Assembly: GCF_000340215.1 (NCBI RefSeq)
Contig: NW_006921539.1
Coordinates: 1,994,507 to 2,058,506, forward strand
From: Pseudocercospora fijiensis CIRAD86
Taxonomy: Eukaryota; Ascomycota; Dothideomycetes; Mycosphaerellales; Mycosphaerellaceae
Length of the DNA: 64,000 nucleotides
Direction of reading: 5' to 3'
Positions 1-64,000 of this stretch are shown in pieces. Within the stretch, counting starts at the first letter, position 1; every line of letters starts with the position of its first letter. The notes under the pieces are model-generated. The model saw only the letters and a program-made list of their open reading frames with translations. It searched no databases and was not told the DNA's origin. Made by a program: the position numbers and the translations under genes.

Positions 1-255
1 AAAGGCATCCGGAAGATCGTAAGCGTCTTTCAGACATTGCATCAATGCTTGTGGAGCGGCATTGGGAGGTTGTTTGGCTGCCACCTTGCCCATAGAAATA
101 AGCGATCCGAAGGCATAGCTGTGAGGAGGTCCCGGAAGTCCATTGACGAGAGTTCTATGAAAGTGTAGTCGCTGGAGGAATCGCAGGATGTACGCAGCCA
201 AGACAAGTCCAACGGCCCAGATCAGATGTGTTCCTGTCAGGGGTTGGAGCTGCAT
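1..255 (-). CDS. Cytochrome P450, N-terminal part (cut by window edge)
   Basis: The minus-strand frame from the ATG at 255 is open to base 1 (85 codons). Residues about 11-30 form a hydrophobic membrane anchor (WAVGLVLAAYILRFL) followed by basic and His residues. Residues 39-44 read GLPGPP, the proline-rich hinge after the anchor of microsomal class II P450s, and the next residues (HSYAFGSLISMGK) resemble the start of the P450 fold. By family knowledge this would be an ER-bound haem-thiolate monooxygenase using NADPH-P450 reductase. The I-helix, ExxR and Cys-ligand regions lie outside the window, so neither the CYP family nor the substrate can be named. It is transcribed away from the Snx4 gene, with which it shares a 560-bp upstream region. 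There is no RIP damage. The class call is fairly firm; whether the gene is intact cannot be seen. Confidence 0.72.
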   Translation of the reverse strand, partial: MQLQPLTGTHLIWAVGLVLAAYILRFLQRLHFHRTLVNGLPGPPHSYAFGSLISMGKVAAKQPPNAAPQALMQCLKDAYDLPDAF

Positions 256-815
256 GTCGAATAAGGCACGCGGCACTTGTGGGTTCTCTGGTAAAACGTG
301 TGCGCGAGAACTGCACGAAGTATAGGTACTCAGATAGACCTACGAGAGAAGATAATCGCAGACGACTTGACACAGCAGACAAGCATGACGAGCCGGAGGA
401 TTCGCTTCCGGGGTCCAGCATTGTCGTGTGGGCGGCACATGTGGTCTTGGCTGGCCGCCTAGTTCTGTACTTATGGGAATGTGAAGGCCAAGCTAGGTGA
501 ATGTTTCGACGCTGTAGCTACGAACGTGTCGAACTGAACTCGACGAGATCAGATAGGTTGCTGGAGTTCAGGCACTGGCCTGGCACTGCCACTGCCACTG
601 GATCTTCTGCGGTGTGGTGTGGTAGAAAGGCAAAGTTTCGCTTCTGACGTCAATAATTGTTGCCTTGGCCGTCGAGGCCGTTTGCTGCAGCGTGTCCAAC
701 CCAAGATTGCCACAACATGAGTGAATGCAAAAATAGCTGCGCGCTGGATGCATTCATGTGAAACAGAAGCACATGAAAGTCTGCGAGGTGAAGTGGTCTT
801 GCGAAGAATGCGAAG
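256..815. promoter_or_regulatory. Divergent intergenic region between P450 and Snx4
   Basis: This 560-bp gap separates two genes read in opposite directions, so it must hold both promoters. I see no open frame with coding character; the short frames here overlap one another on both strands. There is no clear TATA box. Base composition is like the neighbouring genes and free of RIP. Confidence 0.5.
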
Positions 816-819
816 ATGA
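808..819 (+). promoter_or_regulatory. Three-codon upstream ORF overlapping the Snx4 start
   Basis: An ATG at 808 opens a frame of three codons (Met-Arg-Arg) whose TGA stop at 817-819 overlaps the chosen Snx4 ATG (816-818) as ATGA. If the transcript starts upstream, ribosomes would meet this tiny frame first and could reach the main start only by leaky scanning or reinitiation. The mRNA start is not known from sequence. Confidence 0.35.
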
Positions 820-2588
820 CTGATGCCGCGCATCTTGGCGAGACAAGCAGGGGCGCGTCTGGTTCGTCATCACAGCTGCAGCTGCAGATCGGGGAGGACG
901 AGCTGCAGCATGTCTGGCGGTACCACAACGTAAACGATACCAACGATACCACTGCTACGACAATCTCAACATCGCCCGCAGACCACGAAAGTGCGTTATC
1001 GCCCTCCTCTCCATCCCACAGCATCACCATCGAGCTGTCTCCTCCTGCTTCTGCCCACGACCAGCTCTCCGACGTCGATTCCGACTTTGATATCATTGGA
1101 GGCGGCCAGCTCATCCCAGAGGCTTCGTACGACGGCATAGCAAGCAGCAACGAAGGCATCTTCCACGGCCTGAGTGCCAAAATACCCAAAGGGCTGCGAC
1201 TCAACAGCAGTCAGACAGAACGCCGCCGCTCTCGCGACTGGCCTGAACTGCCGGGTACCAGCACGATGGAGGCTGGGAGCAGCAACGATTATAACAGCCC
1301 AGAGTGGCAGCAAGCGGGCGAGAACGCCGACCCACAAGACCTGGCAGGTCCAGGTGCGCATGGCAGACTGGAGTGCAAAGTCAGCAGCCCTCAGAAGGAA
1401 GGCGAAGGCACCCCGAACCCATATGTTTCCTACCTGGTCACCACCGATACCGACTTCAAGTCCTTTGTGGAATCTCATATAACAGTTCGGCGACGCTACA
1501 CGGACTTTGTCTTTCTGTACCGCACGCTCAGCAAAGAGTATCCCCAGTGCGCAGTGCCGCCTCTCCCGGACAAGCATAACATGTCGTACGTACGAGGCGA
1601 TCGCTTTGGACCGGACTTCACGAACCGAAGAGCATATTCACTAAACCGATTTCTGAAGCGACTAACTCTACACCCCGTACTTCGGAGGGCGACGCTTCTG
1701 GCGCTCTTCTTAGAATCGAGCGACTGGAATGCGACCATGAAGAGCAGGCCGAACAGAGGCATGAGCGGGAGTGAAAGTGGAAGTGGTTCAGTGCTCGAAA
1801 GCTGGACTGATAGCTTTCTTAACGCCTTCACGAAGCCGCACAAGACCGATAAGCGATTTCAGGACGTCAACGAGCGCGCCTCGAAGCTCGACGATGATCT
1901 CGGCACTGTTAGCAAGACCGTCGCCCGCGTCGCGAAACGAGAAGGCGATCTGGAAGCCGACTACGGCGATCTTGCGACCCAATTCCAGAAGCTTGCCGCT
2001 CTCGAGCCAGGTGTCAACGACGAACTGACCAAGTTCGCAACGTCGGTGCATTCCACGAGCGAAGGTTGGAAAGACCTGAAAGACTTCACCGACCAGGACT
2101 ACCTGGGGTCGCTGAAAGATATGGAAGCATATATCACAGCGGTCAAGGCACTTCTCAAAACACGCGAACAGAAACAGCTAGACTTCGAAGGTCTGACAGA
2201 ATACCTGAACAAGGCCGCCCAAGAACGCGACACACTCGCATCGCACGGCTCCATCGGCGCTTCTGGCTTCTTGCGGCAGAAGATTGAGGATGTGCGCGGC
2301 GTCGACCACGAACAAGCAAGACGAGAACGACAGCGGAAACTCGAAGTCCAGATCTCAAGACTGACCACCGAAGTGGAGGCAGCCAAGAAGACAACCGAGG
2401 CCTTCGACGAAGAAGTGGTAAAAGAAGTAGCAGATTTTGAAAGGATTAAAGCGGTCGAGTTCAGGGACACGCTGGGTGGACTGGCAGAGGCCAACATCAA
2501 ATTCTTCCAAAACAATATTGCAATCTGGGAACGTTTTGTTCAAGACATGGAGAAAGGACAAGCTGCTGCTGCTAAGGCGTCAGGATAA
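816..2588 (+). CDS. snx4: Sorting nexin Snx4 / Atg24 (PX-BAR)
   Basis: A single exon of 590 codons. Residues 1-180 are low complexity (Ser/Asp/Glu rich), as in other filamentous-fungal Snx4 proteins. Residues about 184-304 form a PX domain with the phosphoinositide-binding RRRYTDF (225-231), PPLPDK (249-254) and an Arg-rich helix ending in FLESSDWN. Residues about 330-580 are a helical BAR-type region with the family-typical stretches KLDDDL, LEPGV, TDQDYL, REQKQLDFE, EDVRGVDHEQARRER and a C-terminal IWERFVQDME. Snx4 binds PI3P on endosomes, pairs with a second sorting nexin, and recycles SNAREs from endosomes to the Golgi; it also supports selective autophagy. The ATG at 816 was chosen because the frame is open from there and a short upstream ORF ends on it. 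It converges on the next gene (minus strand), with 737 bp between stops. Confidence 0.93.
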   Translation: MTDAAHLGETSRGASGSSSQLQLQIGEDELQHVWRYHNVNDTNDTTATTISTSPADHESALSPSSPSHSITIELSPPASAHDQLSDVDSDFDIIGGGQLIPEASYDGIASSNEGIFHGLSAKIPKGLRLNSSQTERRRSRDWPELPGTSTMEAGSSNDYNSPEWQQAGENADPQDLAGPGAHGRLECKVSSPQKEGEGTPNPYVSYLVTTDTDFKSFVESHITVRRRYTDFVFLYRTLSKEYPQCAVPPLPDKHNMSYVRGDRFGPDFTNRRAYSLNRFLKRLTLHPVLRRATLLALFLESSDWNATMKSRPNRGMSGSESGSGSVLESWTDSFLNAFTKPHKTDKRFQDVNERASKLDDDLGTVSKTVARVAKREGDLEADYGDLATQFQKLAALEPGVNDELTKFATSVHSTSEGWKDLKDFTDQDYLGSLKDMEAYITAVKALLKTREQKQLDFEGLTEYLNKAAQERDTLASHGSIGASGFLRQKIEDVRGVDHEQARRERQRKLEVQISRLTTEVEAAKKTTEAFDEEVVKEVADFERIKAVEFRDTLGGLAEANIKFFQNNIAIWERFVQDMEKGQAAAAKASG

Positions 2589-3325
2589 TGAACGGAGGGA
2601 GGAAAGTCTAGTAGGGCATCATCATGTCATGTTCATCATGCAACTTCCACCCCATGAAATGCAAATGCAGTGAAACAGTCACAGCCACTCACGTGCAAAA
2701 AATAGCAAATCTCACCACCCAACCAACCGCATCTATTCATATCTTGATCTCGCGTGTATCTTCTTCCCAAAGCTCTGGTGACTGGTCGACAAGACCACAA
2801 GCTAACGGATGTCCTCAATTCTAGACCGGAAGACCGGAAAGAGGCAAATGGCAAAAGTGGGAAACTTCTGAATTTTGCCCCTTCGCATGACCCGAATGAG
2901 AAATGGACGTTCTAGAACGAAACTTCCTGGTGCTTTGGACATGGGTATGGGTGGGTAAAATGTTTGTGCGGGTGCGGGAGAAACGACGGGATCGATCCTT
3001 GTTGCGTTGCGAGCTCTCCCTCTCTCACATCAACAAGACTGGATTTGGGAAAAATGCGAAACGAAAGATAATAATAAGAGGGGGAAAAATGCGGGAAGAT
3101 TTCTTTCTTTTTCATTTGAGGGATTTTTGTTTTCCTTTCTGTGAACACGCGTATTTGGCTATTTTGTCTGTTGGTGCTGTAAAGTATACGCAGCAAGCGA
3201 GCAAGCTATAATAATAAGAGACGACAGCAACAGGTCCTGATGAGTCCTCCCGTGCGTGATTTCTTGCCGAACTGGAACCAGCAATCGACCCACCATCATG
3301 CGACCGCCATTCCTACCGGATCGCA
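2589..3325. other. Convergent 3' intergenic region
   Basis: This stretch lies between the stops of two converging genes and should hold both 3' untranslated regions. It has A/T-rich runs, including two copies of a short AATAATAAGAG block near 3,070 and 3,210. I see no convincing gene or RNA. Confidence 0.5.
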
Positions 3326-4900
3326 TCATGCCTTCGCATTCTTCAACATCGCGCCATCATCATCCTGAGGAATCGTCCTCCTCTTGCTGCCTGTCTTCTG
3401 CTCCTGCTCAACCTTCACAAGCTCGTCACTTCGCGGAGGCGAAGAGATCGGTGAAGTGAAAACATTCGTGAGACCTCTGCGGACAGCTTTCTCCTGCTTC
3501 ATCGGCACAGCAGTGGCAGCGACTCTCTGCTTCCTAGTCTGTCTTGGTGCATCCACGTCAATGGAATCGTCCGCGAGGACATTAGCCTTGCGTTTCTTTC
3601 CTTTGCCGGCCGTGCCGAAGACTTCTCGGGCTTGAGTGTTGTCGTTCTGGAGGATTGTTCGACGCTTGGGCGGGACGAGGGTGTTCTCTTCTTGCTCGAT
3701 GGAGGGTTGGATGGCGACTTTACAGGCTGGTGGCTGGATTGGACTGCCTGAGACGATGTGATCCTTTGCTCTGTCCTGTGCGAGCATGGCTGGTACGTCC
3801 TCCTGGCTTGGTGTTGCTTCCACTTCCACCCAGCCTTTGCCCATGCGCCTGATCGGCTTCTGAGACTTGATGTCGAGAAGAGGAGTAGGAGCCGATGGCG
3901 CTTTGACTGCGGCCCTATTTGCTGCACGCGAAGCGCGTGCTGCCTTCGTCTGCTCCTTCCTGGCACGGGATGAGGTTCTGCCTTTCTTGTCTTTGGCAGT
4001 GTTGCGTGGAGCTTGCTTTTCGATCTCTGGAGCGTCATATTTCCTAGCTGCTGCCTTTTGGGATCTAACGATACGTGCGGCCTCGAGTGCTTCCACATGC
4101 TTTGCCTTGGACTGAGCTGAATTCTTCCTCTTCTGAGCCCTACTAGCTCTGGCCGGCGCCGCCTTATCAGTCGCTTGCCTGTCCTCAGGCTCATCGATGT
4201 CTTGGGGTGCTGCTGCGGCGTCAGGTTCAGCGGTGGCAGTCGCGTCCGGTAACACTGTGCCACTGGCAATACCCTCCTGAATAGCTCTCACCTTCTCAGT
4301 CAGCCTCTCATTTCTAATGTTGAGTTCTGCGGAAGCCTTTTCAAGCACAGCGATGGATTCCTCAATCTCCATCATCGTCGCATTTCCATTTTCCGCCTGC
4401 TGCGCCAAGTCATCAAGCCTCTGACTGATTTCCTCCCATCTAGCCTCATCAATGCGTCTTCCGAGTGTTCTCATGCTGTCGCGGTAGCTTCCCATAGCCG
4501 CCTCAACCTCCTTGACGCGCTTGTGCAGCGCGACTTCCTTCTCGGCTGCCTTCTTGCATTCGGCAGTCACGTCTTCGACATCGCGATCAATACGGGTGAC
4601 CTTCTCTGTGATGGCCTCGATTTGGGACTGAAGCTCTTGGAGCGACTTCATGACTTCCGTCTGCACCTTTTCAATGGCCTGGTTCTCGCGTGTGTCGTCA
4701 GCAAGAGATTGTACCTGCTTCGAGAGTTGGTCGACATCCTCCTTGTTCTTGTTCGCCGCGGCCGTAGTAGAGGTCTCGACTCTGTCAATAGCAGCTTCGA
4801 GCTTCTGCATGCGGTCGAGTAGCAGGCCATGTTCGCGCTTGAGTTGGTGTGCCCACAGAAGGGCGGTAGGGTCGGATGGCGGTGGTTGCTTGGGTGCCAT
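3326..4900 (-). CDS. Coiled-coil, probably nuclear protein of unknown function
   Basis: A single exon of 524 codons. The ATG at 4900 sits in a good context (gctgccATGGC). Residues about 15-215 are strongly heptad-like (Leu, Val, Ile, Glu, Lys and Gln at regular spacing), consistent with a long coiled coil in two or three segments. After about residue 215 the chain is Ala/Lys/Arg/Pro rich and probably disordered, with clusters of basic residues (for example KRKNSAQSKAK and GKGKKRKANV) that could serve as nuclear localisation signals, and acidic patches between. The architecture recalls kinetochore, spindle-pole or chromatin scaffold proteins, but I recognise no named family and assign none. 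It lies between Snx4 (convergent) and eIF4A (same strand, 551 bp upstream). No RIP or frame damage is visible. Confidence 0.72.
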   Translation of the reverse strand: MAPKQPPPSDPTALLWAHQLKREHGLLLDRMQKLEAAIDRVETSTTAAANKNKEDVDQLSKQVQSLADDTRENQAIEKVQTEVMKSLQELQSQIEAITEKVTRIDRDVEDVTAECKKAAEKEVALHKRVKEVEAAMGSYRDSMRTLGRRIDEARWEEISQRLDDLAQQAENGNATMMEIEESIAVLEKASAELNIRNERLTEKVRAIQEGIASGTVLPDATATAEPDAAAAPQDIDEPEDRQATDKAAPARASRAQKRKNSAQSKAKHVEALEAARIVRSQKAAARKYDAPEIEKQAPRNTAKDKKGRTSSRARKEQTKAARASRAANRAAVKAPSAPTPLLDIKSQKPIRRMGKGWVEVEATPSQEDVPAMLAQDRAKDHIVSGSPIQPPACKVAIQPSIEQEENTLVPPKRRTILQNDNTQAREVFGTAGKGKKRKANVLADDSIDVDAPRQTRKQRVAATAVPMKQEKAVRRGLTNVFTSPISSPPRSDELVKVEQEQKTGSKRRTIPQDDDGAMLKNAKA

Positions 4901-5451
4901 GGCAGCAATTTGGGCCTGACTGCTGTGTTGATGTACTGCCGATTACAAGGGCCGACGTACTCGAGTCGTCCGATTTCGAGAAGTTGTTAGTGTGAAGCGG
5001 GATTCGATCTGCAGCCGTTAAACGGTGACGTTTTGCCAAGCTTTCACATGTGCAAGTCACACAATTATGGCAGGAACGACCACTCTACTCGCACAACATG
5101 GGAAGGGGACATTTTGTACTGTTCAATTCATGTACGCAGCCTACGTACCAGGTCGCAATTCAACCTCAGCAAAAACAGCATTTTCAACGTAAGCATGAAA
5201 CTCCCATTCCCTCTAAAAACGCAGAGCAGTTTTGATGTGCATAAAGCATCGCGAACTCCCTCCTGATGATCATGATGCAAGTCATTCGCCATTGAGCGCT
5301 ATCTGGCGTACGGTCAATGCGCGCCGTCCGCGCGAAGCAGCGATGAGTGGGCTCTCAGATTCCGTGCAGTAGGTGGTGAGCGCCTCGCCAGCCCGACAGC
5401 CGTGTCTCGGCAGCGAACTGGAAGGCTCGTGTGGTGTTGTGATTTCTTCGT
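4901..5451. other. Intergenic: eIF4A 3' end and promoter of the coiled-coil gene
   Basis: Both flanking genes are on the minus strand, so this 551-bp stretch carries the eIF4A 3' UTR and the promoter of the downstream coiled-coil gene. The short plus-strand frames inside show no family resemblance. No repeat or RNA gene is seen. Confidence 0.5.
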
Positions 5452-6075
5452 TTAGATCAAGTCTATCATTCTCATTAGCATCTCATTCATCAGCTCGAGC
5501 TGGATGAACTCACCAGCCACGTTCATTGGCATCTCTTCGATTTGGGTGCTGTAGAACTGCTCGATCTCACGCATCATGCGCACGTCGTCGGCGGTGACGA
5601 AGTTGATGGCAACACCCTTACGTCCGAATCGGCCACCACGACCGATGCGGTGGATGTAGTTCTCACGGTTGGCTGGAAGGTCGTAGTTGATGACCAGGGA
5701 GACTTGCTGGACATCGATACCACGGGCGAGCAGATCAGTGGCGATGAGCACACGGGAAGAACCAGATCGGAACTCCTTCATGATCACGTCACGCTGGGCC
5801 TGGTCCATGTCGCCGTGCATGGCGGAGACAGTGAAGTCGCGGGCAGTAAGCTTGTCGGTGAGCCAGTCGACCTTTCTACGGGTGTTGCAGAAGATGACAG
5901 CCTGGGTGATGGTGACGGTCTCGTACAAGTCGGACAGGGTGTCGAGCTTCCAATCCTCCTTCTCGACAGCAATGTAGAACTGCTTGATACCTTCGAGGGT
6001 AAGCTCGTCCTTCTTGACCAGGATACGGACTGGGTCGCGCATGAACTTGGTGGTGACCTCGAGGACGTCCTGTGG

Positions 6076-6106
<31 letters not shown>

Positions 6107-6911
6107 GACTGTGGGAGCAGCTGGAAGATGTCGTAGATCTGCTCGGTGAAACCGCGAGACAACATCTCATCAGCCTCGTCGAGCACGAACATCTTCATGC
6201 TGTCAGTGCGGAGGACGCGACGCTGGATCATGTCGTGGACACGGCCTGGGGTGCCGACAACGACCTGTGGGCCGTCCTGGAGAGCCTTCATATCATCTCT
6301 TACGCTGGTACCACCAATGCAAGCGTGGCACTCAATCTGCATGAAGTCACCGATGGCGACAACAACCTTCTGGATCTGTTGGGCGAGCTCACGGGTTGGT
6401 GCGAGGATGAGCGCCTGGCAGGCCTTGATGTTTGGGTCGATCTTCTGGAGCACGGAGATGGAGAAAGTGGCAGTCTTGCCGGTACCCGACTGAGCCTGAG
6501 CAATGACATCGTTGCCTGCATTGTGTGTGAGATGCAGGCGAGCGCGACTGGAGAGGAGTGATATTTTGCTTACCCTTGATGACTGGCATGATAGCGCGCT
6601 GCTGGATAGCAGATGGGCGCTCGAAACCGTAGGCGTAGACTCCGCGGAGGAGCTCGCTCTTGAGGTTCATCGCATCGAAGGAGTCGGTGGTCTCGTCATA
6701 GTTGGACTCGATTTGACCTGCGGCGCACAAATTGTTATTACTGTCTGTCGGTGTGGCACGCTTGCCAAAATGCTGTTCATGTGTCCGCTGCGCTGCCCGC
6801 CTGCCCGCCCTGATTTTTATATGCTGCCACCACCGCTGCCGTTGCCGCCACATGGGGTAGGATCGCTCACTTACCAGCATCGATGTCCTCAAGGCCCTTG
6901 CTGTCTGCCAT
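5452..6911 (-). CDS. tif1: ATP-dependent RNA helicase eIF4A (four exons)
   Basis: Exons at 6911-6875, 6717-6574, 6515-5514 and 5462-5452 splice to 397 codons plus stop, the usual length of fungal eIF4A. The protein is the DEAD-box subunit of the eIF4F cap-binding complex and unwinds 5' UTR structure in the cytoplasm. Motifs in order: Q motif ([12 protein letters not shown]), Walker [33 protein letters not shown] and [10 protein letters not shown], ending [11 protein letters not shown]. Exon 1 is 37 nt and ends GCT G, joining GT CAA to give Gly-Gln. The last exon encodes only the end of Asp and Leu-Ile-stop. The 51-nt final intron lacks an in-frame stop, so an unspliced message would add 17 residues before the same Leu-Ile end. 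The gene diverges from the F-box/JmjC gene over 398 bp. No RIP damage. Confidence 0.95.
5463..5513 (-). other. eIF4A intron 3 (51 nt, in frame, no stop)
   Basis: Starts GTGAGT and ends ATAG, with a GCTAAT branch-like site about 15 nt before the acceptor. Its length is a multiple of three and it has no stop in the coding frame. Splicing restores the conserved eIF4A C-terminus VADLI. Confidence 0.88.
6516..6573 (-). other. eIF4A intron 2 (58 nt)
   Basis: Starts GTAAGC and ends TGCAG. Removal joins ATC AAG G to GC AAC GAT, giving Ile-Lys-Gly-Asn-Asp just before the Walker A motif, as in the family. Confidence 0.9.
6718..6874 (-). other. eIF4A intron 1 (157 nt)
   Basis: Starts GTAAGT and ends CGCAG. 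It follows only 37 nt of coding sequence and is about three times longer than the other introns here. It contains a CCGCTGCCGTTGCCGCC-like CG-rich tract, so it may carry promoter-proximal regulatory sequence. Confidence 0.85.
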
Positions 6912-7309
6912 GATTGCGAATCAGACACGGAGCTCACTGGCGCTGCGCAGTGAGCTGGAAAAGTGCGTGGGCGGGGGGTGGGCGGGGATCCTCGTGGACG
7001 CCGGCCGCAATTGGTTTGGTTGTACTGGAAGAACTAGATATCACTGACGGTCGGTAAGGACGGTCAGCTTCTAGTTTGTGCGGCGTGTGGTGTGTGTGTT
7101 GGATTTGTTGGATGGTGATTGAGGAAGTGCGGCGGCAGAAAGATTTCGTATTTTGACAGGGTGTGGGGCGGAAAAGACGCTCTGACCAGCTCGAAGTTTG
7201 AACTTGTGCCTAGCGGACTAGCGTGCCGGTCGAGGCAAACCAAATTTTTCCGAGTCTCTGCCTCACTTGCTGCTTCACACTTCATTCGCCAAGCAGTCCT
7301 CAGCTCACT
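6912..7309. promoter_or_regulatory. Bidirectional promoter of eIF4A and the F-box/JmjC gene
   Basis: The two start codons face away from each other across 398 bp. The eIF4A side has a G-rich run near 6,970-6,980, and the other side has pyrimidine-rich sequence before the ATG at 7310. No gene is seen inside. Confidence 0.5.
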
Positions 7310-8885
7310 ATGACTCTTCCACCTGATAGTGGCTACGATTCTGAGTTGGCCCTCGACTCATCCCGTAGACCGGTTAAACGAATGAGAGTTGGCGGCCACA
7401 ACAACAGAGATGACGAGAACAATACCTTCGTGAGGCGGCACCCGCTAGGTGTGAGGCCATCCGGAAATGCGCTTGTTGCAACACAAAACCTCAAAGACTC
7501 ATCTGGTCGCTTTGCCTTATTGCCAGACGAGCTACTGGCCTCTTGCCTCGACATCCTCCCGCCTCAGGATCTGCTTCGGCTCGGAGGCACGTGTCGGGCA
7601 CTTCACGCATTTACAAGAAACGAGGAATTGTGGCGCACGCTATTTGTTGAGTAGGTTATGCAACGTAGGACTCATAATTGCTCGGCATCATGCTGAGCAG
7701 CACGGTAGGTCATCTCCCCAAAACTTCTCTTGGCAAGGCACGTGGCGCTCGACATACCTTGGACAGCCTGCAAGTCAGGAGCCTAGAGTTGATTGCGGCA
7801 ATCTGTTTTCTGATGTTCTGTATCGCCCTTTCTTCTGCGCCCATGTACCGCTTCACCAGTACGCGCAGGGCATCCCGAAGCAGAATGAGATCGAACGATT
7901 TGGCGATCTCTCCTACGACGAGTTCGCAGCGGAATGGTACTGCCAGCCTTTTATCCTGACAGATCCTGTCAAGAAGTGGCCAGTCTACAAATCCTGGACG
8001 CTCGACCATTTGTTGAACAAATACTCAAACGTACCTTTCCGTGCTGAAGCCGTAGACTGGCCTCTTAAAACTTACATCCAGTACATGCAAAACAGCCGGG
8101 ACGAATCACCTTTATACCTCTTCGACCGCGCCTTCGCAGAAAAAATGAATCTGCACGTCTCCGACCAGCCCAGCGAAAAAGCAGATTACTGGCCCCCAAC
8201 ATGCTTCGGACCAGACCTCTTTAATCTCCTAGGCGATCAAAGACCAGATCATCGCTGGCTTATCGGAGGACCCGATCGCAGCGGCAGTACTTTCCACAAA
8301 GACCCCAACGCAACCAGCGCATGGAACGCAGTGATCAAGGGATCGAAGTACTGGATCATGTTCCCATCCTCACCCTCAATCCCGCCTCCACCTGGAGTTT
8401 ACGTCTCCGAAGACCAGAGCGAAGTCACGAGTCCTCTCAGTATTGCAGAATGGCTTCTCGGCTTCCACGCGGAGGCAAGAAGGACAGCAGGCTGCAAAGA
8501 AGGCATTTGTTATGAGGGAGAGGTGCTTTACGTGCCCTCAGGCTGGTACCACCTAGTCCTGAATCTAGAAACTAGCATCGCCATTACTCAGAACCTTGTG
8601 CCGCGAAGTAGACTTGGAGCTGTACTGCATTTCCTGAGAGACCAGAAGCAGAGTATCTCAGGTTTCAGAGATGATGTGCAAGATCCGTACGGTCTTTTCC
8701 TCGAACGTTTGCGAGAGCATGATCCGGCGCTTCTTGACGAGGGCTTGGCGGAGTTGGATCGATTGAGTAAGATTGGTAAGAACTGGGAGACGATCACGAA
8801 AGTTGATGAGGAGGACGGGGCTGAGCAGGGTGGTTTCTCGTTTGGGTTTGGAGGTGATGACGATGATGATGAAGAGATTCCATGA
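7310..8885 (+). CDS. F-box and JmjC-domain protein (JMJD6-like dioxygenase)
   Basis: Exons 7310-7650 and 7709-8885 give 505 residues. Residues about 67-112 are an F-box (FALLPDELLASCLDILPPQD... NEELWRTLFVE). Residues about 170-415 are a JmjC fold with HKD at 310-312 (Fe ligands His and Asp), K327 in GSKYWIMFP (likely 2-oxoglutarate contact) and the distal His395 in SGWYHLVLN. The C-terminus is acidic (DDDDDEE). The set matches JMJD6-like Fe(II)/2OG oxygenases that hydroxylate or demethylate protein substrates; the F-box suggests coupling to an SCF ubiquitin ligase. The substrate is unknown. The start was taken at 7310 because the upstream in-frame codon at 7223 is GTG. The splice restores Glu114 and places F-box and JmjC in one frame. 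It converges on the lipase gene. Confidence 0.86.
7651..7708 (+). other. Intron of the F-box/JmjC gene (58 nt)
   Basis: Starts GTAGGT and ends GGTAG. It joins GTT GA to G TCA TCT, giving Val-Glu-Ser-Ser. Unspliced, the first exon frame hits a TAG directly after the F-box. Alternative acceptors (GAG at 7697, CAG at 7700) do not fit the phase. Confidence 0.8.
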
Positions 8886-9116
8886 GATGTAGTCGCTCAA
8901 AGTGTTGTCGGCAATTATGCTCAGTGCTGTAGATTACGCGCCATCTACTAGTATGTGACACATCCCAGCATGAATCGATGCAATATTTGAAAGGAATTGT
9001 GACCGAAGCCCACAAAATCGCAATGCAAGGTCTTTCACAACCCCTGTTCATTTCGCCTGTATACTTTTGCATTACATCATAAGGTCGTAGATGTCTAAAT
9101 GTCGTACTGCATATCG
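8886..9116. other. Convergent 3' intergenic region
   Basis: These 231 bp lie between the stops of the JmjC gene and the lipase gene and should hold both 3' UTRs. No other feature is seen. Confidence 0.5.
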
Positions 9117-10397
9117 TTATATTCCAGTGTCCGTAATATTAACAGTCACATTCTCAATCTGACAACCCGTCTGATTCCAAGTTCCTCCTAGCACTTGTTC
9201 CAAGAAAGCGAAAGCCCTCGCATCACCATTCGTCGTCTCATCCGTGTGCCCTCCAACAGTGTTGCGATCATATTTGATCGTAGCGCCAATATTGCAGTAT
9301 CTCTCAACCAGAGCATCGGTGTCGTTGACCGGGCTGATATCGTCCTTGATGGCCTTATATGCGAAGACTGGCATTTGTGGGACGCCATGGTAGCCCATAA
9401 TTCCATCACGGTTGATGATGCGTTGCGAGAGAGGGTTACTGAGGGATTGGTCTCCGTTCTTGAAATAGTCCGAGATGTTGTGGAAGGCGAAGGCTCCGAT
9501 TGATTCTGTTAGGGTTTGGTTGAAGGCCATGAGGAAGCCGGTCGCGTTGTATTCTCCTTCCGTGTTCAGATTCTCTTTAAGGTATTGGAGCAGTTCTGGG
9601 TATTGGCTTGCGAGACCCAGAATCCCAGCTGGGATCAGCCCTGCTGCGATGCCTCCGTTGGTAGCCGCAAGCACGCTGGTCACGTTCGGTGTAAGGCCAC
9701 CCAAAGCTGCACCTGCGAAGCTCAGGTCCTGTGCGTATTGAACTTGGAGTTCTGCTGCCCATTCACTGGCAAGCGCACCGCCTGAATATCCCCACATTGC
9801 GTATCGGGTACCATTTGTATCAAGGCCAAAGCCTGAGTTCAGGACTGCTCGGATGGAGTCGAGCGTGGCGTGGCCAGATTGAACGCCTGCAGTAAAGCTG
9901 GCGTTCGGGCCTTCGTAGTCTGGAACATTGACGAACCAGCCTTGCCCCAATGCCTTCGTCACATCTGGCAAAGCAGCGCCATACTGAGCATATGATGGGC
10001 TAGCATCGACGTCGGCAGAGTCATATGGGACTTGGTATGAAAGCAGCTTGTTAGTGGCTGAAGTCTGGTTTGCGCACTTGGGTGTGAAGAGTGTTGTGAC
10101 TGCCCATGTGGGTCGATATTGGCTGTCTGTGGTGCGGTAGAGGATTTGGTAGGCTTCGCTTGAGTTTGTGGTTATGCTCGTGAGGTTTCCTCTAGCAGCT
10201 CGAAGCCTGAGAATGGCACCTGGAGCAGCAGCCTCGAAATTGTGAGGTGTGGTATACCACGGGTCTTGACTCGGCGGTAAGATATCCACTGGCGTCTGAA
10301 GCAGTCCTTTTCTTGAAAGATCTGTGATCGGATTTGTCGAATATGCTGCGCTGCCAGCAACGAGAGCTGCAATTGGAAAGGTGATAGAGGTCCTCAT
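9117..10397 (-). CDS. Secreted LIP-family lipase
   Basis: A single exon of 426 residues starting at the ATG at 10397. Residues 1-18 are a signal peptide (MRTSITFPIAALVAGSAA) and there are many Asn-X-Ser/Thr sites, so it is secreted and glycosylated. The fold fits the secretory LIP family (Candida antarctica lipase A type): nucleophile Ser205 in GYSGG (203-207), an acidic residue in KDDISPVND (candidates Asp352/353) and catalytic His384 in VGGHTDE. These enzymes hydrolyse triacylglycerols and esters outside the cell and may serve nutrition or host surface breakdown. Length and motif spacing are normal for the family. It converges on the JmjC gene and its promoter abuts the first RIP-mutated element, with the coding region about 520 bp from it, yet it shows no RIP damage itself. 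Confidence 0.9.
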   Translation of the reverse strand: MRTSITFPIAALVAGSAAYSTNPITDLSRKGLLQTPVDILPPSQDPWYTTPHNFEAAAPGAILRLRAARGNLTSITTNSSEAYQILYRTTDSQYRPTWAVTTLFTPKCANQTSATNKLLSYQVPYDSADVDASPSYAQYGAALPDVTKALGQGWFVNVPDYEGPNASFTAGVQSGHATLDSIRAVLNSGFGLDTNGTRYAMWGYSGGALASEWAAELQVQYAQDLSFAGAALGGLTPNVTSVLAATNGGIAAGLIPAGILGLASQYPELLQYLKENLNTEGEYNATGFLMAFNQTLTESIGAFAFHNISDYFKNGDQSLSNPLSQRIINRDGIMGYHGVPQMPVFAYKAIKDDISPVNDTDALVERYCNIGATIKYDRNTVGGHTDETTNGDARAFAFLEQVLGGTWNQTGCQIENVTVNITDTGI

Positions 10398-10914
10398 CTT
10401 GGCGTGCTAGCTAGACGTCTGGGAGGAAGCTGGGCTGGGCTATAGAGGATGCGAAAGAAATATATATTACTCACGAGACGAAGGTTCTCCAGACACTTGG
10501 AGCGACTACTCCGTTTGTATACCCGCACCCGAGCCGTGCTGTCAGATGCATTTTGAAGGCGGTGGTGAGGTCACTTTTGGCCTCGTTCGCGATACGACCA
10601 TGGGCCTACGTGGCGCCGAGGTCGCGGACGTAGGCCCTTCTTGGTATGGTTCCAGGAACCGCTCGCAGACAAATGCGGGGGGACCAGTTGGGAACGATCA
10701 AACCTGCGGTCGCTATCGGAAAGGCAGCATCGGGTGTGCTGTCAGCCGCTCGGCGGCCAAGTAAGATGCTGACGGCTGAAAGGTGTTCTGGGCAAGAGTG
10801 ACAGGTGTTGTTGAGGAAAGAGGAAAGCTCGCGTGTAGCGGTGGGGAGGTGTCATAGTCAGCTCGTAAAGTAGCGGTTTTCGCCAATAACGCGCTACCTG
10901 CCACGTAGAATTGG
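10398..10914. promoter_or_regulatory. Lipase upstream region next to the first mobile element
   Basis: 517 bp without a credible gene. A TATA-like ATATATATTA lies near 10,460-10,470 upstream of the lipase. The sequence keeps normal CpA/TpG content up to about 10,910, where RIP-type sequence begins abruptly. Confidence 0.5.
10602..10637. repeat. Inverted repeat, 10-bp perfect arms, 16-nt loop
   Basis: Arms GGGCCTACGT (10602-10611) and ACGTAGGCCC (10628-10637). It lies about 200 bp upstream of the lipase start on the minus strand. It could be a binding site for a dimeric regulator or a hairpin; nothing in the sequence decides. Confidence 0.55.
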
Positions 10915-10918
10915 TTAA

Positions 10919-10944
10919 ATTGGCACTATTTGAGGTTAGCAAGG
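10919..10944 (+). repeat. Putative left terminal inverted repeat
   Basis: Matches the reversed right end at about 15 of 24 positions, allowing one gap; part of the mismatch is of RIP type. Preceded by TTAA. Confidence 0.4.
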
Positions 10945-11435
10945 TGCCTTTATAAAGAATGCTATTATTAACTAATTATTATATGCTAGTTAGCGTTGTT
11001 AGCCGTTTAGTTAGTTAAGGAGGCCTCTTTAGGTAAGGATTCTACGTTCTAGTCGCCTTAGGCACGCGAGGGCCGCCGTAGTAACGAGAATCCGACTCCC
11101 TTCCTTAGTATACCTACGCATTAACAACAACGTATATAATACTATCGGACAAACGTACAAATAGAAGCGCTATTATCGGTACTTAATCTCTCGTACTATT
11201 TATTAATATTAGTACGTTAGTTAGCATTCCGTATCCTCCGGCATAAAGGGCCTCGAATCCGCCCGCTATGTCGAATATCTACTCTCGACCTATAATCGAC
11301 CCTCTATAATCCTAACCCTCGCCTAATACCTTCGATTTATACGCTATTCGACTTAACCGTACGACTCCTATCCGTAGTATATATTTACAGCCTCTACGCC
11401 GAGTTGAAGACCCTTAGTAGAAGGTTTAGGCCTTT

Positions 11436-13682
11436 ATAAATAGCGCTAGATATGCCTTTAACGAGTACCTCCGAGATATAGCTTCTAAGGCGAAGATACA
11501 GATTACGAAGGAGCGCTATCTCTAACTAGTTATATTCTATATCTCTACTAAGGACTAGATTAAACGACAACTAAACAGGAAGATAAGCTAGGAAGACTAT
11601 AATCTGCGGTACTATATAAGGAACAGGTTTTACTAGAGTCCTAAAGACGAGAGGCTATATACTATTAAGAAGGACCGTTCTTTATATAAGGTAGTATAGG
11701 AATACGAGATGTTTAACGTTATAACGATTAAACACTACGAGGTAGGCTACTACGGTCGTAGAGCTATTAAGGCCCTTCTTAGGCGCAACTTCTATAGCAT
11801 TACAAAGGAAGATATTACTACGGCCTTATTATACTATTAAATCTGCAACCTCCTTAAAGCGGCGCCTCTAAAGCGTATAGTACTAATTAAATATATATAC
11901 TCTAGCAATATACACGACCGTATCTAAGACGACTTAGTAGACTTCTCGGACTAACCGGACGGCTCTTATCTATATCTCTTCTACCTAAAGGACTATTGCA
12001 CCAAATTCTATCGAGTCTATGCCCTTTAAAGTAAGGAGGCCGAGAATGTAGCCTATTATATCTACGACTATATCAACTCTTATAGAGCGCCGAGGCTATA
12101 GCAATTTAACAACGGCGGCGAGTTTAAAGGCGTATACGAGGCGCTTATTACTTCCTATAATATACTAATTGCTTACGGCGCTCTATATTACCCTAAGTCG
12201 CAAGGACTCGTTAAACAGGCTAACGGTGTTATTAAGAAGCGCATCTCGGCTATTAAAATAGACCGTAGATTAAGAGGCTAGATTATCGCTGCCTAAGAGG
12301 CCGCTCGCATCTATAACGAGACTTTCTATACTACTATTAAAATAACCCTCTTTAAGGCCTTCTTTAACCGTAACTCTACTAAGAAGCCGGACCTTCTATT
12401 AGCAGGTCTATAGGCGGCTTTATAAGCCGCTAGTAACTATATAGAAGTTACTAGAAGCCTGTCTCCTATTCTAATAATAGGTAACGAGCTATTACTATAC
12501 GAGGCTATTCTTACTATAGAGGCGGCAGCTTGTAATAACGACGACGACACTACGAGTATTGTTATAGTCGCTATAGCCGTTGCTAACGGTTATAATATCG
12601 TATTCGACGAAGACAACCGACTAGTAATTGAATTAGACACACACGCGCCTACTACTATACTAGCGACTATTGTAGCGGCGGAAGTTGACCCTCTATAGCC
12701 TAGATACGACGTGCCTTACTATAACGAGATAGACCGCCGCCGCACTGTCTATAAGTCTAGTACTAGTGTTGTCTACGAGATTGACGACAGTTAGCGTATT
12801 CTATAGGACTTAATCTCGTTAAACTAGCGCTCCGCTAACGCTAATTATAATAGGGCCTATACTAGTAATAGTAAGGCAAGGACCTTCGAAGTTAGTAACC
12901 TTGTTAGTATAGCAATCTAGAAGGAATACCTTGTCAAGTTTAGCCCTCGAGTAGTTATTGTCTAGATAATAGAAGCCGCTTAAAATAGGCCTAATTACTA
13001 TCGATTAATAACTCCTTAGGGTAAGCTAAAGGGTTAGTAGTATATACGGCACCTATTGCTAATAGAGGGCTATTTATTCGCTATCTATAAAGACTGCGAG
13101 TCTAAGGTTATTAGTATAGCGGAGGCTTCTCGAATGTAGGTAAGGGTGCCTATTAGTACTATCTACGAGTACCGTTGTAAGGGCTCTTATAATAACAACT
13201 ATTATAGCTGCCGTAAACGAGGTGTTCCTTGTTCTAAGCTATACTACGGTTACGGTAACTATTGTAACAATATAGACGACTACGGCCTTCTAAACGACTA
13301 TAAAGCGCCTGCCTTAGTTGCTAACGACGACGATAAGATAGCCGCTATCTAACAACCTAGCTCTACGCTACTAGCAGAGGCAACACCTAGAGCTACTATA
13401 GAAGGGCTAGACCTCGCTACCTCTACGCCTACGTAACTAATACCTACGTCTGCTATAGTCTAGCGGACCTAGTCTTCTGCTAATCTACTAGTTGCTACTA
13501 AATCTCCGCGTAGAAGAGGTTAGCGGAAGAAGACTGTATCTAAGAAGGCGCAGTCGTTAAGGGAGTAAGTGCCTAAGGGCGTATAAAAGAGAAGGAGGGC
13601 GAGGGCCTAGTAGTAAGTGCTAGAAGGGGACGGAAGTAATAGAATAGAACTCCGAGCAGCAGTCTATTACTATATTTGTTAG
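11436..13682 (+). pseudogene. DDE integrase/transposase with Cys-rich tail, broken by RIP
   Basis: One frame runs for about 749 codons with many TAG/TAA at former Gln/Trp codons and no frameshift. The first part has an integrase zinc-binding pattern (His-Tyr-Glu-Val near 11,735 and Tyr-Tyr-x-Ile-Cys near 11,830, where Tyr probably replaces His or Cys). The core follows with DDLVDF, a YLKDYCTKFY stretch, QFNNGGEF and a downstream region resembling KRBA2-like integrases; the second catalytic Asp now reads Asn, as RIP would cause. Near 13,160-13,290 comes a Cys-rich module (C-KGS-Y-NNNYYSC-RKRG-PC-SKLYYG) that resembles a CXC/tesmin-type zinc module, several Cys having become Tyr. A basic tail ends at TAG 13,680-13,682. 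The start near 11,436 is a guess (ATA from ATG). Confidence 0.68.
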
Positions 13683-14099
13683 GAGATATTAGTCTTAGCG
13701 TTTGTATAGGTCTTCTCGGTCCTTAGTTAGGCTTCTTTAATAAGCCGTAGAGAGTATATAAGGGCCTAGTTGTTATCGCTATTCGGAGCTAAATTCAAGC
13801 TAGCTTCGAGGCGGCTTCGAGCGATAATATTAATACAACTATAGTACCTATACTATATATAAAATATATAGTCTCTATCTACTTATTAGTAGCTTTAATT
13901 TAGTCTATATATCGCGTTATTATAGCCGTTTTGTCGCTTACAATAGTGTCGGCAGGCTAAGTAGCAAATTGCGACCGGATAGCTAACAAATCCGGCTCCT
14001 TATTATATACTAATAACTTAGTTAAATCCGCTGTTTAATTGACTAAATAGGCTCTATATATCTACTTTATAGACAGGTTGTTGTTAATCAAATCTATAG

Positions 14100-14125
14100 C
14101 AATTGCTTTACTAAATAGGCGCTAT
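14100..14125 (-). repeat. Putative right terminal inverted repeat
   Basis: Reverse complement begins ATAGCGCCTATTTAGT and pairs imperfectly with the left end. Followed by TTAA at 14126-14129. Confidence 0.4.
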
Positions 14126-14129
14126 TTAA

Positions 14130-14406
14130 TGAAAAAGCGTACTTGACAAACGGGTGATTACAGAGGGAGGTTGCAGTGGCTCCGCTTACCGATACGCTCG
14201 GGGCCTTCCGAACGCAATTCAAATTAGAGCTCGACTTCGATGCTGGCTCTGCCACCTGGCACGCTCGACCCGTGAAAATATTGACGAGCATTAATCAAAA
14301 CTACTGTCCGTGCTCCATTTCGAAGAGGGTGCGTGCGGCTTACCTAATTCCTCCGCTTTGTAGGACAGTAGCTTCGGGAGTGTCTCGCTCCCGCCGCAAG
14401 TCAGTC
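14130..14406. promoter_or_regulatory. Upstream region of the island gene
   Basis: 277 bp of unmutated sequence between the first element and the next gene. The gene frame is open through here, but only from a GTG, so coding use is unlikely unless an upstream exon exists. Confidence 0.4.
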
Positions 14407-15605
14407 ATGATACATGGAGACATTATTGGAGTTGGTATGGCATCAACAATGGCAGTCAGAACCTCATTGGCTGCACTGAGTGCTGCCGAGCGGCAATTGA
14501 TTAGGTCTAAGCGTCTTCAAAGTGGTCAATGTGTGCGCTGCTTTCATGCTTCACTGCGAAAAGCAGTTCAAGATGGCACTTCGGGACAGGATGGCAATGA
14601 GATTCACAAACCAGCTCCATCTAATAGTAATGGAACCGCTCCTCTTACTGTATCGATATGCAGCTGACCGCATGTGCAGAACCAACCCGCCGTCCTTCGC
14701 GCAAAGAGCGCGCTGCAATGATTTCCAGCGAAGTATCGATGCTTCAGAGAGGACCACCTCCAGGAGAGTCAACACATGGTCCAGGCAGCGTAACAGGCAC
14801 ATATCAGCGAGATCCAGAACCACCGACGACGAGCGCTGGATTCGCCAAGACTCCAGAAAGTATGGGCGGAGAGCGCATGGGGGACAATGTTTCTGCTGGC
14901 CGAGAAGGGCCAAATGCGCAGGGCGTGGGACGTGTGACTGGAGCGGATGAGAATGTCAGGAATGAGCATCCAAGTTCTCGAAGCATGAGAAATCCATCTG
15001 AAGTGCAAGAGCCGGCTGAGGGCGGCGTCAGTGTGCTGGAATCCAGTACACCAGGACACTTGAGCACGGCAGCACGTATCGCATCATTAGAGAGCAAGGA
15101 GGACTCTGCGATATCAGGCTCTCTCAATGCCCGGGAAGAGACATCCTTACGCGACCGGCTAGCCAAAGCCAAGGCGTCAGGCCTAGCCTATCGACCGCGA
15201 GCACCATCGCGAGAACATCTTCTCCACACAGGGAGCAGTGCTGCAACGCCAGCAAGCAAGGACTTCGAGGCTGTTGTGCTAGATCGTTTCAAGACTGGTC
15301 GCAGTCCTGTGAAGGCACTTACTGTCCAGACAGGCGAGAAGGCGCGGACGCTGCCGAACCAAGATATACTTCTGCGAAAGCTGGTTGCTGGTAAATATCC
15401 TACTTCGTGGCTGTCTACCGAAAACGGTCGCTACAAGCAAAAGACACTGAACCAAGTCATAAAGAACCTGGCAATGAATGGCACCTACCTGGGAAAAGAT
15501 GCCAATAAGTTGATCGAGAAAGTGCGGCATTTGCTCCCAGCTACTTTGCAGGCTTTGCGTCCAGTGCAAGGCGCAGCTCAGGCCAAGGCTCAGGCCAAAG
15601 CATAG
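14407..15605 (+). CDS. Hypothetical protein, two exons, possibly mitochondrial
   Basis: Exons 14407-14626 and 14680-15605 give 381 residues. The start is the first ATG of the open frame; ATGs at 14437 and 14449 are alternatives. The N-terminus from 14449 is rich in Ala, Ser, Arg and hydroxylated residues with no acids for the first 15 residues or so, compatible with a mitochondrial presequence, and contains a CxxC (GQCVRC). The middle is Ser/Pro/Gly rich and probably disordered. The last 150 residues look folded: a Leu-rich helix (SLRDRLAKAKASGL) and a basic block with LLRKLVAGKYPTSWL and KQKTLNQVIKNLAMNG, then Gln/Ala repeats at the end. I do not recognise the family. It is the only gene in a 2.2-kb unmutated island between two RIP-hit elements and shows no RIP damage itself, which suggests it is single copy and kept. 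Confidence 0.62.
14627..14679 (+). other. Intron of the island gene (53 nt)
   Basis: Starts GTAATG and ends GTGCAG, with CTGAC at 14664-14668 as branch site. Phase 1; it joins AAT A to AA CCA, linking two frames that would otherwise be separate. A second acceptor at 14663 is in the wrong phase. Confidence 0.68.
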
Positions 15606-16352
15606 AATGCTATGCAGAAAGGACATTGCAAAATCGTTGGCATTGCGGAGGTTGCGTAGCACGTAGGCGTGGGCGTAGGCGTAGCGAGGCCGTTTTCTGC
15701 GGTACAGGTAACTTATACCTTCAGTCGTTCTTGTGGTCCTGGCCGCTTACCACGAGGCTGAAGTCCAGACGTGATGGAAAAGCAGGACGCGCGGCTTGCG
15801 GGTAGAATCTCCAAACGTGCCGGGTGCGGTCGAACTCTGATACAAGCACAAGCTGTCACACTACCGACACGGGACTGGAGAATGCTGCTGCAAATACTCA
15901 GCAGAAGACTCGCAATGCCAGCCAAAATTCCCATTGTTCTAGAGGAATACAAGTACTCCATTGTCTGGATTACGCTGTGTTGCGCACCGTGAACATGAAA
16001 TCTCTCCGCTTTGCCATAGCTCTGGAGCCAGCCCAGCTGCGACACTTCCCGTCCTTTAGGTTCTGGTCCAGACGATGAGCACGCCTGAATGCTTGTTCGG
16101 CGGTGCGCTATGAGGCATTTCTTGACGACTCCTGAAGGATCAGGGGTGTTTTAGCGTGTGAGGCGTCAGCATGACGATCGCAAACCACCAATAGAAGGTC
16201 GAAGATATGAAACTTGTGGTATACTGGTGAGATACAACGTTTGGACAAGACCGCACAAGCCTTGACAAGCAACACCAAGCTTTTTCGACATACATGGTGT
16301 TGTGGATCAGTCAGCACTGCCAAGTGCCAAGGCCTAATTTCCTAGCGATATA
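15606..16352. other. Unmutated non-coding sequence right of the island gene
   Basis: About 750 bp with normal composition. A short GGCGTAGGCGTGGGCGTAGGC-like repeat lies near 15,665-15,685. Frames here are short and lack family resemblance. RIP-type sequence starts again near 16,370. Confidence 0.45.
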
Positions 16353-19294
16353 TGTAGCCTTTGGCTTAGACAGAAACTTGATTCCTTTCCTTATACAATT
16401 CTATAGTCAATTAATTAATAACTTGTTCTGCTTAGCTTAATTACAATAGGTTATAAGCCCGGCGTATACGCTTACCTATCCTAACTAATATAGACGAATT
16501 GTTATTATAGAGATACTAGTTTAAAGCTAATTCTACTAGCTATAGATTAAGTAGTACCTCTAGAGTTAACTACCGAAATAGGGCTACCCTACACTTAGTA
16601 CTAAATTAGATCTAACTAGCGATTAGCACCTATAAGCTAAGCGAGCTAAGAAAGAGCTTAGTAGTATAGCTAATACTAAAGAATCCGTAAAAAGCATAAA
16701 GGAAAATCGCATCCTTACGAGGACGACTAACTTTTTATTATAGAGACAGATCCTTTAGAAAGAGCTACTAAAGGAGAAAGTATATAGATATATACTTTAT
16801 AACTTAAAATAGGCAAAGCTATACTATAAACCTCTTAGAATCGACTACGTTAATAATCCGGATTTCGATAAAGCCCTAAGAGAGTTTATAGAGAAAGATA
16901 GCATTACTATAGGCATTCTAGTTAAGATAATCTTACTAGATCTAAGACCTAACTTTAGGAGCATAATTACCTAGAAGACTACTAAGGACTACTACGAGAC
17001 TATAGCAGCTATATACTAACTAATTATTACAGTAGATATCTATAATACCCTAAAGGATTTTAGAATAGTTACTCTTAAGCAAGCAATATCTAATAGTACC
17101 CTTAGGTACTATAAAGACTTCTAAGTATAGGTATAGAAGTATAAGATAGCTACTAAGCAGTTTAAAAGAGTATATAGTATTAAGCCTAAGGATATTAAGA
17201 TCCTAGACATAATAATTAGGATACTCTTTATTAATAGTCTTTAGCACTATAAATAGCTTAGAAGCTAGAGGCATAATAACAAACTAGAAGGGACTAGCTA
17301 GACTCTCGAAGCAATAATTATATCCCTTAGGAAGGAAAAGCCTCTAAGATTATAGAACTAGTAATAAGGCAAAGCCTTTATAGTTGTCTCTAATATTAAG
17401 GTTAGGGATAACAATAAGCAGTATTAGCACTACAAGCATAAGTATACTAATATAAAGTGCTAGAAACAATATCCTAATAGAAAGCTATCTAAGGATAAGG
17501 ATAAGGATAAGTTAAAGAAAAAGTTAAAAGACAAGGACAAGTCTAAATTAAAGGGCAAGGATAAATCTAGGTCTAAGAATAATACTATAGCTGCTAGAAA
17601 AGGTAATAGCAGCGATAATAACGATAAGTGTGAATTAGATTCTAACTCGGAAGGCTAGGCTTTAGGGGTATATATTGCACTAACCCTAGCCTAAGTATCC
17701 TTTAATTAAAGTCTAACTCCTATTATATTAGTATTCCCTAAGAACCTAGACAAAGCAATCAAAATCTAGGATACTAGCACATTATACTATATGTTTAACA
17801 ATAAGGACTAGTTCTATAACCTTAGGTCCCTAGACTTACCTACTAAGTTTAGCCTTGCTTTAGGCAAAGGAAGCTATAGAATAATTAGGGACATTTACCT
17901 TAAATTCCTTTAGAAAGACAAAACTATAAAGATAGTGCTTAGAGAAGTGTTATACTCGCCTAACTCTAATATAAATCTAATCTTAGTAGAGAGGATCTAT
18001 AGGAAGACTAGATACTTCCTATATAGGCTAACTATAACTATCTAAAGAAAGGATAGTAGGGTTATTAGAGAGGCAAAGATTAACAATATTGTAATAGTCT
18101 TAAAGCATATTAGGATTGTTCCTCCTAAGAGCTAGCTAGCTATAATACTAGTAGTTGCCCGACTAAAGGCAGATACTGTTAGAGTATATTAGAGACTTAG
18201 CTATATTAGAAGCAAGATACTAAATGCAACTAAAACCTACTAAGATTGTCTTAGCATTAACTATATTAACACTACCGAATTAGGGCACTATAAAGCCTAT
18301 AAGCTTGCAAGATCTTAGAGGATAGTCTTAAGGATTATAAGAAGGACTCTAGTTTAAGCTCTAGATGAAATCTATATTAATATTATTAGACTAGTTACAC
18401 CTCTAGATATCTATAGGAACCGCTACTTATACCTACTAACTTATATAAAGACAAGGCATAGATAGGATAATAAGACCCTAGACCTAAAAAATAGTCCCGC
18501 TCTTATTAAGAAATAGATAAACTAGTAGTCTAATTAGTTTAGCAAAAGACTAAAGATCTGGTTCTTAGACAATAGGGGCTAGTTTAACAACAAGCACCTT
18601 TAAAAGACTGCTAAAATTAAGGGGTATAGGTAGGATTTCTTAAGCCCCTACATACCTAAACAAAATAGTATTATAGAGTTATCTAACAAGACTATCCTAA
18701 TAAAGGCTAGGGCTATGCTTATTAATGCAGGTTTACTACAAGAACTATAGAGCTATGCTATCAAGCACTCTATACACTTAACTAATAGACTAGCTAATCT
18801 AATAACTAAGGAAGTTCCTCTAGTCTATCTTAAAAGGGATTTAAAGTAAGGGGGAACCCTAGTAGATCTGTCTAGAGTTAGGAGATCTAGTTGCAAGGTA
18901 TATAAGTATATTAGCAAAGAAGAAAGGCTAAGAGGCGCAAAGTTCATATTAAGAGCTCTAATCTACTAGAGTACCAGATTCTAGAATTACTCTTCGATAA
19001 ACTACCTCCTCTAGAGGCCTTAGTTCGACTATAGAAAGGGACTACAGTAGCATAAGATTAAATTCTCCTATTATATTACCTTTAATAAAGATTAAACCTA
19101 CGGGGATAAAGGTAGAAAAGTAAATCTAGCCCCTCCCTATATTTAAGTTATTAAATACTCTTAGTTAGGGATTAACCCTAGTAAATCTAGAGTAGTATTA
19201 GGATTCCTACCTAATATTAAGCAAGCCTAGTATAACTAGCGGCTAGTTGATAAACCTATTCCTTCTAGAAGTGCTAAAGAGCCGTTTTAAACAC

Positions 19295-19365
19295 CCTCGG
19301 GGGAGCTAATACCTTTAGGGGAGCTACTACCTTTAGGGGAGCTACTACCTTCGGGGGAGCTAATA
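19295..19365 (+). repeat. 18-bp tandem repeat, four units, inside Copia pol
   Basis: Units such as CCTTTAGGGGAGCTACTA repeat four times with small changes and encode a six-residue repeat (Gly-Glu-Leu-Leu-Pro-Leu). It lies in the variable linker between integrase and RT. Confidence 0.8.
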
Positions 19366-19483
19366 TCTCTTTAGAGGGAGCGAGTTCTATTAGATCTAGG
19401 AAGCCTAGTTAAAGAGACCCGGGAGCTACAGGCCCCTAATAATACTAACTAACATTAGTCTAAAGATAAGGATATACTAATAA

Positions 19484-19655
19484 TATACTAACCTAACTAG
19501 TTAGCAGGTTAGAAGAGGCTAAGAGCCGCCTTACTACTAGTAGCCTAGGAAGTTGCAATAAGGCTAGTCGTATACTAACTAAACTAGTTAGCAGGACAAA
19601 AGAGGCTAAGAAGTGCCTTACTACTAGTAGCTCTAGGAACTGTAATAAAGCTAAG
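19484..19655 (+). repeat. 87-bp tandem duplication in the Copia integrase-RT linker
   Basis: Two adjacent copies starting TATACTAAC-TAACTAGTTAGCAG (19,484 and 19,571) and ending near 19,655. Differences are mostly RIP-type transitions, so the duplication probably predates RIP. Confidence 0.7.
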
Positions 19656-20697
19656 GTACTCCGACCTTATAGATATACCCCCTATAATATCCTTAAGAGG
19701 TAGGTAAACAAGGAGACCTAACTATAGCAATATAGCTAGGGTCCTAAATACTGCCCTTAGGAGATTCCTAAAGAAAAAGGCTAAGAAGCTAGAGGAGGGT
19801 AAGCTATCTATACTTTATAAAGCACTAAATAGTATAGATACTAAGCTTTAGAGGGAAGCTATTACTAAAGAACTTAAGTCTTTAGACAAAACAGATACTC
19901 TTAAATAGATCTCTGCTAAGGAACTCCTAAAGGGAAGAAAACCAATATTAAGCAAATAGGTCTAGAAGATTAAGCGCTTACCTAATAGTTCTACTAAGAA
20001 GTTTAAGGCGAGATATATAGCTAAGGGGTTTACCTAGAGGAAAGGTATTAACTTCGAAGAAACCTTTGCTCTAACCCTAAGAGCTATAATAAGCAGATTC
20101 TACTTAGGACTTTTAGCTACTTTTAGCTAGGTTAGATATTAAGTAGATGTTAAGGCTACATTTCTAGAACTAGACATTAATAGACCTAACTATATAAATG
20201 CACCTAAGGGGTTACATTTAATTAGAAAGGACCTAGAGAAATTTCTATATATAATTGTACAGAAAGGCTTATATAGTATAAAGCAGTTAGCTACTTTATA
20301 GTACTACGATACTAAAGCTACACTTAAGACCCTTACTTTGTACAAAACTAAGAGCGATGCCTACCTCTTTATTAGAGAAGGGATTATAGTTATCCTTTAT
20401 ATTAATAACTTTCAGATCTTTAGCAAGACCTAAGCTAGGATTAATAAGCTAATTAAAGGTCTTAGGAAAACCTATACTATTAAGGTTGTCTAGACAAACC
20501 TTTTCCTAGGACTGTATATTATTAAAGATAGCATAAGTCTTAGAATCTCCTAGAAGCACTACTCTCTATATTAGAGGTTATACGTGATTAGTATATAACT
20601 AGACCGAGTAAAGCTAGGGTCCTAATGCCTTAGGTAGGGCTTAGCGCTTAGCGTTAGGCTAACTAGCCTGCCTTCCTCCCTCTCCTCTTAGATCTCT

Positions 20698-20768
20698 ATC
20701 GAATACTATACTAATTCACTACTACCCTATCTACCTGCTAATATAACCCTTCTTATATAGTATTCGAT
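20698..20768. repeat. Inverted repeat, 13-bp perfect arms
   Basis: ATCGAATACTATA at 20,698-20,710 pairs with TATAGTATTCGAT at 20,756-20,768 around a 45-nt loop, in the 5' leader of element Z. Confidence 0.7.
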
Positions 20769-21002
20769 CTACCCTTTAAGGGCAGTAGCTAGATAGTTCT
20801 TATTTCTAGCTTTTAGCGGTATAGCTACGAACAAGACTAATCTAACTATATTGCGCCTAAAGAACGGGACCTATACGTACTATTCTATCGAAACAACCGT
20901 ACTAATTATTAAGCAAGGCCTTCTATACGGCCTATTATACTAAGTTAATCGCACTAAGCCTATACCTACTAATTCCGCTATATCCGCACCTTAGGGGCCT
21001 AT

Positions 21003-21368
21003 AATATATTATTAGTATTACCCCTTACAATAGCCGGCTTATTACGAAGTAACAACAACCGCGGCGCCGCTAGCAGCGCTAGTAATAACAACGCTAGTAG
21101 CATAGTTCCCGCTAAAGTGCCTGCTAAAGTGCCTCCTACTAAAGAGCCTACTAGAGGGCCTACTAAAGAAGAACCTATAATTCTAGGTAATAATCTAGAA
21201 TTGCCTATTAACGATATTCTTAATAACATTGTCAATCGACGATATAGCTAGCTAGCCTTTAGCCCCTAGCTAGTAGCGAGACTTTAAGAAGCTACTTAGA
21301 ACAGGCTTACTGCCTTACGTTAAGAACAATAGCTAAAGGATAATCTCCTCGAAATTCGCCGCCTATAG
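21003..21368 (+). pseudogene. Element Z gag, N-terminal fragment
   Basis: A plus-strand frame with a Ser/Asn/Ala-rich start, a short Lys-Val-Pro/Lys-Glu-Pro repeat, then a helical segment with former Gln codons as TAG/TAA and the end LLEIRRL followed by TAG. The same frame resumes at 51,862 (GAA GCC CTA ...) once element A and one ATAG copy are removed, which identifies this as the first part of the gag continuing there. Confidence 0.65.
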
Positions 21369-21647
21369 TATTAGCTAGTAACCGGCCCTATACCTATAGG
21401 CCAGTTTTAAGCCTATATAAGAGGCCTCCTTCTGTAGAGTAGACAGATTGTCAACCTCGTATAGCACATTGTTTATGTTACACTTCTATAATGCCTATAT
21501 TATAGGGCTCTAGTTATTAGCCTAAGCGATAGTCTCGTTATCCTATCTTGCTAAATATAGCTACCTATATTGCTATAGGTTATGTTACCCTCGGTAGCCT
21601 ATACTGTTGCTGTGAGTAGTAGCAGCAGTATTAGTTTCCGTCCTTTA
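21369..21647 (+). repeat. 5' LTR of element A
   Basis: 279 bp, from TATTAGCTAG (first bases originally TG) to CCTTTA (CCTTCA in the 3' copy). Contains a CCTATATAAGAGG TATA-like block near 21,412-21,428. Near-identical copies lie at 51,602-51,857 and 61,216-61,494. Confidence 0.85.
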
Positions 21648-22277
21648 TTAGAGCCGAAGGTAGGGCTATCTCTTTATATCTAACAGGTTCGGGTATGTTA
21701 AAGGTAGTCTCTAGGCACGAATAGCTATAACCGAAGCGAGGGCACGATAAGAGCCTACGATACGGACGATACTAAAGTATCTCAAGGGGCCGTTACGACA
21801 AGTAGAGAAACCTCTTAATAAGGGCATCGCTTTAACCCCGAAAAGCTACAAACCCTTAGGACTGTTATAGCTTAGGGCCTAGTCTATAACTATAGCTAGC
21901 TTCTAAGGACTCGGCTCCGGGTCGAAGACCTATTTAGTACCGCTTGCTCGAGATAAGCCCCGCCTAAGGAGGAGACAGACTAATTACCTATCGGCCTTGC
22001 TTAGTTTGCTAAGACTATCTATACGATAGCAATTTCTAGATTACAGGTCGGATGCCTAGACAGTTCCCCTATTAACCGGGTAGACTGTTTCGGGATTCGC
22101 TGCCTCGTTCGGATAGTGCTTAGCCTTCTACTAGAAAAAGAAGGTCCCCGCCCCCCCCTACCTAGCTAAAGGAGATAATAATAGTTAGTAAAGTAGCTAG
22201 TTTCTAGGATCTAGGTATGAATAGAGATTGCAGTTCCTTCCTCCGAGCGGCTTTTATCTAAAATTACTAAATTAAAG

Positions 22278-22308
22278 CTCCTAGGGGTATCTAGGCGACC
22301 CCTAGGAG
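22278..22308 (+). repeat. Leader stem-loop of element A (11-bp arms)
   Basis: CTCCTAGGGGT pairs with ACCCCTAGGAG around a 9-nt loop. The stem is unchanged in the second copy (62,110-62,140) while the loop differs by one RIP-type base. Confidence 0.75.
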
Positions 22309-22315
22309 GCTAAAC

Positions 22316-22344
22316 TCTAATACTACCCTAGGGGTAATATTAGA
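22316..22344. repeat. GC-centred palindrome, copy 1 (leader of A)
   Basis: Arms TCTAATA and TATTAGA flank a TACCC-TAGGGGTA core, 29 nt in all. First of five copies in the window. Confidence 0.75.
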
Positions 22345-22429
22345 AGAAAACAGCCTAGTATACTATTCTCTCGCATAGCAATATCGAAACAAACCGAACC
22401 TATAACATATACTAAAAACACTTTCCTAT

Positions 22430-23295
22430 AGCATTTTATTTTAACTACTTTACGACAATCGAATAAGCTCTAGCTCTAGCGAAAACAAGTATTACGAATT
22501 AGCGGAATCTTCGGAATCTAATAACCCGCCGGACCCTATTAACGAAGAAATTAGGCGACGACTAGTTATTATAAGCGCTATCGACCTAGGGGCTATCGAG
22601 CCTTCTACGCCCGAGGCTCTCTATAATGTCGTTATAAAGATAATTTAAGGGTAAACTAACCTTCTCCGTTAGAATAGGCGTCGCCCGCTAGAGCTAGGAA
22701 GCAGTAGGAACCCTTTATTCGAAGGGTAGAACGCTACGGCGCACGTAGAACGCTTTAAGGACAACTTAGCCGAGTACGGACTCGAAGAGGAGTCGGACTA
22801 GTACAAGGTCCGGTCCCTTACGAGGACTACTATTACTAAGCTTTACCGAACCCTTAGAACCCTAGTTAGCTACCTAGAAAAGGACGACAAGTCTAATACC
22901 GACTAGGAGGTCTTTAAGTAGGCCTTTATAAGGGAGTATCGGGATTGCGATAGCCGTCGCATTAAAGGCAGTCGTACGTAGCTTAAGAACCTCTGTATAG
23001 AGAGGCGTGCCGAAGATAACGACCTAAAGGAGTACGTCCGCGAGTTTGTTAAGTTAGCGGACAGTATCGACTAGTAGGACTTCGAGAATTCTTAGAGAAC
23101 AAGGCTACTCCTTAAAGGGTTACCGTAGTCTACGGCTAAGCGTATCTTCCGTCGCTACAAGCTTAGCGAAGCTAATCCCGAGACCTTTAGGAAGTATAAA
23201 GAGGTCCTAGAGGCTGTTAAGGACGATATTAATAGCTCCGCTAACGCAAAGAAGTTTATTTACGGCGAGGACCGGAATAACCTAGCCTAGGTAAG
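22430..23295 (+). pseudogene. Element A gag, first part, interrupted by element B
   Basis: A plus-strand frame with an acidic Ser/Asn-rich start, then the retrotransposon gag core (for example AHVERFKDNLAEYGLEEES near 22,740, and VSYLEKDDKSNTD, RRIKGSRT, LSEANPETFRKYKEV downstream). Former Trp and Gln codons are TAG/TAA. It ends at the gtaag where element B is inserted; the uninterrupted arrangement is visible at 62,262-64,000. The start codon is not clear. Confidence 0.75.
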
Positions 23296-23641
23296 TATTA
23301 CGGATCTGATTAGTTAGAGTCCTTATATAATCTTAGAGCGACGCTAAGACTAGTAGGCTAAGCTGTCGCTCTATCTTACTAGGAGCGATAGGAGCGGTCG
23401 AGAGCGACAGCGTCGCTCACGTCGCTTACGACTATAGACAAGATGTCTCCTTTGTATTTAGGAACGCCGGAATGCCCTTATAGCTCGAGGCGTTCAACTT
23501 ATATTACTTACTTACTAATTGGAATTACCTTTGTACTAATTATTCTGTCTCTGCCTCCCGCTTGTGTTAGCCTCTCTAAAGAAGCCTCGGCTTGTACGTA
23601 ATAAGAAGTCACTTAACGATCTGTCGCGAGTAACCGTAACA
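23296..23641 (+). repeat. 5' LTR of element B
   Basis: Starts TATTACGG (TGTTACGG in the 3' copy) and ends GTAACA. It differs from the 3' LTR at eight positions by my reading, all transitions in CpA/TpG context. Confidence 0.92.
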
Positions 23642-23769
23642 CTTTAAACGCCCTTAGGATAAGTGCCTTATTACAAGTCGGAAGGGGAACTCCCGCCCCT
23701 AGCGAGACAGGTAGTACTCGACGTACTACCTCTAGTGCTAGCAATGCACTCGGAACCTATACTAGAAAC

Positions 23770-26700
23770 GATTCTCTTAAGATCGGAAAGCTAGACTTTT
23801 ATTACGGCGACCGAGACAAGTTCGATACCTAGGTTAGCTAGATAGATATATATTTCATATTTAACTAGGTTTAAGATAACTTAAAGCTAGTCTTCGTAAC
23901 GACGTTTATACGAGGCAGGGCTTAGTATTAGGTTAAACTATTTCTTAGGACCTATCTAGATAGCAACGGGACCGACAATTCGGATAGAATCTTCGCAAGC
24001 TACGAAAATCTCAAGCGTGCGATAAAGAAGGTCTTTAGATCTTCTAACGAAGTTGCTACCGCAGTTAGGGTTATCTAACACTTAACTTAGAAGGGGTTAT
24101 ATACCGATTACGCCGCTAAATTTTAGGAATACACCTAACTTACGGATTAGGACGACGAAGCTCTTATAATAATATATCGGCGAGGTCTTAAGGATAACGT
24201 TAAAGACGAGCTTATACGCGACGGTAGAAAAATGGATAATATAGGAACATTAGTTAAGGTTACGATCGATCTCGACGATAGGCTCTACGAACGAGCTTTA
24301 GAACGACGTTACGATTCTAAGACTTCTAGAAAAGCTAGTTATACTCCTAGATACGATAATAGACGAAACTATAGTACCTACGATAAACCAAAGGGGAACA
24401 ACTACTACGGTGCGCAACTAATAGAGCTAGACGCTACCTAGAAGGGTCGAGCAATTAAAGGAAGAAAAGGCAAGAGTTCGCCTAAGAAAGCAGGAAGATT
24501 GACTTATTATACGTATAGCAAGGAAGGCTATATAGCACGGAACTACCGCGGCAAGAATATAGTGCGACGCGAACAGTTTAATATAATATAACGAAAGGAC
24601 CCGGGCAGAGAAGGCTACCGAATAGTAGTAGAGCTATACTCTATTAATAACGCGCCGAGGACCTACGCAGAGGTCGTAAAGAAAGAGCTACGACAAATCT
24701 GTATAATAGCACGACGACAAGAACCTGTATATAGAACCCTTTACTAGAGATTCTGTTACGACGACTAATGCCAAATTTATTATTCTGCTAAAGTAGAAGC
24801 AGGATTCTTCCCTTAGATTAGGCGACTTATATAAGAAGATGCGAAATCCTAGTTAGAAGAAGAAACGATTAATAAATCTTGCTTAGATACCGACGATAAA
24901 GAAAACCGAGATCCGGAAGCTTCATTCCCTCCCGGGGAGGAGTTAGGAGCTATCCTAGAAGTACCGGAGTCCCCTTAGCAAGAGGAGGAACAGTAAGAAG
25001 ATTTAGAAGGAAGTCTAGATACTAAGGAAGAAACTACGAATAAAGAAAGTAAAAACGAATTCGGGATTAACGACGATACGATCCTTACGTTCATAATAGA
25101 TGTACCTATAGTAGCGCGAACAATCGCCTTATATCTAGTACGCAAATACGAGGAAATGTTTCTAAAGGTTAACAAACAACAGAGGGTCGATCCTATCTAA
25201 TTTAATTATTTTTAGATAAGCTTACGGGCAAAATTCTAGAATCACCCCCGGATACCTATAGACTATGCGTACTATAACTTCATTACGGAGCGAGTACCGA
25301 TAGGAAGTATAATTACGCCCTACGGATACGTCCTATCCGACGAAAGGACGATTATTACTTAAGATATACGTTAGACGGTCTAGCGATTAAATTAGCAATA
25401 CCGAAAGGCTATAGCAGCGTAGGGACAAGATGTATATAACGATACCCTCGAGGAAAAATTATATGCCGAAGAAGCACGAACGGCAGGACTACGGATCCGT
25501 AACTAGTTAGAACAACGTTAGGCTACTAATTAGTCGGGAAACGGACTAACTCTCTAGATTAGAGCGTTCTAAGAGAGTTCCTTAATACCGAAAGCGCTCA
25601 AGCATTAATAGCAGTCTTCCGTACAAAAGTTATCGTTAACGGGCACCCGACGAGTATATTAATAGATTCCGGAGCGAGCGGGAACTTTGCCTCCGAATTA
25701 TTCGTTAAAAGCCGAGGGATCGCAACCCGAAGCAGAAGAGAAGGAGCGTATAAACTTATAGCAGTAGATAGGTTACCGCTACCTAATATAGAACGAGAAA
25801 CGATACTGTTACTACTAGCTATCTAATAGCACTACGAGGAGATTGTCTTAGATGTTACTAATATAGCCAGTTATAACATTGTATTAGGTATACCTTAGTT
25901 AAGAAAGTATAACCCAGTCGTAGACTAGAGAAAAGGAGTACTTACATTTAAGGAATGCGACTGTATAATCGGTATTTAACCTATATAGTAGCAGCGTTCG
26001 TAGGTAGATGAGATTGACAAACGTAGGGCGATTCGTAAGACGTTTACGTCGATAGGAATTACGGAGAACCGTATTCAACCCGGATCGACACTACCGTTAG
26101 GTTAGGAGGGTTATAATAATAATTACGGGAAGGATAGAAGTTATATACTATCGAAGAATGAAACTAGAATCTCGGACCTAGACATTCCTAAAGAGTATAG
26201 TAAGTAGAAGCGACTCTTTAAAGAGGAGAGAGGCAAGGCAGCCTTACCTAAACACTAACTATAGGATTATAAGATACACTTACAGCCTAGGAAAGAGCCT
26301 CTATAGGGACCCTTATACGCAATATCTAAGAAAGAGCTTAAAACCCTAGACAAGTAGCTGAAAGAGAAATTAGAAAAAGGCTAGATACGGAAGTCGATAT
26401 CCTCGGCAGCCTTACTAGTAATGTTCGTTCCGAAAGCCGGATTAGACGAAGGACGGCTAGTAGTCGATTTTAGACGACTTAACGACATTACAATTAAGAA
26501 TCGGTACCTACTACCGAACATCGAAGAAATGTAAGACCGATTAACTAGATTAGACTAGTATACGAAGATTGACCTACGCGATGCGTTTTACGCAATACGT
26601 ATAGCAGCTAGATACGAATAGATAACAGCATTCCGTACAAGATATAGGCTTTACGAATTCTTAGTTATGCCTATAGGACTTACAAATGCCCTAGCGTTAT

Positions 26701-28660
26701 ATTAAGACCTTATAAACGAAGTTCTCCGAGACCTTCTAGATGTATACGTTATCGTATATATAGACGATATCTTAGTCTATACTAAAGGAGCTCTCGCGGA
26801 CTATATACGAATAGTACAGGACGTCTTTAAACGATTTACTTAAGTAGGATTTAAGACTGCACCTAAGAAATGCGAATTCTATAAGAAGGAAGTCAAATTC
26901 CTAGGATTTATTATTAGTACTATAGGAATTAGGATCGATCTAGAAAAAACCAAGTCAATACAGGAATGGCTAACGCCTACATACGTTAAAGACGTACAAT
27001 TATTCCTAGGATTAGCTAACTATAACAGAAAATTCATCGAGGGCTACTCTAAGATAGCGGCACCCCTTACGGAGCTTATAAAGAAGGACAAGAAATAGAA
27101 CTAGAGCACGAAGGAAGACGAAGCGTTTAGGCAGCTAAAGAAGTAATGCGTTTCTACGCTAACGCTACGATTATTCGATAGGAATAAGGCGGTCTAGATA
27201 GAAACAGACGCGTCGGATAGGGCTATAGGAATATACCTTATATAGGAGTATAACGGGAAACGATACCTAGTAGCCTATTACTCGAGAAAGATATTACCCG
27301 CGGAACAGAACTACGATATCTATAATAAGGAGCTACTTACAATAGTTACATTACTGCAATACTAGCGAGTATACGCGGAAGGAGCACTAAGTCTTACGAT
27401 TCTTTCTAATTATAAGAATCTAACTTACTTCACTACGACTAAAGTACTAACCCGGAGACAGGCCCGCTAGTCGGAGCTGCTAGGACAGTATAAGTTCGAA
27501 ATCCGCTATATCCTAGGACGCGAGAACGGACGAGCCGACGTACTAAGCCGCCGTAGCGACTATATAGAGGGTTACGAACTAGTATAGCAGCAGATATTAA
27601 AAGCAAACTAAGACGGAAGCCTTAGTGCTAACACAAAAGAATTCAACTACATTATACGAGTTCTTTAGGATATAGAAGAACAGTTTCTAATCGAACATAG
27701 GAAATACTAAGTACCTAAGGAACGAGTTACGGAGTATATACGACAACACTACGACGGACTAGAAAATAGACACCCTAGAGTTTCAAAAACAATAGAACTA
27801 GTTAAGCGAAGCTTCGGATTCCTACATATGCGACAACGAGTTCTAGAATATATTAAGAAATGTCTACAATGTTAGCGTAATAAGGCTAATAGACACGCTA
27901 GATATAGACATATCCAATTTAGGACGCTACTAGATAAACTATAGGACGAAGTTACAATAGACTTTATTACGAAACTACCGAAGTCTAAGGATCCGGTTAT
28001 AGGACATAGCTACGATATAATACTTGTTATAGTCGATAGGCTTACGAAATACGCACACTTCATTCCTACTAACGAAGCAAGTACGGTAGAGCAACTCGGA
28101 TACCTCGTACTAGATAGACTTATACGATACTACGGATTTCTAAAGACCTATATTACGGACAGAGACAAGCTCTTTACGTTAAACTACTAGAAGACGCTTA
28201 CAGCGACGCTTAGAATTAAGCATAAGCTATTAACGGCATACTATCTATAGACAGACGGCTAACCGGAAGTTAAGAATCAGGCCTTAGAGGTATACTTACG
28301 GCACTACGTCAATTACGTACAAAACAATTAGGCATCGCTATTGCCTATAGTACTACTTGCACTAACAACCAACAATCNNNNNNNNNNNNNNNNNNNNNNN
28401 NNNNNNNNNNNNNNNNNNNNNNNNNNNNNNNNNNNNNNNNNNNNNNNNNNNNNNNNNNNNNNNNNNNNNNNNNNNNNNNNNNNNNNNNNNNNNNNNNNNN
28501 NNNNNNNNNNNNNNNNNNNNNNNNNNNNNNNNNNNNNNNNNNNNNNNNNNNNNNNNNNNNNNNNNNNNNNNNNNNNNNNNNNNNAAAACACTTAGGAACT
28601 TAAAGAAACTTATAGAACTGTTACAGATAAGTTAAAAATCTCTATACCGGACAAAAAAGA
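23770..28660 (+). pseudogene. Element B gag-pol, broken by RIP
   Basis: In order: gag core (KIGKLDFYYGDRDKFDT near 23,790; GRAQYW-type region near 23,910), zinc knuckle near 24,505-24,560 in which the Cys and His positions read Tyr (YTYSKEGYIARNYRGK), protease near 25,620-25,690 (IDSGASGN), RT near 26,360-26,900 with VYIDDILVYT near 26,755, RNase H near 27,190-27,560 (ETDASDRAIG), integrase from 27,740 with CLQC zinc finger remnant and IDFITKLPKS and VDRLTKYAHFIP cores near 27,960-28,060. The tail is lost in the N run, and a short C-terminal piece follows. The protein is typical of fungal Gypsy elements with a Gln/Trp-to-stop pattern and no net frameshift seen in the parts I read. Confidence 0.85.
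28378..28584. other. Assembly gap (207 N)
   Basis: Runs of N within the integrase/C-terminal part of element B. Frames drawn across it have no meaning. Confidence 0.99.
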
Positions 28661-28662
28661 AT

Positions 28663-28748
28663 AACTAGTATAGGAATTGAACCTACGACCTCGTAGACCC
28701 TATCGAATTATAGCGCCTTAGAGTTCTTAACGACCTAGGGCAGTATAG
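28663..28748 (-). ncRNA. tRNA-like relic inside element B
   Basis: On the minus strand a T-arm (GTAGG, loop TTCAATT, CCTAT) with B-box GGTTCAATTCC is preceded by an A-box-like TAGGTCGTTAAG and a CTAAGGCGC D-arm-like stretch, then a long variable region as in class II tRNAs, and is followed by TTTTTT. I could not pair a proper acceptor stem or a 7-base anticodon loop, so it is at most a degraded tRNA or a tRNA-derived insert. Confidence 0.3.
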
Positions 28749-28869
28749 CTCGAGGAGCGGGGACTCTAATAGCGTACCTAGCAACTATGTCTTTTATAGC
28801 TAAGAATTATACTACTAGACTAACTAGCTAGAAGATAAAATAGATAGGAAACATTGAAAATATATACCT

Positions 28870-29490
28870 TTAAGACACTAGACTCTCGGCACTCCTACTA
28901 GGAATTTCAGAGGTAGGCTAGGACGTCCTATCTAGACGACTCTAGTTATAAGGCGACATCTATAATCGGCTATCTAGGGGAAACGGCTCGTTAGCAGGCA
29001 ACGAGAATATTATCGGCTCTATAGGCGAAGAGCCTAGCTCTCTTTCGAGCTCCTCCGCCTATTAAATAGAGGCTTCCTCTACCTTAAGAGCTTATACCTC
29101 CCGATCTTCCTTTATACGTAGCGACTTATATAAGCGACGGACCTTTACGCGATACTCGAAAAGCTTCCGCGTAAGGAGGTCTTCCTCCTCTTCGGCCGCT
29201 TCGAGATCTTTAGCTATCTTTAGGCGCGCCTTCCGGATTTTTTTATACTCTATACGAGTAACTTGCATATTATAGGACTAGCCGTATAGGGCGCACTCGG
29301 AGTAGCGGCCGGAACGGAGATCGACTTTATAGGATTTATCGGCCTATTCGTAATAAAAGCAGCGGATCGGCATTTCGAGGCAGTCGGTAAGGATATTATT
29401 TGCGATATTTTCCTTACGCTAACGAGAAGACAAGTCCTTTAATGACTTTAGTATAGCAAAGAAGTTGGAATTAGAAAGTTCCGGAATAAG
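28870..29490 (-). pseudogene. Antisense Cys-rich/coiled-coil ORF of element B
   Basis: This minus-strand frame lies between pol and the 3' LTR, opposite in direction to pol. It reads about 206 codons: LKDLSSR..., then TDCLEMPIRCFYYE, DLRSGRYSECALYG, SYNMQVTRIEYKK, a Lys/Arg/Glu-rich helical stretch (ARLKIAKDLEAAEEEEDLL) and a Pro-rich end. Cys residues, with several Tyr at what look like former Cys positions, suggest a zinc-binding module followed by a coiled coil. Antisense frames of this sort occur in some fungal Gypsy elements, but their role is unknown to me. Stops inside are TAG/TAA at former Gln/Trp codons, and the frame is otherwise unshifted. The N-terminal limit is uncertain. Confidence 0.55.
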
Positions 29491-29518
29491 GGACTATCCC
29501 GCTTAAGGAGGGGGATAG

Positions 29519-29864
29519 TGTTACGGATCTAATTAGTTAGAGTCCTTATATAATCTTAGAGCGACGCTAAGACTAGTAGGCTAAGCTGTCGCTCTATCTT
29601 ACTAGGAGCGATAGGAGCGGTCGAGAGCGACAGCGTCGCTTACGTCGCTTACGACTATAGACAAGATGTCTCCTTTATATTTAGGAACGCCGGAATGCCC
29701 TTATAGCTCGAGGCGTTTAACTTATATTACTTACTTACTAATTGGAATTACCTTTATACTAATTATTCTGTCTCTGCCTCCCGCTTGTATTAGCCTCTCT
29801 AAAGAAGCCTCGGCTTGCACGTAATAAGAAGTCACTTAACGATCTGTCGCGAGTAACCGTAACA
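29519..29864 (+). repeat. 3' LTR of element B
   Basis: Starts TGTTACGG and ends GTAACA; keeps the canonical TG..CA. Followed by gtaag and then the resumed gag of element A. Confidence 0.92.
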
Positions 29865-32800
29865 GTAAGGAACGATACCTCGGGAACTAGAGGGCCTAAG
29901 TTTCTTCCTAAATCGCAAAGTAGTCCTAGTACCGTAACTCCTACTATTATAAAGTACTCTTAGGACGTTGCGGACTTAGCTAAATCCCTAGCCTAGCTTA
30001 ACCTTAATACGAAAGCACTATAGCGAGTTAGGGAGGTCCTTAATGCTAGTATACTAAAGGATATACTACTAGTCTACTAGGTCTCCGATCCTAACTACCC
30101 TAAGGCCTCTTTAGTTAACGTCTACGCTATACGGAAGATCTATTCTAACTTAGATAGTAAGTGCTAGATGTGCGGCGGTTTTAAACATGTTTAATTAGAC
30201 TGCCCGGTCTAGAAGGAGCTTCTTAAGAGGAAGCTCGTTATATAAGTAAATAGTCGGTTCTACTATACCGATACCGGCGACAAGATTGACTTCGAGTAGG
30301 ATCGTAGAGCCCCGAAGCTACCTTAACTTAGGAGTCTTCTAGAAAAGAAGTATAGTAGCAAGATCGAGTTTAAGGACACTAGGAACAGTACCCTCGCCGC
30401 TATTACTAAACGAGAAACTTAGAAGGTTAGGGCAAAACAGGTTAAGGAGTAGAGCAGTAACGGTACTACTAAGCCTATTAAAGTTAACTTTGTGTCTTAG
30501 GACCCGGACGCAGTTACTAATGTTTACGCGGTTACTAAGAATAGTATAGATGTCTACGCTGCTACAAGGTCCTAAACTTAGTCGTCCTAAACCTAGTCCT
30601 AGGGCAAGGGTAAGAGCCCGTAGAACCCTACCCGCCCTAGTGCGGCAGCCCCTACTAGGATACTTAAGAAGCAGGCAGCTAATAAGGCTAAGAAACAGCG
30701 AGAATCAGTCGCTAAGACTAAGACACTCTAGACAGCCGAAGACCGTATAGCCCGAGCTAGTATAGCCTCTCCGGAGGTCCTAGAGACTCTAGATATCGAT
30801 ATAGAGGATGCTACTACCGACCTTAGTAGTACCCTAGGCCTAGCTAACCCGCCGGCCTACAAACGAAAGTTAGCCGACCTAAAGAGCTTTCGCTTTAATA
30901 GGTATATAAAGAAGTATAGTACCGGGCCTACTAACTCCTACGATATAAAGGCAAATGCTCTCTTCTAGGCTTTATAGTTCCTAGACCTTAAGTCTAACGT
31001 GTCTATAGGGGAGCTTCTAGTATACGGCTTGCCTACTAACCTGTTCTAGAGCCGGATTCCTAACGATACTACCTTTATAAAAGACCTTGCAGCCCTCCGA
31101 CGTAAATAGGGGCGAGAGGACTATATCGACGTCTCTTCCCTATAGTTCCTTCCTAAATTTTTAGGGGCCTAGGAGTTAGCAGAAGGCGAATTAGTAACCT
31201 ACGAGAGCTAGGAGACTATCGATAATACTAACGAAGAGGGGATTAAGGAGATAGGCCGAGGGGATAATAATAATGCCGACCCTGCTTCGGTTTTAGTTTC
31301 TATTAAGGCTGTCCGATTTACTAGCTAACAAATCGGTCGAGTAGGACCTCCTCGACCTAAGGAACTTTACTCTATCCCTAATAATATAGACCTTTCCGTA
31401 GTTACCCGTTCCTTTACCGTCGTTCCCGCTATCTATATTTAAGTTACTATTAGAAGCTATAGTTAGCAGTTGCTAGCGATACTTAATAATAGTTTAGAGT
31501 TACTTATTATAAGTAAGCGCTAGGCTAAACAGCTCCGACTGCTAATAAATAGAGATATTTTCCTTAGTATATAGGGAGTAAATAGGGAGGTTGCGCTAGT
31601 AGGTGCCTACTATAATGTTATAGTAGACGCTTTCGGTATATGCTTTTCCTTTACCTTCTAGATTGCCGCTAACCCGAATACGCTAATTATTCTAGGTCGA
31701 CTATAGTCTCGTATAACCCGGGATATCTAGCGCAACTGCGACGATAGCTCCTAGGAAGGAACTATCGCTAACTAGAAGGGTAACCGAGTCGTGTTTACTA
31801 GTTATATCGGAAACACTAGCTGTAAGTCCTACGAGGATATCCTTACTACTTCTAAGCGCTCTTCGGGAAACGCTATAGCGCGGTTGTAAGACCGGCAATC
31901 TGCGCTATAAGTTAATATAGCTTAAATAGGTTATATCTAGAGGTGCGCCGCTCCGTACGACAAGGCTAGTTTCTAGGCTCTATACTAAGAAGACGAATGC
32001 TCGAAGCGATAGCGAGTATAACAACCCGGTAACGACAACCTAGTACACGAATCTCGGTAATAATGCTATTGTAGGCATCGCCGCCGGAAGCGGATCTACC
32101 CGAGCCTAAGTCCGAACTAACTAATTAGAGCGCCGAGCTAATGCTACCCCGGGGGTATTATTAGGAATCTAACGTTTTCGCCGGAATTATAAATTAGGAT
32201 TACTAGCTATATACCTACCGACTTAAGGAGACTTCTAATAAAGTTTACGCGCTGTTCTATTACGCTAATCTCCGGGCCTAACGTTAAAGAGAGAGGGCTC
32301 GGGTATTACGAGCGGTTAGTATATATACCCTATATAAGAGGGTAGCTAATAAGATTAAGCCTATAAAGGGTAGCGTATACATAACCGATAGGTCTAATCC
32401 TAGCGGAAATCCTAACTAGCGACAAAAGTACCTTAACCGCGAAGCGATGTTAATATCTAGGGATAGTCTATACGACTAGAGGTATATTACTAAAAAGTTC
32501 TCCGCTATTCCTAGGGGATCGAGGCTAACGCCGGAGAGACTAGCGAATATTAAACCTAGCATCGAGCTTTCGGATCTTAAACTGGATTTGCTATACGAGC
32601 TTCTATATAACCGCGAAGCCGTATTAGTATATAACTTTACGTATCTAGGTAGGATTAACCCGGAGGTTGCCCCTCTATAGAGGATCCGAACGATCGAGTA
32701 TAAGCCTTAGGCTTACCTAGGGTTTAAGCTAAACCTAAGCCTAAGAGGTATAGTTAAGGATATAATACGGCAGCGTATAAAGGCTAGCACCTTAGAGCCT

Positions 32801-35309
32801 TCCTATGCCTCGTATCGCAACCTATACTTCCTAGTTTAGAAGAAGACAGCTCCTAGGGAACTAAAGAAGTACCGTCTAATTAACGCTATATAAAAGTTTA
32901 ACGTAGTTACGATTAGAGATGCTAACCTCCCTCCGGAGACTAATAGGTTCTCGGAAGCTTTTGCTAACTGTATTATAGCCTTACTAGTTAATGTTTTCTC
33001 GGGCTACGACTAGATCCCTCTCTATCCTAATAGCCGCGACCTTACTAGTTTCGAGACACCTCTTAGGCTATATAGACAAACTACCCTTCTATAAGGGGCA
33101 ACCAACTCCGTAGCCTAGTTCGTTCGTATTATAAACTAAGTCCTCGCGGCCTATATCTCCTATATAGCGATGCCTTTCCTCGACGATATCGGCATTAGGG
33201 CCCTAAAACTAGGTACGATAATAAAGAAGTAGAGCCTAGCATCCGTAGGTTCTTTCTCGAATACATTTAGAACCTCGATAGTGTCCTCTATAACCTAGAG
33301 CGAGCTAACCTAACGGTATATAGGGAGAAGCTTTAGCTCCTATATAAACGAATAAACATTGTCGGGTTTGTAACTAATAAGAACGGCCGCTATCCTAACA
33401 ATATACGGGTCCTAAAGATTGTTTCCTAGCTAGACCCTACCTGTTAGAAAGATATCCGGATCTAGCTTAGAGTAGTCTCCTACTTCCGTATCTAGGTCGA
33501 AAACTTTGCGTTAGTATACAAGCCTCTATACGCCTTGCTTAAGAAGAATACAGAGTTTAAATAGACCTCCGTTTACTAAGCCGCTAAGGACAAGGTTACT
33601 AAGGCACTTGTTAGCGCGCCTACGCTTACCTCTATTAACTACTCGGAAGGCGTAGGTCTACTAATTGTTGCTATCGACTCGAGCGGGGAAGGCTACGGCG
33701 AGATACTAATATAGTATAATCGTAAGGAGCCCTCCTTACGTTACCCTATCTAGTACGAGTCCGGTCTATAGAAACCTATCGAGGCCCGATACGATGCTAG
33801 CAAGCGAGAGTGCCTTAGTATCTATAAGGCTCTTAAGAAGTTCCGACCTTAGCTCTTTAGAGTGTTCTTTCGCCTAGAAGTCGACGCTTAGACGCTAGTC
33901 TATTAACTTAACCGTATAGCCTCCGACCTACCTAACTCTGCGATAGCTCGGTAGGTTGCCTAGATCTATTTGTTTGATTTCGACGTCTTCTATGTTCCTA
34001 GTAAGAAGCATACTAGACCGGATAGCCTTTCTAGAAGGCCTACTATAGAAGAGGACATCGCCGAGATAATAGAAGAAGAGGATATCGACGCGGTTATTAA
34101 CCGCACCTTCTTTACTACCTTCTATATTAATGCTATACCGGTAATTACTAGGCCTACTACCGACGACTAACCTAGTAACTAGCCTAACGAAGACCCTACT
34201 ACTAACGGCGAGGACTAGGACGATACTAAGGCGGGCGAACTAGGTAGGGATAATATCCTTAATAGGGTCTGCTCCGACGACTTCTATAATATCGCCTACT
34301 TCCTTACCTATACGAAGAGAGCTCCTAGTCTATTAAAGAGTTAATACCGTCGTATTATTCGCTATTCTCGGAGGTTCCTTATTAAGGATCGCATCCTTTA
34401 GCGATAGGCTATAGTTAATATACCGCTCTAGCGTATTATTAACGATCTAGTAGCCCGATAAGAAATCCTTCGTTCCGTTTACGATAAGCTCGGCTACCGG
34501 GCGGCGGAGGGCACCTTCGATATCCTTCGTCGACGCTACTAGTAGGACGGCGTATAGGCTAATGTCTCCCGCTACTATAAGAGCTGTCCTAAGTGCAACT
34601 TTAGGAACAGCTACTAGCGTCTAGGAGAGCTATGTATCCCTACTACCTAGTTAGTTAGGGAGCGGTAGTATAGCGATAGGGTCTATCTTAGCCGCAATAA
34701 TAGCCTATATATTATTCGAGAGGGTCTTTCTCGATAGCCGGAGGCCTATTATTTCTATAAAGGTTGCGGTGCTATTAATGCCTGTAATATAGCTACCTTC
34801 CTGTTTAAGGATCTGTTTTACTGCTAGGGAATACCTTACGAGGTTATCTTAGATAACGCTACGAACAATATAGCTAAGGAGGTTTAAGCGCTACTTGTTT
34901 CGTACGGGGCTAAGAACGTTCGTATCTCCCCGTACTATCCCTAGTCGAATACTATTATTAAGCGCGGCTATCGGTCGTTAATTAATGCCCTATCTAAGAT
35001 AACTAATAGTAGCGACAGGTCCGTTCCTATCTCTACCCGCGTTCTAGCCCTTCTCTAGGCGGATCGAACTACTATTATCGATACGACTAGACTTACGCTA
35101 GTAGAGCTTATAATTAGAAGGGACGCCGTTCTTCCGATTGAGTTGTCCTACCGTACGTATAGCGTTTACGACTAGGGGTCTGTTCGTACTAGAGCAGATC
35201 TCCTTGCCCTACGCGCTAAGGCTCTTAAGGATATAACTACTACTTCTTAGGAGGGACTTGCTCGACAACGTCGCCTTCGTAAGGAGGCTAAGTAGTATCT
35301 ATCTCCTAT
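29865..35309 (+). pseudogene. Element A gag (second part) and pol up to integrase
   Basis: Resumes the gag split at 23,295. Zinc knuckle near 30,165-30,200 keeps its ligands (C-x2-C-x4-H-x4-C: MCGGFKHV and LDC). Protease near 31,465-31,540 is degenerate (ILNNSLELLIISKR). RT about 32,560-33,300 with FLDDIGI near 33,175. RNase H about 33,640-34,000 (AIDSSGEGYGE, then ARYDASKRECL). Integrase about 34,430-35,200 with a zinc finger (YYKSCPKCNF near 34,585), ILDNATNN near 34,850 and SPYYPQSN near 34,930. The frame runs into a hairpin at 35,310, where the 11.7-kb insertion begins; the missing C-terminus is at 46,965-47,575. A GC palindrome sits between protease and RT. Stops are RIP-type. Confidence 0.78.
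32138..32164. repeat. GC-centred palindrome, copy 2 (between protease and RT of A)
   Basis: CTAAT-GC-TACCCC and GGGGGTA-TT-ATTAG, 27 nt. Confidence 0.75.
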
Positions 35310-35378
35310 TAGACCCTTGCGAGCAGGCTAAGTAACATTATCCGTTTATTTATAAACGCCTTGCGTAGCAAGGGTCTA
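35310..35378. repeat. Left-end hairpin of the insertion (11-bp arms)
   Basis: TAGACCCTTGC (35,310-35,320) and GCAAGGGTCTA (35,368-35,378), perfect arms, 47-nt loop. It starts where pol of A stops. Confidence 0.75.
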
Positions 35379-35953
35379 AACACAAACTATTAGATTTAGA
35401 TAGCTAAAATAACTAACTTAGCGCACAACGCGAAATACAGAATTGTTAGAAGTGCATCTTATAGCGCGTGCAATTGTAAGTTCAACGCTACAAAAATGAA
35501 TCGCGTGCGACGTTGTAGCGTTAAGATACTATTAATCTCCTAAGCCGGGTTTGTTTAGCTAGCCTATAGCTAGCCGGCTTTAGCTATAGGCCGACAGATA
35601 CCTATATTGCGACACTAATATCTCGAGAAAGGAACTATTAGAGGTTATAGAGCGTGCAATTCTAAGTAGATTCTTTGCTAGGTATAATAGTATATAATAT
35701 TGTTTTAATGCTTCTACGAGCAAGTAGTAGAAGCCGGCTAAATTATACCCTCTTTATTTTACCTACAAACACTTAGCGCTTGTTGCGCGTACAATTCTAA
35801 GACATTCTGTATGCTGTTTATGTCGATGCGACGTAGTAGTATTGTATTCTAGTCGATAAGCGGAGGTCGCTTAGCGGAGCTTATAGTGCGTATATATGTC
35901 CTACAAATTATTAGCACACAGCTAAACAACACACGACTAAACACATACCGCGA
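35379..35953. other. Non-coding left flank of the insertion
   Basis: 575 bp with no long frame. It keeps more CpA/TpG than the coding parts. Two related blocks containing GCGTGCAATT(G/C)TAAGT lie near 35,465-35,485 and 35,650-35,670, and a third similar GCGCGTACAATTCTAAG near 35,785-35,800, so it may contain a dispersed short motif. Confidence 0.45.
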
Positions 35954-36622
35954 TCAGTATCGATTAAAGACTTCCTTAAAAGCCTTAACTAAGTCCTTCT
36001 CGGGTCCCTCGATAATCGACTAGTATGCCGTAGTACGAGACTCGGTACTCTTAGTCTTATCGACAACGACCTAAACCTTAATAACGCCAGATTAGACAAT
36101 ACCGCTGCTGCGAGCAGTACGACCGAGATGTTAAGCGTACTTAGCGAGGTTATTTAGCGTAGTATACTACTAGTCCTATATCTCGAGTAGACTATCGGAA
36201 ACGATACCGGTATAGAAGGCAGGGTTAGTAGTAAGAGTACGGCGAGAAGAAGTAGTTATATTACCGCTCTCGATGCCGCGCTTATATATTCCGATAAGTA
36301 TAGCGAAGGCCTTAGAGATAATGCTGTTATCGCCTTAGATATTAATTATCTATATATCTTTACTATCTCCGAAGACAAGCTTATATAGGGTGCTAACTTA
36401 CAACTCTATTAGCTCGATGCTATAAAGGATACTACCTTCCTTAAGCATACGAGACACTGTATTTACAATAATGTCGCGCTTAACTTAATCGGTATAGGAC
36501 GAGACCTTTATAACTTTAGCAACTAGCTCTTGCATTTCCTTGCTTGTAAGCGCCTCGATGTCAGCGTCTTTAGTGCCCTCGAGTAGATTAATACGGGCGA
36601 TACGCTAGTAGAGATCGGACAT
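35954..36622 (-). pseudogene. Unknown 222-residue protein of the insertion
   Basis: A minus-strand frame from the ATG at 36,622 to TGA at 35,954, broken only by RIP-type TAG/TAA. It begins MSDLY-RIARINLLEG and contains ALTSKEMQELVAKVIKVSSYTD, MLKEGSILYSIELIEL, FGDSKDI, KAFAILIGIYKRGIESG, LAKYA-HLGRTARSSGIV and a basic/acidic end. Predicted mostly helical; no membrane segment or known motif. It diverges from the DUF6589-like gene over about 400 bp, so the two may share a promoter. I do not recognise the family. Confidence 0.5.
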
Positions 36623-37022
36623 ATTATCGCTAGTAGTCTACGGCTCGAGGTAGTCGTTAAGTAGAGCTATACTGTGCTATAGCTCTTGTCTATCGTAGAA
36701 GAGGTATTAGCTTCTACGTATAAGCTTTAGAGCGGTCGACGTTGTTATTAAAGGTTATAGGTTAATGTTCGAAGGTTGAGGTTCGTAGACGCGTAGTAGA
36801 AACGCGTCGACCTATAAAGAAGCGGTACGGATAGTTATATGCGCTAGCGCATATTCCCGTAGATTCTCGGTCCGTGCTTTTATATATACTACGCGACTAG
36901 TCGCGTCTAGGTCTAACCTACTCTCTTCTATCTTACAACACTTGTTTACAAAGTTGTTATTTACATATTAACCACTTCTGTATATTAATTATCCGCCGAT
37001 AAGGCTGCGAGAAGCATACTAA
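36623..37022. promoter_or_regulatory. Divergent region inside the insertion
   Basis: About 400 bp between the divergent unknown protein and the DUF6589-like gene. No frame with coding character. Presumed shared promoter. Confidence 0.35.
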
Positions 37023-40000
37023 TTACTAACTAAACAAACATCGCCGCCCGCTATTATATCCGACGATATACTAGAGGATATAGACCTCGACGATCTACTA
37101 CCGTAGACCTTTACGTTTATAGGCAGTAGCCTAGTTTCGGGCTCTCTTAGAAACATATCGAGCGACCTAAGCGTAGCACTGCTAACATTAGATATCGATC
37201 GCATACAGACTATAGTTAGCCGATAGGCACGTCGCCTCGCAGCTCGTCGTTAAGCGCTAATCCTAGAGATTAGTTCTTAGGCCGGATAAGAAGATAAGGA
37301 CGACCTCGAGAGCGAGGCTTCGGAATAGGAGGATAGAGTAAGCGACGATAAGGTCGAGATAGAGATAATAGCTAACGAGGTCGAAGGCTTTAATCTAGCT
37401 AATAAGTAGGAATCTAATTGCGAGGATAAAGAAGACACTATCGATAGACTACGTATATATAGCGGCAAGCGAGGCAAAGCTCCTACTGCTATTGCTAATA
37501 AGCGCAAGACACGATAGTAGCGTGTAGTAGCCGATAAGACCGACGAGGAGAAGTTTGAGACTCTAATAGCATAGTTTAAGATCGAGTCCCTAGGTGTAAT
37601 AAAGTTCCTCCGCCGGTAGGTCGAGAAGCTAGGTAGCAAGACCTATCGACGTCGTATTAGGTACATTCTAAACAACTTTACTCGAGAATGCTTAATTAGC
37701 GGTCGAGAGTTGCGCTCTAAGTTAAAGAAGCTTATCGGACAGAAGTTCTTTAATAAGTACGATGCGACAAAGGCCGTTAAGCTAGCCGACCTTATAGATA
37801 TAGTAGAAATCATTTAAGAAACCGCTCTAATATAGTACAAGTTGCTCGAGCGTCTACTACTAAACAAGCGTACTAAGGTTAGTATAGACATGTCGCAGCT
37901 AGCTACTAGCGGAGGCGATAATAACGACGACGATTAGGAGGATAAGGATGCCGCCGAAGAACGAGACAAGCACCGCCGATACGAGAAGCATATCTATACT
38001 ATTACTTAGATAGTAGCTCGGTCTATAGCCTTAAAGAAAGCCTGTTTCTTCGCGAAGGGTTTTGGCTTGTTCCTATACACTTCCGGTATTAAGCGGCGTA
38101 TCGTAAATATACTTAGCAGCCTTAGTATATACTTAGCCTACTCGATAATCTAGACAGTCGCTCGCAAGATTGCTATCGAGAATCGTAAGCGTACTATTGC
38201 CCTAGCTAAGAAGATAAAGAAGCAGCCGGTTGTTATTGTCTACGACAACTACTATGTCTCCTAGGATCGTTACGGTATACAAGCTATCGGCTAATCTACG
38301 AAGTAGAGAAATATAACTACTTCTTATATTACTCGATATCGCGCGATAAAGAAGCCGCTCCGCCGGAACATGCTAGATCGTACGAAGAAGCTAAATCCGA
38401 AGGTTATCTTGCGTAGCTATAAGAAGGATGCCGCTCGTAAGGCTACATCTCTATATTATATCGACTAGGCGATAGGCTTTATATTCGGTTCGGAGCTAAA
38501 GAAGCTATTCGAGGACTTCGACTTTAATAGCTATAAATTAACGAAGAATAGCGGCACTAAGACATCGCGTTTACTATAGTACAAGATCCGCATTAAGAAC
38601 CTAAAAGATAGCAGAACGATTATTATCTCGCTGCTAGTGTTAGATTATAATAAGGCCTCGATCGAGGAGACCTATAAAGTATATAACGATATCTTCTAGT
38701 CGTTTCTTAAGCTTGATCCGGACAATGAAGCATTCTAGGACTAGCTTATTATCGTTATTAGCGACTAGCTAACTGTCGAGCGTATTCGCAGCGTCTAAGC
38801 CGGCAGTGTCGAGAGTACCCGTACCTACGACCGCAAGGAGTTTATAGTGCCTATCGCAGCGATGTTCTACGTCGAGATAAACGCCTATTATACCTCTATA
38901 AAGACTTATTATCTGCGGAACAACTACGACAAGGGTAAGAAGCTTGCTTACAACTACTAGGATAATGCTACGTACTATAGCGTAACCCGTCTAACTAACA
39001 AGAAGTACTAGTACTACATTATTAAGTAGGTCGTAGTCCGATTATATCGCGGTCGCATTGTAGCCTTAGTTATTCGAATCTTTATCGACCGTAGCTAGCT
39101 AGACTTTATAGATCCTAAGTTGGCTAATAAGAGCTATATCGATGCTATACGGTATGTAATTAAGAACCGTATTACTCCTAAGCAGTACCTAGAAGTCGTA
39201 GAAGCTGTCTACGAGATAGCCCTTACTTAGAAAGTATAGGTTAGTAAGGATAATACCGGCCGTATCGTCGATCCTAACTTTACTACTATAGCGCGTATAC
39301 TAATTGAAATCGATAACTACCTTACTATCTACGAGGCAATCCGTAAGATAGATATCGGGCATCTTCGACGTATAATTAATATCCTTATACTAAACTTCTT
39401 TAGCGCTTATTAGCTCAATTACGGTCGGGAGATAGTGTATATACGGTAGTTGTTAAGTAGCGTAGCGTACTAGGATCTCTAGGATACAATCCTCGAGTCT
39501 TCCGTAGTTAAGATAGATAGCGGCAGGGGTGTTGCTACCGACGAGTTGCTTAAGCTATATAATAAAGAGTACGTAGACGATATCAAAGCCTATAGCAATT
39601 CGACCTATAACATCGCTACTACTATAGAGCTTATCTCTTAGAACCGCGAGGCTTCGAAGAATATCCGTAATATATTCGAAGGCCTAGGACCTAAGAGCAC
39701 TAGCTACTATACCGAGAAGAAGATTAGTAATTATATCGTAGCCTTTGCTCTAAAGCTAATCGAAGATAGTCTTACTAAAGTCTAGCTATAGGATAGCCTA
39801 GGAGAGGATATACGAGTCCTATTAGACGACATTTAGCAGCTCGGCGTAGCTCAAATCGTACTAGCTATCGAGGTACTGCATTAGGCTAATATGCGCCTAG
39901 TTAGAGGCGTAACTCGCACGTCGGCTAATACTACTACTAATAGTATAGATAAGATCGATAGTGCTAATGCGAGGGAACGTATTAATAGCGGTGCTAATCG

Positions 40001-40118
40001 AGGTCCCGTCGCTACTAGCGTAGTAGATAATAATACGGCGTTCCTATATAAGCCGTTCGTAGACGATAAGGGCTTTGCTAACCTAGACTTAGAAATAGTC
40101 GATGCTACTAGTATATAA
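37023..40118 (+). pseudogene. DUF6589-like protein (candidate transposase), broken by RIP
   Basis: One plus-strand frame of about 1,030 codons with no net frameshift, ending TAA 40,116-40,118. Residue blocks: an acidic N-terminus; a basic helical region (near 37,560-37,790); then from about 38,010 the part resembling the fungal DUF6589 family, with VVIVYDNYYVS near 38,230, TTSYITRY near 38,320, NMLDRTKKLNP near 38,370, IIVISD-LTVERIRSV near 38,750, MFYVEINAYYTSIKTYYLRN near 38,860 and a long helical C-terminus. Asp residues in YDNY and SD-LT and the later His/Tyr-Val-Glu could be an RNase H-type catalytic set, which would suit a transposase; that is my inference. The start is not visible. Stops are TAG/TAA of Gln/Trp type. 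Confidence 0.6.
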
Positions 40119-40324
40119 AGGCTCGGCGGATCTAAAGCATGTAATCTAACGCTTAGAAGTGTTGTAAAGCTAATAGTAGGAGGGCAAAGTAAAGTCGTAA
40201 TTGTAGCTTATATCGTTCCTTACTCTATTGTAAGGGCATAACAATAAGAGCTATATATATATCAAAATTCATATCCGCGGCTTTCTTTCTTCTTTAGCGA
40301 TACAGACACTATCCTTGCTACTAA

Positions 40325-40690
40325 GCAGGCTCTTCTATTATGTCCTCGTAAGCTCGCTAAGCAGGTTTGCCCTTCGTAGTCGAGTACGTTACCTTAGCTA
40401 TTAACGCGCTTGCTTAGCGGTAGTTTGCCCTCGTAGTCGAGCACGTTGCCTTAGCTATTAACGCGCTTGCTTAGCGGTAGTCTTAGTCGTACGTCGATAG
40501 CTAACCTATATACTAGCTCTTTACTACTCTTCTATTATGTCCTTATAAGCTCGCTAAGTAGGCCCTTCTTCTATTATGTCCTTATAAGCTCGCTAAGTAG
40601 GTTTGCTCTCGTAGTCGAGCACATTGCCTTAGCTATTAACGCGCTTGCTAGTAGCCTTAGGTATGCTAATAGTCGCTAGTATGCTAATAG
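40325..40690. repeat. Interleaved direct repeats of about 40-50 bp
   Basis: A block with CGTAGTCGAGCACGTTGCC and TTAACGCGCTTGCTTAGCGG occurs near 40,376, 40,431 and 40,610; a second block with CTATTATGTCCT-GTAAGCTCGCTAAG occurs near 40,335, 40,531 and 40,570. Differences are RIP-type. Confidence 0.7.
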
Positions 40691-40978
40691 TCGCTAGTAT
40701 ACTAATAGTCGCTTATATTGCGAGGAAGTAGGAACCGTAAAGTCGAGGAAGCGACTAGGATATCGAGTCCCGCCAAGACCCGGATTTAGTATAGTAGGGC
40801 GCCTAATTAGCGGGATTAAACGTTATAGCTACTTCCTTCCGCATATTATAATAAAACATAATACCGACTTTACTACTTTTACGCTACTACGAGCCTGCGA
40901 CGAGATACGTCGATTAAGCGCATTTCTAGTAAATAGCGCTAGCAAAAGTGTCTAATACGATAACGACGGCCGCCTTAG

Positions 40979-41557
40979 GCACTAAGAACCGCCTCCGAAG
41001 CCCGAGAAGTCGAGAAGTCGAGAAGTCGAGAAGTCGAGAAGTCGAGAAGTCGAGATACTAATACTAATACTATACTTATTATACCGCGTGCTCTTGCAGG
41101 CACTACAATATATACGGCAAGGATAGATACGCGAGGCGATAACGTATATCGAGCGCAAGCACTCTTCGAGAAGCTATAATAGCCCTCTTACGTTAACGCC
41201 CTCCTTAACTAAATCTTAGTTACGATCTACTAGAAGGACTAGCTGCTATGCAAGACAGTATAGATAAGAGCAATTGCGTCTAGGGATCTGTTTAACTAGC
41301 GGTACTAAGCGGCTATAGAAGTACACGCCCCGTTACACACTAGAATTATATATAGCCTATTTGCTACGGGTACGCGTAACAAGTACAAGTATATATACGC
41401 GTATACGTAGCAATTAGCGCATTCTATTACTAACTATAGTACGTATAACCGAAGACAAGGTATGTAGGACGGGACTTATTAAGCGAAACATAACAGCCTA
41501 TTCGCTAAAGCGATACCTATTAGTACCTAGACAATAATAGATATAACGCGCCCTTAG
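40979..41557 (+). pseudogene. Possible fourth frame of the insertion
   Basis: About 190 codons on the plus strand broken only by TAG/TAA. After an Arg/Ser/Glu repeat made by an 8-bp microsatellite it reads TILIIPRALAGTTIYTARIDTRGDNVYRAQALFEKL, then QILVTIY, LLCKTVQIRAIASRDLFN and HAPLHTRIIYSLFATGTRN (stops within the quoted parts removed by cutting). No family is recognised. Support is the lack of other stop types and frameshifts only. Confidence 0.35.
41003..41055. repeat. 8-bp microsatellite (GAGAAGTC)n
   Basis: About six and a half units in direct tandem, almost perfect. Too short and uniform for a CRISPR array. Confidence 0.9.
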
Positions 41558-41904
41558 TGTTAGAGACACCGTAGAAGAGGTTATCGAGCGCGTTATAGTT
41601 GTATAGCAATGTCGATGCGCTTGCTAGAACAAAAGGAGGCGCACTATAGTCGGATAATAGTCTTAATGCGCTTTCGGATCGGTGCGCACTATAGTCGAAT
41701 AGCAGTCTTAATGCGTAAAGGGCTACAGTCGTATAGCAGTAAAGACTAAGCGCCTTCGGGCTTAATAAGTGCACTAGAGGCCCTTACGCAACGACTAAGG
41801 TTATTATAACTAACAGTCCTAACGAAGGCGTTACGCCGACTTAACTAGATACGCGTATATTATCCTGTAAAGAATCCGAACGTAGGAAGCCTATAGCCGC
41901 TACT

Positions 41905-42090
41905 TAAGGTGTACCTTACTAAAGAGTTTTTACCGAGTTAGGCCTATAGCAATGCTACGAACCTATCCTATCTACTTAGTAGGAGAGTCGCTATCGAGCC
42001 GCTACTTAAGGTGTACCTTACTAAAGAGTTTTTACCGAGTTAGACCGTTAGCCGCATTATAGGTATACCTTACTAAAGAGTTTTTACCTC
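41905..42090. repeat. Three copies of a 30-35 bp block
   Basis: GTACCTTACTAAAGAGTTTT or close variants begin near 41,909, 42,012 and 42,065; the first two extend to GAGTTAG and are preceded by GCCGCTACTTAAG. Confidence 0.75.
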
Positions 42091-42465
42091 CGCTAATCTA
42101 CCCGAGACCCGTAGTTTGTTGCACTAAGATAAGACTGCGATCTAACAAAAACTATACTCTTTCGGTTAAATGCGTAGTCGGCGCCCGCTAAAGCTATAGA
42201 AAACAACCTACTCGCTAGGAGAGTCGCCTTCGTAACGTCTTGCGTCGATAAAGCCTATCGGAGACTAAAAGGACTAAACAAACCACCTGCCGAGGAACCT
42301 TAACTATTAGATAAGCGGCTCTATCGATAGCAAGTCGTAGAACTAGTAAGGAATAGTGTTGATCGCTATAGAGCTACCTATATACGACAAAGAGGTATCG
42401 ACACTGTTACTAAGAAGCCGATAGCTAGTATGTTGCTAGGGGTGTTAGTATATTAGTATACGTAT

Positions 42466-42491
42466 AGAAGAAGAAGAAGAAGAAGAAGAAG
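42466..42491. repeat. Trinucleotide microsatellite (AGA)n
   Basis: About eight perfect AGA units. Confidence 0.9.
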
Positions 42492-42756
42492 TTAAACTAG
42501 GAAGCGTAGGTCTACATTAGCGCATCGCAGGTAAGCTTTGCCTCTACTAATAGTATTGCGCTATTCACGACAATAGCAAGGCAACAATAACGGCTATACG
42601 TTACCGCCGACTGCTGCTAGTCTAGTTAAATGCCTAAGGCTACAATTGCTAGCGACGATAAGTACTATGTTTAGTCTCCGGACACGCTCAAGGATAGATA
42701 GATTAGCCGGTAACGACGATAAGCACTGCGCTTATCCTTCTAGATACGCTTATACG

Positions 42757-42836
42757 CTAATATAGCTATACGACAACAAACGCCTATTAGCAGGTACAGG
42801 GTAATATAGCTATACGACAACAAACGCCTATTAGCT
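42757..42836. repeat. 45-bp tandem duplication
   Basis: TAATATAGCTATACGACAAC and the following CAAACGCCTATTAGC occur twice, at about 42,759 and 42,803, with no differences in that core. Confidence 0.8.
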
Positions 42837-43110
42837 AGGCACAAGCTATACGCCGCGCCTAGTTGGCCGTCTTAAACCCGGATAAGGATTACTATATGTT
42901 TAAAGACCTAGCAATAGGAGCAGCACTAATCAAAGATACTGTTAGATTCTCCCCGAACGACTATAGAAGTAGAAAGCATTCTTAATCTACTAATCTATAC
43001 TCGCCGCCTATTGTTTTAATATTATCCTTCTAGCATTATGTCCTATACGAGACTCTTCCCTTTTCCCTCTTCTATCTATATCTAAGGACCGCTAGCGTAA
43101 TTGTGCTAAA

Positions 43111-46100
43111 TTAATAACGACTAAAGAGCAGCTTATCCTCCTTATTATTACCCTCCTACTAGCTTATATTACGCCGACGAGCTAACTTACGCGCAGATAG
43201 ACGAGTAGAGCGACTTAAGCGACGACTAGATGCTAGGCTAGAGAGACGAGCTGCCTGCTGCTAAAGACGCTCTACTGCCTCGAAGTCTTCGTCTTCTACC
43301 GTACGTCTACTACGACCCTAAGATCGATTAGCAGCGGCAGTCTTACGAAGCTAATTCTTGCGAAGTTTCTGCGACACCTTAGCTAAGTTGGCTATATTCT
43401 GCTCGATCTGTACTCGGCGCTATGCCTATATTGTTAGTTAAGAAGGACTAGGCTTAGTAGCATCTACTATAGCTATAGCGCGGGCGGCAGCTTTAGCCTT
43501 TGTAGCCTCCTTTGTAGCCTTCTTAGCTTTATTCTTTTCGTCTTACTTAACCTAGGCAGTACGATTAGTAAGAACCTGCTTAGCGACACGATTGATCTCC
43601 TAGACTAGATCCTATAGTAGCACGTCTCTCTAGTACTTATTATTCTCGCGGAGCTATAATATAAATGCTAGTATACGCTCCTCGATCTTAGTCTCGTCTA
43701 CGCTACTAAAGCTCTCGATATCCTTGCTATACTTCTCGTTAAAGAGCTCGTACAGATCCTATAGTATTGGATCCGGCATTAGGAAGTTGGATAGTACGAC
43801 CTCGAATATGCGGTTCTCGTATAGGTCTTCGTAGAGCTGTTTAACACGCTATAATACCTAATTCGAGAGATCTCGCAAGGCAAAGGCCTATATAGAGTTT
43901 GCAGTTAGAGCCTTAATAGGCTTCGGGGTCGGTAGTAGTTCTCTCTAGAAAAGTAGCTCTAGTAGTTCTAGATTATATATACTATAGTAGTCCTTAGTGC
44001 CGACAACCTCCTTGTCCGGAGGGAATGTACACTAATCTTCCTTATAGAATTAGAGCATTATAGTATAGAAGCAGCGGCGGTATTCGGGGTTAGGGTAATA
44101 GCGCGTATTCTAGACATGTCTTAAGATATTAGGCATAGCGTTACGCTACCTAATCTCCTTTGAATTCTAAGGCTTCTTGCTTGCGTTGTCGGCGATCGCT
44201 TTCTCTACTGCCGTATAGAATAGGTTGTCGATAAAGAGCCTAGGACCCGGATTGCTAGTATTGCTAGGACCCGGATTGCTAGTATTGCTAGTGCTACCTA
44301 AGCTAGCAACGTAGGTCGTATCGTTAGTATCGTCCTCCTTACTACCCTCCTCTTCGTCGTCTATACTAAACTTATCGAATAGAGTATCGGTATTATCCTT
44401 ATTAAAATCCTCGCTAGGGACAGTAATATATCGGAGGTAGCTTAGGCGGACTAGTACAATAGCTACTAGGTAGTAGGCCGAGGCCTAAGCTATAGCGGTG
44501 CTAGTAGTAGGAACACTAGTAGGCTCTCTTAGGATTATTAATCGATAGTTAGACTTAGCTAGTATACGCTTAAACGCATCGTCGATATACTAGGGTAAGA
44601 AGATAATAGCAAGCGCGGTAAGACTAGCGATACGCGCCGCACGACTAAGCTTCTATATTAGATTATCGAGATCCCTAGTAATAGGGAACTTGTACTAGCA
44701 GACTAGCTTAATATCTAGGATGTTAATACTAACTACTGTCGCTAGTATACCCTAAAGAATGCGGATGCGGGAATCTAGCTTCTTAAACTCCTAATATCGC
44801 TTATCCTTGTCGATCTTAGCTATATAAGCGGTATAGAAGCTAACAATCTCGTATACATTAATCGTATACGGTACTCTAGCTTCTATCGGCGCACTATCCT
44901 ATATATACTTGCGGTCGCCCTAGGCAGGCTCTTTAACATAATTAGTAAGCTAAATGAGCTATAGCATAAGCTACAAACGACCCTTATCTACTAAGCCTCG
45001 GCCGTCGATAAAGATTATTGTCTTCTAAATATTCTACGGAGTTGCGAGGCCCTTATTATCGATTGCCTTGCGCAATACGAAGTACAGATACCGGAAGTTA
45101 TTAGTCTCGGTTTGCTTAAGAATTTGAAGGATATACTTACTATCCGGACGATTAATGCTACCGCGGATAATCTGCGTATATAGCGCAGCTAAACTCTAGA
45201 TGCGGAGACTATTATTAATAAGATACTTCTTAGTCTTATCGGAGACTATAGCGGAACACGCTAGCAGCACGGTGTTGATACTTATTAGCTGCCGAAGCAA
45301 ATAAATAGTACCGTAGCTATTGCGGAAGTCCTTCTACTTAAGATAAAGATAAGCCTTATCCTATACCTATAAACCTAGCATTAGCTTAATCGTACGCACG
45401 ACATCTTGAAATGCTAGAGTTACAGCTTATTTAGGGCTGTAGATAATATAGTTGTATTTGCCGTTCTTAATGTCCTTTAGTATATCTAGGTCCTTCTTAA
45501 GTGTGTCGGCGGTTAATACGCATATACTAACAAGTGCGTATTCTTCTAGACGGAGCTAGCGTATAGCCTGCTCTATATCCGTACCCTGTTCTTCTATAAT
45601 CCGGGTTAGAGGCACAATCTAGAGAGTTATTATACTAGTTAGGAGGGTGAAGGCCTAAAAGACTAATGCCTTGCCTACGCTAGTACGAGCGATTATAAGC
45701 ACATCCTATTAACCGAAGATTAAGGCGAGAACTACTATAATCTGTAGGTTAGAGGGCTTAGAGTCGCGCGAAGGATATAGCAGTCTTAAGACCTTGCGAA
45801 GACCGTAGCGGATAATCTAGCGATAGTATACTAAGGCGGCCTTATACTAGCCGGCATTCTAGACTAGCTACTAAACCTGTTAAAGCAGCGTATCCTCGTT
45901 CTTAATTATAGTATAGGCGACGCTGAAGTAAGCATCCTACTCTTGTACTAAAGCATCGATAGTAGGCAATATAGGAGATAGATCGCACGTCTATATTAGC
46001 TCTTCGCGTATAATAGGGCTACGATAAACCGTAGGCGCTCGAGGTTAATATATTAGCTAATCTTCTTAACGCGATAGGCTAGCAGCACTAACGCCGCCGC

Positions 46101-46218
46101 CGCCGCGACCTAATCTACGATAAGTTAGCCGACCGCGACTACTACTACGACCGCGACTAGTAGCAACCTTTACCGCTTTCTGCTAGCGCTTCGATATGTT
46201 TAAGTATTCGCCGGGCAT
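43111..46218 (-). pseudogene. RecQ-like SF2 DNA helicase of the insertion, broken by RIP
   Basis: A minus-strand frame from the ATG at 46,218 to TAA at 43,111, 1,036 codons with no net frameshift. Arg/Gly-rich N-terminus (SRGRSSSRGR), then motif Ia/Q region, Walker A-like IIARTSVGKALVF near 45,690, PLTRIIEEQ, motif II as DKAY near 45,385 (normally DEAH; Glu to Lys and His to Tyr fit G-to-A and C-to-T), motif III CSAIVSD near 45,245, and motifs V-VI near 44,650-44,800 (ATVVSINILDIK, KFPITRDLDNLIQKLSRAAR), typical of RecQ-type 3'-5' helicases. The C-terminal third is Asp/Ser rich, then a basic coiled coil. In mobile elements such helicases may unwind the ends or aid replication of the element. 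Numerous TAG/TAA stops make it inactive. Confidence 0.7.
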
Positions 46219-46874
46219 AGTAGGCTTGTTATAGTTGTACGGACTAATATAGCGTGTTTGTAAGGGTCGGCGGTGTCGGAAGATATGTTATCAGAAGATA
46301 TATAGTAGCACTCGAGTGTCGCTCTTAGTAGCGGCAGAGATTGATATAGGCGGAGGCTTTAGTAATACTTATTTGAAGTGTTTGGGACTTGATAAAGGTC
46401 TAGCAGTGTTACGCGATGCTTAGTAGAGTGTTTGCGAAGGTTCTAGTAATAGGAGACAAGAGCGCGGCTTTGTAGGCGGAAACAAGAGGCGTATAGGCTA
46501 GTTATAAGCTAAAGTATATAGACTAAGTAAAGCGTAAGACACGTATTCAAAAACACTTAGAGGTAATAGAGCAGGTCTTTCTTAAGGGGATTATGTGTTT
46601 TAAATAGCAGATACGAGTATTGGTAGATTGTCTAATATAGGTGTTCGTACGACAAACGCGAGCTTATATAACTGTCCCTTCGTAAAAACAGTCTTATTTT
46701 TCTATAGGTCGCAGTTCTATATATTTTTTTCACGTAATACGCCTAAATCATTCACTTACGTGCCTTCTAGAACCCCCTTTATATATGTAATACGCTTAGA
46801 CCTCTAGTTGTTATGCTATTTAATGTCTAAATCTGTGTTCTCGGGAGTGTAGTGTCCGTTTTCAACGTTTTAAG
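46219..46874. other. Non-coding right flank of the insertion
   Basis: About 650 bp upstream of the helicase gene, less RIP-altered than the coding parts. It should hold the helicase promoter. No frame or RNA is seen. Confidence 0.45.
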
Positions 46875-46964
46875 TTTAGGCGCTTCGCTAAGACTTAGCT
46901 TGCCTTAGGTATTAATTTAGAACCGAGATAACCGAGAGCACAGACCTAATGCGAAGCGCCTAAA
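46875..46964. repeat. Right-end hairpin of the insertion (14-bp arms)
   Basis: TTTAGGCGCTTCGC (46,875-46,888) and GCGAAGCGCCTAAA (46,951-46,964), perfect arms, 62-nt loop. Pol of element A resumes directly after it. The stem shares a TAGRCSCTT pattern with the left hairpin. Confidence 0.75.
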
Positions 46965-47575
46965 AGGAGGTAGAGCAGTATTTCGACGACTATAATGCTA
47001 TTAACTAGGAGCCTCTAAAGGTTAGCGATATAGTCCTTCTATACCGGTCCGAGCTAGAGTATAGTTACTCCTATAAGCTAGCCTTTAAGTAGAAGGGTCC
47101 TTATAGAGTAAAGGAGGTCCTTTACTCGGGTTCCGTATACCTTCTTTAGGAGCTAGATAGTGCTACCTTAAAGCACTCTTACCCTCGGGCTAATCTAAAG
47201 AAGATCGTTAAGTTACGCGAACCTGCCCGCCCTCTACCGACCGAGGAGGAAGTTAGTGCCTCTATAGACCCTCTACCGTCCTTAGATGCCTATCGGGAGG
47301 AGGATCCTACCGCTATTATAGATCCTGTTCTATCTAAGAACTATGCCTATCCCTAGATTCGTCTTAGTAAGCTATTAGGAATAACTTAAGAATAAAGGGA
47401 GGGTTATATGCGGATTAACTATATATAGAGCGTTTCCGATATTAATTCCGATTCTAATAGTAAACTAGACTTCTAGCTATCTAACTCTAACTCCGAGGAG
47501 GAACTCGACTAGTCTAGCGACGAAGACCGCCTAGAATTATAGGTATTAAACGACCCCGACCCCGAGACTAAATAA
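46965..47575 (+). pseudogene. Element A pol, C-terminal part
   Basis: The frame reads EVEQYFDDYNA, then EPLKVSDIVLLYRSELE, GPYRVKEVLYSGSVYLL and LKKIVKLREP, the post-integrase region of Gypsy pol (the SH3-like GPFR/GPYRV module), followed by an acidic tail ending at TAA 47,573-47,575. It continues the pol that stops at 35,309, so the 11.7 kb between is an insertion. Former Trp/Gln codons are TAG. Confidence 0.78.
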
Positions 47576-47835
47576 TTGCTTGCTCTTCCTTGCCTCTATC
47601 TGCCTCTACTACGTTGCTTCCTTACTCTTATTAATCGTTCTCCGCGCTGTTAATATAGTACCGCCCTATACCTTTAGTCCTTACCTACTATCCGTTCCTA
47701 CTAATGTTTATACTCTCGTTTATTGCTTTTAGTTTATCTTGTTGTTGCCCTTTGCTTTACCTTTGCTTTCGATTAATGTTGCTATAACTTTATTCCTTTG
47801 CTCTTATTTCCTTAGATAGAACTATACGAGGCGTG

Positions 47836-47872
47836 TTTTCCTAATAACACCCCGGGGGTAGCATTAGGAAAA
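47836..47872. repeat. GC-centred palindrome, copy 3 (after pol of A)
   Basis: Arms TTTTCCTAAT and ATTAGGAAAA flank an ACCCCGGGGGT core, 37 nt; the longest of the five copies. Confidence 0.8.
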
Positions 47873-48268
47873 TAGCCGAACCTAACCCTCTACCCTTCTA
47901 GGACCACTTCCCTCTAGGTTCCTAGACTCTAGTAACTACCCTTAAGTAGTAACGATAATAAGGTACTCTGCTAGAGGATGTTCCTACTATCAGTAGCACA
48001 ACTTACGTAGAATACTAAGAAAGGGAGGATCCCTCTCCCTTCCTAGCTCTTAGATAGACGTAGCAACCTAGGCCTATAGCCTCTAAGGATAGGGACCTTA
48101 GGCCGCTAAGCTTAGTGTCTAGAAGAAAGAAGAACGCACGGGCTACGTTTACATGCCTACTATTGTGAAAGGTAATACTGTATCTATAACGACAGTGCTA
48201 TAGGCTAATATAAGCTACGCTAGGCCTAGGCGATTTGCTCCTAGTTGCCGAGCATCTCTAGAGAAAAG

Positions 48269-48295
48269 CTAATGCTACCCTAGGGGTGTTATTAG
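48269..48295. repeat. GC-centred palindrome, copy 4
   Basis: CTAAT-GC-TACCCTAGGGGTG-TT-ATTAG, 27 nt; the core CCCCGGGG reads CCCTAGGGG here, a RIP-type change. Confidence 0.75.
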
Positions 48296-48718
48296 TCCCG
48301 CTAGCCTTACTACTATAGATTACTACTAGGTACTCGAACTAACTAGTTATATTTCGAGTACGCGGGAATCTACGAAAGCTAGAGGTTAATAAAGGCACGT
48401 AGTCGCTACTAGCAATTAGCTAGATCGATTATTAAACTTTAGCCGCCCTACTAATAAAGGAGTCTCGTATATAGCTTTACTTTTTAGGGTCTATATGTAA
48501 TCGTTATCCGTTTGCTTTACCGGAATATACGGACTACGCTACCTTCGCACCCTATTTAAGGCGAGCTTTCTAAGCTCTTTCTTCTACTCGAATACTAACT
48601 AACTTACTACCGCCTACCCCCTCCCCCTCCTTCTATCTAAACCCTTTAATTATTATTAACAAGCTACGAACGTTTTTGCAAACTCGTTACTAACTCCTTT
48701 CCGCTCCGGTCGACTAAG

Positions 48719-51469
48719 ATGTCTTCTAGCGCCCTAAATCCGCTAGGTGCTAGTAGTAGTAGCAACCTACTAGCCCTAAACCTAGGCGTACTAGTCCCGA
48801 TCGAAGCCCTATCCGATAGCGCCTTAGCTGCTACAACTAGCCTCGAGCACTGCTTCTAGATCGTTACCGCCCTTAAAGACCCTTAAGAGAAGATCTAGAA
48901 CGCTCGTACCCTGCTACGCGTTATTAATAGGAACATTAAGAAGGCTACTATCTTAGTTACGTACGGTATAAACAACTTGCGTTAGTCTATCGGTAAGCGT
49001 ATCTTTAAGCGCGAGGTCCTTAACGATATAGATATTAAACAAGCCTTTCCTATCGTCTATAGCCTCGAGACGGCCGGCACCTAGATTCGTTTACGCTTTA
49101 AGACCCTCGACTAGGCCTTCGAACATTAAGGAGGGCTAAGCAGTCTTCCTAAGAGCCTTATTAACTTCGCCTACGGTAGACAAGAGCGTACTAAGTAGGT
49201 CTCTTCGTTCGTTAATAAGTACAAGGTCCGTCGTTAAGGCGCCGAGCATCTTTCCTATACTATAATCTATCGTATATCTACCGCTAGTAAGAAGGTAGGC
49301 AAGTAGTTACTTAAATTGTCCTTTGCGCTTAACGACTTTACGATAGCCTACTAGAAGAAGCACTACGATGCGATTGTCTAGGTCGATCTTAACGTATAGA
49401 CAACTAAGGATCTACTAAAAGAGAAGGGCTATCGCATTAATAGTATAGGCTTTATTATTAAAGGTTAAGAGGCTCCTATCGTTAATGTCCTTAAACGTAA
49501 GGCTCTTCGCCTAGAAACCGAGGCCGATACGGCTACTAGTCTTACGCTCGCTATAGAAATGTAGGCTAAAGATCGTCGCTCGACCCGCAACCGCAAGGTC
49601 CCTTAAGAAGTTTAAGACGAGCGCGCTAAGGCCGAAGCAGCGCGTAAGAAGGCATTATATGCTCGCTAGGCCCTCCGCAAGGCTAGTAAGAAGTATAGCA
49701 CTCCTTCTAGTACCGACTATAGTACTAACTATAGTACTAACTATAGTAACTCGGATGTTAATATGCTAGATATACTACTAGAAGATGTCTCCTCCGAAGG
49801 CTCCTTTAGCGAGCGTAGAGATAGAGGCCTCTCGCCGATCCTATTAACTAAGAATATCTATAGTTCTTATAAGGGCGACTCTATTACGTACCTTATTACT
49901 AAGATCGATATAGTTCCTAAAGCCGATATAGGCAAAGCTCCTACCGCCCTATCTATCTATTAATAGCTCGACGACCTTAGCAAGCTAGGTAAAGAGCGGT
50001 TTACTATATATACTAACTATATTAAGAAGGCTGCTAAGGTCTATAGTCTCTATACTAGTACTAAGACAAGTGTCCTTATTAGCCGCCTATTAAAGATTAG
50101 ACGTAATGTCGCTAATTAAGATGCCTTCGCTGCCCTTAAGGCTAATTAGGCCTATACTAACTAGTTTCCTAGACGCCCTATTACCGCCCCGACATCTCTA
50201 GGACTCTACGCGTTTAACCCTACTAGTACTATTACTTGCGCCCTTACGCTAACAGATCGCTAGAGCAAGTTCGTTACTAGTATCCTTAGCTAAGGCACCT
50301 CCTTCGACCGCTTTCGCTAGACTAGCAATGCTATCTTCCCTTAAGTCTTTAGTTAGTTGTAAGAGCCTCGTAGAGTACATCTTCCTTTCCTTATCGACCT
50401 AATATAGGAGGAGTTTGAAATATACCTTTAGTATATACGTACGATCCCTAAGGCTAAGCAGGAAGGCCGCAATGCCCTTTAAACTTATAGTATAAGCAAC
50501 TAAATCGTCCGCTAGTACCCTGCCCTATAGCTCTTAGCTGTCGCCCTTCGACCTAATTACGTATACGAGCTTATCTCTATCCCTAAGCCTACTAAGTTCT
50601 TTAAGGTTAGCGGTACTTATAAAAACTGTCCTTCTAAGGAGTCTACTTGTCTCGGACAAGATATAGTTAAGCTCGTAGCTAGCGAGGGTACTAGTTACCT
50701 ACGCATTAAGGTCTACCTTATATCTAAGGATAAGACTAGCTGCTCTACTATTATCGAAGGCATATATTAGCCCGAGGTCTTTACGAACTAGGTTGAGAAG
50801 CTTAAGGCTCGTAGCCTAGTCCTACTAAGCAAGATTGGCAAGCTTACTAATAAGCACCTTACCGACGACGACCTCGACTACATGTTCGATAGTTAGCCTA
50901 ATAGTAAGGGGCGTAAGGCGGAGTAGATCCTCAACCCTCTAAAGGAGTACGAGGTCTCTATTTAGATGCTATACCTACTATATAGTAATCTAAAGACTAA
51001 GAGTAACCGTATATTAATTAACCTAGGCTACTCTCGCGTTATTAACGGTACTAAGGTTAAGGGCTACGAGAACTTAATAGTCTCTTAGGTTGCTAAAGCG
51101 CACCGCAATCTAACCGCCCTCCTAGCCTCTAACTCCTTCGTACTATTCGCTTTCCCTACGGCTATCTTAGTCGAAGGCTTTAGCTATATCTCCGACGCCC
51201 TAGTTAGTAGGATTCCTTAGTTAAGTTACGTTGTTTAGAACGAAGTTAAACAGATCCTCTAGCTTAATAACGAGGGACTTAAGGAATATCTGCACGATTA
51301 GGAGAAAGCTACGACGGAAAAGGCTATTAACCTCCTCGTTAATTAAGCTTTCTACGAGGGATAGTACTTCGGTACTAATAGCTTTAACGCGTGCGGAGGA
51401 GATTTCGAGAGCCGACTAGTAGATAAGGTTATTGCTAGTAAGGATTACGGCGCGTTAAAGCAATAGTAA
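48719..51469 (+). pseudogene. Unidentified 917-codon frame between A pol and 3' LTR
   Basis: From ATG 48,719-48,721 one plus-strand frame continues to 51,469 with no net shift; internal stops are TAG/TAA of Gln/Trp type. It begins MSSSALNPLGASSSSNLLAL, continues with helical blocks (LLRVINRNIKKATILVTYG, KRIFKREVLNDIDIKQAFP), a basic helical stretch near 49,590-49,690 (EAARKKALYAR), an acidic Ser-rich middle with a short Tyr-Ser-Thr-Asn repeat, and a long C-terminal part (LPFLIDLIQEEFEIYL ... NACGGDFESRLVDKVIASKD). No RT, integrase, protease, helicase or membrane segments. It sits where an extra ORF would lie in a Gypsy element, but could also be a further inserted element. I do not recognise it. 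Confidence 0.55.
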
Positions 51470-51501
51470 GTCTATATAGTGTTGCTTAGGAAGTTGTTTT
51501 T

Positions 51502-51601
51502 NNNNNNNNNNNNNNNNNNNNNNNNNNNNNNNNNNNNNNNNNNNNNNNNNNNNNNNNNNNNNNNNNNNNNNNNNNNNNNNNNNNNNNNNNNNNNNNNNNN
51601 N
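51502..51601. other. Assembly gap (100 N)
   Basis: A 100-base run, the usual placeholder for unknown length. It hides the first about 23 bp of the 3' LTR of element A, so the true distance is not known. Confidence 0.99.
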
Positions 51602-51857
51602 ACCTATAGGCCAGTTTTGAGCCTATATAAGAGGCCTCCTTCTATAGAGTAGACAGATTATCAACCTCGTATAGTACATTGTTTATATTACACTTCTATA
51701 ATGCCTATGTTACAGGGCTCTAGTTATTAGCCTAAGCGACAGTCTCGTTATCCTATCTTACTAAACATAGCTGCCTATATTGCTATAGGTTATATTATCC
51801 TCGGTAGCCTATACTATTGCTATAAGTAGTAGTAGTAGTGTTAGTTTCCGTCCTTCA
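51602..51857 (+). repeat. 3' LTR of element A (first ~23 bp in the gap)
   Basis: Matches 21,392-21,647 with RIP-type differences and ends CCTTCA, keeping the terminal CA. Followed by ATAG and the resumed gag of element Z. Confidence 0.85.
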
Positions 51858-53330
51858 ATAGGAAGCCCTAATAACTAATACTAGACTAGTAGTAGGGCCT
51901 TCTCTACTACCTATCCCCATCTAAAAGAAGGATACTAAGCTTAAGGACTATACCGTATTTAATAGCTCTAGTCGGAAGCAGTATAATAATTACATTCGTA
52001 ACTGTAAGCTTAACTAGCGCAATGTACTAAGGGCTCTTCTAAACGACTACTTATTAGTCGTATACGCTATGTAGTATATTAATAGCGACCTAAAGCGTAT
52101 ATATAATAACCATTTTGATTCCCTTCACGACTAGACTGCTATTTAATAGCAAGACTATAAGACTATTATACTAAACACCCTTAGAAACCCTATACTAAGG
52201 CAACAATATACTTAGGACTAGTACCTTCGAGCTAAATAGAAGACTAATTAATCGGGTCGCTTATTTAAAGCCCATTTAAAGACCCTCGAAGATAACCTTC
52301 CGGCTAAGACCGACTCTATATAGATCTCCGAAATACGCCCTAAATTAAGGTAGGAGCTTATCCTTAAATTAGACCGCCGCCGTATATTCGAATAGGCTAA
52401 TCTTACACGAATTTAATTCATAATTAAAGTAGAAACTGCAGAGCGTATAGTATAGCTATAGTAACGGTTAGAATCCAAGACACGACTATCCAACAGCCGT
52501 AGCCGCGGTAGAAACTAAGGAAACTAAGGAAGTACTCCTTAAACGAACGCTGCTAATAATAGAAACAGTAACGACTACTAACGTAGAAGAGGTAGGGGCC
52601 GATACCGTAGTAGAAACCCCTAGTAAGGAAGAGGATAAGGAAGGGGCTTATTTCTATATATCTCTAATCGTTTATCTAATTCTAGCACCAATTCGAGCGG
52701 ACCTAGCGGTGCCCTAACTAGATATAAGTGCTTCAATTGTAATAGTACTACTTATTTACTAGGCTAATACGATAGGCCCTAAGACTAGGCCCGAGTCGAC
52801 CGTACTACCGCTAAGCACCGAAAAGCCCTTTTAGCCGCTAATACTACCCCTATAGGCTAACCTTCTAATTAGTCGAAAAAAGAATAAGCGCCGCACTAAC
52901 TATTAGCCTTATATAGCGTAAGACTATCGACATTATACTAGCTATTATACGTACCTATCTTATCGGGGATATATATAGGAACAATTATAAAACCAAGGTT
53001 ATACTAGACCTAGGAAATTCAGTTAGTGCTCTTATTAACTATCGCCTAGCTAAGCAATTAGACCTCCGACAATTGCCTAGGACTAACCTGCTAGTCCTTG
53101 CTTAGTTTAATAACGCTCGGCACTTAACCTATAGGGCCTACTATGTTTATATAGTCCTAAGAGACGACCTCGGAAATAAGCGCCTACTAGACTTTACTGC
53201 CTACGTAGTAGATATAGACAGCCTCTTATTAGCAACTCTGTTCTTAAGCACTACGCTATAGTTATAGACTTAGGCCTTTAATAGTAGCGATTTAGAATCG
53301 CTAGAAAAGAAGGAAAGAGGACATTAAACA
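51858..53330 (+). pseudogene. Element Z gag (rest) and protease
   Basis: Resumes in frame at GAA 51,862 after one ATAG copy. It reads ALITNTRLVVGPSLLPIPI, then KLKDYTVFNSSSRKQYNNYI and a helical gag core, a basic stretch, a zinc-knuckle remnant near 52,725-52,780 (CFNCNSTTYLLGQYD, with Tyr at the His and last Cys positions) and a retropepsin-like segment near 53,005-53,060 (LGNSVSALINYRLAKQL). The RT that should follow is not found; the similarity to Gypsy pol fades after about 53,590. Stops are TAG/TAA. Confidence 0.68.
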
Positions 53331-54503
53331 CATTAATATTAGCGAGTGTCCTAACGATATTAGGGTCCTATTTATTAGTAACCTAATACCTGCCTTAACT
53401 ACCGACCTGCTCGGTAGTAATAACGATAAACCTATACCCCCTAATAGCATAGACCCTAATTAGCTTGCTCGTATACTAGAGCCTATTCGAGAAACCTATA
53501 TTAATATATTTAAACACTACTTAGTATCGACACTGCCTATATTTAAAGAGACGGATTATAAGATTAATATAAAGTATCGTTTAAGCCCTATAGTGCTTGT
53601 CCTAATCGAGCGGAGCGACGGCGTAAAGCTCGATAACAATATTAGATTGCCTAATAGCGCTTTTACGCTTATTGCTGCGGTCTATATAGCTATAGTATAG
53701 TATCGAAAGCCTCGACGAGTAGTCGCTATATTACTTAAAGTCCTTATTATCGCCCTATATCTACGCTATAGCTAAATCCTTTTCCTAGTAACGGCGCAAT
53801 CTATTATTAAACGCCTATTAACGTATCTACTCTTCCGCGATTGCAATTTGAATACGTATCTCCTTATTAATTTCCTTATTGTCTACGGTTGCTTGCTCTT
53901 GCTCTTGCACTTGCTCTTGCTCTTGCTCTTACTCTTGCTCTTACTCTTACTCTTACTATATTCGCAGTCCGCTATCGACGATATTACTACCTCGAAGAAG
54001 GTAGCTCGAAGAGACTGCCTACGATCGTTAGGCTTCGCGGTTAGCATTAACGTTACGCTAGAAGGTCTTATCGTCTAAGAACTCGCTAGCAACTTGTCGA
54101 TTACCGAGACGGTCTTAATCGATACGCGGTGTAGCTCTAACTCTAAGGTGTTCGTAGATAACATTATTACGCGACTATATATTGCGAAGGGTATTAACGA
54201 ATATAGTGCCCTTAATACGACAGCTATAGACCTCTATAAACCTACTAGATAGTGCTACGAAGCGGATAAACTACCTAGGTACTATTAAAGTTAGCAGTAT
54301 ACGCTCGAGGAAGGCGAGAGAAGCGACTAGTAAAGCGGCTTCTTTAGACGATAGTATAGTGTTACCCGGAGTACGAGACTCTATCTTAGCAATTTTAAGC
54401 AAGTCGGCTTTAAACTATGCCTCTTTCTTTTAACGCCGACAAAGAGCCTTATCCTACTACTATTCTCGAGCGCGTTACTACTAAAGACGATATTCTTACT
54501 AGG
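53331..54503. other. RIP-altered sequence of uncertain origin
   Basis: The first 260 bp may still be the protease-RT linker of element Z. From about 53,590 onward frames are short and not in register with Gypsy pol. A hexanucleotide repeat lies in the middle. I see nothing else to name. Confidence 0.4.
53893..53956. repeat. Hexanucleotide microsatellite (CTTGCT)n with RIP variants
   Basis: About ten units of CTTGCT/CTTACT. The G-to-A variants are at TpG, as RIP would make. It produces a poly-Leu stretch in one frame. Confidence 0.85.
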
Positions 54504-54763
54504 TATAAGAAAATAGGTATATAGCAACGTATAGAACACCCTCTACTAATCGCCGTAGTAGAAAGTAGAACTAAACCGTGCCTTTTTCAGAATAGGGCAG
54601 AGCGTTTACTATTAACTAGGCTACGTACGGATAGTACATATGCCGAGCCGGTAACCGAGTATGTCCGTACGAGCGACCGAGCTTTTCCGCGTATACGCTA
54701 AGTAGGCTTTACGCTAGCGTGGCAGCACCGCAGTATACGTAATAACATTATATAATTGTTACA
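54504..54763 (-). repeat. LTR of element C (3' LTR, or solo LTR)
   Basis: 260 bp from TATAAG (originally TGTAAG) to GTTACA, ends forming a TGTAA/TTACA inverted repeat. Its first 21 bp recur at 61,195-61,215, just before the second A copy, where the other LTR of element C would begin. TAGG on both sides (54,500-54,503 and 54,764-54,767) leaves a solo LTR possible. Confidence 0.55.
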
Positions 54764-55234
54764 TAGGCTTGCTAAGGCAGGATAGGAGACTTCACTTAAT
54801 TAGGTTCTTATAATTATCTCCTTCCCCCGGTATAGCTATCCTAGCTATAGGGCAATATAGTAAATTATACTATTTCTTATACTCTGCGCTGCACTTACGC
54901 GTCTTATGCGCACCTATCGCTAGGCTATAGTTGCTAGGCACGTTATGATTTGCCTTATAGTTGCTTGTTTGTTTATAGATTTAAAGCGCGGCTGCTTCTA
55001 GCACTAACTAGAAGTTACCTAAATTTCTAAGAACGCGGTAGCTACGCGAGAACGCAAGCTGTCCGAAAGCGAGGCAAGTATTTAAAGCATTCGAAGCCCG
55101 CTTAAAAACTTCTTCTTTTTCTAAGCGCTCTAAATACTACTCGCCCGCTCGCTGCCTACTCGCTCCCTACGCCCCCCTAGTATTACTTAAAGATTTTTCT
55201 TTTTTAAACATCTATCTAAAAAAACATTACTAGT
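54764..55234. other. Non-coding spacer between LTR and antisense frame of element C
   Basis: About 470 bp, pyrimidine rich toward 55,200. No frame of note; probably 5' leader of the antisense frame and 3' region of element C. Confidence 0.4.
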
Positions 55235-56170
55235 ATGTCTACCCCTTCGCGTACCTCTAGTAAGCGCGCCGCAGGCGTACCGCCCTCGATACCTACTACG
55301 CCTACCTAGCGCCCCCTAAAAGTCCTAGAGGGCTATACCCGTTACTTTAGGTATATAATAGCTAACGGTACGCTTTCTCGCTACTTGCTACGCGTATACG
55401 CTTCGCAACTAACTCGCTTTAGTAGACCTATCTAAGCTCTATATAGGCGGTAATATAGACCCTACTACTAAGCGTAACTGCGATCGCTGCCGTAGTAGCT
55501 ACTATACCTATACTCCTATTACGACACGCGCGCTCGTAGCGCTACTAGCGCGCATTCGCACCGTACGCGCTACGCGCGACCTTTACGATCTAGACGGCTA
55601 CGACTCCGTCGAGGAGTCTAACGAGGCCTTAGAGGCACTCTAGGCTAACCTAGACGCCGTCGTCGTACGTAGGTTTCTTATACGCTCCGCTTGCGCTTTG
55701 TATACTAACCTCGACATTAGTTATCCTATCTACGCTCGACGCCTTTTATATTAATAAGAATAAGGTAACCCTAGGCGGCAAAGCCCTAGCCCGCAAGGGG
55801 GCCGCTAGCGGGTCCCTTACGGATATTAACTTACTTAGTGCCCTCGAGTATATCGGCACTAACCTAGCTAGTTTAGTAGAGATTGGTCGTTAGGTATAGT
55901 TTTTTCCTATAGCCTCGTCTTACCTACGCTTCGTATACTAACTGTACTAGAACCTCGCCTAGCGCGTCGGCGCTAAGGCCGTCGCTACTATCGATGCCGC
56001 TATAGGTATCGAGTAGGAGGAGTCTAAGGAGGAGTCTAAGGATAAGTAGAGTAGGCGGCCCGCCGTCGCCGCGCCTACGCGGCGCCTTCTTTATATATAC
56101 TAGGCTAATAGGCCTTTTTTAGTAGCGAAACGAGTACGTATCTACTATTTTTTTCTTAAGTTTCATTTTC
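55235..56170 (+). pseudogene. Antisense Cys-rich ORF of element C
   Basis: Plus-strand coding character between the pol of element C (minus) and its left LTR. From ATG 55,235: MSTPSRTSSKRAAGVPPSIP, then YFRYIIANGTLSRYLLRVYA; in a second frame KRNCDRCRSSYYTYTPIT and DLYDLDGYDSVEESNEALEAL; in a third frame ARKGAASGSLTDINLLSALE and VATIDAAIGIE. The CDRC with nearby Tyr (probably former Cys) looks like a zinc-binding motif. Two frame changes mean introns or indels. Its position and orientation match the antisense frame of element B, suggesting a shared type of accessory gene. Function unknown. Confidence 0.45.
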
Positions 56171-56199
56171 TTTTGTTTTGATTACTACCTACGCTTACG

Positions 56200-59100
56200 C
56201 TTCGCTTAAGCTTCAAACTCGTCTAACGCTATAGAATCTTTAATATAAATAGCTAGCTCCTAAGTGTTATATTCTTTAGGCTAACCTCGCTATTTAATAA
56301 GGTAGTACGCCTTCTACTTTTTTATCTTCTTAGCTACGATTGTTTCTACCTACTACTCGTTACCTTTAGCGATAGGTATGCTTATCTTATGCTCCTCGCT
56401 ATCGCGCCTATACTAAGGCTCGAGGAGGGAAATATAGAAAACATTGTAGATCTTCGTACTTAACGGTAGTGCTAGGCGGTACGCCTACGCTCCGACTACG
56501 TCGATAATACGAAAAGGCCCTATATACTTCGGGCTAAGTTTCTTCTTTAGGATATCTAAGCTAATGTTCTTTATCGATAGTAAGACTAGGTCGCCTATAC
56601 TATATGTCTTAGTAGTGTAGTGTGTATTATATTGCTTAGCCTAGTATTCTACTGCTTTCTACTAGCGTTCTGCAAGCGTTTTATACGCTTTCCGTAGTCG
56701 CTCCGTAGCGTCGATAGCTACTAGTGCCCTTCCCTTAGTTAGCTCGTCCCGAGCTAGTAGCTTATTCGCCCTTAGTATTAAATTAGGATCGAAGCCGTAG
56801 AGCATCCTAAAGGGGCTTATACGCAACGTAGGATAAACGCTATTATTATAGGCAAACTCCGCCTAAGGCAACAGTTTAGCCTACTTATTCTAATTCTTAG
56901 AGTAATAGTATTGCAGGTATTACTCGAGGGTCTAGTTCGCGCGTTCGGTTTGCCTATTAGTCTAAGGATAGAAGGCTATACTAAGCCTGCGCTTTATATA
57001 CGCTTCGAAGCAGAAGTCGCTCTAAAACTAGCTAGTAAAAAGCGATCTACGATCGCTAATAATGCCCGACGGCACTCTAAAACGCCTAATTACCTCCCTT
57101 TAAAGGATATCCGCGAGTTCTACTGCTATATACTTCTTCGTCGTTAGGATAAAGAGGCTTATCTTCGTATAGCGGTCGACTATTACGAGGATCGTAGTAT
57201 ATACGTAGGCACCGAGCTTGCTCGGCGGGAGATCGGTAATAAAGTCTATTGTTAATTCTTACTAAGGTCGGGTCGGTATAGGCAGAGCAGCGAGCTCGCT
57301 ATATAGGCGATAGCGCTTCGCCTTCGACTGTTAACAAATTCTATAGGTGCGGATATAGGCTGTAATGTCCTCGGCTATCTTCGGCTAGAAGTACTTTCGG
57401 TATATTAGGTCTATAGTTTTGGCTATACTAAAGTGTCCAGCTAAAGGGTCGTCGTAGTATATACGTATTAGCTACGTACGCAATGCGTAGTCCTTAGGGA
57501 TATATAGCGCATCGCTATAGTAAATAAGGTTACTACGACGAGAATAGCTAGGCGGGAGGTTAGAACTACTTAACGAGGCTAAGCTACCCGACGGTAAGCT
57601 TATCTCGTATAAGCCTCCTCCTCTCGCTTACTCTAACTATTATAGAGTGCGTACGAAACTAAGGATTATATTAGGCGTCTCGTAGTAGGGCCCGTTATTT
57701 CTAACGATAGTAGCCGCTACTCTTACGGGACTGCTAATGAAACTCTTGCGTTCTGCTAGCGCTATACTAGCGTCTCGCATCCTAATGCATATAATAGAGA
57801 TGCGTTTTACAATCGGCTCGATATCCTTAGGCAGATTTAACTATAGAGCTAGTTTCGACTATAATATAGGGAGAAGGTTGTTTACCGCCTACGACTCGCT
57901 CTCGTAGTCGCTACGTCGTAAAGGCGCATCGGCTAGGTTTCGCTTACTAGCCCGATGTTTAATAGTAAAGTTAAAAGGTATAAGGAAGGTTGCCTATCTT
58001 GCCTACCTTCCGACGAGCTACTTTATCTTTATAAAGCCTTTAAGATTAGCGTAGTCGATAACTACGCGGGTCGCATACTAGGCGCCGTCGAGGTACGGGC
58101 GCTAATACTTAAAGGACTCGACAACCGCTAGGAGCTCCTAGTTATAGGTCTTATAATTCGTCTTAGCTAGGACTATTTTTCGTAACTAGAAGGCAATAGG
58201 GTGCCAATTCCTATCCTCGCTCTATTATAATATAATTCCTACTAAGGTAAACGTAGAGGTATCGGTCTCGATACGTAGGGGCTTCGTAGGATTATAGTGT
58301 CGCAATATCGAGGCCGAGCTAAAGGTAGCCTTTAGCTAGCGGAACGCTTACTCCTCGCTTTCGCCCTACGGGACCTAACCTAGCTTCCGGCTATTTACGG
58401 CACCTTTCGATAGGGCGGTTAGCGGTATAACGATTCGGGAGTAATTTAGAATAAACCTCCGATAGAAGTTATAGAATCTAAGGAAGGATTAAACCTCCTT
58501 TAGCGTTAATAGGCGAGGCTACTCGGTAATAGCGTTTACCCTACGCTAATCTATCGATACGCCTTCGGTGCTAACGATAAACCCAAGGAATTCGACTTCT
58601 TTCTTCTAGAAGGAACATTTCTTTCTGTTCGTATATAAAGCGAACTTCCGGAGCCGCGTAAGGATAGCGCGTACGTCTCGTACGTAGTCCTCTCGCGTTT
58701 TGCTATAGATAAGAATGTCGTTAAGGTAGACGATATAGCAAATATTAACTAGGCTAGCTAACGCCCTATTAATGTATCCTTAAAACGTAGTAGGAGCATT
58801 AGTAAGCCTAAAAGGCATTACCTTATACTCGAAGTGCCCGTACCGCGTACGGAACGTAGTCTTCTACTCGTCGCCTCGCTTAATACAGATACGGTAATAT
58901 ATATCCTAAAGGTCTAAGGACGTATACTATTCGGCGTCCTTAAGCCTATTAAGCGTTTCGCTAATAAGAGGTAGGGGGTAACGATTTTTAATAGTAATCT
59001 CGTTTAGCCCCCTATAATCGACGTAGAGTCTTAGACTGCTATCCTTCTTTAGTACGAATAGGATCGGCGTACTTGCCTCGCTTATACTAAGCTAGATCTA

Positions 59101-61190
59101 ATCGTTATCTAAGGCTAAGCTTAGGTAATTACGAAGGTCGCTAAGCTCTCTTCCTAAAGAATAGTAGAGAGGTTTATATAGCGGCTTCGTTCTAGGGATT
59201 AGGTCGATCGTATACTCTACGTCTTCGGGGAGCTTGCGTCGCGCTTCGGGCGTTATAGTAAAGACATCTTCGAAGTCTTTAAATTCTTCTAGTAAGGAGG
59301 AACCCTTAGCGATATCGCGGAGCTAGCGAACGCTAATCGTATATACGTATAAGGCGTTACGCATGTCCTTTAAGAATTCCTATAGTTCCCGTACGCGTAT
59401 CGAACGCGCTACGGCTTCGTTCCTATAGGTCTAGGCGTCCGTCGAGCTATCGACGATTACCTTTTAATCGCGCCTCTAAGGCCTACTAAGAATAATATTA
59501 GGGAGGGGCATCTCGAAAGCGTAGAATACTCCGGTAGTAATGCGTTCTTAGCCTATAGAGTCGGCGATCCGTAAGCGTAGATAATACGCTCCGTAGTAGT
59601 ATCCTTAGTCGCCCTAGAAACTATCGGTACTAGGTAGTACGGCATTAACAATCCGCTAAGGCTAGTATTATAGAACGAATTCTTAAGATACTACATTAAT
59701 GTTAGTAGCATTATCTAATAAGCATTCGATAGACACTTCCCCTTCTCGCGTAACGATTACTCCGCGTACGCGTCCCGTAGGTACTACTACTACTAAGCTA
59801 CTTAGTTGAGATTCCGCACCTATCCCTAGCTCTTAAGAGGTACCTTATCTTTTCCCTTAGCCTTCGAGTCGTTCTTCTTTTCTTTAGCGTTAGCGGCTAC
59901 CTTACGTACCGTAGGGTTATCGTCTTTCTAGAGATAGCGGTTCGGGTACGCGTTCTTATAATAGCCTTTCTAGCGATAGCTATAACATTCGACCTTGCTA
60001 ATGTTATACCCGCCTTACGAGTTATCGCCCTTCGTATGCTTCCCGCCTACGCTACGGTCGCGATTTGACTGCTACTTACGGGCCTAACTATTAGATCGAC
60101 GCTTCTTACTTTTACTGCCTCCGGTTTTATCGTAGTTACGATCCTTGCGTTTGCTAGACGGCTTATTAGGGGTCTCGATGCGCGTCGCAAGCTCTATAAG
60201 TTCGTAACGCGTCGTTAGCACTATATAGTACTTAATAATCGCGCTACGAATCGCTAGCTAGAGTTTAACGAGGAGATAGCGGATCCTATACTCCTCGCTA
60301 TAGTCGCTAAGTTAATCTTCGAGCACTACGAGCTTAAGGGCAAAGCTTTAGACTAACTGTCCCTTACGCTAACGGGCCGCCTTATACTCGAGGGTTACGT
60401 CTAATATACGGTTTATAGGGTCCCTAACGCAGTCCCGATAGAAGGTTTTAAAGTCCTAGTAGGTGTAATTCTATAGGTCCTTAAGGCTGTTTTTATTATA
60501 CTATCGCTCCTGCGTATCGCCTACGAGGTATATAATACTATAAAGCACCTTGCTTTCGTCCGTATAATAGGTAGCTCCGGATAGTATAAAGGTAATAGAA
60601 AGTTCTCTAAGGAATCGCCTCGACTCCTTAATCGTGTCGCCTTTAAAGGGCTTAAGTTCCTTTAGGCGAGGCTTAATAGCCGCAAGACTAGCGACTATAT
60701 AGCTTATACTAGGTATAGTAGCTACGCTTAGCGCACTTCTAGAAAGAGGTAGTCGATACGAGACAGATTTAGCTCTCTAAGATTTAGGCCTCTAAATCGA
60801 CTCGTTAGCTAATTCTTCCTCGTTCTCGTCCTCGTTGTCGCCTAGGGGTAGGGTCCTCGTAGGACCCTCGCTAGCGGTACCGCTACTCGGAGCTAGCGTA
60901 TCGCCTACGTCCCTAAGGGCACGAAGACGCGCATTCTCTCGCTTAGCTTCTTAAGCCTAGACTTCTAGCCTAAGCACTTCTTGCTTAGCTAGAAATCGTT
61001 CGAGCTATAGGCAGGTCGCTTCTTAGCGCGCCTAATATTCGGCTTCGTTTTGTTGTATCGCCGCGTCGTTTTCTAATACTGTCGGCGCTCCTAGGGCATT
61101 ATTCTACGCGTTTCCCGCGCTCGGCGCATTCGGATTGCTTACGTTTATCTTTCGAGGTTCTATAGGCCGCTACGAAGGGTAGACGGTTTA
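56200..61190 (-). pseudogene. Element C gag-pol (Gypsy), broken by RIP
   Basis: Minus strand. Gag lies at about 59,840-61,180: a coiled-coil N-terminus with many Glu/Arg, then RLKELKPFKGDT near 60,650, RRFLRELSITFILSGATYY, and a zinc knuckle near 59,955-59,995 now reading CYSYR-KGYYKNAY, with Tyr at three of the Cys/His positions. Protease near 59,680-59,720 (ECLLDNATNINVVS). RT near 58,700-59,150, with AIVYLNDILIYSKTREDY near 58,690-58,740 (YLDD changed to YLND) and KKEVEFLGFIVSTEGVS near 58,560-58,610. RNase H and integrase follow toward 56,300. Stops are RIP type. No activity possible. Confidence 0.75.
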
Positions 61191-61215
61191 GAACTATAAG
61201 AAAATAGGTATATAG

Positions 61216-61494
61216 TATTAGCTAGTAACCGGCCCTATACCTATAGGCCAGTTTTGAGCCTATATAAGAGGCCTTCTTCTACATTGTAGATAGAGCATCA
61301 ACCTCGTATAGTATATTGTTTATGTTACACTTCTACAATGCCTATATTGCAGGGCTCTAGTTATTAGCCTAAGCGACAGTCTCGTTATCCTATCTTGCTA
61401 AACATAGCTGCCCGTATTGCTATAGGTTATATTACCCTCGGTAGCCTATACTATTGCTATAAGTAGTAGTAGTAGTGTTAGTTTCCGTCTATTA
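61216..61494 (+). repeat. 5' LTR of element A copy 2
   Basis: 279 bp, the same length as the first copy, with the same TATATAAGAGG block. Confidence 0.88.
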
Positions 61495-62261
61495 TTAGAG
61501 CCGAAGGTAGGGCTATCTCTTTATATCTAATAGGTTCGGGTATGTTAAAGGTGGTCTCTAGGTACGAATAGCTATAACCGAAGCGAGGGCACGATAAGAG
61601 CCTACGATACGGACGATACCGAAGTATCTTAAGGGGCCGTTACGACAAGTAGAGAAACCTCTTAACGAGGGCATCGCTTTAACCCCGAAAAGCTGCAAAC
61701 CCTTAGGACTGTTATAGCTTAGGGCCTAGTCTATAACTATAGCTAGCTTCTAAGGACTCGGCTCCGGGTCGAAGACCTATTTAGTACCGCTTACTCGAGA
61801 TAAGCTACCGCCCGCCTAAGGAGGAGATAGACTAATTACCTATCGGCCTTGCTTAGTTTGCTAAGACTATCTATACGATAGCAATTTCTAGATTATAGGT
61901 CGGATGCCTAGACAGTTCCTCTATTAACTAGATAGATTGTTTCGGAATTCGCTACCTCGTTCGGATAGTACTTAGCCTTCTACTAGAAAAAGAAGGTCCC
62001 CGCCCCCCCCGCCTAGCTAAAGGAGATACGAGCTAGTTTCTAGGATCTAGGTATAAATAGAGATTGCAGTCTCTCCCTCCGAGCGGCTTTCGTCTAATAC
62101 TAAACTTAGCTCCTAGGGGTATATAGGCGACCCCTAGGAGGCCAAATTCTAATACTACCCCGGGGGTAATATTAGAAGAAAACAGCCTAGCATACTATTC
62201 TCTCGCATAGCAACATCGAAACAAACTAAACCTATAATATATACTAAAAACACTTTCCTAT
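61495..62261 (+). other. Leader of element A copy 2
   Basis: Matches the leader at 21,648-22,429. Contains the stem-loop 62,110-62,140 and palindrome copy 5. Confidence 0.6.
62147..62177. repeat. GC-centred palindrome, copy 5 (leader of A copy 2)
   Basis: Arms TTCTAATA and TATTAGAA flank a TACCCCGGGGGTA core, 31 nt; here the core is not RIP-altered. Confidence 0.8.
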
Positions 62262-64000
62262 AGCATTTCATTTTAACTACTTTACGACAATCGAATAAGC
62301 TCTAGCTCTAGCGAAAACGAGCATTACGAATTAGCGGAATCTTCGGAATCTAATAACCTACCGGACCCTATTAACGAAGAAATCAGGCGACGACTAGTTG
62401 TTATAAGCGCCGTCGAACTAGGGGCTGTCGAGCCTTCTATATCCGAGGCCCTCTACAATGTCGTTATAAAGATAATTTAAGGGCAAACTAACCTTCTCCG
62501 TTAGAACAGGCGTCGCCTACTAGAGCTAGGAAGTAGTAGGAACCCTTTGTTCGAAGGGTAGAACGCTACGGCGTACGTAGAACGCTTTAAGGACAACTTA
62601 GCCGAGTATAGACTCGAAGAGGAGTCGGACTAGTATAAGGTCCGGTCCCTTATAAGGACTACTATTACTAAGCTTTACCGAACCCTTAGAACCCTAGTTA
62701 GCTACCTAGAAAAGGACGACAAGTCTAATACCGACTAGGAGGTCTTTAAGCAGGCCTTTATAAGGGAGTATCGGGATCGCGATAGCCGTCGTATTAAAGG
62801 CAGTCGTACGTAGCTTAAGAACCTCTATATAGAGAGGCGTACCGAAGATAACGACCTAAAGGAGTACGTCCGCGAGTTTATTAAGTTAGCGGACGGTATC
62901 GACTAGTAGGACCTCGAGAATTCTTAGAGAACGAGGCTACTTCTTAAAGGGTTGCCGTAGTCTACGGCTAAGCGTGTCTTCCGTCGCTATAAGCTTAGCG
63001 AAGCCAATCCTAAGACCTTTAGGAAGTACAAAGAGGTCCTAGAGGCTATTAAGGACGACATTAACAGCTCCGCCGATATAAAGAAGTTTATTTATAGCGA
63101 GGACCGGAATAACCTAGCCTAGGTAAGGAACGATGCCTCGGGAACTAGAGGGCCTAAGTTTCTTCCTAAATCGCAAAGTAGTCCTAGTACCGTAACTCCT
63201 ACCGTTACTAAGCATTCTTAGGACGTTGCGGACTTAGCTAAATCCCTAGCCTAGCTTAACCTTAATGCGAAAGCACTATAGCGAGTTAGGGAGGTTATTA
63301 ATACTAGTATACTAAAGGATGTACTACCGGTCTACTAGATTTCCGATCCTAACTACCCTAAGGCCCCTTTAGTTAACGTCTACGCTATGCGAAAGATCTA
63401 TTCTAACTTAGATAGCAAGTGCTAGATGTGCGGCGGTTTCAAACATGTTCAATTAGACTACTCTATCTAGAAAGAGCTTCTTAAGAGGAAGCTCGTTATA
63501 TAAGTAAATAGTCGGTTCTACTATACCGATACCGGCGACAAGATTAACTTCGAGTAGGATCGTAGAGCTCCGAAGCTGCCTCAACTTAGGAGTCTTCTAG
63601 AGAAGAAGTATAGTAGCAAGATCGAGTTTAAGGATACTAGGAATAGTACCCTCGCCGCTATTACTAAACGAGAAACTTAGAAGGTTAGGGCAAAACAGGT
63701 TAAGGAGCGGAGCAGTAATAGTACTACTAAGCCTATTAAAGTCAACTTTGTGTCTTAGGATCCGGACGCAGTTACTAATGTTTACGCGGTTACTAAGAAC
63801 AGTGTAGATGTCTACGCTACTATATAGTCTTAGACCTAGTCCTAAAGTAAGGGTAAGAACCCTTAGAACCCTACTCGCCCTAGTACGGCAGCCCCTACTA
63901 GGGTACTAAAGAACAAGGCGGCCGATAAGGCTAAGCAATAGCGCGAGTTAACCGCAAAAACTAAGACTCTCTAGACAGCTATAGACCGTGCTGCCCGATC
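62262..64000 (+). pseudogene. Element A copy 2 gag, uninterrupted but RIP-broken
   Basis: Same frame as 22,430-23,295 plus 29,865 onward, read without the element B insertion. The zinc knuckle near 63,418-63,460 keeps MCGGFKHV but its last Cys reads Tyr. TAG/TAA stops throughout. The frame runs off the window. Confidence 0.8.

Follow-up and report, generated by a model that had tools for sequence, protein, structure and literature searches.

A RecQ-carrying DNA transposon-like element with a likely DUF6589 transposase in Pseudocercospora fijiensis

Introduction

DUF6589 is a fungal protein family. Its Pfam entry (PF20231) assigns it no function. In Pseudocercospora fijiensis CIRAD86, a block of DNA that interrupts a Gypsy copy combines a DUF6589-like gene with a gene resembling RecQ helicases. 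The block lies in a stretch of 64,000 nt (NW_006921539.1:1,994,507-2,058,506, forward strand), here called the window, to whose positions all coordinates refer. An earlier note on this DNA had proposed that the block is an undescribed element that moved as a unit, with the DUF6589-like protein as its transposase. This locus thus raises the question of whether the two genes belong to one mobile element and, if so, which of them encodes the enzyme that moves it.

Results

Extent, ends and copies of the element

The 11.7-kb block is one mobile unit and, by its ends and its constant 8-bp duplication, resembles a DNA transposon with terminal inverted repeats (TIRs) (Table 1). At least eight genomic copies with both ends and both genes are found at different loci. 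Their ends are closely similar, and all eight are flanked by 8-bp target-site duplications, six of them perfect and two with one transition. The duplications all differ in sequence from copy to copy, with no obvious common target sequence. Empty sites are provided by paralogous Gypsy copies: in each of the 17 that are comparable at the insertion point the flanks abut, with exactly 8 bp shared. These sites bear out the interruption of a Gypsy copy by a block of about 11.7 kb, as described in the earlier note, while its limits, which were 11 and 9 bp off, are corrected to 35299 and 46973. For movement as a unit a test had been set beforehand, namely copies with the same genes and the same ends at different loci; eight such copies were found, and their ends do not differ.

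Table 1. Features of the element and its flanks, in window coordinates
Feature	Position	Strand	Remarks
Whole element	35299..46973	+	11,675 bp; eight copies with common ends and 8-bp duplications
Left 8-bp target-site duplication	35291..35298	.	AGTAGTAT; right counterpart AGCAGTAT; flanks overlap by exactly 8 bp in 17/17 comparable Gypsy paralogs
Right 8-bp target-site duplication	46974..46981	.	AGCAGTAT; same Gypsy-paralog basis
Left terminal inverted repeat	35299..35312	+	CTATCTCCTATTAG; 12/14 bases identical to right repeat
Right terminal inverted repeat	46960..46973	-	CTACCTCCTTTTAG (minus-strand reading)
Left subterminal palindrome	35309..35379	.	perfect 12-nt arms 35309-35320 and 35368-35379, 47 nt apart
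Right subterminal palindrome	46875..46964	.	perfect 14-nt arms 46875-46888 and 46951-46964, 62 nt apart
DUF6589 gene, probable transposase	37107..40184	+	domain at 38562-39671; approximately 1026 codons, disrupted by RIP
Spacer S, separating the two convergent genes	40518..42656	.	contains tandem repeats and shows little codon bias; has the opposite orientation in a related family
RecQ-like helicase gene	43060..46362	-	about 1101 codons, RIP-broken

The termini are fixed (CTAYCTCC..., ends of the type CTA..TAG). When the left 700 bp of the element are compared with the genome, 33 of 36 matches start at base 1, and the terminal-repeat pattern occurs 100 times, compared with 20 occurrences of a reversed control pattern. 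Within the element, the two subterminal palindromes are the sole perfect inverted repeats with arms of at least 12 nt and a gap of at most 80 nt.

The element was mutated by RIP after insertion, and heavily so throughout. Its TpA/ApT index is 1.80 and its (CpA+TpG)/(ApC+GpT) index 0.45, versus 0.53 and 1.33 in positions 1-10000 of the window. These indices and the two-ended copies agree with the earlier description of the block as RIP-hit and multicopy. Interiors were aligned for three copies, those in the window, at C1:3213799-3232848 and at C7:176606-207235.

A retro-element, Helitron or Starship as carrier is disfavoured by the fixed ends and the 8-bp duplications; Helitrons are characterized by insertion without a target-site duplication, and such a duplication flanks all eight copies. 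In the frames scanned, which comprised neither the plus frames of 40503-46973 nor the minus frames of 40512-42600, no match to a Rep/HUH protein or a DUF3435 recombinase was found.

The DUF6589 gene

The plus-strand gene, correctly recognized before as DUF6589-like, encodes a protein that matches PF20231 with an E of 3e-31 (109 bits, cut-off 27), as do 9/9 members of the alignment A1. Transversions are biased to the third codon position in seven of the eight 300-bp bins from 37699 to 40098. This bias was measured on the DUF6589 gene, the RecQ copies offering too few differences. Conserved acids in the eight rows measured are spaced D-64..67-D-194..224-E and would fit the spacing of a D-D-E catalytic site; the proposed columns are those of D553, D620 (or D749) and E816. 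The window copy has N and K at two of the three proposed positions, substitutions that are here taken to be probable products of RIP. Between the second D and the E lies a candidate for the C/DxxH motif that marks the hAT/P/MuDR/Kolobok/Dada group; its first position is D in 29 of 31 rows and N in two. Its fourth position is Y in 20 of the 31 rows, H in six, a stop in three and L in two, and since CAY (H) becomes TAY (Y) under RIP, the two residues are indistinguishable at this possible D-x-x-H.

No transposase family in Pfam, hAT and KDZ included, was matched by any of nine DUF6589 copies, with weak matches above E 0.1 mostly dropped. Pfam holds a KDZ transposase model, and we know of no Academ model in it. 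No PDB chain was matched, and the single NCBIfam match was at chance level. A set of 5.8 billion proteins, perhaps poor in fungal ones, yielded no relative at E<=0.001 among the roughly 8000 candidates scored per search, and none was found in viral contigs and prokaryote genomes; relatives do exist, because Pfam has a family of its own for DUF6589. A structure model from the single RIP-damaged sequence had a mean pLDDT of 32.4 and no usable fold. The wider occurrence of DUF6589 (see below), the codon-level constraint and the D-D-E-like acids suggest that this protein is likely the element's transposase. The role proposed in the earlier note thereby gains three lines of support, and stays a reading of sequence data.

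The RecQ-like gene and its association with DUF6589

On the minus strand, the presence of a RecQ-like helicase gene is upheld by a match to NCBIfam recQ_fam (E 7e-12, 45 bits, under the curated cut-off of 220) and by one to Pfam DEAD (E 5e-5, just below its cut-off). Among 23 PDB sequences matched at E<=1, 22 are named RecQ, RECQ5 or WRN. The 23rd, 1oyw, is named only "ATP-dependent DNA helicase" and is presumably E. coli RecQ. The C-terminal part gives sub-threshold matches to DDE_Tnp_1 in two of three copies (E 0.08 and 0.13), which we take as probable chance matches. A DEAD-family search of the genome listed 39 stop-free matches, which are host-like.

The genome holds at least 102 DUF6589 loci (102/177 candidates scored) and at least 42 RecQ loci (42/263 candidates scored), numbers that make no fair count of DUF6589 as the more numerous because they come from different methods and are both lower bounds. 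No RecQ lies within 8 kb of 74 of the 102 DUF6589 loci. A DUF6589 domain lies within 8 kb of 28 of the 42 RecQ loci, compared with about 2.6% expected under uniform placement, and eight of the 42 listed have no DUF6589 seen nearby. All 28 pairs less than 8 kb apart are convergent, including 10 in which RecQ is only 34-38% identical. The left terminus of the element is found upstream of 17 of the 28 RecQ-partnered DUF6589 genes but of only three of the 74 unpartnered ones, and in these three a convergent RecQ lies 14-22 kb away. In a tree of 34 DUF6589 domain sequences (the 30 best-scoring of the 102 loci, the window copy and three more), the eight RecQ-labelled rows fall within one clade of nine (support 98/94). 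Because DUF6589 occurs more widely, including at loci without RecQ within 8 kb, it is the likely transposase and RecQ would be an accessory of one clade.

The spacer and possible further genes

A 222-residue gene and a fourth gene, both suggested in the earlier note, were not confirmed. Codon-position bias is low in the seven bins of 40399-42498 (chi2 just 0.1-9.3), on which ground a coding third gene in S was rejected, and 35299-37099 offers too few informative differences. The bin 42499-42798 has a chi2 of 15.9, which is unexplained. By itself, S matches 10 further loci outside the window family.

Discussion

The best joint explanation, in which we have considerable confidence, is that this is a TIR element with 8-bp target-site duplications, in which DUF6589 acts as the DDE-type transposase and RecQ as an accessory belonging to one clade. 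The DUF6589 protein, with an RNase H-like fold, would bind the element ends, subterminal palindromes included, and would join them to target DNA with a stagger of 8 bp. RecQ may have been captured once by one DUF6589 clade and retained thereafter, and would most likely serve in unwinding the palindromic ends or in helping the repair or re-copying of the donor gap after excision. A broader proposal, for and against which we see about equal grounds, is that DUF6589 defines a superfamily of DNA transposons in eukaryotes, so far undescribed, that make 8-bp duplications. One old clade would have made a single RecQ capture and co-diversified with it as a convergent second gene. The helicase would work at the subterminal palindromes when the element excises or the donor is repaired, and the gene cassette between the ends could flip relative to them. 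The combination of DUF6589 and RecQ in a transposon is apparently undescribed, a claim of the earlier note that holds for the open-access papers searched, in which we did not find it.

The nearest known systems are KolobokH, which has RecQ but a TTAA duplication, and hAT and Zisupton, which have an 8-bp duplication. Also close are AcademH elements, fungal DNA transposons that carry DEAD/Helicase_C domains (PMC10799480). hAT and Zisupton encode DDE transposases with an insertion preceding the E, and to our knowledge neither hAT nor Zisupton/KDZ elements carry a RecQ gene; P and Sola1 also make 8-bp duplications. It is possible, although we lean against it, that DUF6589 is a diverged transposase of one of these superfamilies (hAT, P, Zisupton/KDZ or Sola1), working by ordinary chemistry, and that RecQ was picked up. 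The D-64..67-D spacing is close to that of hAT, and the duplications agree with those of hAT and Zisupton/KDZ, but none of the nine copies matches their transposase domains in Pfam, the PDB gave no match, and the H or Y at D-x-x-H is ambiguous under RIP. The usual length of 8 bp for hAT and Zisupton/KDZ duplications is given in PMC12730594. A KolobokH element with an aberrant target duplication is very improbable. According to PMC9587614, KolobokH likewise joins a RecQ helicase to TIRs in a DNA transposon and is known from fungi only; one Kolobok of a red alga encodes RecQ on the opposite strand. The KolobokP lineage deviates from TTAA, with 3-5 bp. However, descriptions of Kolobok give TTAA as the duplication and 5'-RR (RR..YY) as the ends, and in KolobokH RecQ lies 3' of the transposase domain, whereas here all eight duplications are 8 bp and none is TTAA, the ends begin with CTA, and RecQ is a separate convergent gene.

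Movement could instead depend on RecQ, on a third gene or on an enzyme acting in trans, with DUF6589 an accessory, which we consider unlikely. RecQ helicases are found in other fungal repeats: besides KolobokH, PMC4522978 describes telomere-linked RecQ helicases (TLH, Y'-like) as repeated in fungal genomes, although TLH are tied to chromosome ends and the RecQ gene studied here lies inside elements with TIRs and target duplications. Catalysis by DUF6589 is itself presumed from its acids, and the sub-threshold DDE_Tnp_1 matches fall in the C-terminal part of RecQ. On the other hand, DUF6589 families without RecQ within 8 kb have also multiplied (one of them has 11 members), multiplication of RecQ without DUF6589 was not seen save at the eight of 42 listed loci, and the third gene was not confirmed. 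Two separate nested insertions, to which we give practically no credence, could be suspected from the occurrence of S at its 10 other loci, four of which have no RecQ match near. This idea is refuted by the copies with common ends and by the convergent pairs: eight copies share outer ends and 8-bp duplications, convergence extends to the pairs with RecQ at 34-38%, and a RecQ match adjoins the other six S loci.

At least one clade of DUF6589, a family with a high copy number here, thus belongs to transposons with defined ends, which gives the family a testable function. With these elements defined, such repeats become recognizable and maskable in genomes, and they are a possible source of RecQ-like repeats. 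The retention of RecQ in a TIR element down to about 35% identity makes a role for the helicase in DNA transposition directly testable.

One DUF6589 family without RecQ within 8 kb comprises 11 members, ten of them 94-96% identical to the first. Homology among these members extends beyond the loci compared, and in four other lone groups it stops inside the loci.

Structure and copies of the element

Comparison of the window with other copies placed the element ends sharply at 35299 (CTATCTCCTATTAG...) and 46973 (...CTAAAAGGAGGTAG), the two termini agreeing in inverted orientation at 12 of their 14 outermost bases. The genome searched (G000, 73.9 Mb in 30 contigs, here C1, C2 and so on; probably fungal, judging from its RIP pattern and contents) holds at least eight copies with both ends, and the common ends that the earlier note had proposed to look for are present in them. 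All eight are flanked by a duplication of 8 bp, in which 62 of 64 positions agree in total (Table). Three of these copies were compared or read through, and five more were identified from both ends and both genes and their flanks read. The ends of the other seven copies are 83–95% identical to the window ends, and 33 of 36 genome matches to the left terminus start at base 1 of the window element. A ninth, incomplete copy at C13:141285-145153 corresponds to window 43053-46945; in the next 6.8 kb no match was seen.

Empty sites were sought with the 400 bp left and the 400 bp right of the window insertion as separate queries. Among the 40 matches listed per side (of 394 and 396 first-look candidates), at least 17 paralogous Gypsy copies are matched from both sides, and in all 17 of them the flanks abut, sharing exactly 8 bp, which bears out the claim of an 11.7-kb block within a Gypsy copy. 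The element is a real DNA transposon built from a DUF6589 gene and a RecQ gene, with at least eight copies retaining both ends.

Table. Coordinates of element copies, the spacer and RecQ loci.
Feature	Location	8-bp flanks	Remarks
Window copy	35299-46973	AGTAGTAT / AGCAGTAT	one transition apart
C1 copy	C1:3213799-3232848	GCTAGAAC, perfect both sides	read through; broken by another insertion at 3218222-3225352; 11,648 of 11,675 element bases align
C7 copy	C7:176606-207235	GAAGGGGT / GAAGAGGT	read through; nested insertions; 11,362 of 11,675 element bases align
Copy	C1:11666419-11678376	TACGCGCT, perfect	
Copy	C2:5718490-5729941	CTTTGCCC, perfect	
Copy	C4:6047676-6058903	CAATTCCC, perfect	
Copy	C1:10847746-10866157	GGCTCTCG, perfect	
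Copy	C1:6580258-6591777	GCAGTCAT, perfect	
Spacer (S)	window 40518-42656		inverted counterpart C5:4755588-4757684
RecQ loci, convergent DUF6589 at 14-26 kb	C2:2309575, C6:1787150, C7:177217, C7:776433		C7:177217 is the interrupted C7 copy
RecQ loci, no DUF6589 seen	C13:141868, C3:1274758, C1:3896982, C3:1536429, C6:209799, C2:7966093, C9:3051735, C8:571694		

At C3:3765708-3765839, the terminal repeat occurs twice, both copies pointing inward and just 132 bp apart, together with right-end similarity; this is probably a tiny non-autonomous derivative. About 200 bp from the C1 copy, a stretch resembling S from another DUF6589 element (C1:3233056-3234921) suggests nesting or clustering.

Both genes named in the earlier note are present. 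The DUF6589-like gene matches PF20231 on the plus strand (E 4e-25 with stops as X; E 3e-31 in a longer read-through), and the RecQ-like helicase on the minus strand is recognized by Pfam, NCBIfam and PDB matches. Its window copy matches Pfam DEAD at E 5e-5, below the model cut-off, and Helicase_C reaches its cut-off in the C7 copy; the NCBIfam recQ_fam match has E 7e-12, yet its 45 bits fall far short of the curated cut-off, 220. Of 23 PDB sequences matched at E≤1, 22 are named RecQ, RECQ5 or WRN. Neither the additional 222-residue gene nor the possible fourth one was confirmed. In two of three copies the C-terminal region of RecQ gives DDE_Tnp_1 matches under the threshold (E 0.08 and 0.13), which are taken as chance. 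A separate stop-free DEAD-box helicase match lies on the minus strand at window 6058-6519 (C8:2000564-2001025), in the part of the window free of RIP.

DUF6589-RecQ pairing

With the window RecQ protein as query (42 of 263 candidates scored), at least 44 stretches were found, merging into 42 loci of 33–94% identity (two short merged-in pieces aside; 94% is the window itself). At least 102 DUF6589 loci pass the cut-off of the Pfam model, 102 of 177 candidates having been scored; this count is not directly comparable with the 42 RecQ loci, since the methods differ and both numbers are lower bounds. A DUF6589 domain lies within 8 kb of 28 of the 42 RecQ loci listed, where uniform placement would predict about 2.6%, and all 28 close pairs are convergent, with gaps of 1.9–5.4 kb. 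At four more RecQ loci the nearest DUF6589 is convergent at 14–26 kb. Among the remaining ten, C1:3214410 has a DUF6589 part by DNA alignment and C7:950962 faces convergent DUF6589-like DNA at C7:946280-947578, both missed by the domain search; by the other 8 of the 42 loci listed no DUF6589 was seen.

Among the 28 RecQ-partnered DUF6589 genes, 17 have the left terminus upstream on their own strand at a distance of up to 12 kb (15 of them at 2.3–3.4 kb), as do just 3 of 74 DUF6589 genes lacking RecQ within 8 kb; those three (C7:202775, C2:2294046 and C6:1770852) have a convergent RecQ 14–22 kb away. Eight of 33 left termini have no listed DUF6589 locus inside 30 kb, one of them being the C1 copy, which has DUF6589. 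The usual unit runs from the left end through DUF6589 (forward), S and RecQ (reverse) to the right end. Separate insertion of the two genes is ruled out by the convergence of all 28 close pairs, which, together with the left terminus at partnered DUF6589 genes, upholds the earlier reading of the block as one unit.

Rearranged relatives also occur. S is oppositely oriented relative to both genes in a related family, represented by C5:4751811-4761887 and C2:4288047-4297674. At C4:5150298-5161224 (RecQ 68% identical) the DUF6589-RecQ cassette is reversed relative to both termini, left-end matches lying by the RecQ side and the right-end match by the DUF6589 side. Judged by its left end only, C11:64559-72465 apparently shows the same reversal, and a further case may be C7:928901-937949.

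The predicted transposase

A tree was built from 34 sequences of the DUF6589 domain, taken from the 30 highest-scoring of the 102 loci and from the window, C5, C2 and C7 copies; the sample includes only a minority of the RecQ-paired loci. The eight rows labelled RecQ-paired fall in a single clade of nine (support 98/94). The one remaining member of this clade, L051 at C7:804980, has a convergent RecQ at a distance of 26 kb. In other DUF6589 families no RecQ was found closer than 8 kb. One such group has 11 members (e.g. C6:4434906, C6:670933, C2:1170703), ten of which show 94–96% identity to the first; nine of these alignments extend over almost the whole 4.2 kb fetched and one over 2.5 kb, and the ends of the family lie outside the fetched loci. 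The single RecQ-paired clade and the families without nearby RecQ lead us to regard DUF6589 as the constant component, with RecQ as an accessory of one DUF6589 clade. DUF6589 is probably the element's transposase, a prediction from sequence comparison. In another DUF6589 pair, L037 and L054, homology begins at the identical position 1445, which lies 56 bp ahead of the domain match and may mark an element border or a truncation.

Acid conservation was examined in up to 31 DUF6589 domain sequences, allowing for the RIP changes D-to-N and E-to-K. Alignment column D553 reads 24 D and 7 N, D620 26 D and 2 N of 29, D722 and D749 each 29 D and 2 N, and E816 27 E and 4 K; in the window copy, positions 620 and 816 read N and K. 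The D553-D620-E816 spacing, D-64..67-D-194..224-E in eight rows measured, would be consistent with a DDE transposase that carries a helical insertion. The predicted DUF6589 structure is of low confidence (mean pLDDT 32.4). A perfect palindrome lies at each element end, just inside the inverted repeat; no other perfect inverted repeat inside the element combines arms of 12 nt or longer with a gap of up to 80 nt. Of the 268 such arm starts in window 17001-64000, 4 fall inside the element. The palindromes could be a natural substrate for the helicase or for specific binding.

Relationship to known transposons

RecQ in a DNA transposon is already known from fungal KolobokH (PMC9587614), so the helicase alone is no novelty. 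Kolobok is disfavoured by the 8-bp duplication and the CTA ends of the present element, although the KolobokP lineage likewise departs from TTAA, with 3–5 bp. The 8-bp duplication is shared with hAT and Zisupton (PMC12730594), and no hAT or Zisupton domain match was seen in DUF6589 with Pfam. PMC4522978 and PMC10799480 describe, respectively, a telomere-linked RecQ-like gene repeated in fungal genomes and AcademH, fungal DNA transposons with DEAD/Helicase_C domains. Within the set of open-access papers searched, none names DUF6589 and PF20231 yields a single, irrelevant hit; the group may already have a Repbase entry. The element group is a candidate new superfamily.

Selection and age

Codon-position bias was assessed from transversions against related copies, omitting alignments of >96% identity or <150 bp. 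In the DUF6589 gene, transversions favour the third position in seven of eight 300-bp bins over 37699-40098 (chi2 12–82, the counts not being independent because related copies were pooled); low values occur at 38899-39198 (3.5) and 37399-37698 (3.0). S gave 0.1–9.3 across seven bins (40399-42498). Bin 42499-42798, otherwise taken as spacer, reached 15.9, which may reflect a short gene or a pooled-copy artefact. RecQ had too few differences for this test.

Over 11,648 bases, 498 transitions (426 in CpA/TpG context) and 38 transversions separate the window copy from the C1 copy; over 11,362 bases, 689 transitions (470 in that context) and 83 transversions separate it from the C7 copy. Because transversions amount to just 0.3% and 0.7%, the three copies were probably near-identical before RIP.
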